Of a stretch of 64,000 nucleotides of DNA, positions 1 to 64,000 are shown in pieces. Below the pieces are notes generated by a model. The model saw nothing but the letters and a program-made list of their open reading frames with translations. It ran no database searches and had not been told where the DNA came from. The stretch comes from Aquilaria yunnanensis (lineage: Eukaryota > Streptophyta > Magnoliopsida > Malvales > Thymelaeaceae). The translations under genes were made by a program, and so were the position numbers. Numbering within the stretch: position 1 is the first letter of the stretch; every line of letters begins with the position of its first letter. The DNA lies in assembly GCA_039654915.1 (NCBI GenBank), contig CM077594.1:10196001-10260000 (forward strand), written 5' to 3'.

Positions 1-3000
1 ATTCAGGGTCATTTCAGGTTGTTTAGGTAGGAGTCCCCACTGGAGAATGGAAACTGGTGACTTGTAAGGCGGTGATGGCTAGCAATAAAAGGAGCGGGAG
101 GCTAGGGAGAGAGTTGAGATATGGGGAAAGGGTTGGGTGAAGGGATTAGAAGGAGTAAATGACTAAAGGCATGATGCATGAGGTCGTAAGTGAGGATAAT
201 TGGTAGGGGTTTAGGGTTAGGATAGGAGTAAGTGGGTTGGGATGATGCAATTCGAATCATTTCAGGTTGATTTAGGTTGGGCCAAATAAACCCATTTTTT
301 TTTTTCTTCTTCTTCTTTAGAATGGATCAGATTTAGTTTAGCCCGAAATACACTTCCCAACTTTTCTAACCCGATCCTAATCCGCTATTTTGAGTTGTGT
401 TTAGATTTTTTTTTTTTTATGTTTGGGCCTTTTTTTCACCCCTACATTTTTCTGGTATTTAGAATGTTATGAAAGAATTATTATAATAAATATTCTACAA
501 CCTAATCTATCATACACTCTATTCTATCTGACCTAAATTAACCCACTGATTACAAAGAAAATAACCTCACATAAGTCAGAATTTGAACCCTGATAAATTA
601 TGTGATGTGGCTGTCTGCATTACCAATCGGGTAAGACCATATCACCTCTACTTCACAAGAGTTGGGCCACTTGTTCTTGCACTTACGTATATAAGAGACT
701 TGCAACCAATCGAAAGTGACTTTCAGCTTCTTTGATTCCTTATTGTCTTTTCCGCTTTACTCATATAGTCATATTTGTTTTAATTCTGGTTCTTTCCATC
801 TACTTTCACATTGAAATTTATGTTTTTGTATTAATGGTTATGAATTTCTACAAAAAAAAAAAAAAGGAAAAAATTGCCTCTCTGTGTTTTAGCTATCTAT
901 CTTCTAATCTTCTTTCGCCCTGTTAACATCATACTAATAGAATAAATAAGGTTTTAATGACCGTAAGTTGTTACGGAGATTTAATTCAATAAATTTAGCA
1001 TTAAAAAAAAATTTCATAAGTAAAAATTTTTCACCCATAAATTTACATTGATCAACTAAAATTTTGCTTTATTTCAATTTTGAGTTGGGTTCTCTTTATA
1101 TTATATTATTATAATTAAAATGATTAGTTATGATCGAAACATAATACCGTGAACCAAAAAATTGTATGTGCTTTGAATCTATACATATTTTCGTTGTGAT
1201 TAAAAAATAATTTACTAAAATTTTTCATCTCTTATTAATGCAAACTCCAATTTTTAATATCAATGAAAAAAATTAATATAGAAAAATTTTCTTTAAATTT
1301 TAGCAATTATAGACCAAATTATTTTCGTTAACTATAGACTTTAAAGTGAATAATTGATGCTGCAAAATACAATTATCAATAATGAAAAAAATGACTGAAA
1401 ACACAAAACTGTATTTAACTTATGTCAATCAATTAATGGTTTAACTATTAACTTAATAAAAAGAAAAAGAAAAAAATGACTTAAGACAAATCAACGAGAA
1501 CCATAGTTAAAAGTAGGCAAATTATAATGATTAAAGTTTCATTTCAAAAATCAATAATAAAGAAAGATGACAAAAAAAGTTTGGACCAAGATAAAAAACT
1601 AAAAAAAATTATGTATTAAAGGTTTAATAATTGATTTAATAAAGTCAAAAAAAATAATTTAACTAATAAACTATGGTTAACTAATAAACTATGGTGACTA
1701 ATGTCTTAGTTTAAAAAATAGTATATAAAAAACAACAAAAAAAAAGTTTAGGGACCAAGAGAGCAAATATAAAAAATTTATTTCAATAGTTATTAAATTT
1801 GGGATCAAAATGGAACACGGATGGAACTTGGGAACTAACTTTTTAAAGAGTAAAAATTCAGGGATTAAAATCGAGTTTTAACCAAAACAAAACATTAAAC
1901 AGACTAAAAATGGGAAATTGTAACACATGCTTTTGAAAAGGTGAATGCCTTGCGAAAAGGGAATCAAACTTAAAAAATAAGTCAATGACATCCAAGAAAA
2001 GGGGAAAAAAAAAAAAAAAGAGGCACTGTTCATATACAATGGAATTCACCATAGATGAATAGTACAAATACTAGTTTCTTCTAAAAGTAAGTGAGATATG
2101 TGGAAACCTGTGTAATAATGCAAGTCATTGATAGAACAATATAAAAAATAAAACATACTTTAATATTAAATAAAATCTAAATATAGATAACTGTATACAC
2201 ATAGAATAATTAAATGAAGATGTGTTTACATATTGTCAAAAAAACATTAAAGATAACAAATGAAAAATTGTCAAAGCAGTTTTATTAACCAATTCAAATG
2301 AAACCATCAAGAGAAAGGAAAAGCTTCTGGTATTTATAATGTAGAATAACATTATACAATATATATACATAAGTTTTTCCAGAGCTTTACTCACTAATGA
2401 ATTAGTGATAAAATTAAACTTTTTAATAATCAATCACCTATACGTAATGCAAATTGTGCACTACTTTAACTAATCAAAACTTTGAGTCAAACCCCATGTA
2501 AAAGCACTCGTATATTCTACAAACTATATATCTATTTCAATTAATCAAAATTTTGCATCTGACTTATCTAACTAAACCTCTAAATAAAAATATGTAAAAC
2601 TAAGTTTTTGGTATTTAATATTGTTAATAAAAGCATGTCCCTCATTTTCATATAAGGCTCCATCATTTTAAATTTAAATAAATCATCCAATTTTTTTTAT
2701 AAAGTTTTCAACATATTACAAAAGTTGGGGACCACTATGAAAAAATTCTTATATTGAGGGAAAAAAAGGGGATTTTAACATTCCCTTGGAATGCGGGAAA
2801 AAAATGGAAACGGCCTGAACTTGCCACAAAATGGAAAAATATACCTTCATTCCCTGAGTTATTAATTTGTTCAGCATCAGTACTCATACTTTATTATCTG
2901 CCGATCTTACCATCATCAATATACAGCCTTCACCCTATCTCGTGACAGAAAGAGAAAGTGGGAGATCAGAATCGCAGATGTGAAATATTCAGAGACCAAA

Positions 3001-3900
3001 ATAGGAGCTTTACCACAAAACTGGAAAAAGCCAAAAAAAAAAAAAAAAAGTCCGCAGCAGGGTACTGTTGATGAAGAGTAAAAACGATTAAATTACAACT
3101 TCAACATTCGAAGAAAAATTATAAAATGATTGTCTTCACTACGATTGATGGATTACCATATTAAGGTTCAAGTTTAATATGTAGTTATCTGCGCTCTTTT
3201 TAGATAATAGTCAAGTAACACTTTTCAGAAACATTTCAGAAAATGATCAAAAAGAGAACAAACTCTGGAGAGTATATAAATGCACACACATATACATACA
3301 ATATTTTTTTTAATAATCACGTATGCAATATTTCTCTACCGTAAAAAACTTCAATTATAGCATAATGACTTTCACTAGTAGGATTTATTTTCCTTTATCT
3401 TTTTTTTTTCTACTTAAAATTACTACTTTGAGATAAGTTGAGCTAGAAAGAGTTCACAATAAGATGTGATATTTTGCCTTCATCATGACTACAACTCGAA
3501 ACCTCAAAGTTGAAGATAGCTGTGAATTTGAGGATTAGATCATAATATCAAAGCCTTATGTTTACTGGTTGGATTGTTCTCTGTACATATTATATATGAA
3601 TAACTTTGAAATAAAAATATTTTAACAAATGTTTCTGAAAAAAAAGGTGTATTGTGTGGAGAACTCATTTAATCTTAAACTATCTAATAATTGGTTAATA
3701 TAATAAGCTTATTTATTTGCTTTTCTAAAAAAACTTAAACCTACGTAATTAATTTTTTAAAATCGTTTGTAACAGTAAGAGTGAATTTATTATATAGTGT
3801 GTCACAGTGTCAGTGTCTGTATTGAATACTTATAACTGTAGAAATAAAACTATTTACTCTGACTGCTGAGAGTAGGTGAATAGTTGTGCGATAATGGTAA
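1..3900. other. AT-rich intergenic DNA, no gene seen
   Basis: No coding region longer than about 65 codons and no recognisable domain was seen. The first 444 bases resemble the end of a degenerate TIR element: G-rich phrases such as GGTTGATTTAGGTTGGGCC, closing with TTTCACCCCTAC near 434-445. The remainder is A/T-run-rich sequence with short phrases such as AAGTTTAGGGACCAAG that recur in decayed plant repeats. The short open frames here are chance frames in biased sequence. Confidence 0.5.
575..665 (-). mobile_element. SINE-like tRNA-derived fragment
   Basis: Read on the minus strand, GGGTTCAAATTC (around 579-590) resembles a polymerase III B box. About 35-40 bases upstream of it, TTGGTAATGCAG is a loose A box. 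Spacing fits a tRNA-derived SINE. No clear tail or target duplication was found, so this is tentative. Confidence 0.28.
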
Positions 3901-4240
3901 AAACGCGGAAGTCAACCTCACGGCCAAATGCTTATCTAATATTATGTGTTCGATTTGATATTGGTACTAAAATTTATGCGTTTGACCTTGCCAGTTATAC
4001 TACTCTGCTGGCATAAGATAAGATTATGTGATGTAGTACCACTCGGGTCAGTCATCAGTAGGGGTGTTTAAATGGACAGATTAATTTAAATAATAGGAAT
4101 CAATTGGACTTTGGATTTGAGAATGTAAAACCAAATCATTCAAATAAGATATTACAAGCGAACTAATCCAATTAAATTTCAATTAATTTGGTTGAATCGG
4201 TTTTGAATTTCAGTTTTTTAAAAGTTTAACACAATTCGAC
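3900..4240. other. Intergenic, AT-rich
   Basis: No gene is visible. A phrase TAGGGGTGTTTAAATGG at about 4059 resembles the terminus of hAT-like elements, but no matching inverted terminus was found nearby. Confidence 0.35.
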
Positions 4241-4597
4241 ATCAATGCAATTGATCCTCAGTTGAGTCATCCTCGCCAATCTTAGCTCATGATCGAAATG
4301 TTGGCCTACTACGCACCACAAATTATTGTGTCACCCATAGTTGTCAACACTAATTGAAGGAGAAAGACGGAGAACTAGAGAAATTAGCGGGAATAAATGT
4401 CAGTGACATCCACAATCTGATAGACCATGGATTATCTCTGTGATGAAGTTCTTGTAGAAGTGGAAACACTTGTGAGCAGGCCATCTTTGAGAGTAGATCT
4501 AGCCTTGAGGATTTTTTTATATATATTGATACCAATCTTAGAAGCATGCAACTACTTGGCACTAAAACATATCGCTAATTGAAGAGTCAAAAACTAG

Positions 4598-4867
4598 TTA
4601 CTTTATTATGCACTTATGCCTAAGTAGACATACTAACTCAACTCTTAAATGAATGTCATCAGATGGGCCTAAGTCATGAGAGAGCTTCTCTTGAACTGAG
4701 ACCCGTTGTTGAGTGAATCCGAGAGGATAGGTCGGATCTTGTGGGTTTTTGATGGGGGTTTGCACTGCCTTCCCCTTGATTAGCTCCATTAGATGCTTCA
4801 TTTGTTTAGCCATGTCCTCTATCTTTGACTCGATATCAGTGAGACGTCCTTCCATCTGTTCTGCCAT
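4598..4867 (-). pseudogene. Truncated gag of the older retrotransposon
   Basis: The 89-codon frame begins with MAEQMEGRLTDIESKIEDMA, nearly the same as the start of the young element's gag at 7304 (MAEQIEGRLIKIESKIESMA). It then continues through a stretch beginning NPQDPTYPLG that is missing from the young copy. It is therefore the amino end of a Tat/Ogre-type gag, predicted to form a short coiled coil, and it is cut off after the first ~70 family-like residues. The rest of gag and all of pol are absent on this side. It is read on the minus strand, consistent with the minus-strand LTR at 17601-19593. Confidence 0.75.
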
Positions 4868-5396
4868 TAGTCTTGTTTGAAGCCGAGTTGGATATCGGTG
4901 TTGAGTACCAATCTTTTACCTTTTTTAAAATAAGATTCTTTTTATCATACTTTATATGCCCATGATTGATGTGATGCCCGCATGCAATAAGTGAGCTTGA
5001 TTGTCTACTGTTGTGGAACTTCAAGACTTCTTGCTGACATAAAAAGGACAATAGTTAGTATAGTTTTATGCGTGATTTTGATGCATGAAGGGAAAAATAT
5101 GCTTGAAAAATAATCAAATCAACAAATGAAAAGTGAGATTAGTAACAAGTTATAATAGAATTGATATAAAGAAATAATATATAAGCCATCAGAGTCATAA
5201 AGAGGGAAAACATACGATTAAAGCAACAAAAATGGTCAAATGACAAAAGAGTTAACAACACTAGTGTAGAAGCACAAGCCAGTTACAAAAACAATGAAAT
5301 GAGTCAACTAAACAATATGTGTCTGTTATGGGAGTCCTAATGGATAGATCTATGGCCGCTATATGCGTAGGTAGTTTTTTGAAAGAAAGGCTATAG

Positions 5397-5401
5397 GTTG
5401 G
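5397..5401. repeat. Target-site duplication GTTGG, left copy
   Basis: The five bases before the 5' LTR are identical to those after the 3' LTR (17205-17209). They mark the insertion point within the leader of the older element. Confidence 0.9.
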
Positions 5402-6249
5402 TGTTGACACCCAATTTCGTCCGACCATAAAAAATTTTAAAAGAAATTAAATAAAAAAAATTATTATTTTTATTATTATTATTATTACTAAAAATTTTAA
5501 TTAGTTTAAAATACATTTTTTTTTGTGAAGATTTGATTTAAAATGATATATGTGTGTATTTGAAAGAAAAGAAAGGAAAGATTAAATCAAAAAGAAAAGA
5601 AAAATATAAGAAAGAAAAGAGAGAAAAGAAAAGAAAGAAAATAAAAAATAAAATTTTTTTATCTAAAAATTCTATAACAAAAAGAATTACGAATTAGTAA
5701 TTAAACTAATAATTAATTCCATAAAAGTAATAATTATATAACTAACAATAAATTTAATTTAATTTCCATATCCGGATGATCCGGCAGGATCTACGGTTTG
5801 GAAAATATCAAACTTTTTAAAATAAATAAATTAAATAAAAAGATAAAAAAATCCATATTTTTACAATATGGATAAAATTGTTTAAAATTTCACCAAATTC
5901 CGTGTCCAAATGACTCGGCAGAGTCCATGGTTCGGAATCAAAATCTTCCGTGTCCAAATGACTCGGCAGAGTCCATGGTTCGGAAGTATAAAATTTTATA
6001 CAAATTAACTTAAAAATCCACATTTCGACTAATTCAGTTAAAATCTCTAAATTAACTGAAAATTATTTAAAAGCAAAGCGAAACAAAATTAAAATCAACT
6101 AAGGTGCCAATTTTTAGGCGTTTTAACAAAGTTGTTTTAACGTAACCGTACTCCCGAACCCCCGAACTCTCGCAGACCAATATTTAAGGTGACCAATCGA
6201 CCTAGGTAAACAGATTGGTGGCGACTCCCGAAAATCCGACGTTGCCACA
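5402..6249 (+). repeat. 5' LTR (848 bp)
   Basis: It begins TGTTGACACCCAATTTCG and ends CCGACGTTGCCACA, with TG...CA termini. It matches 16357-17204 with no indel and four substitutions that I could count (in AAATTTAATTT, TATACAAATT, CATTTCGACT and TTTTTAGGCG). A ~38-bp segment with CCAAATGACTCGGCAGAG is directly duplicated inside the LTR (about 5899-5937 and 5949-5985). The short frame 5817-6023 spans that duplication and is not considered coding. Confidence 0.95.
5987..5993 (+). promoter_or_regulatory. Possible LTR TATA box
   Basis: TATAAAA lies about 260 bp before the end of the 5' LTR (equivalent at 16942-16948 in the 3' LTR). Its position would suit a U3/R boundary, but AT-rich sequence makes chance matches common. 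Confidence 0.3.
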
Positions 6250-6252
6250 GCT

Positions 6253-6276
6253 TGGCGACTCCACTGGGGATTCGAC
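6253..6276 (+). other. Primer-binding site, tRNA-Arg type
   Basis: TGGCGACTCCACTGGGGATT starts three bases after the 5' LTR. From memory, TGG plus the reverse complement of the 3' end of a plant tRNA-Arg reads almost the same. Use of tRNA-Arg is characteristic of Ogre and related Tat elements. The older element has a mutated version on the minus strand at 17577-17597. Confidence 0.8.
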
Positions 6277-6571
6277 GTTAGTGAGTCGAGCCTAAAGTTG
6301 ATTTGTTTTAATTTACTTTGCTTATTATGTGGATTTTTATAGGCTATATTTACTTAGCGAAAACATGCATTATGCATTCACAATATGAAGCTCTATACCC
6401 GAGCTTACTTAAATCGAACACGATTCTTTCTAAGCGGAATTGGTGTTGTTGTCCTTTTGAGGCCATGGTCTCCAAGCCTTCACCGGTTTCAAAGTAGCAA
6501 AGTAGTGTATTGCCTTCTGAGACGGTTAGTCTCTGCATGGGCCCACGAAAAGCTACGACTTGAATTAATCC

Positions 6572-6630
6572 ATTCCTTACATAAACCCTAGAGGGTAAGG
6601 AATCGGGCCGTCACTATAATTTAGTGACGG
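6572..6630 (+). other. Two adjacent hairpins in the retrotransposon leader
   Basis: The first hairpin pairs ATTCCTTAC (6572-6580) with GTAAGGAAT (6595-6603), a perfect 9-bp stem with a 14-base loop. The second pairs CCGTCACTA (6608-6616) with TAGTGACGG (6622-6630) around a 5-base loop. The older element keeps the first stem at about 17257-17285 with one compensatory pair change and one wobble. The position, about 320 bases after the PBS in the untranslated leader, would suit a dimerisation or packaging signal. Confidence 0.6.
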
Positions 6631-7003
6631 GATTCGGGAACTATCCCTTGCCTTTTTGATAAGCCACCTTATGCATATAGAACTCCCCACTTAACCATAG
6701 AACTGACCATAGTATTCCTCCTATTTACCAACGCCATAAGCATATCCTTGTTATGCTGTGTTGTTGCTCTACACTTTTATTTTCGTATTTATGGTTTTAA
6801 CTCATTTTTCCATAATAGTTCATGAGTTGTTAATTGCTATTTAAGTTATTAATAAACTTATCTTTCTTTTGTTATACTTCTGTTTTGTGCAAATATTCTT
6901 CATGCATCAAAACCACGCATCAAACTATGCTAACTTTTTGGTCTTTTTTATAACAACTAAAAGTCTTGAAGTTCCACGATAGTGGATAATCAAATTCACT
7001 CAT

Positions 7004-7197
7004 CGCATACATCCATTACATTAATCACGTGCATATAAAGTCTGATAAAAACATAATCTCATTGCATACATCCATTACATTAATCACGTGCATATAAAGT
7101 CTGATAAAAACATAATCTCATTGCATACATCCATTACATTAATCACGTGTATACAAAGTCTGATAAAAACATAATCTCATTTTTCCTACATGCATCC
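7004..7197 (+). repeat. 59-bp tandem repeat in the leader
   Basis: Three near-identical 59-bp units plus a decayed fourth lie just before gag. Each carries CATTAATCACGTGCATATAA, so each has a CACGTG palindrome and a TATAAAG-like box. The older element has a single equivalent unit on the minus strand near 4940-5000, so the amplification is specific to the young element. Confidence 0.85.
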
Positions 7198-7303
7198 ATT
7201 GCATCAATCACATACACATAGGATCTAATAAAATATACCTTACTTTTAAAAGGATAAAATTGGACATCGACACCGATATTCAACTCGGCTCCAAATAAGA
7301 TTA

Positions 7304-8200
7304 ATGGCAGAACAAATCGAAGGACGTCTCATAAAGATAGAGTCCAAGATAGAAAGTATGGCCGAACAAATGAGACAATTGATCGAGCTAATCAAGGCGA
7401 AAGCAATTCAAGAACCACAAGTTCAGCCACCCATGACAGAAAGAGAAATTGTCACTTTGTTTGTCCAGACACTGAAGTACCTATATTATGACGAACTCAT
7501 TGGCAATTCGGCAACTAATTTTTCTAACATTGTCATGTCTGGAGAAAGAATCGAGCATGAGATTAGGACTGGGAATATTGCTGAATCCTTTAATAATCCT
7601 ATGAAAAGAGGAGGACCATCCAGAAGAAAAGATGACGAAGTACAACAAATAGGACGCGGAAGAAGGATTCCCCTCGTGGATACTGTGGCTATCGGACCTC
7701 GCCTATCCTATTTTGCCAATGGGCCCGATAATTACCTTCCAAATAGGCCCAATGATTATCCTCTGAATAGGCCCAATAATTATCCTCCAAATAGGCCCAA
7801 TGATTATCCTTCCAATAGGCCCAACAATTATCCTTTTAACAGACCTAATCAGTCATGGCCACCTGCTCCTACTCCTCCAGTACCTGCACCAAGACCAAGA
7901 GAAGTTTTCACACCAATTTCCATGACTTATACTGAGTTATACCCAAAACTCATCGAAAGACAATTTATCCGTCCAATTCCTACAAAGCCATTCAAACCCC
8001 CATATCCAAGGTGGTATGACCCTAACATTACCTGCCCATATCATGATGGCGTTCCAGGCCATGGCTTGGAAAACTGCATGGCATTGAAGCGTATAGTTCA
8101 ACAATTAATCGAGTCAAAGTGGTTGGACTTTTCCGATGAGCCAAATGTCACCCACAATCCATTGCCGCCTCATCAAGCAAAACCAAGTCCAAGTTGCTAG
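7304..8200 (+). CDS. Internally deleted gag of the young element
   Basis: This 298-residue frame starts MAEQIEGRLIKIESKIESMA, a predicted coiled-coil start shared with the older copy. After about 45 residues it jumps directly into a later gag segment (TEREIVTLF, IVMSGERIEHEI), so the large central part of a normal Tat/Ogre gag, several hundred residues, is missing in frame. Residues ~145-185 hold repeats of the type NRPNDYPPNRPNNYP. Residues ~245-265 hold a histidine/cysteine cluster, CPYHDGVPGHGLENCMALK, typical of this gag group. No protease, reverse transcriptase, RNase H or integrase follows. The frame is open, so a shortened gag may be made, but particle assembly would probably need a helper element. 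Confidence 0.8.
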   Translation: MAEQIEGRLIKIESKIESMAEQMRQLIELIKAKAIQEPQVQPPMTEREIVTLFVQTLKYLYYDELIGNSATNFSNIVMSGERIEHEIRTGNIAESFNNPMKRGGPSRRKDDEVQQIGRGRRIPLVDTVAIGPRLSYFANGPDNYLPNRPNDYPLNRPNNYPPNRPNDYPSNRPNNYPFNRPNQSWPPAPTPPVPAPRPREVFTPISMTYTELYPKLIERQFIRPIPTKPFKPPYPRWYDPNITCPYHDGVPGHGLENCMALKRIVQQLIESKWLDFSDEPNVTHNPLPPHQAKPSPSC

Positions 8201-8784
8201 GCCCGATGTGATTGATAATTGAAAAGTGAAGATTTCGAGCTAGAATTACATTGACTTTGGAAGGCCTCCAAGTCAGATCTGACCTAACAGTCTGCATACA
8301 TTTTTCGAATGACAGGGAATCCTTTGAATAAACTTGTATCTTTGAAAGCTTGCAAAAGTAATCTAATAGTAAAAATCTTCTAGATTTAGTCCAGAATCTA
8401 GGGTGTAGTCTTTGTTAAATGGACACCTGCTATTCTTTTTCTGGTACAACAAAAAGATGTGATACGTGCATTCTACTACTTTCCATTTTTACACTCTTTC
8501 CATTATACTATCCATTATTGCTATCATACTTTGCTTGCTAAATGATATTACTTGTGGGGGAAAATAAAAAGTTAAGGGAGATTTAATAGTGGCGATCTTG
8601 AAAGTGCTGTCAAATCTAGTAAGAAGGATTTCATATGTTGCACCCCAACTCTCAAAAAAAAGAATTCATAGTGGTTATCAACATCCTTGCAAGAAGTCTG
8701 GGGTTAGCTTCCAAACAAGGTAGCTCTCATATTAAATGACTTCAGTGGCCTCCCAATTCTCACAAATGCTCAATACAAAAAAAG

Positions 8785-9120
8785 GTTCTCAGTCTTCCGC
8801 AACACAAACTCCAAAAAGAAAAAGTTCATCCCTTCCATCAAAAAGCCATTAAAGGGAAAATCAAAAAAAAAATCTAAAAAAAAAAAAAGAGAGACTGAGA
8901 AGCAAATAAAGCCACTTGAGTCATCTCACTTCAAGAAGGCTATGATCTCGGTTCTCCATAACACAAACTCAAAAAAAAAAAAAAAAAGGAAAAAGTTTAT
9001 CCCTTCCATCAAAAAGCCAACAAGGGAAAATTCAAAACCAAAAAGAACTGAGAACAAGCACGAGCAAGCAAGGCCACTTGAGTCATCTCACTTCAAGAGA
9101 GTTATCAAGTATGTCATCAC
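8785..9120 (+). repeat. ~166-bp tandem duplication
   Basis: Two copies share GGTTCTC, AACACAAACTC, TTCATCCCTTCCATCAAAAA and CACTTGAGTCATCTCACTTC in the same order. Differences are mostly in the A-runs. Confidence 0.7.
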
Positions 9121-9387
9121 CATAGCTCATACAAAAAAAAACAAAAAACAAAAAAAAAACAAAAAAAAACAAAAAAAAAAAAAGAAAAGAAAAAAAAGAA
9201 AACAAAAAAAGTGAGCTATGGATTCTAGACTGAAAACCTGCAAAGGCGGTTTAGAACACAAAAGCAATTTTCAAGCCAAGCATACATAAAGACCACAATA
9301 GTTGGGGGGCAACAGATGAGATCAAACTTTCTGGAAAAGGTGGCAAGTTTGAAGTCATCACTATTGAGTTTTTCACCATAATCAAAT

Positions 9388-9790
9388 CTGCTCACGAGTA
9401 GTATTAAAAGACCCTTCTTTCACACCATTAAAACTTAACTTCCTTCAGACTTAATATCCTCATTCAACTAAAAGACTATCATTGTGAATTATGTTTCTAC
9501 CTTATTTAATACTGCTCACGAGCAGTGTTAAAATACTCTTCTTTCACGCCACTCAAGCTTAACTTTCCTCAGACCTAAAATTTACCTCTTGATATTATCC
9601 TCATTCAGCTAAAAGACTATCATTGTGAATTATGTTTCTACCTTATTTAATACTGCTCACGAGCAGTGTTAAAAGACTCTTTTTTCACGCCACTCAAGCT
9701 TAACTTTCCTCAGACCTAAAATTTACCTCTTGATATCATCCTCATTCAGCTAAAAAACTATCATTGTGAATCATGTTTCTACCTTATTAC
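9388..9790 (+). repeat. Three-copy 124-141-bp tandem repeat with a palindromic start
   Basis: Units begin at 9388, 9512 and 9653. Units 2 and 3 open with CTGCTCACGAGCAG, whose arms CTGCTC and GAGCAG pair. The rest of each unit includes TTAACTTTCCTCAGACCTAA and ACTATCATTGTGAATTATG. The first unit is about 17 bp shorter. Confidence 0.8.
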
Positions 9791-10739
9791 CCTGCACAGT
9801 TTATGTCTTCGAGTTGGAAAGGGGAAGAATGACAGGATATTTTAATTAAAAACAAAGACCGTAAGTTACTTGGTCAAGCTTTGCAAATCGATGAAAGTTT
9901 TTCTTTAAGGCCAAACCATTATTCATTAATGTGTGTAGACTTAAAAGTGAGGACATAGCTTGAGTCTTTCTTTAATAAGATGTGGTTCTTGTAAGAGAAA
10001 TTTACGATCAAATGCCATCACAAAGGTCTAGAAATGCTCGACCTTCTGTTAAATCAAAGGCGAGATGATATTTCTTTCCACATAAACACCATATTCAGGG
10101 GGGCAAAGTAGTCTCTACGAAGCGTAAGAGGAGTACCGCCAACAAAGAAGTTCAATAGACAAGGGGGCAAGTCTTATGGATCAAAACATGAGTTCAAGGA
10201 AGAGCAATCATTCAGATTATAACATGGGAATAAGTAAGTGTCGGCACGGTCACAAGAAAAGGGGCAAAGCAGACATTGAAAGTAAAGCTTTTGATGGTAT
10301 CAAATCCATGACAATGGATGAGTACCCGAAAGAGATATAAATTATGAGGCGGGCCAACTTTAAAGAAATTGAGGCCAAAATTCAAAGAACAAGTCAAAGA
10401 AAGAGGATTTTGAAAAGAGTTGGGCTTTTGAGGCAGCGAACAAAAGCTGGAAAGCATAAAGAGATTCAATGATAGTCCAAGAAGGCCATCACAAAGAGGA
10501 TCCAGTAAAACAAAGACATAAAGAACTAGATCCATAAAAAAAAAAAAAAAAAAGCCATTAGTTACACATGCTCTGCATTCATGCATTTCATATCATGCAT
10601 ACATAGCCTTTACATAACAAGGACCAAACGGGAAGCACATCTACGGCACAGCTACAGCAATATAAGCTGAGATCTCAATGTCATCAGCTCTTACCAATCT
10701 ATCACTGGATACACAGCTAATATGCGGGACCAACCCGTA

Positions 10740-11110
10740 TCAGGAATTCAAGAATAAAGTAGACAATATTGTCAAAAGCTTGGCTACCGATTCAATAATC
10801 GAGGCTACACCTGGAAGGATCGGATTGACGCCAGCTAGTAGTATCCAAGATAAGAGATAGCTATAGCCAAGGATAAGGCAGATATAAAAAAAAAATATAT
10901 AAAATAGACAATATTGTCAAAAGCCTGGCAATTGATTCAATAATCGAGGCTACACCTGGAAGGACAGGATTGATGCCAGCTTAACAGCATCCAAGATAAG
11001 AGATAGTCAAAGATAAGGCAGACATCAAGAAATATTGTCGTTGAAAATTCGTCAAAAGCGGACAATGGATTCAATAATCAAGGACGAAATCGACGTCAGC
11101 TGGATGGAAT
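10740..11110 (+). repeat. ~148-bp tandem repeat, decaying, before the first cargo gene
   Basis: Units near 10757, 10905 and about 11030 share GACAATATTGTCAAAAGC, GATTCAATAATCGAGGC and CACCTGGAAGGA. The third is strongly diverged. GACAATATTGTC is a perfect 12-base palindrome in the first two units. The block lies directly upstream of the first zinc-finger gene and could hold its promoter. Confidence 0.7.
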
Positions 11111-11252
11111 ATCTATCACATCAAAATAAAGTAGGATCCACTTTTCCGGTTAAGCGACGGATACGGTACTCCGTGACTCTCAAGTCGGTTCTCTCAATTG
11201 CCCATAATAACTGATCATTTCCTCCCTCCTTTCTTTTACTTTCTCCTAGAAA

Positions 11253-11801
11253 ATGGATCCTACTTTTTCTGCCTTGCAAAAATATTTTCCTTCTCTCCCA
11301 ATGAACATCCTCAAAAAGATCTACCAAGTTCGCTGTGAACGATTAAGAGCTCTGATGCATAAAGGAATCCCTGAAGATGTGCGGTGGTTAATTGAAGCTA
11401 AGGTTCGTCTGGCAGGTGAAATCCCAGAGGCATTTGTGTCTCACATGCCTGGTGTAGGCAAAAGCTCTTATGCCAAAAAGCGAAGAGCGAGGAGACTAGG
11501 CGTCTGTCATAAATGCGGACGCTGGACCTGTAATACTAAATGTCGTTCTTTAGGGATGATCTCTGATAATCGAGAAGATAAAATACGATTCATTAAGAAT
11601 GGCCTGAGTAAGGACTCGTTGGATGATATCCAATTGACTCTTGAGACGCATTCTTGTGGATCTGTGCAACGTGAACTTCTTGGTTTATGGAGCATTTTTC
11701 ATGAAGAACGAAACCGTTACAGTCCCGGGAATCTGACTGTAAATGACCCTGTTTGCCAGCTTGTAAGAAAACTGGATGGGAAGCAAATCCTCGACTCATA
11801 G
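11253..11801 (+). CDS. Cargo zinc-finger protein 1, resembling flexivirus nucleic-acid-binding proteins
   Basis: This intronless frame encodes 182 residues. Residues 70-82 form a basic block (KSSYAKKRRARRLG), followed at once by a zinc-binding pattern C-x2-C-x4-C-x3-C (Cys 85, 88, 93, 97), then IRFIKNGL (111-118). A basic YA[KR][KR]RRA block leading into such a finger and a following FI..G segment is the hallmark I recall for the small cysteine-rich nucleic-acid-binding proteins of carlaviruses and relatives. Those proteins bind RNA/DNA, can enter the nucleus and can counter silencing. The flanking parts (residues 1-60 and 120-182) are not recognised. The start is the first ATG and matches copy 3. 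Viral origin is inferred from motif layout; a fast-evolving plant family is the alternative. Confidence 0.65.
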   Translation: MDPTFSALQKYFPSLPMNILKKIYQVRCERLRALMHKGIPEDVRWLIEAKVRLAGEIPEAFVSHMPGVGKSSYAKKRRARRLGVCHKCGRWTCNTKCRSLGMISDNREDKIRFIKNGLSKDSLDDIQLTLETHSCGSVQRELLGLWSIFHEERNRYSPGNLTVNDPVCQLVRKLDGKQILDS

Positions 11802-11844
11802 AAGCCGTTAATCCCGTTACTAGACGTAAAACCAGTGGAAGATG

Positions 11845-11967
11845 TGAGCCACAGTCACAATCACTGTACATACAATTTATCATATTTAAAATTTTCCATT
11901 TTTCTTTTAATAATGTATTTGCTTCCGTAAGTGTAATCGACACGTTATCCATTTCATCGCTATAAAT
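11845..11967 (+). promoter_or_regulatory. Promoter module of cargo gene 2
   Basis: The module includes a CTGTACATAC start, a TTTAAAATTTTCC stretch, AATAATGTATTTGCTTC, ATCCATTTCATCGC and the box TATAAAT at 11961-11967, 81 bases before the ATG at 12048. The same blocks recur in the same order before genes 3 and LOG, with TATA boxes at 12747 and 13820. Confidence 0.65.
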
Positions 11968-12047
11968 GCATGTTCTTCCAGTCGGTTATCTAAGTTTCCT
12001 TCAATAACTAATTCATTTCCCTCTTCTCTCAAATTCTTCTCTCATAA

Positions 12048-12596
12048 ATGGATTCTACTCTTTCTGCACTGTGAAAATACTTTCCTTCCCTTCCAATAAA
12101 AGTCCTTAAAAAGATCTACCTTGCTAGATGTGAAAGAATCAGAGTTTTTACACGCAAAGGCATTCCCGATAATGTGCAGTGGATAATTGAAGCTAAGGTC
12201 CGTCTGGCGGGTGAAGTTCCAGATGCATTTATGCCCCACATGCCCGGTTTAGGTAAAAGCCGTTATGCCAAAAGGCGAAGAGCAAAGAGACTAGGCGTGT
12301 GTTATAAATGTGGGCGATGGAATTGTAATACTAAATGTCGCTCTTTAGGATACATCTCCATAAATCGTGAAGGTAAAAGAAAATTCATTAAGAATGGCCT
12401 GCGTAAGGAATCTCTGGAAGATATCCGAGAGACTCTTGAAACGCATTCTTGTGGAAAAGTGCAAGGTGAAATTATCGGTTTATGGAGGACTTACCATAAA
12501 GAACGAAACCGTTACAGTCTTGGGAATGTGACTTTAAACGACCCTGTTTGTCAGTTTGTAAGAAAATTGGATGGGAAGCAAATCCCCGACTTATAG
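12048..12596 (+). pseudogene. Cargo zinc-finger protein 2, stop at codon 9
   Basis: This is the second tandem copy, the same 549-bp length as copies 1 and 3, with no indel. Codon 9 is TGA where copies 1 and 3 have CAA for Gln. The remaining frame is fully open. The basic block (KSRYAKRRRAKRLG) and all four zinc-finger cysteines are kept (C-x2-C-x4-C-x3-C). The next in-frame ATG is at 12231, which would still give a protein containing the basic block and finger. A start nearer the stop would have to be a non-ATG codon. It is either a recent pseudogene or a shortened protein that begins at 12231. Confidence 0.65.
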
Positions 12597-12649
12597 AAAG
12601 CATTGAAGTCATTACTGGACATAAATCAGTGGAAGATGAGAGCCACGGT

Positions 12650-12753
12650 CATAATTCCTGTACATATAAGCTGTCATTTGGCTTTTCTTTTGACAATAAT
12701 ATACTTGCTTCTGTAAGTGTAATTAACGCATTATCCCTTTCATCACTATAAAT
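12650..12753 (+). promoter_or_regulatory. Promoter module of cargo gene 3
   Basis: The block order is the same as before gene 2: CCTGTACATATAAGCTGTC, GACAATAATATACTTGCTTC, TTATCCCTTTCATCAC, then TATAAAT at 12747-12753. The ATG at 12813 follows 59 bases after the box. Confidence 0.65.
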
Positions 12754-12812
12754 ATGTGTTAGTTATTATCGTTTCCTACAATCACTAATTTCTTTCTTTG
12801 CCTCCTTCATCA

Positions 12813-13361
12813 ATGGAGTCTTCTCTTTCTGCCCTACAAAAGTATTTTCCTTCCTTCCCAATAAATGTTCTTAAAAAGATTTATCAAGCTAGATGTGAAC
12901 GATTCAGAGTATTTATGCACAAAGGCATTCCTGATAATGTGCGGTGGCTAATTGAAGCTAAGGTTCGTTCAGCTGGTGAAGTTCCAGAAGCGTTCTTTCC
13001 CCGTATGCCCGGCTTTGGTAAAAGCGCTTATGCCAAAAAAAGAAGAGCAAAGAGGCTAGGCGTTTGTCATAATTGTGGATGGTGGATTTGCGGCAATAAA
13101 TGTCGTTCTCCAGGAGTGATCACCAGAAATCGTAGTGATAGAATAAGATTCATTAAGAATAGCTTGCGTAAGGAATCTCTAGAAGATATCCGAGAGGTTC
13201 TTGAAGCGCATTCTTGCGGAATAGTGCAATTTGAGGTTGTTGGATTATGGATAATTCTCCAAAAAGAACGAGAACGTTACAGTCTTGGGAATCTAACCCT
13301 AAACGACCCTGTTTGCCAGTTTGTGAAAAAGCTAGATGAGATGCAAATCACCGATTCATAG
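12813..13361 (+). CDS. Cargo zinc-finger protein 3, resembling flexivirus nucleic-acid-binding proteins
   Basis: The protein has 182 residues, aligns to copy 1 end to end without gaps and is roughly 70 percent identical by eye. It keeps the basic block (KSAYAKKRRAKRLG), the four finger cysteines in CHNCGWWICGNKC, and the FIKN segment. The start is the ATG at 12813; the frame is also open upstream but without ATG. Equal length and an open frame despite about 30 percent residue divergence suggest past selection on the protein. The copies lie head to tail, each with its own TATA-containing upstream region, so they arose by DNA-level tandem duplication of gene plus promoter rather than by three separate captures. 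Confidence 0.65.
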   Translation: MESSLSALQKYFPSFPINVLKKIYQARCERFRVFMHKGIPDNVRWLIEAKVRSAGEVPEAFFPRMPGFGKSAYAKKRRAKRLGVCHNCGWWICGNKCRSPGVITRNRSDRIRFIKNSLRKESLEDIREVLEAHSCGIVQFEVVGLWIILQKERERYSLGNLTLNDPVCQFVKKLDEMQITDS

Positions 13362-13410
13362 AAAGCATTGAAGCCGTTACTGGACGCAAAGCCAGTAGAA
13401 GACGAAACAA

Positions 13411-13795
13411 GGTCACGATTACTGTACGTGCTACCTGTCGCTTTTGAAATTTTCATCCCCTTTTGGTAATAATGTATCCATTCTTGACATGAACCAAAGT
13501 CACGATTACTGTACGTGCTAGCTGTCGCTTTTGAAATTTTCCTCCCCTTTGGCAATAATGTACCCACTCCTGACACGGACTACTATATATAGCTGCGACT
13601 TTTGAAATTTTCCTTCTCTTCCAACAATCACGTACCTACTCCTGACGTAAGCTACAGTAGTGACTACTGTACATGCTAGCAGCTATTTTGAAAATTTTCC
13701 TCCTCTTTTAACGATAGTGTACCCATACCTGACCAGAGTCATACTCGTGACTACTGTGAATAGCTGGCAATAATGTATCCATTCTTGAAAATAAA
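13411..13795 (+). repeat. Five-fold ~85-bp upstream repeat before the LOG gene
   Basis: Units begin near 13411, 13498, 13578, 13660 and 13747. Each carries variants of GATTACTGTACGTGCTAGC, CTTTTGAAATTTTCCTCC and AATAATGTACCCACTCCTGAC. Single copies of the same unit lie before genes 2 and 3. One unit contains TGACGTAAGC (13643-13652), a TGACG motif of the kind bound by TGA/bZIP factors. The arrangement looks like an amplified upstream activating region. Confidence 0.75.
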
Positions 13796-13819
13796 ATTAT
13801 TGCCTTATCTCTTCATCTC

Positions 13820-13828
13820 TATAAATAT
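13820..13828 (+). promoter_or_regulatory. TATA box of the LOG cargo gene
   Basis: TATAAATAT is preceded by TTATCTCTTCATCTC, matching the TATA context of genes 2 and 3. It lies only 40 bases before the ATG at 13860, so the leader would be very short. This box, which lies downstream of the ATG at 13773, is the reason to prefer the later start. Confidence 0.6.
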
Positions 13829-13859
13829 ATCCTCTTTTCTCACAAGGGTAAGGATAGGA

Positions 13860-14489
13860 ATGGAGAAAACCCCAACTCGTAAATCCCGAAGTATTTGTGT
13901 ATTTTCTGGGGCTTTTCCTGGAAAAGATGAAGAGTATTTAAAAGCAGCCAACCATTTGGGTAGAGTATTAGCTGAGCGAAAAATACATTTAGTTTATGGA
14001 GGAGGTAGTGTCGGATTAATGGGAGGTGTAGCATCAGCAGCATCTCTAGAAGGAAGTCAAGTTCTGGGCATTATCCCTGGACCTCTGAAATTTATTTCTG
14101 GGGGCACGATTGGAGAAGAATTAGTGGTTAAAAATTTGCAAGAGCGTGTGTTACAAATGCTTTTAAATGCTGATGCTTTTATCGCTCTACCAGGTGGTTT
14201 TGGCACATTGGGAGAAGTCTTTCAAATTGCTTCCATGGCCCAACTTAATTTGCATAAGAAACCCATTGGGCTTTTAAATGTTAACAATTTCTTTACAGGT
14301 CTGATAGCTTTTATAGATTATGCTATGCAGAAGAATTTCATATCAAGAGTGGCACGGCGAATCATAATATCCGCAACAACTGCTGAAGAATTGCTAGATA
14401 AAATACAAGCTTTTATTCCTGAACCAGATCCAGCAATGATTCAGATAGACTGGACACGACAGTCTTTCCCGACCAGTTCACTCCTATAA
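13860..14489 (+). CDS. Intronless LOG-type cytokinin riboside 5'-monophosphate phosphoribohydrolase (cargo gene)
   Basis: The protein has 209 residues, a normal LOG length. LOG enzymes release active cytokinin bases from their riboside monophosphates in the cytosol. Visible motifs are SICVFSG (10-16), GGGSVGLMG (47-55, nucleotide loop), ADAFIALPGGFGTLGE (104-119; PGGxGTxxE with the catalytic Glu at 119) and Arg 96, at the position of the conserved catalytic Arg. It departs from usual plant LOGs: Val follows Arg 96 in place of the common Lys, and Gly precedes the catalytic Glu. Host LOG genes normally have several introns; this copy has none, which suggests origin through RNA followed by divergence. 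It shares its promoter module with the zinc-finger genes. An ATG at 13773 would add 29 residues but lies upstream of the TATA box. Confidence 0.85.
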   Translation: MEKTPTRKSRSICVFSGAFPGKDEEYLKAANHLGRVLAERKIHLVYGGGSVGLMGGVASAASLEGSQVLGIIPGPLKFISGGTIGEELVVKNLQERVLQMLLNADAFIALPGGFGTLGEVFQIASMAQLNLHKKPIGLLNVNNFFTGLIAFIDYAMQKNFISRVARRIIISATTAEELLDKIQAFIPEPDPAMIQIDWTRQSFPTSSLL

Positions 14490-15060
14490 TGGTCCTCTAC
14501 TCACCCTGTTGAAGTATTGTGGAAGAAAGAAGCGATCTGATCCGTTTTTCTTGTCCTTTAGTTTTATTATCAGCATTTTCTTTCGCGTTTCAGTTTTTCT
14601 TTTCAGGAAATTTCTTTTTTTTTTTTATAATATAGTTTCGTCCAGGCTGATATTAAAACCATAGGACAATGCCTTTAGGTTGGAATGGCTGAGTAAAGAG
14701 TAATTTTTGTTACTCTTGAGACGCATCCTATTAGGTCTACTAGGCATAACATTTTGGGGTAGTTAAGCTTTAACCTTATTCGGATCACATATCTCACAAG
14801 GGAATCTATATTTACTGAAGAAAATATTAGATGAACCTTGAATATTGATTCCAAACATCCGTTCCCTTTACATAATTTGTCAGTGTTATTGTCATCATCA
14901 AGATTCACTCGTTTTATCGAAGCCTAATTCTTTGCGCTCGCCTATTATGAAAATTCACACTTTCGAAGAAAATTATTCCAATTTCAATTGCTTTCATATA
15001 AATTTCGCTCGAGGTCCTAAGGAAAGCTCCTTAGCCTCAAAATCAATTTTCATCATCGGG
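14490..15060 (+). other. LOG 3' flank and start of the hairpin-rich region
   Basis: No gene is visible. T-rich sequence with TATAATATAG near 14629-14638 could hold the LOG polyadenylation region. At 15010-15040, GAGGTCCTAAGG and CTCCTTAGCCTC form an inverted pair, a variant of the hairpin repeated in the following minisatellite. Confidence 0.5.
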
Positions 15061-16190
15061 GTTTTAAGGATGGAACCTTTGCCTCGAAAATAATCAATTT
15101 TCATCATCGGGGTTTTAAGGATGGAACCTTTGCCTCGAAAACAATCAATTTTCATCATCGGGGTTTTAAGGATGGAACCTTTGCCTCGAAAACAATCAAT
15201 TTTCATCATCGGGGTTTTAAGGATGGAACCTTTACCTCGACATCAATCAATCAATTCGAGGTTTTAAGGATGAAACCTTTACCTCGACATCAATCAATCA
15301 ATTCGAGGTTTTAAGGATGGAACCTTTGTCTCGACATCAATCAATCAATTCGAGGCTTTAAGGATGGAACCTTTACCTCGACATCAATCAATCAATCCGA
15401 GGTCTTAAGGATGGAACCTTTGCCTCGAAATCAACCAATCAATCTGAGGTTTTAAGGATGGAACCTTTGCCTCGAAATCAATCAATCAATCCGAGGTTTT
15501 AAGGATGGAACCTTTGCCTCGAGATCAATCAATCAATTCGAGGTTTTAAGGATGGAACCTTTACCTCGACATCAATCAATCAATCCGAGGTTTTAAGGAT
15601 GGAACCTTTGCCTCGAGATCAATCAATCAATTCGAGGTTTTAAGGATGGAACCTTTACCTCGACATCAATCAATCAATCCGAGGTTTTAAGGATGGAACC
15701 TTTGCCTCGAAATCAATCAATCAATCCGAGGTTTTAAGGATGGAACCTTTGCCTCGAGATCAATCAATCAATTCGAGGTTTTAAGGATGGAACCTTTACC
15801 TCGACATCAATCAATCAATCCGAGGTTTTAAGGATGGAACCTTTGTCTCGACATCAATCAATCAATTCGAGGCTTTAAGGATGGAACCTTTACCTCGACA
15901 TCAATCAATCAATCCGAGGTTTTAAGGATGGAACCTTTGCCTCGAAATCAACCAATCAATCTGAGGTTTTAAGGATGGAACCTTTGCCTCGAAATCAATC
16001 AATCAATCTGAGGTTTTAAGGATGAAATCTTTGTCTCGAGATCAATCAATCAATTCAAGGTTTTAAGGATGGAACCTTTGCCTCGAAATCAATCAATCAA
16101 TTCGAGGTTTTAAGGATGGAACCTTTGCTTCGAAATCAATCAATCAATCCGAGGTTTTAAGGATGGAACCTTTGCCTCAGAAACAATCAA
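15061..16190 (+). repeat. 47-51-bp minisatellite before the 3' LTR
   Basis: About 24 head-to-tail units of GGTTTTAAGGATGGAACCTT followed by TGCCTCGAAATCAATCAATC. The first few units are 51 bp, the others 47 bp with an ATCAATCAATCAAT linker. Each unit can fold, as GAGG pairs with CCTC and AAGG with CCTT. Higher-order similarity (alternating units ending CATCAATC, AAATCAATC and GATCAATC) suggests segmental duplication. Minisatellites in the 3' untranslated region are known for Tat/Ogre elements. Confidence 0.95.
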
Positions 16191-16344
16191 TTTTCCTTCA
16201 ACGATAGGAGAGCTCCTATCACCGAGGTTCTAAGGAGAGTTCCTTAACCTCAGGATTTAGGCGGCGAAAAGGTTTTCAATGTCTAGCTAAGCCGGACGAA
16301 ATTTGGTAACGACTTTGCATACATCATGTCTCATGAAGCATGCA

Positions 16345-16356
16345 AAGGGGGGCAGC
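16345..16356 (+). other. Polypurine tract
   Basis: AAAGGGGGGCAGC directly precedes the 3' LTR start TGTTGACACCC, the normal site of plus-strand priming. Similar G-run plus CA phrases occur inside the element near 9304, 10097 and 10161. Confidence 0.85.
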
Positions 16357-17204
16357 TGTTGACACCCAATTTCGTCCGACCATAAAAAATTTTAAAAGAA
16401 ATTAAATAAAAAAAATTATTATTTTTATTATTATTATTATTACTAAAAATTTTAATTAGTTTAAAATACATTTTTTTTTGTGAAGATTTGATTTAAAATG
16501 ATATATGTGTGTATTTGAAAGAAAAGAAAGGAAAGATTAAATCAAAAAGAAAAGAAAAATATAAGAAAGAAAAGAGAGAAAAGAAAAGAAAGAAAATAAA
16601 AAATAAAATTTTTTTATCTAAAAATTCTATAACAAAAAGAATTACGAATTAGTAATTAAACTAATAATTAATTCCATAAAAGTAATAATTATATAACTAA
16701 CAATAAATTAAATTTAATTTCCATATCCGGATGATCCGGCAGGATCTACGGTTTGGAAAATATCAAACTTTTTAAAATAAATAAATTAAATAAAAAGATA
16801 AAAAAATCCATATTTTTACAATATGGATAAAATTGTTTAAAATTTCACCAAATTCCGTGTCCAAATGACTCGGCAGAGTCCATGGTTCGGAATCAAAATC
16901 TTCCGTGTCCAAATGACTCGGCAGAGTCCATGGTTCGGAAGTATAAAATTTTATAAAAATTAACTTAAAAATCCACATTTTGACTAATTCAGTTAAAATC
17001 TCTAAATTAACTGAAAATTATTTAAAAGCAAAGCGAAACAAAATTAAAATCAACTAAGGTGCCAATTTTTGGGCGTTTTAACAAAGTTGTTTTAACGTAA
17101 CCGTACTCCCGAACCCCCGAACTCTCGCAGACCAATATTTAAGGTGACCAATCGACCTAGGTAAACAGATTGGTGGCGACTCCCGAAAATCCGACGTTGC
17201 CACA
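16357..17204 (+). repeat. 3' LTR (848 bp)
   Basis: Same length as the 5' LTR at 5402-6249, with four substitutions. It is followed by the GTTGG duplication at 17205-17209. Confidence 0.95.
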
Positions 17205-17209
17205 GTTGG
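17205..17209. repeat. Target-site duplication GTTGG, right copy
   Basis: Matches 5397-5401. Confidence 0.9.
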
Positions 17210-17600
17210 TTCTCGAATCCCTCTTGCTAAGTCCTATCGGAATAGAAAATGCCTAATTCCTCACCCACAAAGGTTACGTGAGAAAGGATTAATTCGAGTC
17301 GTAGTTTTCATGGTCCTATGGGGTGACCATCATCATACTCCGTCAACACTATTTACTATTACGGATTAGAGAAAATGCGTAGACTATTGTCTCACACGAC
17401 TAGCCTACCCCGGGTGTTTTGCAAAATTTGGTTGGAATGAGCTTGGGTATTGAGCTTATTATGCATGCTGAAGTGTGTGCGTGTCAGAACCTGAAAGAAC
17501 ACAACACATTAAATCAGTATGTCAAGAAACAATCAAGAAAGAAAAAGAAGAACCCGAAACCCCTTTTATGGCCAGACTCATCCCCAGTGGAGCACCAAGT
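17210..17600 (-). mobile_element. Leader and PBS of the older retrotransposon (minus strand)
   Basis: On the minus strand the sequence runs from a PBS like that of the young element (TTGGTGCTCCACTGGGGATG, 17577-17597) into a leader homologous to 6277-6630, with the phrase ACTCGAATTAATCC and the conserved hairpin at about 17257-17285. It is cut at 17209 by the young element and continues at 5401. The small open frames here are in the wrong strand and have no family resemblance. Confidence 0.8.
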
Positions 17601-19593
17601 TGTAGCAACGCAATTTTTAGGAGTCGCCACCAATCAATTTCACCTAGGTCAATTGGATACCTGTTATGGTCTACAAAAGATTCTGAGATCGTGAGTCGGT
17701 TACGCTAAAATAACCTTATTATAACGCTCGTAAATTGGCACCATGGGATTCAATTTTATCTGTTCCTAACTTTTTATTTCTTAACCAAATGTTCGATTAA
17801 GAATGACTTTTATGAATTTTATTTAATTTAATTTTAAACCGTGAATCTTATCAGACCAACCGAATATGGAATCCTAGATGTCCTCGAAATCTTGGGACTT
17901 TATCAAATCCACCAAGAATTTAAAAGGAACATCTTGTTCAAAACTTTGAATCTTATCAGACCAATCGGATTCGAACGAATAATCCGTCTCGGGATTTTAT
18001 CAAATCACCAAGAACAGACCTTTGAAAAATAAATGTTAAGTATTAAAAAGAATTGTCTTCATTTAGTTTCTTTCTAATCTCTGGATAATGAGGAAAGTAA
18101 AAAATATCTGAGCAATTAAACAACTAATTATTTTTTTGTATTATTACTTTTTTTTTAAGACACATTATGAGATCTAAATAAAGAAAACAAATCGCATGAT
18201 GCTAAAGTTAAAAGAAAATAAAGATAACTAAAGTGATTTAAGAAAATAAAATAAGATAAAATAAAACAAACACTCTAGGTTATGTTCCTATGTGGATTTA
18301 ATGGATATATTTAATGAATGACCAAACAAACCAATAAGAAAAGAAACAAAGAAAAATAAATAACAAAAACTTGCTGTCAGTGACTCATCTACAAAAAAAG
18401 AAAACATGTTAGTGACTTAATGGATGAAATAAAAAGTCAGAGGGCTAGAAGGGAGTTATACCGAAAGAGTAGTTTGACTGGGTTGGATCCGGGTCGGGAC
18501 GCAGGTTTCAAACGGGTCTCGCTCTATTTGGCCTCAATTCTTCCTTCTTGGGCGGTGATGGAATGAACAGGCTTCAGGGCTGGGCTCGTCAATGGCAGGT
18601 GACACTGGGTGGTTCGAGAACTATAGCCGGTGACCATGTAGTGGATGGGCTCGACGATTGGAATGGAAGGACGGCGATGAAGGGCCCCCTGGAGCGACTG
18701 TGGGAGGCGAGACTAGGCGCCTAGCGGTGGCTGGAGTGACGGCGTATAGCTGAGGAGGTGGAGCGTCTGGAGGGGGAGACTAATCGGGAAGGTGAAGCGT
18801 CGGGCATAGAGGGAGATCAGGGGTGGCGGCAGTGATGGCAAAAGGTTAGGTTTTTTTGGAAGAGGCTGCAAGAGGACCAAGGACTAAGGCTGCAGTTGGA
18901 CCTTTTTTTTGGCTGAGCTTAGGGTTTTCGAATTTCTTCCTCCCTTTTCATGTCAATAGTGACCCATATTTATACTAGGGAGTCTTAGGCGAGATTAGCT
19001 AGGCTTTCCCAGTTTAAAACTGATCCAAATTCAATTTAAGGGGATTAGGATATAATTTGGTAAAGTATCAGTTTAAGTCCAATAAAACTCTCAAGCTGCT
19101 AATCTTGCCCCAAATTCTGTGCAAATTTCAATTTAACCCAAAACTTCTCTAATCTGTCAATTAAGCCCAAAACTTCCTAAAATTTTTCAGATTTCCTTAA
19201 AACTTCAGGATCTCAACAGATTTACCCCCAAACTCTCAATTTCTGATAAATTTACCTCAAACTTTCCAATTTTTCCCTAAAACCCTCTAATAATTCCTAG
19301 TTTTTTCCCAAACTTTCCAATTTTTCCTAAATTGACCCCACAAGACCTTTAGGATTTCAAATTAGTACCTAAACTAAATTAACTCCTATTTCTACCTTGG
19401 ATGACCACTTAAACCAAAATAACAATGTAACCTAAATGTGACTAGACCAACTAACTTTAAAATGCCAACAATGACCTAAATATCATAACAATTGACCAAA
19501 TTGCCCCCTAAAAATGAAAATACCACATAAACTAATTTTCTTAACCTAAAAGCTTAAAAAAAGTCAGTGCCTGGACAAAATTGGGTGTCAACA
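17601..19593 (-). repeat. 5' LTR of the older retrotransposon (1993 bp, minus strand)
   Basis: On the minus strand it begins TGTTGACACCCAATTTTGTC (right end, 19593) and ends GTTGCTACA (left end, 17601), matching both termini of the young LTR. Near the left end GGAGTCGCCACCAATC and CACCTAGGTCAATTGG match the young LTR end. It is more than twice as long, with a GC-rich middle (about 18430-18960). TATAAATA on the minus strand at 18967-18974 sits just before that GC-rich part and is a good candidate LTR promoter. Confidence 0.85.
18967..18974 (-). promoter_or_regulatory. Candidate TATA box in the older LTR
   Basis: TATAAATA on the minus strand (context CTAGTATAAATATGGG) lies at the step from AT-rich to GC-rich sequence within the LTR, as expected for a U3/R border. 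Confidence 0.45.
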
Positions 19594-20040
19594 CTAAGTT
19601 AGTATAAAAGCCTAATTTACAAAGAGGAAATTTTAATATTTTAAATTATCTATTGAATTTCAAAAAAATTATAAATTTTTTTAAATTTATTGAAAGACAG
19701 TTGTCAAAGATTTTGAATTTAGTAATACTAGCTAACTATTGGATATCAACTTTTTTAATTTCTAATTTAAACTTTTTTATAATTATTTTCTTAAAAATTT
19801 AAGATACTATTTAAATTATAGTTTTCCCTCTCTTTAAATTGAATTCTATGTTTATCTAATACTAGGGACCAATATGCAAAGAATGACAAAAGATTTGGGA
19901 CCAATTTGAAATAAAATAAAGATTAAAGACCAATTGGCAACATAAATTAAAAGCTTGGGACCATGGTGGTATTACCCATTAATTGGTCCAAGGAAGTGAA
20001 AGCGTCCAAGGTACGGATCAAGATCAACATTACGCGAGGA
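19594..20040. other. Intergenic, AT-rich
   Basis: No gene is seen. The sequence is A/T-rich with phrases such as GGGACCAATATGCAAAG and TTGGGACCAATTTG that look like decayed MITE sequence. Confidence 0.4.
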
Positions 20041-20530
20041 GGAGTCACGTGACCGCGACCCTCCCAATCACGTGCTCCGCGTATCGCTTCATTGCTTTTT
20101 GTTCTTTCTTTTCAATGCTTGTACATGCATTGCTGCTACATTGCTTGTTGCACTAGCATTTAGCTGGTAACTACTACCGGAAAAGACTCGATGATCTGGT
20201 GCGGTCCCCACACAGGTTGACACGGTGCATCCGTGTCTGCCCACCGCCACGTCGTCCCAACGTGCAGCGTGGGTCCCGCGGATAACGTGGACCATGACCC
20301 ACCCAACCTCCGCTTGCTCCCACGCACGACGCACATGACTGGGTACCCCCCATCCTCCACCTCCGATCATTGCGCCGGTGGTACCACGTCGTTTTCGACC
20401 CCCATTTACGAATTTGCCCACGTCGGCACCCGATAACAAGTGACGCCCGTGGTGGCATTTCCGGAATTCGAAATTCAGGAAGGTCACCGGGTTTTTTCCC
20501 TCAGTCAGAGCACATGCGCTCGGGACAACC
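20040..20530. promoter_or_regulatory. GC-rich segment with clustered ACGT-core motifs
   Basis: This segment is clearly richer in G+C than its surroundings. It carries GTCACGTGAC (20045-20054, a perfect 10-base palindrome), ATCACGTGCTCC, CCACGTCGTCCCAACGTGC, ATAACGTGGACC, ACCACGTCG and CCCACGTCGG. ACGT cores of this kind are binding sites of bZIP and bHLH factors in plants. It looks like a promoter, but no gene was recognised on either side. Frames on both strands are open because of GC content, and none resembles a known protein. Confidence 0.4.
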
Positions 20531-20553
20531 AGCCGATCTCTTCAAAGTTTTGA

Positions 20554-20558
<5 letters not shown>

Positions 20559-20611
<53 letters not shown>
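20559..20611. repeat. (AT)n microsatellite
   Basis: About 26 AT units. The flanks TTTTGAAAC and GTTTCGAAAG are themselves nearly inverted repeats, so the block could extrude as one long hairpin. Confidence 0.95.
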
Positions 20612-20613
<2 letters not shown>

Positions 20614-20951
20614 TCGAAAGTTTTTAGTTGCCGAAAGACGTTGCGAAACAGCTCTGTCTTCTGCTTCTACTTCTTTTTTTTTTATTTTCTTTTGGGTCCA
20701 AATATTTGAGAATTTATTAGTGTCGCTCGCATGATAGTTGGAGAACATGATCCCATTCGATTTAGCGAATTTCTCCGACAATATCCAATTATTAAAAAAG
20801 TAAAACGTGTACCGACTAATTTTATTAACTAGGGGATCATCAGTGTGAGAGGAAAAAAATAAAGAAACAAAAACATGTAAATGTTTCCGTTAATTTGACT
20901 GGAAGATTTTTGTATGTGGAATTTTCAAGTTCTGAGATTAATTTCCATAAT

Positions 20952-21515
20952 GAGTAAATTCATAAATGGTCTCTAACCTTTAGTCATTATTTTTTTTTAG
21001 TTCCTAATTTATTAAACGTTCTGTTTTAGTCCTAAATATATTAAAAATATTTTATTTCAATCCTAAATTTGTTGAAAATGTTTAATTTTGATTCCAATTT
21101 GATAAAATTTGTTAACTTAAAGTATTTGTCTGATAAAAACTTTTTAGATCATAATTTAAACTATCCAGTAACTATCTTATAATAAATTTAATCTATATAA
21201 TAATTTTTTTACAGTTAATAAAAAATTCAAATCACATTTTTTCTCTCTGTAAATTGAACTTATTTCATTTAGAAATAAAAAAACTATTAATTTAAATTAT
21301 TTATTTACTATAAAAAAATATTAAACTATTTAAATTTACTAGAAGAGAATTATCAAATATTTAAATTAGAATTTCAAACGTTTCTATATTTCATCTGGTG
21401 AGTGACCAAAAAGAAACAATTTTAATAGGTTTAAGACCAAAGAAAAACATTCAATAGGTTAAAGACTAAAAGGAAACAATAACTAAAGGTTATGAACTAT
21501 TTATGCAATTTACTC
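20952..21515 (+). mobile_element. Long-TIR MITE, copy 1
   Basis: The ends are inverted: GAGTAAATTCATAAATGG...CCTTTAGTCATT at the left, and AATAACTAAAGGTT...TTTATGCAATTTACTC at the right, about 40 bp with few mismatches. The interior is AT-rich and non-coding. A related copy lies inverted at 29139-29729. Imperfect flanking duplications (TCCATAAT and TCTATAAT) are possible. Long TIRs suggest a Mutator-like origin. Confidence 0.75.
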
Positions 21516-22771
21516 TATCTATAATCAGTGTGACTTAAACAAACAATAATGGGTGATTAAATGTGTTAATAAAAAAACAGAATTAGAAAATCTCATATAT
21601 GTGTGATCTACCTTTTTATATATAGTCGATATATATGTAGAACCAATCTTGGATTAAAATCAATGCTAAGATCACCTGGTCAGGGCACAGAGCCATGTGC
21701 AAATCCATATGCAGTTTATACAAATGGGAATGGCTACATTATTTTCCCCTTACCGACACATGAAGTATTACAGGAACAACATCCACTACTATAATATTTT
21801 TGTGCATAGTGATACATTTTTATACATTGCCAAAATAAGTATTTGATTCTACAAAAAATAACTATACATTTAATGTCTTATTTCAATGACACATTTTTAA
21901 CATATATGTGTGCGCAAGCGTGAGTACATCGGTTAGCCTGATAAGTTAAACTTCAATACTTTTGGAAATATATTTCATGGAGGCCCTCTCACTTTGATAA
22001 TATTGTGTAATATTTTCTCCACTTTCTGAAATTATAATTATTTTTGTCTATGAAAAAAAAGGAAAATGAATATTGTTATTGTGTAATTAATAAAAATTAG
22101 AACATTTGACAAGAACAATGCTAGAGACTAGCGTGATTTTGAGGCAAGACATTATTTATTATCATTATTTATTATGATAAGTACGGTGTTTTAATATATT
22201 AGAACCGCGAATCGCCTATATATATGTAACGTTTCCTTGAAAAAAAAAATAGTAGTTGATATTTATTGACGTTGTAAATTAGGCCTCAGATTGTTATCTA
22301 CCAATGCAAGAGTGCATGCTTGACCACAAACTCCATTAAAATGCTTGTGAAGCTCTTGTCATTGAAGGTACGAAATGAACCACACAATTTTATTTAAATA
22401 AATTAAAAATAAAAATAAATAATTGATGGATTAATAATTTATTTTTAAAGTACCCTGGCTTTTCGTCATCTTTAACGAGTTGTTGAATTAATAGAACAAC
22501 TTGTGGGTGAAAGGGGGTCGACCGAGTTATAAAAATTTATTGTGACGCACCGAAAAAACCACAACCAAAATAATACTAACATTATGCTCCAATGATGAGT
22601 CATTTCGGATCATGCCCATTTAAATTGTATTCCCTTTATTTTGCATTAATTGACAATTTTTTTTATTGTAGTTTGACTTGGACATATTCATATTAATATA
22701 TTTTTGAAAAAAAAATTCTTAAAAAAGATATTTAGAAACTATAATCTTTAAAGTTTTATTTTTATGTACAA
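21516..22771. other. Intergenic, AT-rich
   Basis: No gene is recognised. A slightly GC-richer patch (21655-21790) has an open frame with no family resemblance. The rest is AT-rich. Confidence 0.4.
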
Positions 22772-24420
22772 TTAGTTGGGTAACCCATGTGATGCACGGG
22801 AATTATTTCTTGAATTGAAATTGAGTTAATATGTTAAAATACAAGTTGTGTTTTCATTTGTTTTTGTATGTAGTCTAATTGTGTAATACAAAACTTGTTG
22901 AAATGCTTATTTTTTATTAGAAGAATTTTATTGAATGTCGGACATTACTCTCTATAGAACCTGTGTTTGTAATAAATTATATCTTAGATGCTAAGCTTAC
23001 AAATCTTTCATAATTTTCTCTACATAAATTATGTACTAACATAATTGAGTTTGAAAAGAAGAATAACAATATAATATTATACCTCGGCTTTGGGTAATTA
23101 ACAAGTGCATTGCATTCCTCACCAAATAATCCAGTTCATAGGGGAATTAGTTTTTGTCAATGCCGTGATAATTGACATGATAAGTAGTACTAACTCAATC
23201 TCATAATTATTTTAGAAATGGTTCAATCAAGCAGTAAACACCTTCCTAAAATAGGTTGAAGAAGGCTTATTTATATAAAAAGGAATAGAAAAAATAGGCT
23301 AAATGTAAAATAATCTTGTAAGATATAGAAATTTACCTTGTCATGTGTGCAATCACCTAGAGCAAAAACTTCACAAATTATTTTGCTTTCTATTTCTTTT
23401 TTTTTTTCATTGATATTATTCTTCCCATCAATAAACAAATTTTGTATTCTGAACTCTGAATTTTTGGCACTACACTTGAATATATGATATAAAATCATGG
23501 GTGATAAGTTATCAATTAATGTAAGACATGTATTGTAAACTGACAAATTGGTTTTAGAAACCTACATAAAATCACCCCCTATAATGTCAATCTTGTGAAT
23601 TTGGAGATTTAGGTAAATCTTGCTTGATCTTAAAGTTCATAAACTTGGTTGACTTATACAGGAAAACAATATAGTTAATAAGTTTACATTATAGTAGAAA
23701 GAGAAATATAAGGTAAATGTAGATGAGAGAAGGTACAATATGTTAGAAACCTTGAAAATCTTCACGACCAAAGAAGTGAAAACTTCTACAACACAAGTTG
23801 ATTCATTTTCTCCCTTCTTTGCCAAAAAAATTGGGGAGAACTTTGACTATAGTGTAAATAGAATTTTATACCCACTGTTTAGAAAAGATGGGAATTAGTA
23901 GAGAAATATACACAAATGGTTGAACGAAAGATATTGAATATCATTATGTAAAAAATACCTCAAATCTTGTAATTTTATGGTTAGGGTGTTAACTGAATCA
24001 CCTTTAACAAATTTTGGCTCAATTGAACTAACTTCTACAACAACTCCCACAACATCTGGTATAGAAAAACAAATGGTAATAATGGAGTATAGATAATATA
24101 TGCAGCATCCGATTGTATTTTGAAAAACTTATAGAGAAATCTGTAATGAGTTCTTCTTGGTTAATGCGTGTGCTAAGTTGATCGAAAACAACGAACTCAA
24201 ATTTATGCATGGGAAAATCATGAGGCTTGTGATTCACGATATAGATTTGTGTAGTATGAGTAATATGGATCATAAATTGGTGTGTATTTATTATTCGATA
24301 AGTCTTTTTCTTTGGAAGAACTATGAAAATTTTGAAGATATACATACTTCCTTTATGAAGCTTCTCTTTAAACTTGTACGCAAAAAAAAAAAATTGATAG
24401 ACTCATGAATTGACACACCC
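22772..24420 (-). mobile_element. Helitron-like 3' portion (minus strand)
   Basis: On the minus strand, CCCGTGCATCACATGGG (22800 down to 22784) forms a 6-bp stem with one G-T wobble. It is followed after 8 bases by CTAA (22775-22772) and then a T. A hairpin a few bases before a terminal CTRR, inserted before T, is the Helitron 3' signature. An RPA70-like pseudogene, a gene often carried by plant Helitrons, lies just upstream in the same orientation. The 5' TC end was not found. Confidence 0.55.
23055..24420 (-). pseudogene. RPA70-like single-stranded-DNA-binding protein, decayed
   Basis: Pieces on the minus strand occur in the order of a replication protein A large subunit. Near 24350-24130 an OB-fold piece includes FPMHKFEFVVFDQLSTRINQ. 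Near 24058-23959 a piece includes DVVGVVVEVSSIEP and ends at an AG|GT donor. Near 23880-23755 lies KILFTL, then a TAG where the family's LW motif is expected (23847-23849), then VFTSLVVKIFK. Near 23560-23420 a piece includes NLSVYNTCLTLIDNLSP. At 23130-23060 the zinc-finger end ECNALVNYPKPRYN. The intron before DVVG ends CCAG, but its donor appears mutated. With an in-frame stop and broken splice sites it is not functional. Confidence 0.65.
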
Positions 24421-25042
24421 TTTATATGTAAAAAAAAAACATAATAGCCAATAATAGATCATGAATGTATATTTATAGTAGGGAGGAAAAAATAAATTGT
24501 AAAATTCAATAGAATAGAGAAAAAGAAGAATATCTTCTCATCCACAAGAACAAAATCGGTACTAATAAATTAGTCACATTTTCAACAATTAAAAACATCC
24601 CACAAACGACACACCCTTACTTAAATCAGTCTTTTTACGACACAGTTTTAGTCTTTTTAGGAGACAATTTCTCTAATGTAATATGTTATGTATGGGAGTT
24701 ATAAAAATAAGAAAAGATTCATAAAAGAACATATTCATCGATTGTAGAAATTCAAAGATTAAGAAATTAAAAGATAAGAAAATCTATCAGTCTTTTTATG
24801 CGACTACCTCATCTTTGACATGCGTGAAAATGTAAAAATATAAATTAATGAAGAAACAAAGATATGTAGCAAAGGAAAGACAGAAAGAAATGAAATGAAA
24901 AATTGATAATATTGAGTGTGTATTGAAAGCAAGTGTTAGAACCTACACATATATAAATGAGGGAATGAGTGAATGAGTGAATTTTGAAGGGAGGGTTATA
25001 TAAAGACTTTAAGTATTTATTATTGCAAATGAATTCTTCAAT
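24421..25042. other. Intergenic, AT-rich
   Basis: No gene was seen. The phrase GAATGAGTGAATGAGTGAAT at 24963 is a short tandem repeat. Confidence 0.4.
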
Positions 25043-26058
25043 TAGGGGCGTTCGTGGTGTGGGTTAATGCAATTTATGGCTAAGCATGAAGCCATACCAC
25101 ATAGTAAACAGTTTTACATTTTAGAAACCATAACTACACCACTTTGCATACAAATCCTAAAAAAATAGCATCACATAAATGCGGTTCGGTTTGTGGATTG
25201 GTTGTGGTTTTTTCACGCTACAAATCTATCATACTAAATCTAAATAATTAATATAAGCACATAACATAGATAAAAATAAAAAATAAAAATACAATTTAGT
25301 CCATAAAGCCAACACATAAAAAAAATACAAATTTCAAATAAGCCAAATTTATCATCCTAAATCCTACACACATAAGAAACATATTGTTTGTTTTTCATCA
25401 CCAAAACACATAAACAAGAAACTCCTTATCTGCAACATTATATTATAATAGATCGTCAAAGCAAAGACTCATTCTTCACACCTCAATGCTTACACAATGA
25501 TTCAAAAAACATAATCCACAACTGAACATAACACCATCAATTTATTATATTTGAATGAGTTAGAAAAATAAAAGTAAAAAAAATATGCATCATTACCTAG
25601 AAGATGAATGCAAGAATAGAATTTTAGTTACCATTGACATTAGCAAAAACAAGAGACTCAGGTGGTTTTGTGGAAAACTCTATAAAAGCGCAAAATAAAT
25701 AATATCAATAAAATTTTCATAAGTATTAATATGAATTAGGTCTTCCTTTAAGTATTAAACTTTAATTTTTGGTTTAAGAAATTAGTTTTAAATGATAGAA
25801 TTAGAGATTAAAAGGGGGAGAGAATTAGCCAAATAGGTATATAATTTTAATTTATATTGGATTAGATCTCTTCTATTGGGCCGGTGCGGTTTTTATCAGT
25901 TATGACATTCAAAAACCATAATCGCATCATATGATATTCGATTTTAAGATTTCTAAACCTGGATCATAACCGAAACCACATAAAACCATATACCATCGGT
26001 TTGGTGTGGATCGGTTTATGTGGTTTTGTGTGTTGACCTAGTTCCATGCACACCCCTA
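25043..26058. mobile_element. hAT-like non-autonomous element
   Basis: The left end TAGGGGCGTTCGTGG and right end CCATGCACACCCCTA are inverted (TAGGGGTGTGCATGG on the other strand). Flanking 8-mers TCTTCAAT (25035-25042) and TGTTCAAT (26059-26066) agree at 7 of 8 positions, the duplication length of hAT elements. Subterminal GGTTTGGTGTGG/CGGTTCGGTTTG phrases are typical. No transposase is visible. Confidence 0.65.
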
Positions 26059-26099
26059 TGTTCAATAAACGCTACAAATGTTTAATGCTGAAAAAAATA

Positions 26100-26785
26100 T
26101 TCTTGGGCGAAGTTGGATGGACAAGATTAATACCACTAAAGAAAATTAAATTATAAGAGAACACTCTAATAGAAATTAAAGCTACTAAATTGCTAAGAGA
26201 GATGAGGAAGTTGGATGGACAATATTAATACCATTAAAGGAAACAAAATTGTAATGAGAACACTCTAAGAAAAATTAAAGCTACTAAATTACTAAGAGAT
26301 ATGAAATTTATTTAAAATAATTGATCAAGGACAATAATATTAATGACCCATTAAGAAGGAAACAAAAGCTAATGGTGTTTTAATATACTAAGATGATAGG
26401 AATTTAAATACAATCACTAAAATGTATAAAAATTAGAATTTTAAAGGAAATTGAATGAACAATAGTAATACCATTAAAGCAAATAAATTTGTAATGAGAA
26501 CACTCTAATAGAAATTAAAACTACTAAATTGCTAAGAGAGATGGGGAAGTTTGATGGACAACATTAATACCATTAAAGCAAATAAAATTGTATACGAACA
26601 TGCTAATAAAAATTAAAGCTACTAAATTACTAAGAGAGATGGAATTTATTTAAATCAATTGATTAAGGAACAATAATATGAATGATCCATTAAGAAGGAA
26701 GCAAAAACTAATTGTGTTTTAATACACTAAGAGGAGAGGAATTTTAATTCAATCACTAATATGTATAAAAAAGAAGATTTTAAAG
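26100..26785 (+). repeat. Tandem repeat, ~105-bp subunits in a ~350-bp unit
   Basis: Two ~350-bp units (about 26108-26440 and 26445-26775) each hold two ~105-bp subunits with TTGGATGGACAA, TTAATACCATTAAAG, GAGAACACTCTAA and TAAAGCTACTAAATTACTAA, followed by a unique tail with ATCAAGGACAATAATAT and CATTAAGAAGGAA. Confidence 0.75.
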
Positions 26786-27230
26786 GCTCTCTACTATATA
26801 TAAAGAGCTGACCAAGAATTACAATTCAAAATATAAATTTTAAAGTTATGACTATATGGGGGCCTAAGTTATTAAAAAAATACACATAATATAAATTTTA
26901 GTATTCTAAAATGAGTGGAATTCTCCGTTATATTATGAAGTAAATACTAAAAGAATTAATTTTGGGGAATGAGTGGGTTTCTTATTTATAAAACTAATGC
27001 TATAAATATGTATTATGAAGTAAATACTAAAGGAATTAGTATTGAGAAATGAGTAGAATTGGAATTAGTTTTGGGTATGAAGTAAATGTTAAAAGAATTA
27101 GTCTTGAGAAATTAGTGAAATTTTCCTTTATATTTTGAATTAAATGCTAAAGAAATTAGTTTTGGGTATGAAGTAAATGCTAAAGAAATTAGTCTTGATG
27201 ATTGGAATTCTTCTTTATATTAATATTTTT
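26786..27230 (+). mobile_element. Possible Helitron 5' end with internal repeats
   Basis: TCTCTACTATATATAAAGAG at about 26790 resembles the 5' start of many dicot Helitrons. It is followed by ~90-bp repeats (about 26900-27215) with AAAGGAATTAGTATTGAGAA and GGGTATGAAGTAAATG. A matching 3' end was not found, so this may be a fragment. Confidence 0.35.
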
Positions 27231-29138
27231 ATAATAAATTTTGAAAGAAATAAAATTATAAATTAATTACTGTGAATAGTAAAATAGTCAGTTTTTATGA
27301 AACGGAATAAATATATATAAAACATTTCCTATCCAATAAAAAACATTTATATCTATACACGAGGTATAAGGGTTAGGAGGTACTTCTATAAAATTCATTA
27401 GAACCAGTATTAGAACATTATATGAGGAATGAATATGTCAAAACTCGAAATTCTGATCCCTCCCATATCTATCTAGCTCCTTAGCCACTAGGCTAAATCA
27501 CTGGATATAATATCATCTCATTTATACATATACAGGGAGATTGGTTGAAATTATTGCCCTTTGAAAGGAGATTCAATCAACTTATGTTTCATTTAAGAAT
27601 AATGTTTTGTGGTAAGTATTAGATTTTTAAATAATTAATTATCAACTTCTTCTTACATTTTGAATTCCTAAAAATTACTACTGAATAATTTTTTAAAAGT
27701 TTTTTGCAACCACAACCTTAGTCGAGCTACACAAAACACTCTTCCTTTTTCGTTATCTTGTTTGACTGAATCGACAATTAATAAGAAAATTATACATGAC
27801 ACTCGTTTTAACATAAGAAATTAAGATGTGAATGACTTTATTAAACCTGGTCGTCAAAGAGGATCTCAAGTGAAGCAAACTATAGAGTCGTAGACCTATT
27901 TGAACATCACTAATCGTTATATAGCAAGTTACATGCTTCCTCGGCTTTGTTTTTGTTTTTATTTATTTATTTTACTTAGAATCAGCTATTACAAGTTTAG
28001 GGACACTTATTTGGACCCCCGAAAGGTGACCAAATTAACACCAAATAGTATTGCATGATATTGGGGAACCCAGGATTCTAAGTTCATATCCTTAGCCCGG
28101 CACGGGACTAGTGAGCTTATCTAATCCATCATAAACTGAGTAATGCAGATACTGTACCTAGCCTTTGAGAAACCAAATTCATGGATAGGTATGGTCGTGT
28201 TTCTGGACCAAGCTTTGCTTTCCCAGGGAGAAGTGAGGTAGAAGAAACTTATTCTATGAGTACAACTCAAGTTTAGGTTTTTTAAAAAGGGCTGCATGAG
28301 AGAAGAACTCCTTTATTATTATATATACCGATACACACAAATGTACAAGAGCTTTAGAGAGAACGATGGAGAGAGTATTTTGGAAGGAATTGATCCAAAG
28401 GGTAAGGCACAAGTTAGTAAAAGTAGAATGAAATGGTGACATGTGGTGCTAGCTAGGGTTTTGGGTGAGGCTCATCATGATTTTTCTAGAAACAAAAACC
28501 AAACATATCCTTCTGTTATGTTGTCAATTTTGTTATCCCTTTTCTTCCCAAACTTAGAACCAACGTACACTTTAATAATTTTAAATCTACTAGGGTATAG
28601 CCTAATTCCTTTTCATTTGTTAATTGCCTGTCAAGCTTCAACCGATTCTTTTTAATTAACAGGCTTGTGGCTCCCAGCCACACAGGAAGGATAAATATGC
28701 ACAATATAGTTTTTTTTTTTTTCAATTTTTTATATATGGTAATTTAATTAGTTAGCAAATTAATATAGGTTAATTTGCACAATAAGATTAAATCGAAAAA
28801 ATTAATTGGTTATAAGCAAGTAAAAACAGCCCAAAAAAATATATGCTGGCCTATAAAAGATAAATTGTGAAATACAAATAATGATCAAGAAGAAAATAAG
28901 GATTATTTTATTTTCTGGTAATTAACAGAAACAGAGTCGAGAGGGTTTGGTTTGAACTGCGAGGCAGAAACTTTCTTTAATTTATTTCTCCTTTCATTTT
29001 CTTGTACATGGACGAAACCTTTGAGGGACCGCAAAACGAACTAATCCACGAGGACCAATTTCAGGGCCGCGAATTCCTGCTTTTTTTTTTTTTAGAAAAA
29101 AGCTTAATTTTAGAATAAAAAGGCCTTATATACAAAAA
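27231..29138. other. Intergenic, AT-rich
   Basis: No gene is recognised. The region holds one SINE-like piece (27420-27510). The small open frames at 28254-28725 lack family features. Confidence 0.4.
27420..27510 (-). mobile_element. SINE-like tRNA-derived fragment
   Basis: On the minus strand, TAGTGGCTAAGGAGC fits the polymerase III A box. TTTCGAGTTTT, about 50 bases further, is a decayed B box. Confidence 0.4.
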
Positions 29139-29729
29139 GAGTAAGTTGCATAAATGATTCATAACCTTTAGTCATTATTTGCTTCTAGTCTCTAATCTAT
29201 TGAATGTTCTAATTTGGTCTTAAACCTATAAAAATTATTTCATTTTGGTTCTTCATTAGATAAAATTTATTAACTTAGAATCATTATCTAACAAAAATTT
29301 TTGAAATTTTAAGTTAAATATTCGGTAATTTTTTTTCTGTAAATTTAAACAATTTAATATTTTTTGAAAATAAATAAAAAATTTAAATTAGTATTTTTTT
29401 TCTTTTTAAATGAAATAAGTTCAATTTACAAAGAGAAAAAAATGTGATTTTAATTTTTCATTAACTATAAAAAAATTTATTATACAAATTAAATTTATTA
29501 TATGACAGTTAATGGATAATTTAAATTATGATCTAAAAAGTTGTTATTAGACAAATACTTTGAGTTAATAAATTTTATCAAATCATGACCAAAATGAAAC
29601 ATTTTTAATAGATTTAGGACTGAAATGAAATATTTTTAATAGATTTAGGACTAAAATAGAACATTCAATAGGTTAGAAACTAAAAAAAAACAATGACTAA
29701 AGGTTAGAGACCATTCATGAAATTTACTC
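29139..29729 (-). mobile_element. Long-TIR MITE, copy 2 (inverted relative to copy 1)
   Basis: The termini GAGTAAGTTGCATAAATG and CATTCATGAAATTTACTC match those of copy 1. The interior is the reverse complement of copy 1; for example GGATAATTTAAATTATGATC here answers GATCATAATTTAAACTATCC there. The flanks TATACAAAAA and TATACCAAAAA look like a 9-10-bp target duplication, as made by Mutator-like elements. Confidence 0.75.
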
Positions 29730-32340
29730 TATACCAAAAAGCAAAAGGTCATTTTAGGAAAATATTGTCCAAGTCTTTGAAATATTTATAAATTTTGTTA
29801 CCTTTTCCCTAAATTTTCCCCCATGAAAATGTCAGTTTTTCAAACTTTTGGGACTTATTTGAAAACTTTTTGAAATTTCGGGTGAGTTGAAAATTTTTGA
29901 AAAATATAGGCCTAGTTTGTTTAAGTTTAATGGGATCAAATTAGCATTTTTTTCTAATTGTTAATAACACGGTCCCAATCTATAAACAATTCACCCATGA
30001 AGTTGATGATATTTATAATCTAAGACAGTTCCCTCTTCCTTATTGTGCAGCCATCCTCATCGAGTCATCATCCATCCTCCTCCATTGCCCCGCCATCATA
30101 GCAGCTTCTAGTTCTAGTTATCCATCACTAAGGCTTGCTCAGTGGCCATAGACCTATCCTATTCCCCTTTGAAGCAGTCAAGCGCACATCACGCTAGGCT
30201 AGTTGGGCTGCAAGGGGTCACCAGGAGGTAAGAAAATTCTTGATTTGGCCAAACAGCTACAGAGGGCCTTACACCGAAGGTCGGCAAATCAAAGGCTGTT
30301 CGAATCTTGCTTAATACTAGGCAGGAGTTGAATGGGTCCTTGATAAGCCTATCGAGTAAAGCCAAGCAAGGTAGAGAGGCCGACCAAGGGAGGCGAGTAG
30401 TGGCTGGGGAGGCTAATCAATGATTACAATGTTAGATGAGGCTCACAAATTGAGCACTCTTTCAAGAAAATTGCAGTAGGAAAGCTAGAGTAGTGCGAGA
30501 TGGAAAAGATAAGAAGGTTGGATCAAACTGTAATAATGCAAAACTTCACAAGTGACTTTAGATCAAACTGGGTCATGTCAAGTTAGCTCAGCGTATCCAG
30601 CTTAACCTAACACAAAAAAAACACGTTAAGTAGGATGAATTAATTTTTCCTGAATAAGCTAATAAAGATTAAAATGAAACTTTTTAAATTAAGTGTGGGG
30701 ACCAAATTATAATTGTTTATAAGATTAAAAACTATATTGCAATTTTGAAGTGATAGTTGGAGATAGTATCGAGTATAAAAATGGTATTATAAAAAATTGA
30801 AAAGGGCTTAAAGTAGTAAATTATCTGAAATAATATACAATAGTAATATACTTAGGGTATATTAATCATAACTTTGCATTTTTTTGTTTGAAAAGAAATG
30901 TGAAATTCTTGTTCTAGCAACTAACACAATATGATTTGGAGAAAATAGAGTAATGCAATGATTTTATCATAGTGGATATAAGTTTTAGGGTAAGCCATGT
31001 TAATTCAAAAGGTATACCGACATTGACATTTTTCATTTAACAGGTAATGACATGAACTTATAAGGAAACAAAATAAGATGTATGATTAATTAATTGCAAA
31101 GACCCCTAAAAGGTAGTCTGATGATTATAAAACCCTTTATAAAATTGGGAACTTGTGCATTGTCTATATTGTAGGTTCGTCTATTGTTACAATATCCTTC
31201 ATGAGGTTTGCTGGCAAATGCCATATACAATGTTATTGTCCACCTTGCTATATCCAATGTATAGGCAAAATGTGCGGGTTTTGAAGTGTGTGGAGAGAAA
31301 TAATATAATTGAGAAACATTTGGAGACTTTTTTGTAATTAACTGCTTCACAAAACTAAAAGAACTAGAAAATGATAATAACATACACAATTTTTAACACT
31401 TCAAAGTAAAAATATTGTGTTATATGGGTAGTGGTTAAAAGTGAAAAATTAATGCTACCATGAAAGTCATATGTTGTAACATGCACATCTAATTTGTTTT
31501 ATCATAACTTATGATATATTCCCACAGCCTCAAGCCAGTTGGGCTAAGGTTTAGAGGCAGTTAATGAAGATTAGGGATATGCCTTCGTCAATTTCTTCTT
31601 AAATGTCATATACAATAGTTTGATGATTTTTAAGAATTCTTAAAAAATAGACATTCTATTTCTCATACATATATGTATAGACACACTCAACCTTATATAT
31701 TTATAAAGATGTTTCTAAAAAAAATAAAATAAAAACTCATGATGTGTCAGGCAGCAACTGCAAGATCAATGTGTTTCAGAGAGTCACGCACGAAATGCAT
31801 TCTCCCAGAGTGAAAATAAAATGCGTAGCTAATAAGGGAGCGCGTATATCTGACGACGCCATCTTGAGACGACGCCATCTTTTCTGTTGTTTTCTCTCTC
31901 CCAATGTTTAAAAAAAAAAAAAAAAGGTTTTTCTTCTGGCAGCAAGTGCAATGAACGGAGTTGCTGAATTCTGATAAATAGTCTGTAATAGGTAAGTTCA
32001 CTACCAGTACAGTACCTGCGAAAAAGTTTGAGAAGATTTTTTGTGTCAGAAACCACGGCCGTTAAAACCGGGGAATAACATTTCGATGTAAGAGATATGA
32101 GCCGTTCACAGTTCATAATCCCAAGAAAACCACAATTAGAAGCCGGAGGCTTCACTTGTTTAAACCTTGGACAGAACATTAATCATTCGTAACTCCTTTT
32201 GTCCTTCGAGACCTGCAGGCGGGAAGCATTGTCATATATTTAGCGGTCTGCAATTTCATATTTTAAAAGTCATTTTTAATGTTACTGGTACAAGTTGGAT
32301 AAAATGCTTTGTTAGTCTTAAAAACATATAATTACTATGC
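29730..32340. other. Intergenic, mixed composition
   Basis: No gene is recognised. The part 30050-30480 is less AT-rich and may be an old retroelement fragment, but no domain was identified. The part 31740-32230 is also GC-richer and is listed separately. Confidence 0.35.
31829..32179 (-). CDS. Unrecognised open frame in a GC-richer island
   Basis: A 116-codon frame starting with ATG lies in sequence less AT-rich than its surroundings. It contains no domain I recognise. The minus-strand phrase TTTTTCGCAG|GTACTGTACT inside it could be a splice donor, so the frame may be one exon or a transcribed non-coding sequence. A T-run of about 16 bases interrupts it near 31910-31926. It is listed only because composition differs from the flanks; it may be chance. 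Confidence 0.18.
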   Translation of the reverse strand: MFCPRFKQVKPPASNCGFLGIMNCERLISLTSKCYSPVLTAVVSDTKNLLKLFRRYCTGSELTYYRLFIRIQQLRSLHLLPEEKPFFFFFKHWERENNRKDGVVSRWRRQIYALPY

Positions 32341-32813
32341 GAATTGGTCCATAATCTTTAATTTATTTTATATTGGTCTCAAACCTTTAAATTTTATTGT
32401 ATGGACATCTAAGTATGATGGTCCGTGCCAAACGTGAGTTGTTATGGACCATAAATCAGTCTATTGGATCTCTGAATCACATAGGTCCCATGTCAATCAA
32501 CGGTCTTCAATGACTCATAGTCATTATAAACCGTCATACTATCAAAGTTATTGTTATACATTAGTTCATAGTCCTGCAAAATTATGGGCTCAAAATTTTA
32601 AATTTTATTTAGATTTTTCAGTAACCATCTTCTGCTATATTCAAACTATGTCATTTTTTCACATTTAAAATACTATTTAATATATTGGTTTCTTCTATAT
32701 GTAAATCAGATTTATAAGCTAACTCAATCTCTTCATGAGTCTAGTGACCAATATACAACACTTTATAAATGTTTTGAACCAATATGTGATGAAACAAATG
32801 TTTATGACCAATT

Positions 32814-32816
<3 letters not shown>
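32341..32816. mobile_element. MITE-like element
   Basis: The left end GAATTGGTCCATAATCTTTA and right end AAATGTTTATGACCAATTTA are imperfect inverted repeats extending about 45 bp (TATTGGTCTCAAACC and GAACCAATATG). The interior is AT-rich and non-coding. A (TAA)n tract abuts the right end. Confidence 0.5.

Positions 32817-32850
<34 letters not shown>
32815..32850. repeat. (TAA)n microsatellite
   Basis: About 12 uninterrupted trinucleotide units. Confidence 0.95.
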
Positions 32851-33199
32851 GGTTTGGTGCCAATAGTGCAATTTAGGGGTATAAGTTTAAGAGGAAGAGA
32901 ATGAAGACATGGAAATATCAATTTAAACTTCAATTACATATAAACTTGAATCCTAATTTTTTAATTATAGACAACTCTAATATACCTATAAGTTACGATT
33001 AAACTTCAATTACATATATTTTTTTTAAAACAAATTGATAATCAATAAAGAGTATAGGACTCCAATCGAAGTGATGATGGACACTACAAAAATACTGACC
33101 TCCCTTGTGCTCCATGAAGTATTTAACATACTTTTTACAGTTCGCAAGACTATTTTCATACGGCATTTTTTAGAATTTGATGGATGATTAATTATATTT

Positions 33200-33821
33200 G
33201 GTAGAAATATCAAATTTACCACTAACGTTTTGGGTTGGAAGCGGATATGGCACTATAATTTTTTTTTTTTTAGCCCAATCTCGCACTAATGTTTTAAAAT
33301 GGGTCAGATATGCCATTAAAGTTTCAAATTAAAAGTGAGTATACCACTGACCATTAAAATACTAATGGAAATGTTAAAAACCTAACAAATAATTAAAAAA
33401 ATAATAAGTTTTGAAATCTTTGGGTGATAATGTAAGTTTTAATAAATTTTAAAGACTTTTTATAATTATTTTTTTTTCTGTCTTTCGAATGCCAGTGAGG
33501 AGATTAAACAATAGAAACAGAGGAAGAGTGGGAATGGAGCTGAGGTGATGGTGACAAAGACAGCAATAAAGCTGAAGCACTGATGGTGAAGATCAAATCA
33601 TCTTTTAGCAAAAATCTCAGAGATCATGATATTTTTTTAAAAATGCATAATAATCATAAGATTTCAAAATCTGTCATTTTTATCATTTTTCGTTATTTTC
33701 TAATTGACAGTGACATATTTGTCCCATTTTAAAACATCAGTGGGAGATTGGACAAAAAAACTATAGTGGCATATTTGCTCAATACCTAAAACATTAGTGG
33801 CAAATTTGATATTTCCACCCC
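33200..33821. mobile_element. Long-TIR MITE with a perfect 8-bp target duplication
   Basis: The left terminus GGTAGAAATATCAAATTTAC and the right terminus CAAATTTGATATTTCCACCC are inverted, with the similarity continuing inward through CACTAACGTTTT / AAAACATTAGTG and CACTATAATTT / AACTATAGTGGC. TTATATTT flanks both sides (33192-33199 and 33822-33829). The centre (33483-33600) is a purine-rich, less AT-rich stretch that may be a captured fragment. Confidence 0.75.
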
Positions 33822-33977
33822 TTATATTTAGTATAAACGTGCATACCCACGAGAACATAAAAGAATATGAGGCAGAAAATATAAAAATGCATTATTTTTA
33901 TTGATAACATACATTATTTTATTCGTTGTGAAAAATAATCTATTACAGTATTAACCTGAGAATATTTCTAAGTAAAT

Positions 33978-34136
33978 ATGACTCTGTTTGGTGTTAGTAT
34001 TAGCGATTGGTGTTAGAATTTCAAAAAATCTATTTAAATGTAATTTTTAGCTTATAGTTTCAGCGTTTTTATCTTAATTGTTAAATAAATTATTTAAAGC
34101 TTTAACACAAATTACAAAATTGTTCCAAACAGGGTA
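33978..34136. mobile_element. Short MITE-like element
   Basis: CTGTTTGGTGTTAG at the left and TTCCAAACAGGG at the right are inverted ends of about 10 bp around a short AT-rich interior. No clear duplication was found. Confidence 0.35.
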
Positions 34137-34560
34137 TATCTTTAGGAACTAAGACGAGTCTGTATGTACCATTATACTCTATAGGATAATCAAATTACCT
34201 ATCGCACATTTATATTATAGATAAAATTTATTTTTACGTTCACTTTTCTTGAAAATTGCTCCATACCAAAATAAGTTGTAATTTGACAAACTCACTTAGA
34301 AAATTTGACAAACTCACTTAGAAAAGTGACCAAAAAACAAAATCACATTTACTTTACATTAAGAATTGTCATAAAAATAAAATAAAAAGGGAGAAAAAGT
34401 GTAGAAGCCATGAAGGATTGTGGGGCCCAACAGGTAATGAAGGAAAGAGGGAGGGAGGGAGGGAGAGAGAGAAGACTTCAGCATCAAGACAGAGAAGCAG
34501 AGAGTAAAAGCCAGCTAGCAATGAAGAAGGATGCTCACCTACCATAAACACCCCCAATCA
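34137..34560. other. Upstream region of the GATA gene
   Basis: The first 250 bases are AT-rich. From 34390 the sequence becomes purine-rich and then pyrimidine-rich, as often seen around plant transcription starts. No TATA box could be fixed with confidence. Confidence 0.35.
34449..34463 (+). promoter_or_regulatory. G-quadruplex motif upstream of the GATA gene
   Basis: GGGAGGGAGGGAGGG has four G3 runs with single-base loops, the most stable class of G4 motif. It is followed by a GA repeat and lies on the same strand as the GATA gene, about 1.17 kb before its start codon and roughly 100-200 bases before the pyrimidine-rich leader. Confidence 0.55.
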
Positions 34561-34650
34561 CTCCTTTTTAGCCTCTGTTTCCCTCCCTCTCCCCCCTTTC
34601 ATTTCTAAACCTCCATCCTCTCTCCCTCTTCTGCCCTCACACTCACCCAG

Positions 34651-35614
34651 GTAATTGTTGCTCTCTCTTACTACTGCTGCTCCATTTTTCTTCCAAATTA
34701 CCTCTTTTTCCCTCTTCCCTCTGGGAAATTTGGCTCTGTTTTGGAAGAAGGAAAAGAAAAAGCCATGTTCTTGACTCTTTTTGAGATTGGTTTCTAAGAA
34801 AACTGAAAGAATTTTCAATTTTGAGAAAATGGGAACAGAATTTTCTCAATTGGGTTTACTCTTCAATTTGAAAGTTTTAGTTGTTGAAGTAAAATCAGGT
34901 TCTGTCGGCAGAGCAGCAAGCCATGTTCTTGCCCCTTTGTTTGGTTCCTTTGGAAAACTGAGTTCAATTTTTAGAATAGAAACTGGTTTTGTTTCAATCG
35001 GACGTGTAATGTAATTGCTCACAATTCCGTTCGTTCAATTTTCTTGTGCAGGTTCCTTTCTTCTACAAGTCAGAACTTTCCCAGATTCTGATTCTCTTCC
35101 CCACAGCTCTAGCCCAATTCCTCTTCTCAAAAAGTACACAAGGTGCTTTTCCCAAGCTGTAGAATTTAGAATACGTACTTTTTCTCTTCAATTTTTTTTT
35201 TGTTTTTGTTATTTTTTGAAAAATTTTGAAAATTTTAATCGTAATCCCTTCTATGCAAGGGATGGACCAAAATTTGGACCACCTTCCACTAACTTACGCC
35301 ATGTGTTGGTTGCACTTAACTCACCTTCCATTTATTTTTTTTCCCTCCCAAAAAGATCAAAACTTCAGAAAAGTTCTTTTGGATTTTCCCAAATTCCAAG
35401 AAAGGGAAAAGAACCCATTTTTGACGTGTAAAATAGAAAAGTTGTATACAACTACTTGCTAAAATACGCTACGCGGCTCACTGCGCCAGCTGGCTCAAAT
35501 CATTCGCCCCTTTAGCCGCCGCTTACTTTTCATTGTGGGCGCCTAACGTTAAATAATCTTCCTGCTTCTAATTCACTCCCATTAATCTCTTTTCCCTCTC
35601 TGAATTTCTTCCAG
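34651..35614 (+). other. Possible 5'-UTR intron of the GATA gene
   Basis: CACCCAG|GTAATTG gives a donor at 34651 and TTTCTTCCAG|ACTTC an acceptor ending at 35614, nine bases before the ATG. T-rich stretches near 35190-35240 fit intron sequence. An alternative acceptor is TTGTGCAG at 35051, which would leave a long second leader exon. cDNA is needed to choose. Confidence 0.35.
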
Positions 35615-35622
35615 ACTTCAAC

Positions 35623-37085
35623 ATGATGATCGGGCCGAACTTCGCCGACGAGATGGACTGTGGCAGCTTCTTTGACCACATCGACGACCTTCTCGATTTC
35701 CCGACCGAAGATGTCGACACAGGTCTGTCCGCTTCCGACTCCGCCGCGTTTCCCAGCATTTGGAGCTCTCAGAACGAGTCATTGCCCGGCACCGACTCGG
35801 TCTTCTCGGGTGGCAACAGCGCTTCTGACCTCTCCGCCGAACTCTCTGTTCCGGTAAGCTTTTGCTGGCGTACCCGTCACTGATTTTTACTTGAATTAAT
35901 AGTTTTTTACTGGGTTTTGCGTTTTTCAATTCAAATCAAACCCGCGGCGGAAGAGTCATTGTCAATGGACACGCTACGTGTAAATTATTATTATTTTTTT
36001 TGTAATTTAGCGGAGCGAGGGTAATTTTGTAATTTGGTAGGCATTGATTGTCGGCGAAATGGATGGAATAATCCAGTGCGATTATTATGGGAGTCACGTG
36101 ATTATCCATGTGATTCGTTATCTAAAGGTTGAATATTTTATTATCAAATAAGCACAAACAGGAAGCAGCTAGCTTCTGATGCAAGCAAACATCCTTTTTC
36201 AAAAACCTTTTTTCAATTACTACTATTAGTGTGGGAAATTTTATTGAATGATGAAAAAAATTCTGAATGTGATTTGAATTTCCATTTTGGCTGTTGCAGT
36301 ATGAAGATATTGTTCAGTTGGAATGGCTCTCAAACTTTGTTGAGGATTCTTTCTCTGGAGGAAGCCTCACAATCAACAAGCAAGAGTCCCCTTCAGCCAT
36401 TGGCAAGGACTCTTCATCCCACCACCAATTCCAGACCTCCAGCCCGGTTTCCGTCCTAGAAAGCAGCAGCTCCTGCTCCGGGGACAAGACCGTGCCCCAC
36501 AGCCCGGAGGCAGCAGCTCTTGGGAGGTGTGGCCGTGCGCGCAGCAAGCGTCCACGGCCCCCTACATTCCAGCCCCGCCCTGCCATTCAGCTCATCTCCC
36601 CCACTTCCTCAGTCAATGAGAATGAATCTCCGAACCCTGTGATCGTCCCCAAGGTTCTTTCAGATTCTGAAAATTATGCTGAATCCAGGCTGTTGATCAA
36701 GATTCCAAAGCATGCCAATCCGGAGCACAAGAAGAAAAAGAAGATCAAGTTTTCTGCACCGTCTGCTCCCCCCACAGAGAGCAATCCAGGGCAGGCGGTC
36801 AGGAAATGTATGCATTGTGAAATCACCAAGACTCCGCAGTGGAGAGCCGGGCCAATGGGGCCTAAAACCCTGTGCAATGCCTGCGGGGTTCGCTACAAGT
36901 CTGGCAGGCTCTTCCCTGAGTACCGCCCTGCGGCAAGTCCAACATTTGTCCCCTCTTTGCACTCGAATTCCCATAAGAAGGTGATCGAGATGAGAAACAA
37001 GCCCGTGTTTCCATCTGGAATGATGGTTGCGAATTCACCTGAACTCATCCCGAACAACAGCAATCCGGCGCTGGATTACATGTGA
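35623..37085 (+). CDS. GATA transcription factor, subfamily A type
   Basis: There are two exons, 35623-35853 and 36300-37085, with a phase-0 GT-AG intron (CCG|GTAAGC ... TTGCAG|TATG), giving 338 residues. Near the carboxyl end is one class IV GATA finger, C-x2-C-x18-C-x2-C: CMHCEITKTPQWRAGPMGPK, then LCNACGVRYKSGRL, which binds WGATAR DNA in the nucleus. Upstream are an acidic amino end (DHIDDLLDFPTEDVD), the EWLSNFVEDSFSGGS motif typical of the GATA5/6/12-like group, and a basic KKKKKIKF stretch. Residues after the finger include LFPEYRPAASPTFVPSLHSN, also typical. Length and exon count match this subfamily. The second ATG three bases later is equally possible. Related factors act in light and growth responses, but no specific role can be read from the sequence. 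Confidence 0.93.
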
Positions 37086-38980
37086 GGGAGGGGGAGCAAG
37101 GAGAACAGCTTGTTCCTGATGAAAAAGGGATCAACTAAAAGTCCGCGCTTTTGCTGCTTGCTTATGGTTATTTAATTTCTTTGTTCATTGCAATTTTGTA
37201 CAGAGGTTGGAATGGGGGAATAGGAGCATTAGATGATTAAACTGTTTAGCTAGAAGCGAGCCGGTTGTAAGAGGGTAGAAAAAATGGAGTTCAAGTATTA
37301 GAGCCTCAGTAGTTAAGTTTAGTGACTTATAGGTCCTTAATTAGGTCAGTTTTAGTTTTGGGGAGTCTTTTGTTTCTCTTTTGCTTCAATTCTTTCTTCT
37401 TCCTCATCCCCTTGAAGGGAATTCTTTTTGTAGTTCACATGTTTGTTGAAAAAACTTCTCAGATGAGTATTGCAGCTTCACAACTCGCCATTTATCAAAT
37501 CCACAACCTCCTGATGAAGTAAATTAGGTGTTGATTTTTCTATTCTACACTCACCTCTATCGAACCCTTGATCGGCTTCCGACTGTCTTCGCAAATTCGC
37601 GCCACTGATTAATAGAGATCATTTGTTGATGAACTTGATCAAGGGGTTGACGTACGTCGAGTACAGTTTCAATTGGGCCTACAAGTTTAGCGAGATGACA
37701 AGTGAGCCGTTGGGCCAGGCTTGGGGGGCACCATTACCGACTGTGGTTGATATTTTGTCCAACATCAATCAAATAATATAATGCTTCGGTGGAAATTAAG
37801 TTCGATGCAGCTACCAAGAAAATAGAGGCCTTGTGCTTTAAGTTATGATTTGGTAGCAAAGAGGTTGGCTAATCATAATCATGCCTAATAAGATTGTTAG
37901 TGAAGCATTTGGGACAAGTCTTATTCCTATTCCTACTCAGACTCAATACTCACTAACCAACCGAAAAGTCTTCTCTCTTTTTTTCTTCTTTTTTCCAGAT
38001 AAACAAACGTACATACAGTTCTTATATATACATATATATGTGTGAGGTTTTAGTTTTACTTGTAAGGGAAAAATAAAATTGGGAAACGTAACGTTTGAAA
38101 ACAATCTCATTCTGGGGGCAGAAGTAATGATAAATAGTAGCAGGACATAGCCCAGAATAACAACAATGATGGCAGTTGCTGTCATGATTCTAAAGTTGAT
38201 TGGACTTTTAATCATATGGTATTATATTTGGAGGGCATGTTTTAAGAAATGTTTCATTTGTAACAACTCTAACAATGACACTGAAAGGACAAAATTTTCT
38301 CCCTCATTACTCAAACAGTAAAATACTAGTTCACAAAATTTTGAGACAATTTGACAATATATTTTTTATTAAAAAAATATGTGATGGTCTATAAATTTAA
38401 GTGTTTGAGTTAGTTGTCCTGGAAAAATAAAATTGTTTGCAGGTAGAACTAACACAATAGGTGGATGGTTTTTATGAACCCAAGGAAAGGAAGCTAAAAC
38501 AAATCGGATAAGATTAAGCCTAATACACGTAACGCACCTTTAGTTTAGAGTAGAACTGTACTTAATGAGGGGAGGAGCTCCAGCTATTTTAGTTGGATCT
38601 CTGCCTCTGAGGCAGGTTAGGTAAGTATATTTGCAAAAGTGAATTAGATGAAGATTAGGTATTCAAAAATAAATCAATGAACATAGCCGTTAAATGAATA
38701 AAATTTGAAGAAAAGGACGAGTTTAAAGTTAAAGCTGTGGAAGGAGGAGAGGACCTGTAGAAATTGTTTAGGCACCAACTTACATTAAGTTCAGATTTTG
38801 GGTCGCTCTTTTTAGGTTTCATCTATGGTGCATCTAACATTTGAGGTTTACCCTGAAATGAGTCAGTTCTCATGTAACCATAGTAATTGATATTTGAAAC
38901 CGTATTGTGTGAGTCTGGCGCATTGAGTGCGTTAGGACACACAGATTAGTGATTATATATCTATATATTGTTTACATAAC
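37086..38980. other. GATA 3' region and intergenic DNA
   Basis: The first ~450 bases are T-rich and probably hold the 3' UTR. No other gene was recognised. A patch at 37560-37740 is less AT-rich, with a TGACGTACGTCGAG palindromic phrase, and is unexplained. Confidence 0.4.
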
Positions 38981-38984
38981 TAGA

Positions 38985-39070
38985 CAAAAGCAGTAGTAAG
39001 TATAGTTGGCACGAAGAGCGTGTAATGGTGAGTTATGTGATGAATTCGATTCACCATTCCCACATTTTCC
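38985..39070 (+). mobile_element. SINE-like fragment
   Basis: AATTCGATTCACC is a good polymerase III B box and AGTTGGCACGAAGAGCG a loose A box about 40 bases upstream. A long T-rich tract follows. Confidence 0.3.
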
Positions 39071-39359
39071 CGTCTCTTCTTTCTTTACCCAGTTTTTTTT
39101 AAAAATCTTTGTTTCATTTTTTTAATTGTTCCCATTTTTAAAATTTTATTTTTCTAGTTTTTTTCCTTTTCTTTTTAATTTTATGTATCATTCTCTTCTC
39201 TTTCATATTTCATCTTTATCTAGTTTTTTACCTTAATTTTTATTCAATTTACTAGCAGCTATTTGTTTTTATTTTTTTATCAATTCATACTTGTTTTTTG
39301 TTCTTTTATTGCTAGCTATTTGTTCATATACGCATTGTTATTCATTCTTTTCATTTACA

Positions 39360-40560
39360 AATCAACAAAATTTGTGCAAACAACTACTTCAAAAAACATA
39401 CGCATAGTTTGAAAAGAACATATGCATAAGAAAAAGATATGCAAGTGAAGAAAGGAACATATGAAAGTAAAGAAAATAACATGTGCATGTGAAGAAAAGA
39501 ACAAACATGTTAAGAAATATTTATTCAAAACAAATTTACATGTATACGTGCATAGAACACTCATTTATAAATGAACATATGAGTAAAAAGAAATAAACAT
39601 ATGAAGATAAAGCAAAGAACATATACGTAGTAACATAAATTATAGTGAATAGAACAAACACATATGTATAAAAGAGCATGTATATATAAACAAAAGAACA
39701 TATACCTTCAAGGAAAACAAGGCATACCTTTAGAAACATATATATATAACGAATATCAAAACACCTATGTATAGGGGAACATTTGCATTTAAATAAAAGA
39801 ACATGTGCATGTAAAAAAAAGAACATATATCTACACATTATGAATGTACACATGTACAAATTAACATATACATATAAAGGAAAGAACATGTATATGTAAA
39901 GGAAAAAACACATACATTCAGAAATATATATTCATAACAAATTTGCATGTATATACGCATATGTATAAAAGAATATATATATAGAGTGAAAAGAACATAG
40001 TAAAATAAAGCAAGGAACATAAACGTAGCTACATAAACTATAGAGAAAGGAACATACATATATATATAAAAGAACATATTCATATAAAGAAAAAAAATAT
40101 GCCTAGAAAGAAAATAACATATACATTCAGAAACATATACACAAAACAAATATTAAAATACACATGTACAAAGGAACATATGCACTTAAAGAAAAAATAT
40201 ATGAATATATAGAAAAGAACATATACGTTCAGATATATCTATACAGACAAAATATCAAAATACATTATGAACATACATACACATATAAACGAACATATAT
40301 ACATGTAAAGAACAGAACATAAATAAAAGAAAAAAGACAACAAAAGTTAAGTAGAAAATAAAAACAAAAATAACGTGAAAAAATGAAATAAAGGAGAAAC
40401 ATAAATAACAAGGAAAAAGATTGAAAAATATAAGAAAAGCAACAAAAAAGTGAAAAAGAAAACAAAAACAAAGACTGAAGAAGCAAAAACTTGTTAAAAA
40501 AATAGAAACAAAAACCAAAGGCAGCATGCAAAAAAATATCATAAAAACTTGAAGAGATGA
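39360..40560. repeat. Degenerate GAACATAT-rich low-complexity tract
   Basis: Variants of AAAGAACATATACAT recur every 20-40 bases over about 900 bp, with purine-rich A/G linkers. After 40300 the sequence passes into AAACAAAAAGA-type runs. The long phenylalanine-rich minus-strand frames here are products of this composition. Confidence 0.8.
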
Positions 40561-40569
40561 CAAAAATAT

Positions 40570-40690
40570 AAAAAATAAAAAAACATGGAAGCTACAAAGA
40601 CTTGAACCCACACCTGCTAATCTCCTGAGCTTCCCACACAGTAAGTTCATCATTATGCCGAACACAGAAATTACCTGAACACCGCAAAAC
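40570..40690 (-). mobile_element. SINE-like fragment
   Basis: On the minus strand GGGTTCAAGTC (about 40600-40610) is a strong B box. The expected A box about 45 bases upstream is decayed (TCGGCATAATGATG). Confidence 0.3.
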
Positions 40691-40699
40691 TTATATAAG

Positions 40700-42340
40700 T
40701 TTCCTTCTATATCTTGACTTACATATACACTGGACGTTCCTAAGAATTTCGCTTGATATTTTTAGTCTAGTGATGAAGACTTTTGGTTGTTGCTGGAAAA
40801 ATCTGACATTCTTCATTACTTCCGTAATTTGGGCCATTTCTTTCGTGGTCCAATCCATTTATTTCGTTTTCGCATTCAGCCGAAGCATTCTCTATTCTTT
40901 TGACGTCCAGCCCTTTTATTTTGTTCTGTTCTGTTTTTTTTTTTTTCCATTTTTCTTTACTAATATTGCTCTCTTAGGTTCTTTTCCTTTCAATTATCGA
41001 CTCATATATATAACAATGTGTATAAAAGAACACCTAAACACATTAAGGAACACCTAAATATATGTCATTGATCACCTATACGGTCTTTTAGAAAATAACA
41101 TATTTCTTTGACAATTAGATGTCCCATTTAAAGAAATATAGTAAGAACATGAAAAATGAAATAAATAATATGTTTCTTTTAGAATTTACATGATTTTTGA
41201 AAGCTTTGAGATTTTTTATGAAAAATAAGTAAGGAGCATAAAAAATGAATAAAAGGACATATATTCTTTACTTAAACGTTCTCTTAAAAGAAGAATAGCT
41301 CTTGTGAAGCATTTACATGATTTTTTTGTTTTTTATTTTTTTTGGGGGTTGGGGGGAGGGGTAGCATTGGGCTCAAAACAGAGCCCAAAAAGGATGGACT
41401 AAAAAGAAACAGAGCTCAAAATGGAGAAAGGCCTGGCTCATGAAAGAAGAGAAGGGAAAACTCTCGGAAGCTAGTCCTACCGCCTTTCAAATGTTCTACC
41501 AAACGCAGTGCTTTGTCATAATTGAAGACAAATACTATGGTATGTAAACTAAAACTGGAGGGGACGTCTCTGCTGGGCCGGATGTATTATCTCCCCCTCG
41601 CAATTTTTATTTTCCTGAATTTCTCTTTTCATAGTCTAGATTCTACAACTCTTTCGCCATCTTATTTTGAAGGTTTAGATTCTAGATTCTGCAACTCTTT
41701 TGAATCTTTTGGAAAGCTGAAGATCTTTCCATAGTCAAGATTCTGTAACTCTTTTGAATATTTTGGAAAGATGAAGATTTTGACCCCACCCAACAACTTA
41801 CTATCCTAAGATAAAATTTGACCGGGCACAAAGAAGACCAAAGGCTATTCTGTTGGATAATTTTGCGGAGGAAATTGGAGTTCAAGGAGGAAAAATCGTG
41901 AAAGATGAAGATCTTTGGGCCCTCTCAGCCCAGCCCATGAGAGGCAGAGCAGCCGAAAGTACAAATAATAGGGGCCCAAAACGGCCTTGTGGGTTAAAAT
42001 TGATGACTTGTTAGAATGACAGGGGGCTGGAAAAAGAAAATTGATATACTTTTGATTTTTAATTTCCTCTCTAGTTTTGATCGTTTAATTTTTTAGTATT
42101 CAGAACTTCATTTTCATTTTTTTAAAAATTCTATAATCTCATTTACCATGCGATCCAAAAGATGTCATGAAACCATATTTTCTTTTTCAAGAAAATATGG
42201 AACAAATATATTAAAAAAATTGTATATGCATCAGCCCACAGAGTGGCAAAAAGGTATACCCCAATGCTTTTTTTGTGTGGTGTTGGGTCATCCCATAAAT
42301 GTTGGGATAAGAAATATTGTTGAGGTAAGTTGGAAGAAAT
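40700..42340. other. Intergenic with short repeats and a G4 motif
   Basis: No gene is recognised. It includes GGGCTCAAAACAGAGCCC (41369-41386), a perfect hairpin. At 41635-41782 a ~60-bp repeat carries TAGATTCTGCAACTCTTTTG and TTTTGGAAAGATGAAG in three decayed copies. Confidence 0.45.
41344..41371 (+). other. G-quadruplex motif
   Basis: Four G runs (GGGGG, GGGGGG, GGGG, GGG) are separated by loops of 2, 1 and 7 bases. The motif runs directly into the GGGCTC hairpin. Confidence 0.5.
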
Positions 42341-42379
42341 TTAAGAATTCACATTAGTTTCCACGGTAAGTAATTTAAT

Positions 42380-42790
42380 TTTCCGGTGCAAGCTGACAAA
42401 TATAAAGTACCGGCGGTGAATCTACTACCAGGTGCTTGGTATAATAATCTCAGTAACAAGAAGCCGAAGTCAAAGGTTATTTTATTTTGTTTGTTTTATA
42501 GATAGATTGTAGAAGTAGCGACATAGATTCCGGCGAGGGCCCAATAGGTGGAGCCTACACGGCAATTCTCATCTCACATCCGACGAGAATCTCAGTTTCC
42601 TGTGAGCCCAACCTCTCCAATGCCTGGGCGACACGTGGACGCTGTATTGAGCTGTCGTGAAAAGAACGGTTCGTTGTACAGTGTCACGGTAGCGTGGCCG
42701 GCCAGGTTACGAGCTTCCGGCACTGCCAGCGACCGCTACTGTGTCTGTCACCTGTTTGTCTTCTCATCCTTCTCCGAGTAAATCAAGAAA
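42380..42790. other. GC-rich orphan segment
   Basis: Base composition rises sharply, with CGACACGTGGACG (a CACGTGG G-box) at about 42629 and GTGGCCGGCCAGG. Frames on the plus strand are open for 70-95 codons but resemble no family. It could be a relict promoter or an old captured fragment. Confidence 0.35.
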
Positions 42791-45236
42791 CCTCCGCCAG
42801 CAGACCTTTTCCTGTTTTCTTTTCAAGGAGTAGGAGTAGGGGCACTATTTGGAAAATTGTACTTATTAATATTCGAATTTTACTAATTTGCTTGGTACTT
42901 GAAAAACAAAAAAGAAGTAGACTTGTATTGGAGCTAAATGTTAAATACCATTATCATAAGGTATATTATATCCTAAATTTTTAAGATATGTTGTACCACA
43001 CACTGTTATCATTTTCACAAAAAAATAAATGTTAGAATATTATTTTAAGGTAATATAAATTTAATAATATTTTTTTTACATATTTTATATGTATTCTAAT
43101 TTTACCCATCATAATTTATCAAATATAAATAAAATATATATGATAGAAGATATTTTTTTACTATAAAAAACATAAAAAGCTGTTATATATATAGAATAAA
43201 ATAAATAATACTCAGAAAGAAATTAATTTATTGATATAAAAGAAAAAAATAATACTTTAATAATAATAATGCATTTTATAATACCATTAAATTTTTATGT
43301 TAACTAAAAAAAGTAACAAAAAGAATAAAAATAAATATTTATTTTATGATGTGTGTATTAATTATATTTTAATGTTTTGTATGTTTTATGATATTTTGAT
43401 GTAACATTATCCAAAAAAATATATATCTCACACGCATCCGCAAAAAAATAAAATACTGCAATATGTACATCGCAATATTTACTGTATATGTCATTTTTTT
43501 AAACAAAATATACACAAAAAGTGAGCGGTATGTGAAATACCGAGAAATATCACGGTATATAGTGCGATAAAATAACAAAATGTAAAAACATTTGTATCGC
43601 TTGTCATTTACCTACGGTAAATGATATATCGCGGTATTTAACTCGATGATTGGAACTATCACATTTTCATGTCCATTTCTTAATGGGTTTAATAGTTTTC
43701 TCATTTATGAATTAGAAATGTAAATGGGTTGGATCCTTATTTGGTAACTCGAGCCTAAGTTGGATTTTGGGTTTTTATTTTTAGCTTAGACTTATAGAGT
43801 ATGAGTTTAATTTGAAACTTTTTGAGTTGAAAAATTGACTCAATTCCTCAATGATCAATGAGTCGAGCTCCAGTATAGTTGCACTCGTTCTGTGAGATTA
43901 TCAAGCATAACCAGACGTACGCCAAATAGGATTAGTGATACTAATTCCTCTAAAATTAGACAATGAGTACATATACATCCCTCATGTTTCAAAAATTTTA
44001 ATTACCCCTTTGGAAAGATGACCATTTATATTTGAGAATAATTGTAATTAACCCATAAAATTAGGTCATGCTTACATACAACTCATAAGTTTTGAAAAAT
44101 TACATTTAACCCTATACATTATTGAGCACATCAAACTTTCAAGTTAAACTTGAGTCTAAATTACAGTACTATTTTTTTATCAAATTTGAACTCCAATAAT
44201 ACCATTAACTTATCATATTGAGCTTGAAACTAGTGGGCTTAAACTCAGTCTCACTCAATTACAACACTAATATCAATCTTGAATTATATAACTTCAAAAA
44301 ATAATAAATCGTGCACATGACATGATTCTGCTCTCAAGCTCTTTTATTCAACCATATTTTCATGAAATAGATTTTAAAAATAATGTATGAATGTGGGAAA
44401 CCAAAAATGTTGGTGAAATAAGTAATGAAATAAGTAAATAAGAAAAAAAAAGGAGTAATGAGATTCCAAGAAACGAATGGCCTCCAATAAATGGTGGGAA
44501 ATGGGTGAACATGTGTGCATTGGTTGTGAAGTCTCATCAATTTAAATGGGATTGGGCAGGGGGCTCCCAAGTGACCCGAGCCCATGAAAACACACGGACG
44601 AGCACGAGCGGCGAGTCACCGCCAATTAAATGACCAAATAAAATAAGATGGGTGTGGACGAACAACGGGTGTCCTTATCATATTTTTGTTTTGTTCTCCA
44701 ACTGTTTCTGTCCGATCCAATCATGTCCATTTTGTAGCCTATATGTCTGGTTAAAGCGTCCCTTTCTCCCTGCCACGGACCCCCTTTATAATACTATTTG
44801 TTCGAATGTTTCTTTTCTCATGCCCCACGAAATTATAACCTATGTACTACTGCTTCCTTCCAGTTTTCATTTAATATATGCAATTTTTAAGAAAATTGTT
44901 CCTTTTTTTTTTTTCCTGTGATTTCCCTAAATTATCCTTAACATGTTCTTTGCACAAATTCCAAAAAACTGAAAAAGTAGAGATGATATTAGAAAGGTAT
45001 TTCCGTTTAAATAAATTTACTCCATTCTTCCAAATTTATTTGTAACATTTACTATTCTATAATTAATCTATATTTTTTTATTTTTTATAGTTTAATATAT
45101 AAATAAAAAATTTTCATATATAAATGATAAATAAAAAACTATAATTTTTAAATATATTTTTTCAATTTTTTTTAACAAACAAAAATATGAATAAATTCAA
45201 GTTAAATCATTTAAAGAAGTCAAATGCTTTAAATAA
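42791..45236. other. Intergenic, AT-rich
   Basis: No gene is recognised. Around 43500-43640 phrases such as AAATACCGAGAAATATCACGG and TATCGCGGTATTTAACTCG suggest an old element with weak inverted ends. Confidence 0.4.
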
Positions 45237-45460
45237 CACTTCCTCTGTCTCATTTTCTCCGCTCCATTTAACTTTTAAAAATAGTTTGACATGAATTTAT
45301 TCATATTATTTTTTGTTAGAAAAAAATTTAAAACTATAAGTCTTGATTTATCATTTACATATAAAGGTATTTTATTTATACACTAAAATTTTAAAAATAA
45401 AAAATTATAGATTAATTGTTGAAAAGTGAATGGCACAAAGAGTTTAAAACAGAGGGAGTA
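45237..45460. mobile_element. Stowaway-like MITE
   Basis: The left end ACTTCCTCTGTCTCATTTT and right end AAAACAGAGGGAGTA are inverted and match the CTCCCTCYGTCYCA termini of Stowaway (Tc1/Mariner) MITEs, with a terminal TA at the right. Confidence 0.6.
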
Positions 45461-46670
45461 TGAGATAGAGGGAATAAGTAATAATTTTAAGATATCTAAA
45501 AAAATGAAATAAAAAAAGTGAAGTGGAAGGATTATATGTTATATATCATTTTATTTATTTATTTTTTGTTAGACAGGTGTTGTGATTAAATTTTAATATC
45601 TATATCTCCTTTCGTTTTTCAAATAATTATTATTTTTCATTATCCATTATGGTGTATGCAAAAATCCACTTTGCAATTAATATTATTTTTCATTATCCAT
45701 TTTGAATGCCTAAAGTTTGTACATTAACTTTGGTTTTGAAATCAATCATTTATTTTTTATTTTTATGTATAGCGATTATTTATTAAAATTGTATATCAAT
45801 TGAAATTTGTCACTTTATAAAGCCTGAAAAAGATTTTCATAAAAATAAATGTTTTAAAAAATTAATATTATCTTATTTTTCATTTTTAGAATGAGTAAAA
45901 GAGAAATTATAAAAAATAATTACTTTCTTAAAAATACTACCCCAGAATTTTTTTGGTAGATTCGACGCTAGCTTTGAAGTGACATCAGTTCTACGCAAAA
46001 AAATAAAAAATAAAAAAATACAGTTTTTGTAATGCGAAAAGAACAGATGTTTTTAGTTGGTAATTTAAAATCAATTAAATCTAAATAAGTTGTCCAAGTA
46101 ATTAAAGACGATTGCATATCCAACAATATTGGCTTTCTTGTGACTGTGTAAACTACATAAAACGAATAACAGCGAATTTATTTTGTAACTAAAGTCAACT
46201 TAATATAAAATGACTTATTTTTATTTTTAAATTTTTTTATGAAACCAATTTTATTTTTAAAGTCAATATTATGTTGATATAAAAAATCTATTTGGAATTA
46301 AATTTTCAAAAAATTATTAAATTTTTATGATTTTTTTTTATGTTTAGGCATTAAAAGGGAAATTTTGTAAAAATTCAAGAAAATTTAAGAAAAATATATT
46401 TTCAATGGGTTATCACAACAACATAATATTGTCTTCTAAATAAATTTAGTTCCAGGAAAAAAAATATAAAAATAAAAATAAACTATTTTAAATTAAGTTA
46501 AGTTAAAACGAATTGGCTCTAAAATTATAGATTTAGCAATTTATCAAATGGTTTTCACTTGTTACTACACAGTGAAAATTAAAAAAAAAAGTATAAGCCT
46601 TGCAGTACAGTTTTTTTTTTTTTCAAAACCAATGTATATTTAGATTCAATTAATTGAAAAGCCTATACAA
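45461..46670. other. Intergenic, very AT-rich
   Basis: No gene was seen. A ~45-bp phrase with TTATTTTTCATTATCCAT occurs twice (about 45630 and 45685). Confidence 0.45.
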
Positions 46671-46674
46671 TCCG

Positions 46675-46780
46675 ACACCTACATGAGTTGGTTGAGGTTT
46701 TGGCTACCTAATGCTGAGATCAAAGGTTCAAAGTTTTTCTCCATCCACTTGTATTGAAATGGTAAAGTTCTAATAATAAA
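46675..46780 (+). mobile_element. SINE-like tRNA-derived fragment
   Basis: GAGTTGGTTGAGGTTTTGG is a good A box, and GGTTCAAAGTT (46725) a good B box, 37 bases apart. These are spaced as in plant SINEs. Confidence 0.45.
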
Positions 46781-47054
46781 AATGTCCTCACACCTTTCAA
46801 AATTTGAGAACTGGCCAATTTTCCTCTAACTCCTATAAACTCTTAAATCATTATTTTTAAATATTCTTGAATATAAAAAGAGGAAAAATATACTGTGTGA
46901 GTCTAACAACCAAATGCAACAAATTATGCGTGTCTAACAACTAAATGCAACAGACTATGCGTTTACACGCCACATACGTTATATTTTGGAAATTGGAAAG
47001 AGGCAAAAATATGCAAAAGAATTTTCAACATTCTTTCGAAGTTAAAAAGACACA

Positions 47055-47160
47055 ATAGTGCCCAACTCTCTAGTATAATGACTAATGTTCATAAAGACAT
47101 TTGAGGAGGTTAAGAGTTTGAATTCAGCCTTTACATTTTTGACACAATATTATAAACAAA
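47055..47160 (+). mobile_element. SINE-like tRNA-derived fragment
   Basis: TCTAGTATAATGACTAATG resembles the A box, and AGAGTTTGAATTCAGCC, about 45 bases further, the B box. Confidence 0.4.
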
Positions 47161-47376
47161 TTCAGTTGCACTTCAGGTGTCAAAAAAACTAATATTTTCC
47201 TTTCTTTAATTAATGTAATAATATATTTAATTACAATAATAGTATGCAATAGTATATTCAAAAGACATGGTGAAAATTGTGGTATATTTACCTTTGGTCA
47301 AGCCACGTGGGTGCAAAATTTTTGTTGTAATTGTGCCTAAGGAACAGGAAACGATTTCCTAATTGAGCGATCAGAC

Positions 47377-47522
47377 TTAGGCATCATTTGGTATTAATAT
47401 TCGAGATCAATATTGGAGTTTTGAAAAGTTGTACTTTTAATTTCACTAGTTTAATATTCAGTGTTAGGAAATCATTAAAAAATCTAATACTAATAACAAA
47501 AACTATTTCAAACAGTGCCTTT
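47377..47522. mobile_element. Short MITE-like element
   Basis: AGGCATCATTTGGTAT at the left and ATTTCAAACAGTGCCT at the right are inverted ends around a short AT-rich interior. Confidence 0.4.
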
Positions 47523-47877
47523 AAACGTATATGGTTGAACCCTAGCGATCATCCGAAAGCGCGTAGCAACAACGAACCTCTAGCCTATAGCAGCTAACAA
47601 AGCTGGCGGGGAAATTCCAAACCAGGACTTGAAAGATGTTGAAATTGTTGGGGCAACATTATTCAGGGGAATAAAATCACTCACGGATTCGCTTTTGTTC
47701 CTTTGCTGCTTCGGACGGGACCGACGTTGGCATTCTCGTGAACTGTTTCCAACGCTTAATCGAGCCAAACCCAAAGTCACTCTCAAGCTGCCCCTGCCAG
47801 CCGAACACTTTGTCTTATGTTTCCCTTCCTTCCAATCATCCTATTAACTTGTCCTTAATCACCATGTCACCATCTAA
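47523..47877. other. GC-richer segment left of the foldback element
   Basis: This segment is less AT-rich than its surroundings, with open frames of about 70 codons on both strands. No domain was recognised. It may be a relict exon or old element sequence. Confidence 0.3.
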
Positions 47878-47886
47878 ATGCTCTCA
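47878..47886. repeat. 9-bp target duplication of the foldback element, left
   Basis: ATGCTCTCA is repeated exactly at 51157-51165. Confidence 0.8.
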
Positions 47887-48989
47887 TCGGAACTTTCTAC
47901 AATACCCATCTCCGAAAAGGGGATATCCATGGCCCCCCAATCTTGATCGTTGATCTTGATTTGCAAGAGAAAAGAGAAACAGGCTGACTGGGGTAACAGG
48001 TGAGGGAGGGAAAAGAAAAAAAAGTGATAAAAAATTTTAAAATGTATAAATATTTCTAAAAAGTAAAAAAAAAAAAAAATTAAAAACAAAATTTTTTTTA
48101 AAAAGTGATTAAATGTAAAAAAAAAAGTGATAAATGTTAAAAATTTGGTAAATATTTTTAAAAAGCTATTAAGAACTGAAAAAGTGATCAATAATCCTAA
48201 AATGCAATAAAAAAATTTAAAAAATGATTAAATAAAAAAAAGTGATAAAAATTACAAAAGTGAAATATTTTTTAAAAAAAGTGATTAAACTAAAAAAACC
48301 AAATAAATATTAAAAAATTGATTAAATAAAAAAAAGCAAATAAATTTTCTCAAGTCACATATTAAATACAAAAAAAGCAAATTTCGCTTTGTTTCTAATT
48401 TTATTCATTTTTTTTAATTTTAATCATTTTTTTAATTTTTAATCACTTTTTTAAATGTTTTATTGCTTTTTTTTTTTGTTTTCAAACGCTTTTTTTTATC
48501 TTTTTTTTTTAAAAATTTTTTTCATATTTAATAACATTTTTTATATTTGATCGCTTTTAAAAAATTTTTTTTCACTTTCCTAATTAGTAATCGCTATGTT
48601 TTCTAATTTTAATCACTTTTTTTTAAACTATTTTTTTATTTTTAATCACTTTTTCTTATTTTTTAATAGTTTTTTTATTATTTTATCAGTTTTTTTTAGG
48701 GTTTTTATTTAATCAATTTTTTTTGTTTTAATTGCTTTTTATTTATTTAATTGATTTTCTAAAAAAATGTTTGCTTTTTTTAGTTTTTTTATTGCTTTTT
48801 TTATTTAATCAATTTTTTAAATTATTTATTGCAATTAAAAATTATTTATCACTTTTTCAGTTTTTATTTGCCTTTTAAAAATATTTACCAATTTTTAACA
48901 TTTATCACATTTCCTTTATTTTATCACATTTTTTAAAAAAATTTATCATTTTTTTTTTACAGTTAATTGTTTTTTCTTACATTTTATCG
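47887..48989 (+). repeat. Left inverted arm of the foldback element
   Basis: From 48010 to about 48385 the arm is A-rich, with AAAAAGTGATTAAA and AAGTGATAAA words. It switches to their complements (TTTAATCACTTTTT) around GCAAATTTCGCTTTGTTTC, so the arm is itself partly palindromic. Confidence 0.85.
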
Positions 48990-50036
48990 CTGAAGTTACC
49001 TTCGGTGTGACCGGGTCACTTTGAAGGTAACCTAAAAATGTGACTAGGTCACCTCGAAGGTACCTTCACTGTGACCGGGTCACATTGAAGGTAACCTAAA
49101 AATGTGACCGGGTTACCTCGAATGTACATTCGTTGTGACCGGGTCACATTTTCACATTGAAGGTAACCTAAAAATGTGACCGGGTCACCTTGAAGGTACC
49201 TTCGTTGTGACCGGGTCACAACGAAGGTAACCTAAAAATGTGACCGGGTCACATGGAAGGTACCTTCATTGTGACCGGTTCACGTTGAAAGTAACCTAAA
49301 AATGTGACCTGGTCACCTAGAAGGTACATTCGCTGTGACCGGGTCACTTTGAAGGTAACCTAAAAATGTGACCGGGTCACTTGGAAGGTACCTTCGTTGT
49401 GGTCGGGTCACTTTGAAGGTAACCTAAAAATGTGACCGGGTCACGTCGAAGGTACCTTCGTTGTGACCGGGTCACTTTAAAGGTAACCTAAAAATGTGAC
49501 CGGGTCACGTCGAGGGTCACTTTGAAGGTAACCTAAAAATGTGACCGGGTCACGTCGAAAGTACCTTCGTTGTGACCGGATCACTTTGAAGGTAACCTAA
49601 GAATGTGACCGGGTCACCTCGAAGGTACCTTCATTATGACCGGGTCACTTTTAAGGTAACCTAAAAATGTGACCGGGTCACGTCGAAGGTACCTTAGTTG
49701 TGACCGGGTCACTTTGAAGGTTACCTTCAAGGTGACCCGGTCACATTTTTAGGTTACCTTCGTTGTGACCGGGTCATTTTAAAGGTTACCTTCAAAGTGA
49801 CCCGGTCACAACGAAGGTACATTCAAGGTGACCCGGTTACATTTTAGGTTATCTTCAAAATGACCCGGTCACAACGAAGCCGGTCACATTTTTAGGTTAC
49901 CTTCAATGTGACCCGGTCACAGCGAAGGTACCTTCAAGGTGACCCGGTAACATTTTTAGGTTACCTTCAATGTGACCCGGTCACATTTTTAGGTTATCTT
50001 CAAAGTTACCTGATCACAACGAAGGTAACTTCAACG
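48990..50036. repeat. Central GTGACCGGGTCAC array
   Basis: About thirty copies of the odd palindrome GTGACC-G-GGTCAC alternate with two spacers, TTTGAAGGTAACCTAAAAAT and CTCGAAGGTACCTTCGTT, the latter containing the perfect palindrome GAAGGTACCTTC. Orientation flips near 49721, after which the units run as the reverse complement. The outer borders, GCTGAAGTTACCTTC and GAAGGTAACTTCAACG, are inverted as well. Confidence 0.95.
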
Positions 50037-51156
50037 ATAAAATGTAAGAAAAAATGATTAAATGTAAAAAAAAAAATGATTAAATTTTAAAAAAAGGTGA
50101 TTAAATGTATAAAAAAGCGATAAAATTAAGAAAATGTGATAAATGTTAAAAAATTGGTAAATATTTTTAAAACGCTAATAAAAACTGAAAAAGTGATAAA
50201 TAATTTTAAAATGTAATAAATAATTTAAAAAATTGATTAAATAAAAAAAGCGATAAAAAATCTAAAAAAAGCAAACATTTTTTTAGAAAATCAATTAAAT
50301 AAATAAAAAGGGATTAAAACTACAAAAATTGATTAAATAAAAACCCTAAGGAAAAGTGATAAAATAATAAAAAAAAGCTATTAAAAATAAGAAAAAGTGA
50401 TTAAAAATAAAAAAATATTTTAAAAAAAAAGTAATTAAGATTAGAAAACATAGCGATTACTAATTGGGAAAGTGAAAAAACAAATTTTGAAAAGCGATGA
50501 AATATAAAAAATGTTATTAAATATGAAAAAAATAAAAAAAGTGATAAAAAAGTAAAAAAAGTGTTTGGGAAAAAAAAGCGTTTGAAAACAAAAAAAAGCG
50601 ATAAAACATTAAAAAAAGTGATTAAAAATAAAAAAAATGATTAAAATTTAAAAAAGTGAATAAAATTAGAAACAAAGCGAAATTTTGCTTTTTTTTGTAT
50701 TTAATATGTGAATTGAGAAAATTTATTTGCTTTTTTTGTATTTAATTAATTTTTTAATATTTATTTACTTTTTTTAGTTTAATCGCTTTTTTAAAAAAAT
50801 ATTTCACTTTTTAAATTTTTATCATTTTTTTTATTTAATCATTTTTTAAATTTATTTATTTCATTTTAGAATTATTTATCACTTTTTTGGTTTTTAATAG
50901 CTTTTTAAAAATATTTACCAATTTTTTAACATTTATCATTTTTTTTTAAATTTAATCACTTTTTAAAAAAAATTATTTTTACTTTTTATAAATATTTATT
51001 GGATTTTAAAATTTTTTATCATTTTTTTTTCTTTTCCCTCCCTCAGCTGTTACCCTAGTTAGCCGGTTTATCATTTCTCTCGTAAACCAAAATCAACGGT
51101 CAAGATTGAGGGGGCATGGGTACCCCCTTTTCGGGGGTGGGTATTGTAGAAAGTTC
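50037..51156 (-). repeat. Right inverted arm of the foldback element
   Basis: Near mirror image of 47887-48989 with small indels in the A and T runs. Confidence 0.85.
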
Positions 51157-51165
51157 ATGCTCTCA
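51157..51165. repeat. 9-bp target duplication of the foldback element, right
   Basis: ATGCTCTCA, as at 47878-47886. Confidence 0.8.
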
Positions 51166-51168
51166 CCA

Positions 51169-51339
51169 ACCTAAAACTTTTGCTTCATTTATTTTTGACA
51201 ATTAATCTATAATTTTTTATTTTTAATATGTTAATATATAAATAAAAAATTATTATATATTAATGATAATATAAATAAATTTAAGTCAAAATACAACAAA
51301 AAGATAAATAGAGTAAAAGTTTTGGGATGGAGGGAGTAA
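51169..51339. mobile_element. Stowaway-like MITE, left end incomplete
   Basis: The right end TTTTGGGATGGAGGGAGTA fits the Stowaway terminus. The left side CCTAAAACTTTTGCTTCATT is its inverted partner but lacks the CTCCCTCC end. It directly abuts the foldback element. Confidence 0.5.
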
Positions 51340-54290
51340 TTACCTAACTACTACTTAATTGTAATTGCTACTGTATATGTATATCTAGTAGTCCAAATTA
51401 CTACTCGACAACACATATGCTTGTATAGTGATCATTCTTGTTTTCATCTCCAAACCTTGCTAAGAGCCTGGAGAAGGTCTGCGTGCATTTTTTTGTATCA
51501 TAATATTCTTTTTTTTTAATCCTAAAGTAATAATATGTTAGCGGTAAATAGCAATAAGAAATGGAGCAAACGTGAACAAAATAAAACTATATACATATTC
51601 AACATGAAACACAACCGTATCAAGTACTCCCCCGTACAACATTATTTGCACCATTTTCTATTTTGTTCAATTTCTTTTTCTTTGGGCATAATTTATATGC
51701 TTCTTTGTCCTAAAACTATTATAACATATTCTATCTTAGATAGTCTGAAATCATTGCAATATTTTTAAATTACTTTATCATACTACTATTCAAGTAATCA
51801 TTTCAATATTAATTTTTTTTTTACTTTCACGATTTATGAATAAAAAATAAAGAGCGAAAACGAAACCACACATAAACTTTCTCCATTTATTAGGGTGTCC
51901 CCAATTATTTTAATCTACTACCCTCATTTTAAAATTACAATATTAGTCTCTAATTTCAGAAAATCTACAAGTTGATACATATAGTTTTTTTAAGGTTTTA
52001 GTTTAGTCCTTATATTATTAATACCAAAACTTTGATAAAGCTTTTAAGTAACTAAAAGTTGAAAATGGAAGTTTAGTTATTGACATTTTTCATGCTTGAA
52101 AACTGGAAAAAAAATTCACACCTTAATATTTGCATAAAATTCAAATATTTCAAATAATAAGGTATGGATGAAATATTTGCTAATCCTTCCCTCAAAAGTT
52201 GCTTTAGCTTGATCAAGATACTACATATAAGTATTTGGATATTTGAGTATTACATCATTAGTCTCCAACATTTTTCATTTGTCCTATACGGGTCTCTAGC
52301 CTAAATTTTGTATTAATAAAAGCCCCAAACTATTGAAATCTTGTTCTAATTGAAGCCCTTTCTTTACTTTTACAGTTAAAATTAATAGAATCTAAACAAA
52401 AAGGAGCACAACTTCGAGAGTCTTGGTTTTAGAGAGAGAACGTAGATTGAGAAAAATAAAATCATAAAAAAGGTGAAAAATAAGAGAGTTAGGGAAATCA
52501 GTAGTATCGTTGAGACGAAGACGATGAGAGAAATCTAATTGGGAAGAAATGACCTCGACTAGAAGAAGATTTTGGAAGTTGGAGACTTTACTAGAACCAA
52601 TATAGGATAAATAAAAAAATGGGAACTAGTGCTGCAATTTATCCTTAGGTTTGTTTCTTAATTTATTCGAAAAAAAAATATACAAGTAGTGGGCTGTTTT
52701 GTCGAAATTGTCCTCCTGTTATGCAAACAATTACAAAGACAAAATCCTAATCCCAAGAGCAAAAAATCAGGGAGAAACACACTTACCAGCGAGCGGTTCG
52801 CGGCGTTGACTAATGAACATGGAACATTGAACATGGTTTAGTTGTGTTTTGAAGTTTAAACCCGTCATTAGATTAAGCCTCTCCTTTAGATTAAATTAGA
52901 TGGTTAATTGACTGATCATGGTCATGCCCGAAGAGTTAGGCCCTCGGAGTCGGACTAGACGATCCACTTAATTTCATTTCACCCCTTGATTTCAGAGATT
53001 TTCCTGAAATTCGTGATATTTACTCCATATATTTTCTCAACATATCGCAATAATTTCAGACAAAGTTCATAACATTATTAACATTTCCACTATCTTCAAA
53101 GTTTTTGTTTTATCAAATATAATTACGGCATTATTTTACCTTGCATTTTTTTTGTAAAAGATTTCTTGATATTTTTTTTGCTTGTATATATGCACTGAGA
53201 ACTCATTTTTTTCTTAAATATATGCGATAAAGTGTACTATATCGATAAAAGAAATATGTGCAAGGTGATTAATTAGAGATGTTACCTTGGTAGTGTGCCG
53301 ATTGGTCGTCAATTAAGCCCATTGAATAGCCACTGTGGCTCTTAGGTTATCCTATTTTTCTTAGTTTTTATTTCCTTTCTTATTATATAAAAAAATATGT
53401 TGATTAAATTCCTTATTTGTAGTTTTTCCTCAAATTTGGATGGTTCGTTGCTGATTTTTAGGCGGACAAGTTTATTGTCACTTGCCTGTCTGTCGCGTGG
53501 GATACACTTGTTAGTCAACCGATGCCGACTCGCTTCCCACTTGACTTGTAGTTTAGGTTTTCCGGAGAAATTAATTGATGCCGACGAAAAATAAAAACCA
53601 ACAATATTCATTTTTCAATCCAACAGTTCTAAGCGATATCGAAGCAGAAAAAGAAAAAAAGAAAAAATAGATAATTCATTCTAAAATATACTTTTTTTTT
53701 CAACTCTTTTTACATAGATAAGAAAATTCAATTTTTTTGAAAGAATATTTTAAAATGCATTTTTGGTTTCCAGACATAACATAGAGATTTATTAAAAGGT
53801 GTTTTCTATGTGATTAAATTGTATTTTTTTTCAAATGATGATTAGATTGTGTTTAATTTGAGATGTAGCTGAAAAAGAAAAATCAGCCTTAGTACGTTTA
53901 TTAACAAAACAAAGCGAATTCATTTTTGTTAGATGAAATGAAAGTCAGAATCTATTAATTTTTTATTTTTTCATCAGAGGAAAGTCAGAATCTTTTTGTT
54001 TTCCCCCAAAATATCCAAGTTAAAATCACGGTTGTACTACCTATGTAGAAAAGAATAATTTTTTCTATTTTAAAAACAACAACACTCCCATCAAAATATA
54101 TTTTCTCTTGTCTCGAAAACATTAATTTAAATCTCTAAAAAAGAGATTGTACAGTTTTGTAGGTGATGAAAGGTAAAATCCAAAAGAGAAGAAAAGAAAA
54201 GGGCAAATCAATCACCTGAATTGTCTTTCATCTTGGACTCTTACCGATTCATAACCATCGATAAAATTAAAACCACTCCTCTCTCACATC
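51340..54290. other. Intergenic, AT-rich
   Basis: No gene is recognised. Small open frames near 51535 and 53342-53611 have no family resemblance. Two TGTCTC words (54109-54114 and 54294-54299) precede the ARF leader; they match the auxin response element, but six-base matches are common by chance. Confidence 0.4.
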
Positions 54291-54713
54291 TCCTGTCTCT
54301 CTGTACAACCACAGTCTCTGGTCGGCAGCCAGGCAAATCTCTCTCTCTCTTTCCTTTGCTTGCTTAAAGCCTCTCACTCTTCACTAGTCAGCGTCCTAAG
54401 TCCTAACTCTTCCTTCAAAGGCTTTCCCAGTTCACTCGCTTTTCCTGGCTTCTCTCCTACCCTTTTTCTCTCTTCCCCGTCTTCTCCAAATCAAGCATAT
54501 CTTCCAATTCAAGGGTTCAGATGAACTCTCTCTGTTCCCATCTGCCTCTCTCCTTTCTGTGGTTGGGGTTTCCCACTCTAGCTTTCTGACACATTTTCCA
54601 GTTCCTTCACCCTCTCTCTGATCTTTTCTTGCGCGAAAATTGGTTGGCATTCCTTCATTGTTCTGTTGGTGGTCCTCTTCGTTTTCCCGGATAGACTTGC
54701 CCTTTAGTGAAAG

Positions 54714-54919
54714 GTAAGATTTTTTACTCCTTCCTCTCAGTAGCTATTTATAGAAATTTCATCTGTGAAGAAGCCATACGGAAATTTTTCTCTCTTTATT
54801 GCATCCTATGGTTGGCTGAGTTTATCTTAATGGTTGTAGTTGCAGAGATATTGATTCCAAATTTTGTTTTATTGATTGCCCTCATCTGAATAGGTTTTCA
54901 ATTTTCATGTGGTTAGCAG
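54714..54919 (+). other. Probable 5'-UTR intron of the ARF gene
   Basis: GAAAG|GTAAGAT gives a strong donor and TGGTTAGCAG|AATC an acceptor, with T-rich sequence between. The pyrimidine-rich stretch 54290-54700 (CT repeats) would be the first leader exon. Confidence 0.6.
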
Positions 54920-54970
54920 AATCTTAACTGAGCAACACAAAAGGAGAGAGCTTTCACCCCAAATTGCATA

Positions 54971-57234
54971 ATGATAACAATTATGGATTCCATCAGAGAA
55001 CCAATTAGGAAACCAGAAGGATGTTTAGATCCTCAGCTTTGGCATGCTTGTGCTGGTGGTATGGTACAAATGCCACCAGTGAGCTCCTCAGCCTTTTACT
55101 TCCCTCAGGGCCATGCTGAACATGCTACTGGGGGTGTAGATTTTGGGAATGTTCCGATTCCTCCTTTGATCCCTTGTCGAGTTTCTGCAATTAAGTACTT
55201 GGCAGATCGTGAAACCGACGAGGTTTATGCGAAAATCAGGCTGGTTCCTCAGAAGGAAAACGAATTTAGTTATAAGGATGACACTTTGAGCGGGAGTAAT
55301 GGAAGTGAGAATACAGAGAGGGCGGCTTCTTTTGCCAAGACGCTGACACAGTCCGATGCTAATAACGGGGGAGGTTTCTCTGTTCCACGTTATTGTGCTG
55401 AGACAATATTTCCCAGGTTGGATTACAGTGCTGAACCTCCTGTGCAGACCATTCTTGTGAAGGATGTACATGGTGAGGTCTGGAAGTTCAGGCATATATA
55501 CAGAGGAACACCTCGTCGTCATCTTCTGACAACTGGTTGGAGTAATTTTGTGAATCAGAAGAAGCTGGTGGCAGGGGATTCAATAGTGTTTCTGAGAGCC
55601 GAGAATGGTGATCTTTGTGTGGGAATACGTAGGGCAAAGAGAGGAATGGGTGGTGGACAGGAGTATCCGTCTGGGTGGAATACTGGAACCGGCAACTCTG
55701 GCTCAATATTTGGGGGCTATTCACCTTTTGTGAAGGACGACGACTGCAAGCTGACGAGGAAAAGTTCTGCTGGGGATTTGAGAGGGAGATTAAGGCCCGA
55801 GTCTGTTGTTGAAGCTGCCATTCTTGCTGCCCGGGGGCATCCCTTTGAGGTCATTTACTATCCGCGAGCTAGCACTCCTGAATTTGTTGTGAAAGCCTCA
55901 GCAGTCAGAGCAGCTATGCAAATCCAGTGGTGCTCAGGAATGAGATTCAAAATGCCTTTTGAAACTGAGGATTCATCTCGAATTAGCTGGTTCATGGGAA
56001 CGATATCATCGGTTCAGGTCACTGACCCAATACGTTGGCCTAATTCTCCTTGGCGCTTGTTACAGGTGTCCACAGACTACTCTCTCATCATGTTCATTTG
56101 CGAGAATCATTAAATTTTAACCTGGTTATTCTGCTGATTAACTTGTTTCCAAATTTATTTTTTAGGTAACTTGGGATGAGCCTGAATTACTTCAAAATGT
56201 GAAGCATGTTAACCCATGGTTGGTTGAGATGGTCTCAAACATACCAACCATCCATCTCAGTCCCTTCTCGCCCCAGAGAAAAAAGATGCGGCTTCCACAG
56301 CCCCCGGACTTTTCCCTACTCAATCAACTTCCAGTTCCATCATTTTCTACCAGCTCTCTCTTGTCCCCCTCCAGCCCTTTATGTTGCATTACAGAAAATG
56401 TCCCTGCAGGCATACAGGGAGCCAGGCACGCACAATTTGGGTCTCCTTCGGATGCTCACTTCGGCAAACTCCAGTCGTATCCATTTCCAGGTGGCTTTCA
56501 GCCGCATGAGCATGCTGCAAAAGCATGTGGCATTCCTGGCAACAGCTTCTCAAGAAATGATGAAAACAATGAGAACGTTTCTTGCTTGTTGACTGTAGGA
56601 AACCCCTCCGAGGGTTTCGATAGGAAAATTGAAACCAAAGCACCCCATATCCTGTTGTTTGGTCAAGTTATCCTCACAGAGCAGCAAGCTTCAGGAAGCT
56701 TTTCTGCTGATACAACTGGAAATAGTTCTTCTGATGGGAATACAGAGAAGGCCGCAATTTCATCAGATCTCTCTGGTTCTGCATTACATCAAAATGGTCC
56801 GCAAGAAAATTCTTCCGATGAAGGATCACCCCGGTGCATAAATAATCAGGAGAGTGGCCTTGGCTTTGAAGGTCACTGCAAAGTGTTCATGGAATCGGAT
56901 GATGTCGGTCGAACGGTTGATCTTTCACTGCTCAGGTCATATGAGGAGCTGTATGATAAACTGGCTGACATGTATGGTCTAGAAAATGGAGAGATGCTGA
57001 GCAATGTGCTCTATCATGATGCAGCTGGTTCCGTCAAACACACCGGCGACATGCCTTTCAGGTACTTTAGTAGTCTCTGCTTCTCTGATTCCATTTCTTA
57101 ACTCGTAGTTTGGCATGAGATAAGCTGTGGTTGATAAATTCCTTGTTCTTGATTGCTTGTGCAGTGAGTTTTTGAATACGGTGAGAAGATTAATGATACT
57201 TGCAGATTCAGGCAGCCAGAACGTAGGAAGGTAG
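54971..57234 (+). CDS. ARF16-like: Auxin response factor, ARF10/ARF16 type
   Basis: There are three coding exons: 54971-56065, 56166-57061 and 57165-57234, all with GT-AG introns, giving 686 residues; a second in-frame ATG at 54983 would give 682. The protein is a nuclear transcription factor binding TGTCNN auxin response elements. Order: CLDPQLWHACAGGMVQMPP amino end, B3 DNA-binding domain (~121-223; GGGFSVPRYCAETIFP, RRHLLTTGWSNFV), auxin-response domain (~285-375; AILAARGHPFEVIYYPR), the KKMRLP stretch, LLFGQVILTEQQ, and a PB1-like end (CKVFMESDDVGRTVDLS...YEELYDKLADMYGL) finishing FLNTVRRLMILAD. The proline/serine-rich middle and the missing Q-rich region fit the repressor class. A miR160 site lies in exon 2, as in ARF10/16/17. 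The exact orthologue (10, 16 or 18-like) needs a tree. Confidence 0.95.
56408..56428 (+). promoter_or_regulatory. miR160 target site in the ARF coding region
   Basis: The 21 bases encode the AGIQGARH segment and pair with miR160 (sequence recalled) at 20 of 21 positions; the one mismatch is at the 5' base of the site, opposite the 3' end of the miRNA. Expected cleavage is between the bases opposite miRNA positions 10 and 11, about 56418/56419. Confidence 0.9.
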
Positions 57235-59987
57235 ATTAATCATTCAGCAGTGTACAGTTTCTGATTCTCACGCATGGAGATGCCCTCATCAACTTAATTT
57301 TCAGAGACCTTGAAGTAGGGATTTAATGTAAAACCGGTTCGTGTCGGTGCAGGTTTTCTCCTCAAACGCCTGTTCAACTTAAGCTGTTTCTTGCTTTGGT
57401 AGTTCTGAAGCTTAGGTTGACCATCCGTTTGAGGAATAGGAGGATGGTTTGGGTTTCATTCTATTCTTCTAGTTTTGGCTAGATAAGTTCTGGCACATGT
57501 AGAAGAAGCTGATGAATAATTGTTGCAACAATTTAGTGGTCTAAACGGAAATCTCACCAGTGAACGAGATCTATAATATGATTTTGCTGATTTTCTAGTT
57601 GCAGAGCTTATTAGGAATTTAGAATGTGTTCATCACTGTAACAGATATGTCACTGTTTGTCATCCTTTTGATCTCAAGGTCCAATTTTCCAAGCTTGTTT
57701 AGACGATTCTGTACAAGGTCTCATCTAACAAGCGAATCCTCATTTGATGAAATAATTCACGCAAAACCGATATGATTTCCAGTTATCAATAGAATGAGGA
57801 TTCAGTATTAAACTGACTGTTGCATTAAAGAGAAGAATGCATGTATATAACACTTCTAATTTTCCGGGATTAATTGAAAATATTTGTCACAAGTCTCAAC
57901 AGTTTTTATAAGAGAAGTTACAAAAACTTATGGAGTTTGTATTAAATTGCAAAATTTCCATGGATAATTTCTGTGTGAGAATAGTTGATTTGATTATTAG
58001 ACTAATTTTTTTTAGTAAAAAAACTCAGAATACGTTGCAAGTTACAAGCTGAGACGAACAGAATGTGACGTAATTAAAGGTGTTGGTAAGTTTTTTTTGC
58101 CTCCATAAAGATTTGAACTTGCTCCTAAGGTCAGAGGCAACCATCGTATAGTTAAAATAAATAAAGAACTAGAGTACAGGCAAAAGTTCTTATATCAATA
58201 TAAATGGGTCATTACTTTACAAATATGTTTAAAACACAACAACACATTATTTTTGTTATTATAGAATGCACAATAAAATATTATTATTTTCTATTTTATT
58301 TTATTTCAAATGAACAAAAATATCTTAGGGAGATATTTTCCCAACTAATTTGGGTATGCGCATATAATAATATAAGAGGCAAATCGATTAACCATTTTTG
58401 TTCTCATCAAATTGGCTTATTGAACCAATATTAAACATTTCAACAGGTGAAAGAGCAACGGTTGGCAATACCATTCCCCAATCCTATGTTGACTAAATAT
58501 TTATATTAGCCTACAAAGTTGGATCTTGGTGTAAAACACGAAGACGAAGATAGATGCTTGATGATTCCACCACCTATATTTTAATTGATGCTCCACAATT
58601 CAACGGAAATCCGGGTCTTAAGGCATTGGATCTGCAATATATAAAAAGCATCACAACAACCTTTTTGAATAGTATAAAAAGGGATTTAAGTCAACTAGCA
58701 AGCTTCCCTTGATAGATGAAATAGTTAAAAGTAAGCTTAGTGAAATGTAGATATAATTGTTAACAACATTACGAAAAAATTGGATAACAAGGTAATACTC
58801 ATGCAAAGTTTATGTACATGAGTTGAATCAATTTGTGTTTCAAATATTTTTAATCATGAGTTTTACGTAAATTTTATAGCATTTTGTGCTTGTAAATATG
58901 TAGATTGAATAGCACTTGCAGAGGCACTACGGCTACTAAAAAAATGGAGATTGGTTTTAAGGAAAAAGGAATCAGCGGTGGAGAGAAGAACGACATTTCT
59001 TGAGTCGAAGGATTTAAGAAATTTAAGAAAAGCACTTTAGCATATTAGTTTTATTTTAATTCATGTAAGAATTACCATATCATGTAGTTATCATGATTCA
59101 AAGTCCTGATTATAAGTGATTTATTCACTTTGTAGTCAGGGAATGAATTTAGATAAAAATTTTCAGATTTGGGTAGGTGTCGAATAAATTAGATAGTAGT
59201 AATTTATGATATCATTTTTTGGTAATGTTTTTTAGTGTAAGTGAGGGTTATTTGAAAAAAAGAGCAAAATGTTACACACGAAGGGGAAAGAAGATGATTA
59301 TGAGCCGATAGGTAAGAGGGGTAAGCAATCCCACAAACTTAGAGGACTGACAAGAGAAAAAATCTTAGGTGAAATAAGAAATAATATCCCAGGTAAAAAT
59401 AAAATGTCAAAGAAAATAAAATATTAACTTATATCAAATGAAAAGCCTAGTAGAAGTAAATATAAGGGTAGGAGAGAAATGAAATAACATGATAGCTTTA
59501 AATAGTTGGATGATTGTGGAAATGACCTTCCATCAACAAAGAAATTAGAGGCTATTTATAAGAGAGTTAGACGCATAGGATTGCGCAATGTGTTCTTAGA
59601 TTAACGGTGTTGAAAAATGTAACTATCATTTTTTAGTAATGGTTAAATTTTTGGATTTTGAGTCTACCAGGTAAATTGAAAATTTCAACAAATCTTGCGT
59701 TGAACTCACTAAGCTAAAACTTCTTGAAATTATCTCCTTATAATATTAGAATAAAATTTTTGCCTAGAATTTTATATCCAATATTATATAACCTAAAACA
59801 ATCAAACGGCCAGTAAAATTTTATAAATAAATATTAAAAAATAAATAATAAATGAGTAGATAAATATAAAATTACTAAATCACACTAGAGTATGAAAACG
59901 AATCGATCACTGTGAAAGTTTTTACCATTTATATCCAAGAAAATCATTCTAACATTTGATGTGACCTTAAAGGGTTTATATAGAAAG
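57235..59987. other. ARF 3' region and intergenic DNA
   Basis: The first ~450 bases are probably 3' UTR. At 58085-58160 a SINE-like B box lies on the minus strand (AGTTCAAATCT). At 59290-59420 a short plus-strand reading (KRGKQSHKLRGLTREK) may be a scrap of a CACTA-type transposon protein, too short to assign. No other gene was seen. Confidence 0.35.
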
Positions 59988-59995
59988 CTCAATAT

Positions 59996-60551
59996 TAGGA
60001 ATGACAACGGGGCGGATCCGGCACAGATACTCTCTATCCGTTATTTGTAATTGTGGTTTTTTTAGCATCTGTGACTTCATAGGTATCCGCAGGTAGGTAA
60101 AAAATCTCATCCGTGCCCACAACTTCATGGGTAACCCGCTGTTTTAAAATTTATTTTTTAAATTTCATAAAAATAAAATATAAAAAATACATACAAAGTT
60201 ATTCTCTACATATAATACAACCAAATGATAAAATACATAAAATCATAATATACATACAAGAAAATATTCAATGAAAATTAGTATAAAATATTAATTAAAT
60301 ATAAGTGTTGCGTCCCATTATAATTAATAAGTAGGAAATTTACATTTGTGGGTTTCATGGGTGGGCGGGGCGAATTTACTTGTGATGGATACCCTTTACT
60401 TGCCATCCACCAGTACCAACCAGACGGGTGCGATTTGTTATTGATTTGTTATCCATGTCTACTCCATCACGGGTATTTTTATCTGTTTACTAATTCATCA
60501 TGGACGGATATCCGTGGATGATAGATTTCGCCTATTCAATTGCCCTCCCTA
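59996..60551. mobile_element. hAT MITE with a perfect 8-bp duplication
   Basis: The left end TAGGAATGACAACGGGGCGG and right end TTGCCCTCCCTA are inverted (TAGGGAGGGCAA). CTCAATAT flanks both sides (59988-59995 and 60552-60559). Subterminal GGCGGATCC and CGGATATCCG phrases are typical. No transposase is visible. Confidence 0.85.
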
Positions 60552-60559
60552 CTCAATAT

Positions 60560-62339
60560 GCGATCAAACCACATGTCTCAGCAAATGATGACCGAGAACA
60601 ATATTAAACCTTGATTTTATTCTGTTTGCGAAAACTTATCAAACGATTCCAGCTCAAGTCCACAAAGATAGAGCTTTTTATGACAAATCCCTAGGAGTGT
60701 CAATGAAGAATCATTATTGTAAATTTTGTGTGGCATATTTGGTCCCAATGTTTCATCCCGTATGTGGCTTTGAATTTTTTTTTTAATTTAAGGTTAAACT
60801 TGATAAGTTTCTTTTAATCTCACACGTAAAAAGTATTTCTATTTCTAGACATCATTTTTATAAGAATAGTTAATAATGGGGAAAAGAGAACATTGAAAAT
60901 ACAAAAGAGAGTTTCTGATAATGGGAAATGGATTAATAATCAAAATGGCCCATCACATATAATAATAGAAAAAGAAATGGATCCGGGGGTTGACTCTTGC
61001 ATGACACCTGGGAAAAGAGTAGATTAGTAGGAAGAGTAATTAAGAAAAGCATTGGGATTAGAGTTAGAAGAAATACGATGGATCCCTTGGGATTGAGAAT
61101 GGACAGACAGGGCATTGAACAAACATCTGAACTGGCCAAGCCTTCGGTGGCACAAGGCAGACAAAGATTCGTGACTCCAGGCCATCCCCTAACGTTACTC
61201 CTTCATTTCTCCATGTGACTTGCACGCTACCTTCCCTTCCCTTCACTCCTACTCTGTCTTCCCCTTTCCTCAATCCCCATGGCCATGGGACGGGTTTCTT
61301 TCCTTTTAATTTTTGTGCAAAATTCTATTTAACTAGTCTAGCTGGTGAAGTATAATGAACATCATAAGCTACACATGGGTTCTGGGTAATAGAAGTTGCA
61401 CCTTCCCTCAAATAAGACACTCTAGTAGCAGTAAAATGCAACTAAGGTTATAATATCTTACGGCTCATATGAAAAATTTATGTGATTTATGATGTATATA
61501 TATGACTTTAAATTTTAAAACTTGATCACATAATGCTTATATTTTTTAAGAAGGATAACCCATATGATATGGGCGGATATTCTATGAACATTGATGTGGG
61601 CCATTCTGATATATATATATATATAACTTCAAGTTTCAAAGCTTGATCATCTTAAACATTAGGTCATCACAGAGGTCCTGAAACTTTTGGTATAATAGCC
61701 ACTTCTCCCTCTATCTTTGTAATGTACTCTCTCAACTCCGTATCTTGTAATGCTTTTGTATGCTAAAAAAACTTGTGCAAAATAATTAACATTTGGCTGA
61801 ATTGGGCTTCAACAGTGCGCCCCATCTTGAGTATTACCTTTGATTTGCAAAAGATACATAAACCTATTGAAAAATTAAAGCATATGCATGTCCGACGAAA
61901 TGACTTTGCCATTTCCTCCGATAAGGGATAATGGTTTAGTCTAATAACAAGGAAATATATAGACATTTCTCTCTCTCATGTCAATGAAATTATTGCCAGA
62001 AGATCCCTCGTATGAAATGGTTGACCGCTCAATTTTAGCTTGAACCGTCAAAATTTGTAATTGACACCATAAAATTTAATATTCAATCATTTATTTTGCC
62101 CTTATGATATTGTGCATACAAAGGACCAAAGAAAAAAAAAGAGAAGAAAAAGAAAAAAAAAATGAGGTTATTTACGAGTATTAAACAAAAATCATTTGAT
62201 AACTTAAAGATGTTTAATCGCTATTTGGATTGCTAAACATTTGAAATGTAATGTAACCCGTCAGGACTTCTAGACAATATCAGTTGGGTTAGATTACATC
62301 CCTTACACCCCTATGATGGTTTTGTGGTTCAAAATAACA
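60560..62339. other. Intergenic, AT-rich
   Basis: No gene is recognised. A small (AT)n tract lies at 61611-61624. Open frames at 60933-61273 are in mildly GC-richer sequence without a known domain. Confidence 0.4.
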
Positions 62340-62650
62340 CATATGGTTCAGGTGGCGTGTCCTATCTGGCTCTCTTCCTACCCGTGTTAATTTGTGGTAG
62401 CGTCATATTATTGCTAATAGACTTTGTCTGGTTTGTGGATGAACCTGGATCAATCAAACATATCTTATTTTTCTGCTCAGTAACACAAATTCTTCATTAC
62501 TAGTTTGGCCTGCACACGCTTCAGAGTCAGATTCATAATATATGGGACATTTTTTGAGCAGCCAATGAAGCTTTAATGGAGAATGGATGGCACAATTTTC
62601 TTGCAATAGGCTGGTTTGTTTGGCGCAATTGCAATATGTGTGTTTTTTAT
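62340..62650 (+). pseudogene. LINE reverse-transcriptase zinc-binding domain, decayed
   Basis: Pieces of the zf-RVT domain found at the end of plant non-LTR reverse transcriptases are readable in shifting frames: LPTRVNLW, a stop, then RHIIANRLCLVCG; after a frameshift DEPGSIKHILFFCS; and further on AIGWFVWRNCNMCVF. The cysteine/histidine spacing C-x2-C ... H-x4-C and the closing W.VWR.CN phrase are typical. At least one stop and one frameshift make it non-functional, and the reverse transcriptase itself is not present in the window. Confidence 0.65.
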
Positions 62651-63042
62651 GTTATCTGCTACACTCCCAAGGCTTTAACTCACCATTTATGTAATTGACT
62701 TTATATTACAATGGATATAATATACATATGTCTAATTAGACATAACATTAATTATTACATTTTTACCCCTTACTATTGTAAAAAATTTCACACACACTCT
62801 AAACCCTATGGGTACAACTCCCAGAGCAAACAACGATCTGCTTACACAACTGCCTCTTCCTCCACTGAAAATCACCACAAATCTGACTTTCATTAAGCAG
62901 GGACAAAGTCGGAGGAGCGACTAGAGTGAGATGACGCCAGTAGTGGCGACCAAAAGAGGTGAAGCTAGGAGTGGTGACCGGAGGAGACAGAGGATAGGGA
63001 TCCGAGTGGAAGATCGGTAATGAGAATCAATGATCTGAGCCG
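62651..63042. other. Intergenic
   Basis: No gene was seen. From 62900 the sequence becomes GA-rich (GGAGCGACTAGAGTG, GGTGACCGGAGGAGACAG), similar in flavour to 63840-64000. Confidence 0.4.
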
Positions 63043-63051
63043 AGGTGCGAG

Positions 63052-63829
63052 TATGGCTGATTATTTGGTTTATTCGGTTCAAATCGAACCGAATATTTCA
63101 GTTTATTCGATTTTCGGTTTATTATGATTAGAAACCGAATTAACCGAATTAAGCCTCTAGACCAAAGTAAAATTGAACCAAAATATTCGATTCGGTTTGG
63201 TTTAAAACCAAAATAACTAAAAAAAGTCACATCCGAACATAGTGATGCACTTGTAACATATAGAAAAAATAGTGGCTTAAACAACTAAATAGCAAGAAAT
63301 TGTGGGCCATTTTGGGGTTTGTACGTGCCTTACAGTGAAGTTGAGCAGAAGGTGTGGGCGAGGTTGTGAAGGTGGAGGCGAGTGGAGGGGGAGGGCAGAC
63401 GGTGGGGCGAGGGCGAAGGCAGATGGCGAGGGAGATGGCGGAGTGTGGAGGGTTGGGGCGACGGCAGGGGTGAAGGGATATAACGCTGTCGGAGGGGGAC
63501 GGTGGGACGAAGTCATGGAGGCGAGTGATTGGCAGAGGAGAGGATGATGGGTCAAACCTCAAAAGAAGCCATCATTATTCTATTTACCTTCCATTCAACC
63601 CATAATTCTTTTAAACCTATCAACTTGGCCACCAAAACCTTCAAATATGACTTGAAAAAATTTCAGTTTTTTCGGTTACCGAAATAACCGACACTCCTAA
63701 CCGAAATTGAACTGAAACTGATATTTCCTATTCGATTTTGACCAAAACCGAACTAAAAAACAGAATTAACCAAACCGAATTTTTAAATTTTTTCAGTTTT
63801 TCGGTTTTAACCGTATAGTGATCACCCTT
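63052..63829. mobile_element. Possible TIR element with GC-rich core and 9-bp duplication
   Basis: AGGTGCGAG occurs at 63043-63051 and again at 63830-63838. Between them, AT-rich arms with TTTGGTTTATTCGGTT and TTTTTCGGTTTTAACC flank a GC-rich core (63320-63545). Terminal inverted similarity is weak (ATGGCTGATTATTTGG against GGGTGATCACTATACGG). Because GAGGTGCGA-like words are common just to the right, the duplication could be fortuitous. Confidence 0.4.
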
Positions 63830-63838
63830 AGGTGCGAG

Positions 63839-64000
63839 GCGTGATGTGAGGTGAGGTGAAGCCAGGTGCGATGTGAGGTGGCGGTGATTCGAGGTGAGGG
63901 GAGGCACAGCGGGGTGAGGCAAAGCCAGGCATGACGGGAGGCGAGAGGCGGCGTTGATCTGAGGTGCAACAAGGCAAAGAGAGGCGAAGCCAGGCGCTAG
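63839..64000 (+). repeat. Degenerate GAGGTGAGG/GAAGCCAGGCG repeat at the window edge
   Basis: Variants of GAGGTGAGGTGAAGCCAGG recur about every 50 bases up to the window end. It is GC-rich and non-coding as far as seen, and probably continues beyond the window. Confidence 0.6.

Follow-up and report, generated by a model that had tools for sequence, protein, structure and literature searches.

The window, the whole 64-kb stretch of DNA that was analysed, contains at 5402-17204 (+) a young LTR retrotransposon that carries a cassette of virus-type zinc-finger genes (NABP) and a LOG gene, and these cargo genes are under purifying selection. The explanation that we lean towards places it, as a member without pol, in an Ogre-like family of Ty3/gypsy elements. 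The selected NABP-LOG cassette of this family would benefit the element because its proteins would dampen silencing and raise the level of active cytokinin in the cells in which the element replicates. Plant retrotransposons are usually viewed as gag-pol parasites awaiting lapses in silencing. In the present family, which is very abundant, purifying selection maintains a virus-type zinc-finger gene and an enzyme of a hormone-activating type, and if this cargo acts as predicted, the transposon would possess dedicated genes for altering how its host develops and defends itself.

Structure of the element

The four hallmarks of an LTR retrotransposon (LTR pair, target-site duplication, primer binding site and purine tract) were all found. 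An earlier note on this DNA had described two intact LTRs of 848 bp that differ at four positions, together with a GTTGG duplication, a polypurine tract and the absence of pol, and each of these features was recovered. The 5' LTR (5402-6249, +) and the 3' LTR (16357-17204, +) differ by exactly four substitutions over 848 bases. Since this divergence is only 0.0047, the insertion is young, and it is for the insertion that the age given in the note holds. The duplication lies at the edges of the element (5397-5401 and 17205-17209), and the purine tract (16344-16352, +) precedes the 3' LTR. The primer binding site occupies 18 bases (6253-6270, +) and is presumably of the tRNA-Arg type described in papers about Ogre elements. 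The LTR is a short variant of a family LTR whose length is about 2.55 kb in another copy, that at C8:18.44 Mb, and a 47-bp tandem array of 23.8 copies is found at 15060-16191 (+).

The gag-derived ORF (7304-8200, +) encodes 298 aa. Compared with the gag of its relatives, it lacks about 610 bases between 7412 and 7416, and the window copy also lacks the ORF before gag. When pol from three pol-bearing relatives was compared with 5300-17300, it gave no match, and an integrase query from another plant gave none in the 64-kb window. Judged from its sequence, the window copy encodes no pol and is not autonomous.

Pol-bearing relatives

Relatives with pol were found with the same NABP-LOG cassette in an Ogre-like layout, encoding gag, reverse transcriptase (RT), two RNase H domains and integrase. 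In L114, 188 bases separate the end of the first stop-to-stop ORF from the next, which gives one ORF for gag and another for RT, RNase H and integrase; both RNase H domains (RT_RNaseH and RVT_3) lie in a single ORF. The exact primer binding site of the window is present in two of the three pol-bearing copies examined. Because these relatives carry the same cargo, the spread through a helper proposed in the note is plausible, and the pol-less form may move using their Gag and Pol. As for the idea of a cargo element without pol, the window copy does lack pol, but the cargo is not confined to the pol-less form.

Zinc-finger genes and their upstream modules

Three tandem 549-bp NABP units lie on the forward strand: NABP1 (11253-11801) and NABP3 (12813-13361) are open and encode 182 aa each, whereas NABP2 (12048-12596) has a stop at codon 9 in the window copy. 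The description of three basic zinc-finger genes is therefore right as to the units and to NABP1 and NABP3, but not as to an uninterrupted NABP2. Of the 24 other ungapped copies from the genome with which it was compared, none has this stop and 20 have an open NABP2. The dS among the three genes of the window is 0.45-0.85, so the triplication is old, unlike the insertion.

The proposed similarity to carlavirus proteins was confirmed at the Pfam level, as Viral_NABP and Carla_C4 exceeded their curated cut-offs with all three queries (NABP2 was scored as its 121-aa ORF); with 21.5-29.4 bits, where the cut-offs are 20.9 and 23, the likeness to the viral proteins is only distant. The predicted NABP model is poor (pLDDT 57) and its best viral fold match has an E of 0.09. 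With this poor model, nine of the top ten matches in a viral library were named plant-virus proteins, six of these nine being silencing suppressors, but all E values were at least 0.09; given the weakness of the model, the fold was dropped as proof of viral kinship. In viral contigs, neither a one-sequence query (6 stretches) nor an alignment query (51 stretches) found a relative of NABP.

Upstream modules are found before NABP2 (11846-11952, +), before NABP3 (12638-12738, +) and, in about five tandem copies of which the last is partial, before LOG (13404-13811, +). The TATA box CTATAAAT stands before NABP2 at 11960-11967, before NABP3 at 12746-12753 and before LOG at 13819-13826, all on the forward strand, and NABP1 has no TATA box of this shared type. 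Across copies, the motif is present before NABP2 in 30 of 30, before NABP3 in 29 of 30 and in 20 of 20 LOG stretches, although with two mismatches allowed chance alone produces it fairly often (three or more in 11 of 100 shuffles). NABP2, NABP3 and LOG would be transcribed from their own promoters, and NABP1 within a longer transcript of the element.

These features also bear on the possibility, which we consider rather doubtful, that the cassette serves replication of the element and not the state of the host. NABP would then be an accessory protein in the env position that binds element RNA or cDNA for packaging or nuclear export and import, and the function of LOG, in the particle or the cell, would be related to nucleotides. 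NABP does lie directly behind the end of pol in the pol-bearing copies and in the foreign contig L001, 111 of the 120 listed relatives combine a basic region with a Cx2Cx4Cx3-4C finger, and two papers propose that extra ORFs in plant elements encode accessory proteins (PMC11963269, PMC7264820). However, such a role leaves a hormone enzyme unexplained, and separate TATA boxes for NABP2, NABP3 and LOG are unlike a genome-length transcript.

LOG gene

The LOG gene (13860-14489, +) is an open, intronless frame of 209 aa in sense orientation, as the note had stated. Its start at 13860 fits the TATA box, and another ATG in the same frame is found at 13773. The product has the LOG fold (TM-scores of 0.92 and 0.91 on Arabidopsis 2a33), the PGGxGTxxE motif and the catalytic residues R96 and E119. 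It scores 149.9 bits against TIGR00730 (cut-off 96.35) and falls below the stricter NCBIfam equivalog CtkRMPhLog (99.1 vs 300 bits). The enzyme is predicted to release cytokinin. The element LOGs form a tree branch separate from cellular LOGs. In viral contigs, an alignment query found 29 loci with distant LOGs (26-33% identity), a one-sequence query gave no match, and no virus with a NABP and LOG pair was found.

Some residues of the window LOG deviate: a Gly replaces the Glu found in 114 of 120 relatives, R96 is not followed by the conserved Lys, and there is no C-terminal LxLxL, a motif that we take to be an EAR motif. Of the 120 nearest relatives, which come from other plants, 98 have an LxLxL within their last 14 residues, against none of 120 LOG3-like proteins and 1.75 expected from shuffles. 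LOG could have ceased to be an enzyme and become, in most lineages, a folded carrier of an EAR-like tail that recruits TOPLESS corepressors, the tail having been lost in the family of the window. Besides the frequency of the tail, the loss of the Lys after the catalytic Arg in 116 of 120 relatives fits this idea. Nevertheless, it appears quite unlikely, since R96 and E119 are nearly invariant (116 and 117 of 120), the active-site Glu corresponds in the alignment to the position mutated to Ala in structure 5zbk, and selection on LOG persists in the family of the window, where there is no tail.

Copies in the host genome and selection

A search of the host genome (842 Mb) found the active-site motif of LOG at 2,679 places and the reversed pattern at none, so the cargo is not unique to the window. 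LOG lies behind NABP at all 22 loci examined, at three of them only as partial matches; three of the 22 LOG copies are gapped and three of the 19 ungapped ones have stops. Among the best matches, 150 of 150 for LOG and 149 of 150 for NABP1 were scored without a stop, numbers that overstate integrity because only best matches are counted. At another locus the internal region is matched colinearly, with 96-99% identity and without stops in the matches to gag, NABP1-3 or LOG, and an assembly join of separate insertions was rejected on this basis. The note had suggested looking for full copies with the same cargo; copies with this cargo were found at many loci, and none of the findings named there as fatal (a sole copy, cargo frames decayed everywhere, an assembly join) was encountered.

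Gene transduction by retroelements is known, and the cargo could have been acquired in this way and be carried as unused passengers. The interrupted NABP2 of the window and the broken LOG copies are what this would predict. The dN/dS among copies is 0.139 for LOG (bootstrap 0.084-0.221), 0.296 for NABP2, 0.197 for NABP3 and 0.197 for NABP1, the last biased low by the choice of loci. The comparison between copies proposed in the note thus gave values that indicate purifying selection (0.14-0.30 overall), and passive cargo was rejected because of them. In addition, a third-position excess was found in all four cargo genes and in none of three spacers, and the TATA motif is retained in nearly every copy, which makes unused cargo extremely improbable.

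NABP can also travel alone, as the foreign contig L001 has no LOG in the 980 bases that follow its NABP. Equal-size contigs among the listed NABP and LOG matches numbered 7 against 2.5 expected, and 3 against 0.19 for those of at least 2 kb, which is a hint only.

Proposed role of the cassette

In the explanation favoured here, NABP would bind nucleic acids in the nucleus and thereby weaken silencing or alter host transcription, by likeness to the cysteine-rich proteins (CRPs) of carlaviruses. These are reported to be silencing suppressors, and one to be a transcription factor that causes hyperplasia (PMC12172455). LOG, to judge by its relatives, would free cytokinin and so favour dividing cells, from which new copies could be inherited.

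A wider proposal can be put forward tentatively: a retrotransposon lineage found throughout the eudicots may manipulate its hosts in the manner of a virus, with a cassette in which a nuclear silencing suppressor or transcription factor of betaflexivirus type, multiplied in tandem, is accompanied by a cytokinin-activating enzyme that in most lineages has acquired a corepressor-recruiting LxLxL tail. Together they could make host cells divide and silence poorly, and in such cells the element and derivatives of it without pol would reach thousands of copies.

Comparison with known systems

No report of a virus-type zinc-finger partner beside LOG in a retrotransposon was found in the literature. 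LOG-like ORFs were reportedly placed in Athila-like elements by Steinbauerova et al. in 2011. Fused NABP-LOG gene models in Citrus suggest the same kind of element as that of the window. From poplar and two species of Citrus, Gypsy elements with LOG-type (YgdH) domains have been reported before (PMC9289625, which cites Steinbauerova et al. 2011), so the belief that such a retrotransposon was undescribed stands, as far as found, for the virus-type partner but not for a LOG-type domain within a Gypsy element. Section 12 of that paper, unlike the present case, describes neither a partner of the NABP type nor promoters, a test for selection or a form without pol.

The NABP genes share with the NABP/CRP proteins of carlaviruses and related viruses (PF01623, PF05515) a basic region, a Cys finger and Pfam scores above cut-off. 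They differ in their 182 aa, their own finger spacing and their place in a retrotransposon, the kinship being drawn from weak profile matches. The element LOG resembles cellular LOG3 and LOG8 in fold and in the Arg and Glu of the active site, but is intronless, stands on its separate branch and has lost the Lys after the Arg.

Ogre-related elements of Phalaenopsis likewise have an added enzyme domain, 2-ODD (m6A demethylase) (PMC9289625); this is another enzyme, with its activity stated in the title, whereas that of the window LOG is only predicted. Retand elements with extra ORFs are similar in their long region between pol and 3' LTR, tandem arrays and a possible nucleic-acid-binding protein, but their extra ORFs are antisense (TRP28; PMC11963269), whereas NABP and LOG are in sense.

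The layout resembles that of the Ogre lineage (PMC6317226, PMC9289625) in an ORF before gag (in the pol-bearing relatives), in having gag and RT in separate ORFs with about 190 bases between them, in the two RNase H domains and, presumably, in a tRNA-Arg-type primer binding site. The window copy departs from it in having neither pol nor an ORF before gag, and the family is set apart by the sense NABP-LOG cassette between pol and the 3' LTR.

Structure of the element and its surroundings

The element at 5402-17204 and its gene cassette are real, abundant and under selection, and are already known only in part; the roles of the NABP and LOG proteins we infer. Re-analysis of the window bore out the anatomy described in the earlier note. 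The two LTRs, of 848 bases each (the 5' one at 5402-6249), differ by exactly four substitutions (Jukes-Cantor distance 0.0047), and GTTGG lies on either flank as a target-site duplication. The primer-binding site (PBS, 6253-6270) is 3' of the 5' LTR and a polypurine tract is 5' of the 3' LTR, and the internal region holds a gag-derived ORF of 298 aa, for which the Pfam search returned no match, followed by a partly A-rich stretch that lacks pol. The internal region further includes a tandem array, in which a 47-bp unit is repeated 23.8 times. The proposal of three zinc-finger genes stands as regards three 549-bp units (NABP1, 11253-11801; NABP2, 12048-12596; NABP3, 12813-13361), but only NABP1 and NABP3 are open, since the middle one is interrupted by a stop at codon 9. 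All three queries (for NABP2, its 121-aa ORF) exceeded the cut-off for Pfam Carla_C4 and Viral_NABP, and the LOG frame inside the element (13860-14489, 209 aa) matched Lysine_decarbox (E = 1.2e-30).

A related element of opposite orientation surrounds the one described here; its inverted matches at 4754-5162 and 17580-17742 correspond to the leader and PBS side of the window element, and it includes the start of a gag frame on the minus strand (4867-4754, 71% identity over 38 aa). Elsewhere in the window, a 3.3-kb stretch (47890-51156) matches its reverse complement at 83%, and host-type genes lie at 36273-37085 (a GATA zinc-finger ORF) and 54932-57101 (an auxin response factor with B3 and ARF_AD domains).

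Copies in the host genome

Searching the 842-Mb host genome for the LTR and the cargo, as the earlier note had proposed, revealed many further matches to each of the LTR, NABP1 and LOG queries. Among the best 40 places scored of 3,991 LTR candidates, 38 lie beyond the window's own two and show 98-100% identity over LTR positions 161-848 (in one case only from 191). Of these 38, 35 are grouped with others on the same strand, the distance between neighbours being 11.4-15.1 kb. The best 150 of 8,489 NABP1 candidates all cover the full length at no less than 97%, and a single one contains a stop. The best 150 of 3,665 LOG candidates all span residues 1-208 or 1-209 at 98-100% with zero stops; being best matches, both sets overstate integrity. 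Moreover, a 33-base LOG active-site pattern (at most three mismatches) occurs at 2,679 places, and its reversed control at none.

The copy at C8:18.44 Mb is colinear with the window internal region (98.7% and 96.2% in two stretches), and its gag, NABP1-3 and LOG matches are all free of stops. The window LTR is a short variant, because that of the C8 copy measures about 2.55 kb. Around 1.7 kb of the latter is missing from both window LTRs, so the shortening is older than the window insertion. At C5:95.207-95.247 Mb, three NABP loci (L047, L048, L051) alternate with four LTRs at even spacing, forming a head-to-tail element array.

Selection on the cassette

The dN/dS check between copies gave, over all pairs, 0.139 for LOG (19 ungapped of 22 stretches, three gapped rows being left out and 3 of the 19 being partial), with a bootstrap range of 0.084-0.221 that understates the error because the rows have common ancestry. 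The NABP values were 0.197 for NABP1 (29 loci), biased low because the loci were picked by NABP1 similarity, 0.296 for NABP2 (24) and 0.197 for NABP3 (22), leaving out one gapped NABP2 row, two gapped NABP3 rows, and the four NABP2 and five NABP3 loci with no match passing the filter. The copies L070 and L072 came from loci picked otherwise or in the same way. Against the window alone, the values were 0.231, 0.363 and 0.337 for NABP1-3 and 0.215 for LOG. Copies free of stops numbered 28/29, 20/24, 21/22 and 16/19, respectively. Variable columns at codon positions 1/2/3 were 13/16/37 (NABP1), 31/36/58 (NABP2), 19/11/39 (NABP3) and 31/17/47 (LOG), versus 14/8/14, 12/14/20 and 11/13/13 in three spacers, which overall are not more variable than the genes. 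Compared with one another, the three window NABP genes gave dN/dS of 0.22-0.35 at dS of 0.45-0.85.

Features of the LOG protein

The LOG model (pLDDT 83) superposes on Arabidopsis 2a33 with an rmsd of 1.7 and a TM-score of 0.91-0.92 on the target and 0.77 on the query. Of the 120 nearest relatives, 116 conserve R96 and 117 conserve E119; at the position aligned with E119, structure 5zbk has Ala and 5zbj has Glu. Lys directly follows R96 in 120/120 LOG3-like proteins versus 4/120 element-type ones. The last 14 residues contain LxLxL, which we take to be an EAR motif, in 98/120 element-type LOGs (1.75 from shuffles) and 0/120 LOG3-like proteins; the window LOG is without this tail. In element-type LOGs of other plants (P0121-P0240), the C-terminus usually combines basic residues with LxLxL, an ending absent in LOG3-like proteins.

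In a tree of 51 proteins, a branch supported at 100/94 sets off the 28 element-type LOGs sampled (27 of them foreign and predicted as element-type), which are adjoined by three Xanthoceras proteins, with 19 cellular LOGs apart; the bootstrap had not settled, and the cellular sample consisted of LOG3-like proteins plus LOG8. The three Xanthoceras proteins among the 120 relatives fall outside the element clade. Reevesia pubescens contributes 40 of these 120, listed of 7,710, from 15 differently labelled chromosomes.

Candidate promoters

The + strand of the internal region (10,107 bases) contains three CTATAAA sequences, which precede the ATGs of NABP2, NABP3 and LOG by 41-88 bases. For TTCATCNCTATAAATR, the window contains three perfect matches and zero further ones at up to two mismatches, where 1.16 are expected by chance and at least three appeared in 11 of 100 shuffles. 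This 15-base motif (at most one mismatch) was found ahead of NABP2 in 30/30 loci, ahead of NABP3 in 29/30 (window counted) and in 20/20 LOG stretches. Furthermore, the stretches 5' of these three genes can be aligned, the upstream module being present in about five copies before LOG. NABP1 lacks a TATA box of this type.

Origin of the cassette

L001 (DAIEQH010000041.1), a 3.3-kb contig filed under a Nomurabacteria MAG, is likely plant contamination. It contains an integrase frame and, 204 bases later, an NABP gene. A 746-base part of it, which takes in both NABP flanks, aligns with the window at 74%; no LOG frame is found in its remaining 980 bases. The window NABP genes gave dN/dS of 0.22, 0.22 and 0.24 against this copy. 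Since the L001 integrase shares 32-34% identity with the integrase encoded by the window's relatives and looks Athila-like, the NABP position seems to be common to two element lineages. A pyrimidine tract with CAG 5' of the NABP gene could be a splice acceptor. Fused gene models of NABP followed by LOG in cotton (P0103) and Citrus (P0111, P0114) indicate the same gene order there.

Comparison with known elements

The earlier suggestion that no such retrotransposon had been described holds, within the literature searched, for one partner only. In its accessible text, PMC9289625 reports YgdH, a LOG-type domain, from the Gypsy consensus sequences of two species of Citrus, to which poplar is added when a filter is off, in agreement with Steinbauerova et al. 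2011. PMC9289625 was the only relevant report of LOG in retrotransposons among the matches listed from the open-access literature searched, where EAR or TOPLESS with retrotransposons returned nothing relevant among the matches listed and no report of carlavirus- or NABP-type genes in retrotransposons was found. LOG, cytokinin, YgdH and nucleic acid binding are absent from the accessible main text of PMC7264820. According to the available parts of the respective sources, carlavirus CRPs are silencing suppressors, one being a transcription factor (PMC12172455), and Retand elements carry antisense ORFs (PMC11963269).

In all 29 other fetched NABP loci, colinearity with the window extends from 10899 to the end of the stretch obtained, at about 13.2-13.3 kb. 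Upstream, 18 of the 29 remain colinear to the stretch end (9.74-9.81 kb), two do so in part (L056, L067) and nine diverge at 10899. The two of these nine that were read at this point show what we take to be an integrase C-terminus. Three of the nine, fetched further upstream (L071, L113, L114), contain gag and pol frames of differing openness; the exact PBS of the window is kept in two of these three copies, and none was found in L071. Pfam identified Retrotrans_gag, G-patch, RT, two RNase H domains and integrase in these relatives, as well as DUF7745 in the ORF before gag, where PMD fell just below the cut-off. In L114, the gag and RT ORFs lie 188 bases apart. Judged by layout and domains, the pol-bearing relatives would fit Ogre, and their layout, including the 188-base gap between gag and RT, agrees with the descriptions in the accessible parts of PMC6317226 and PMC9289625.
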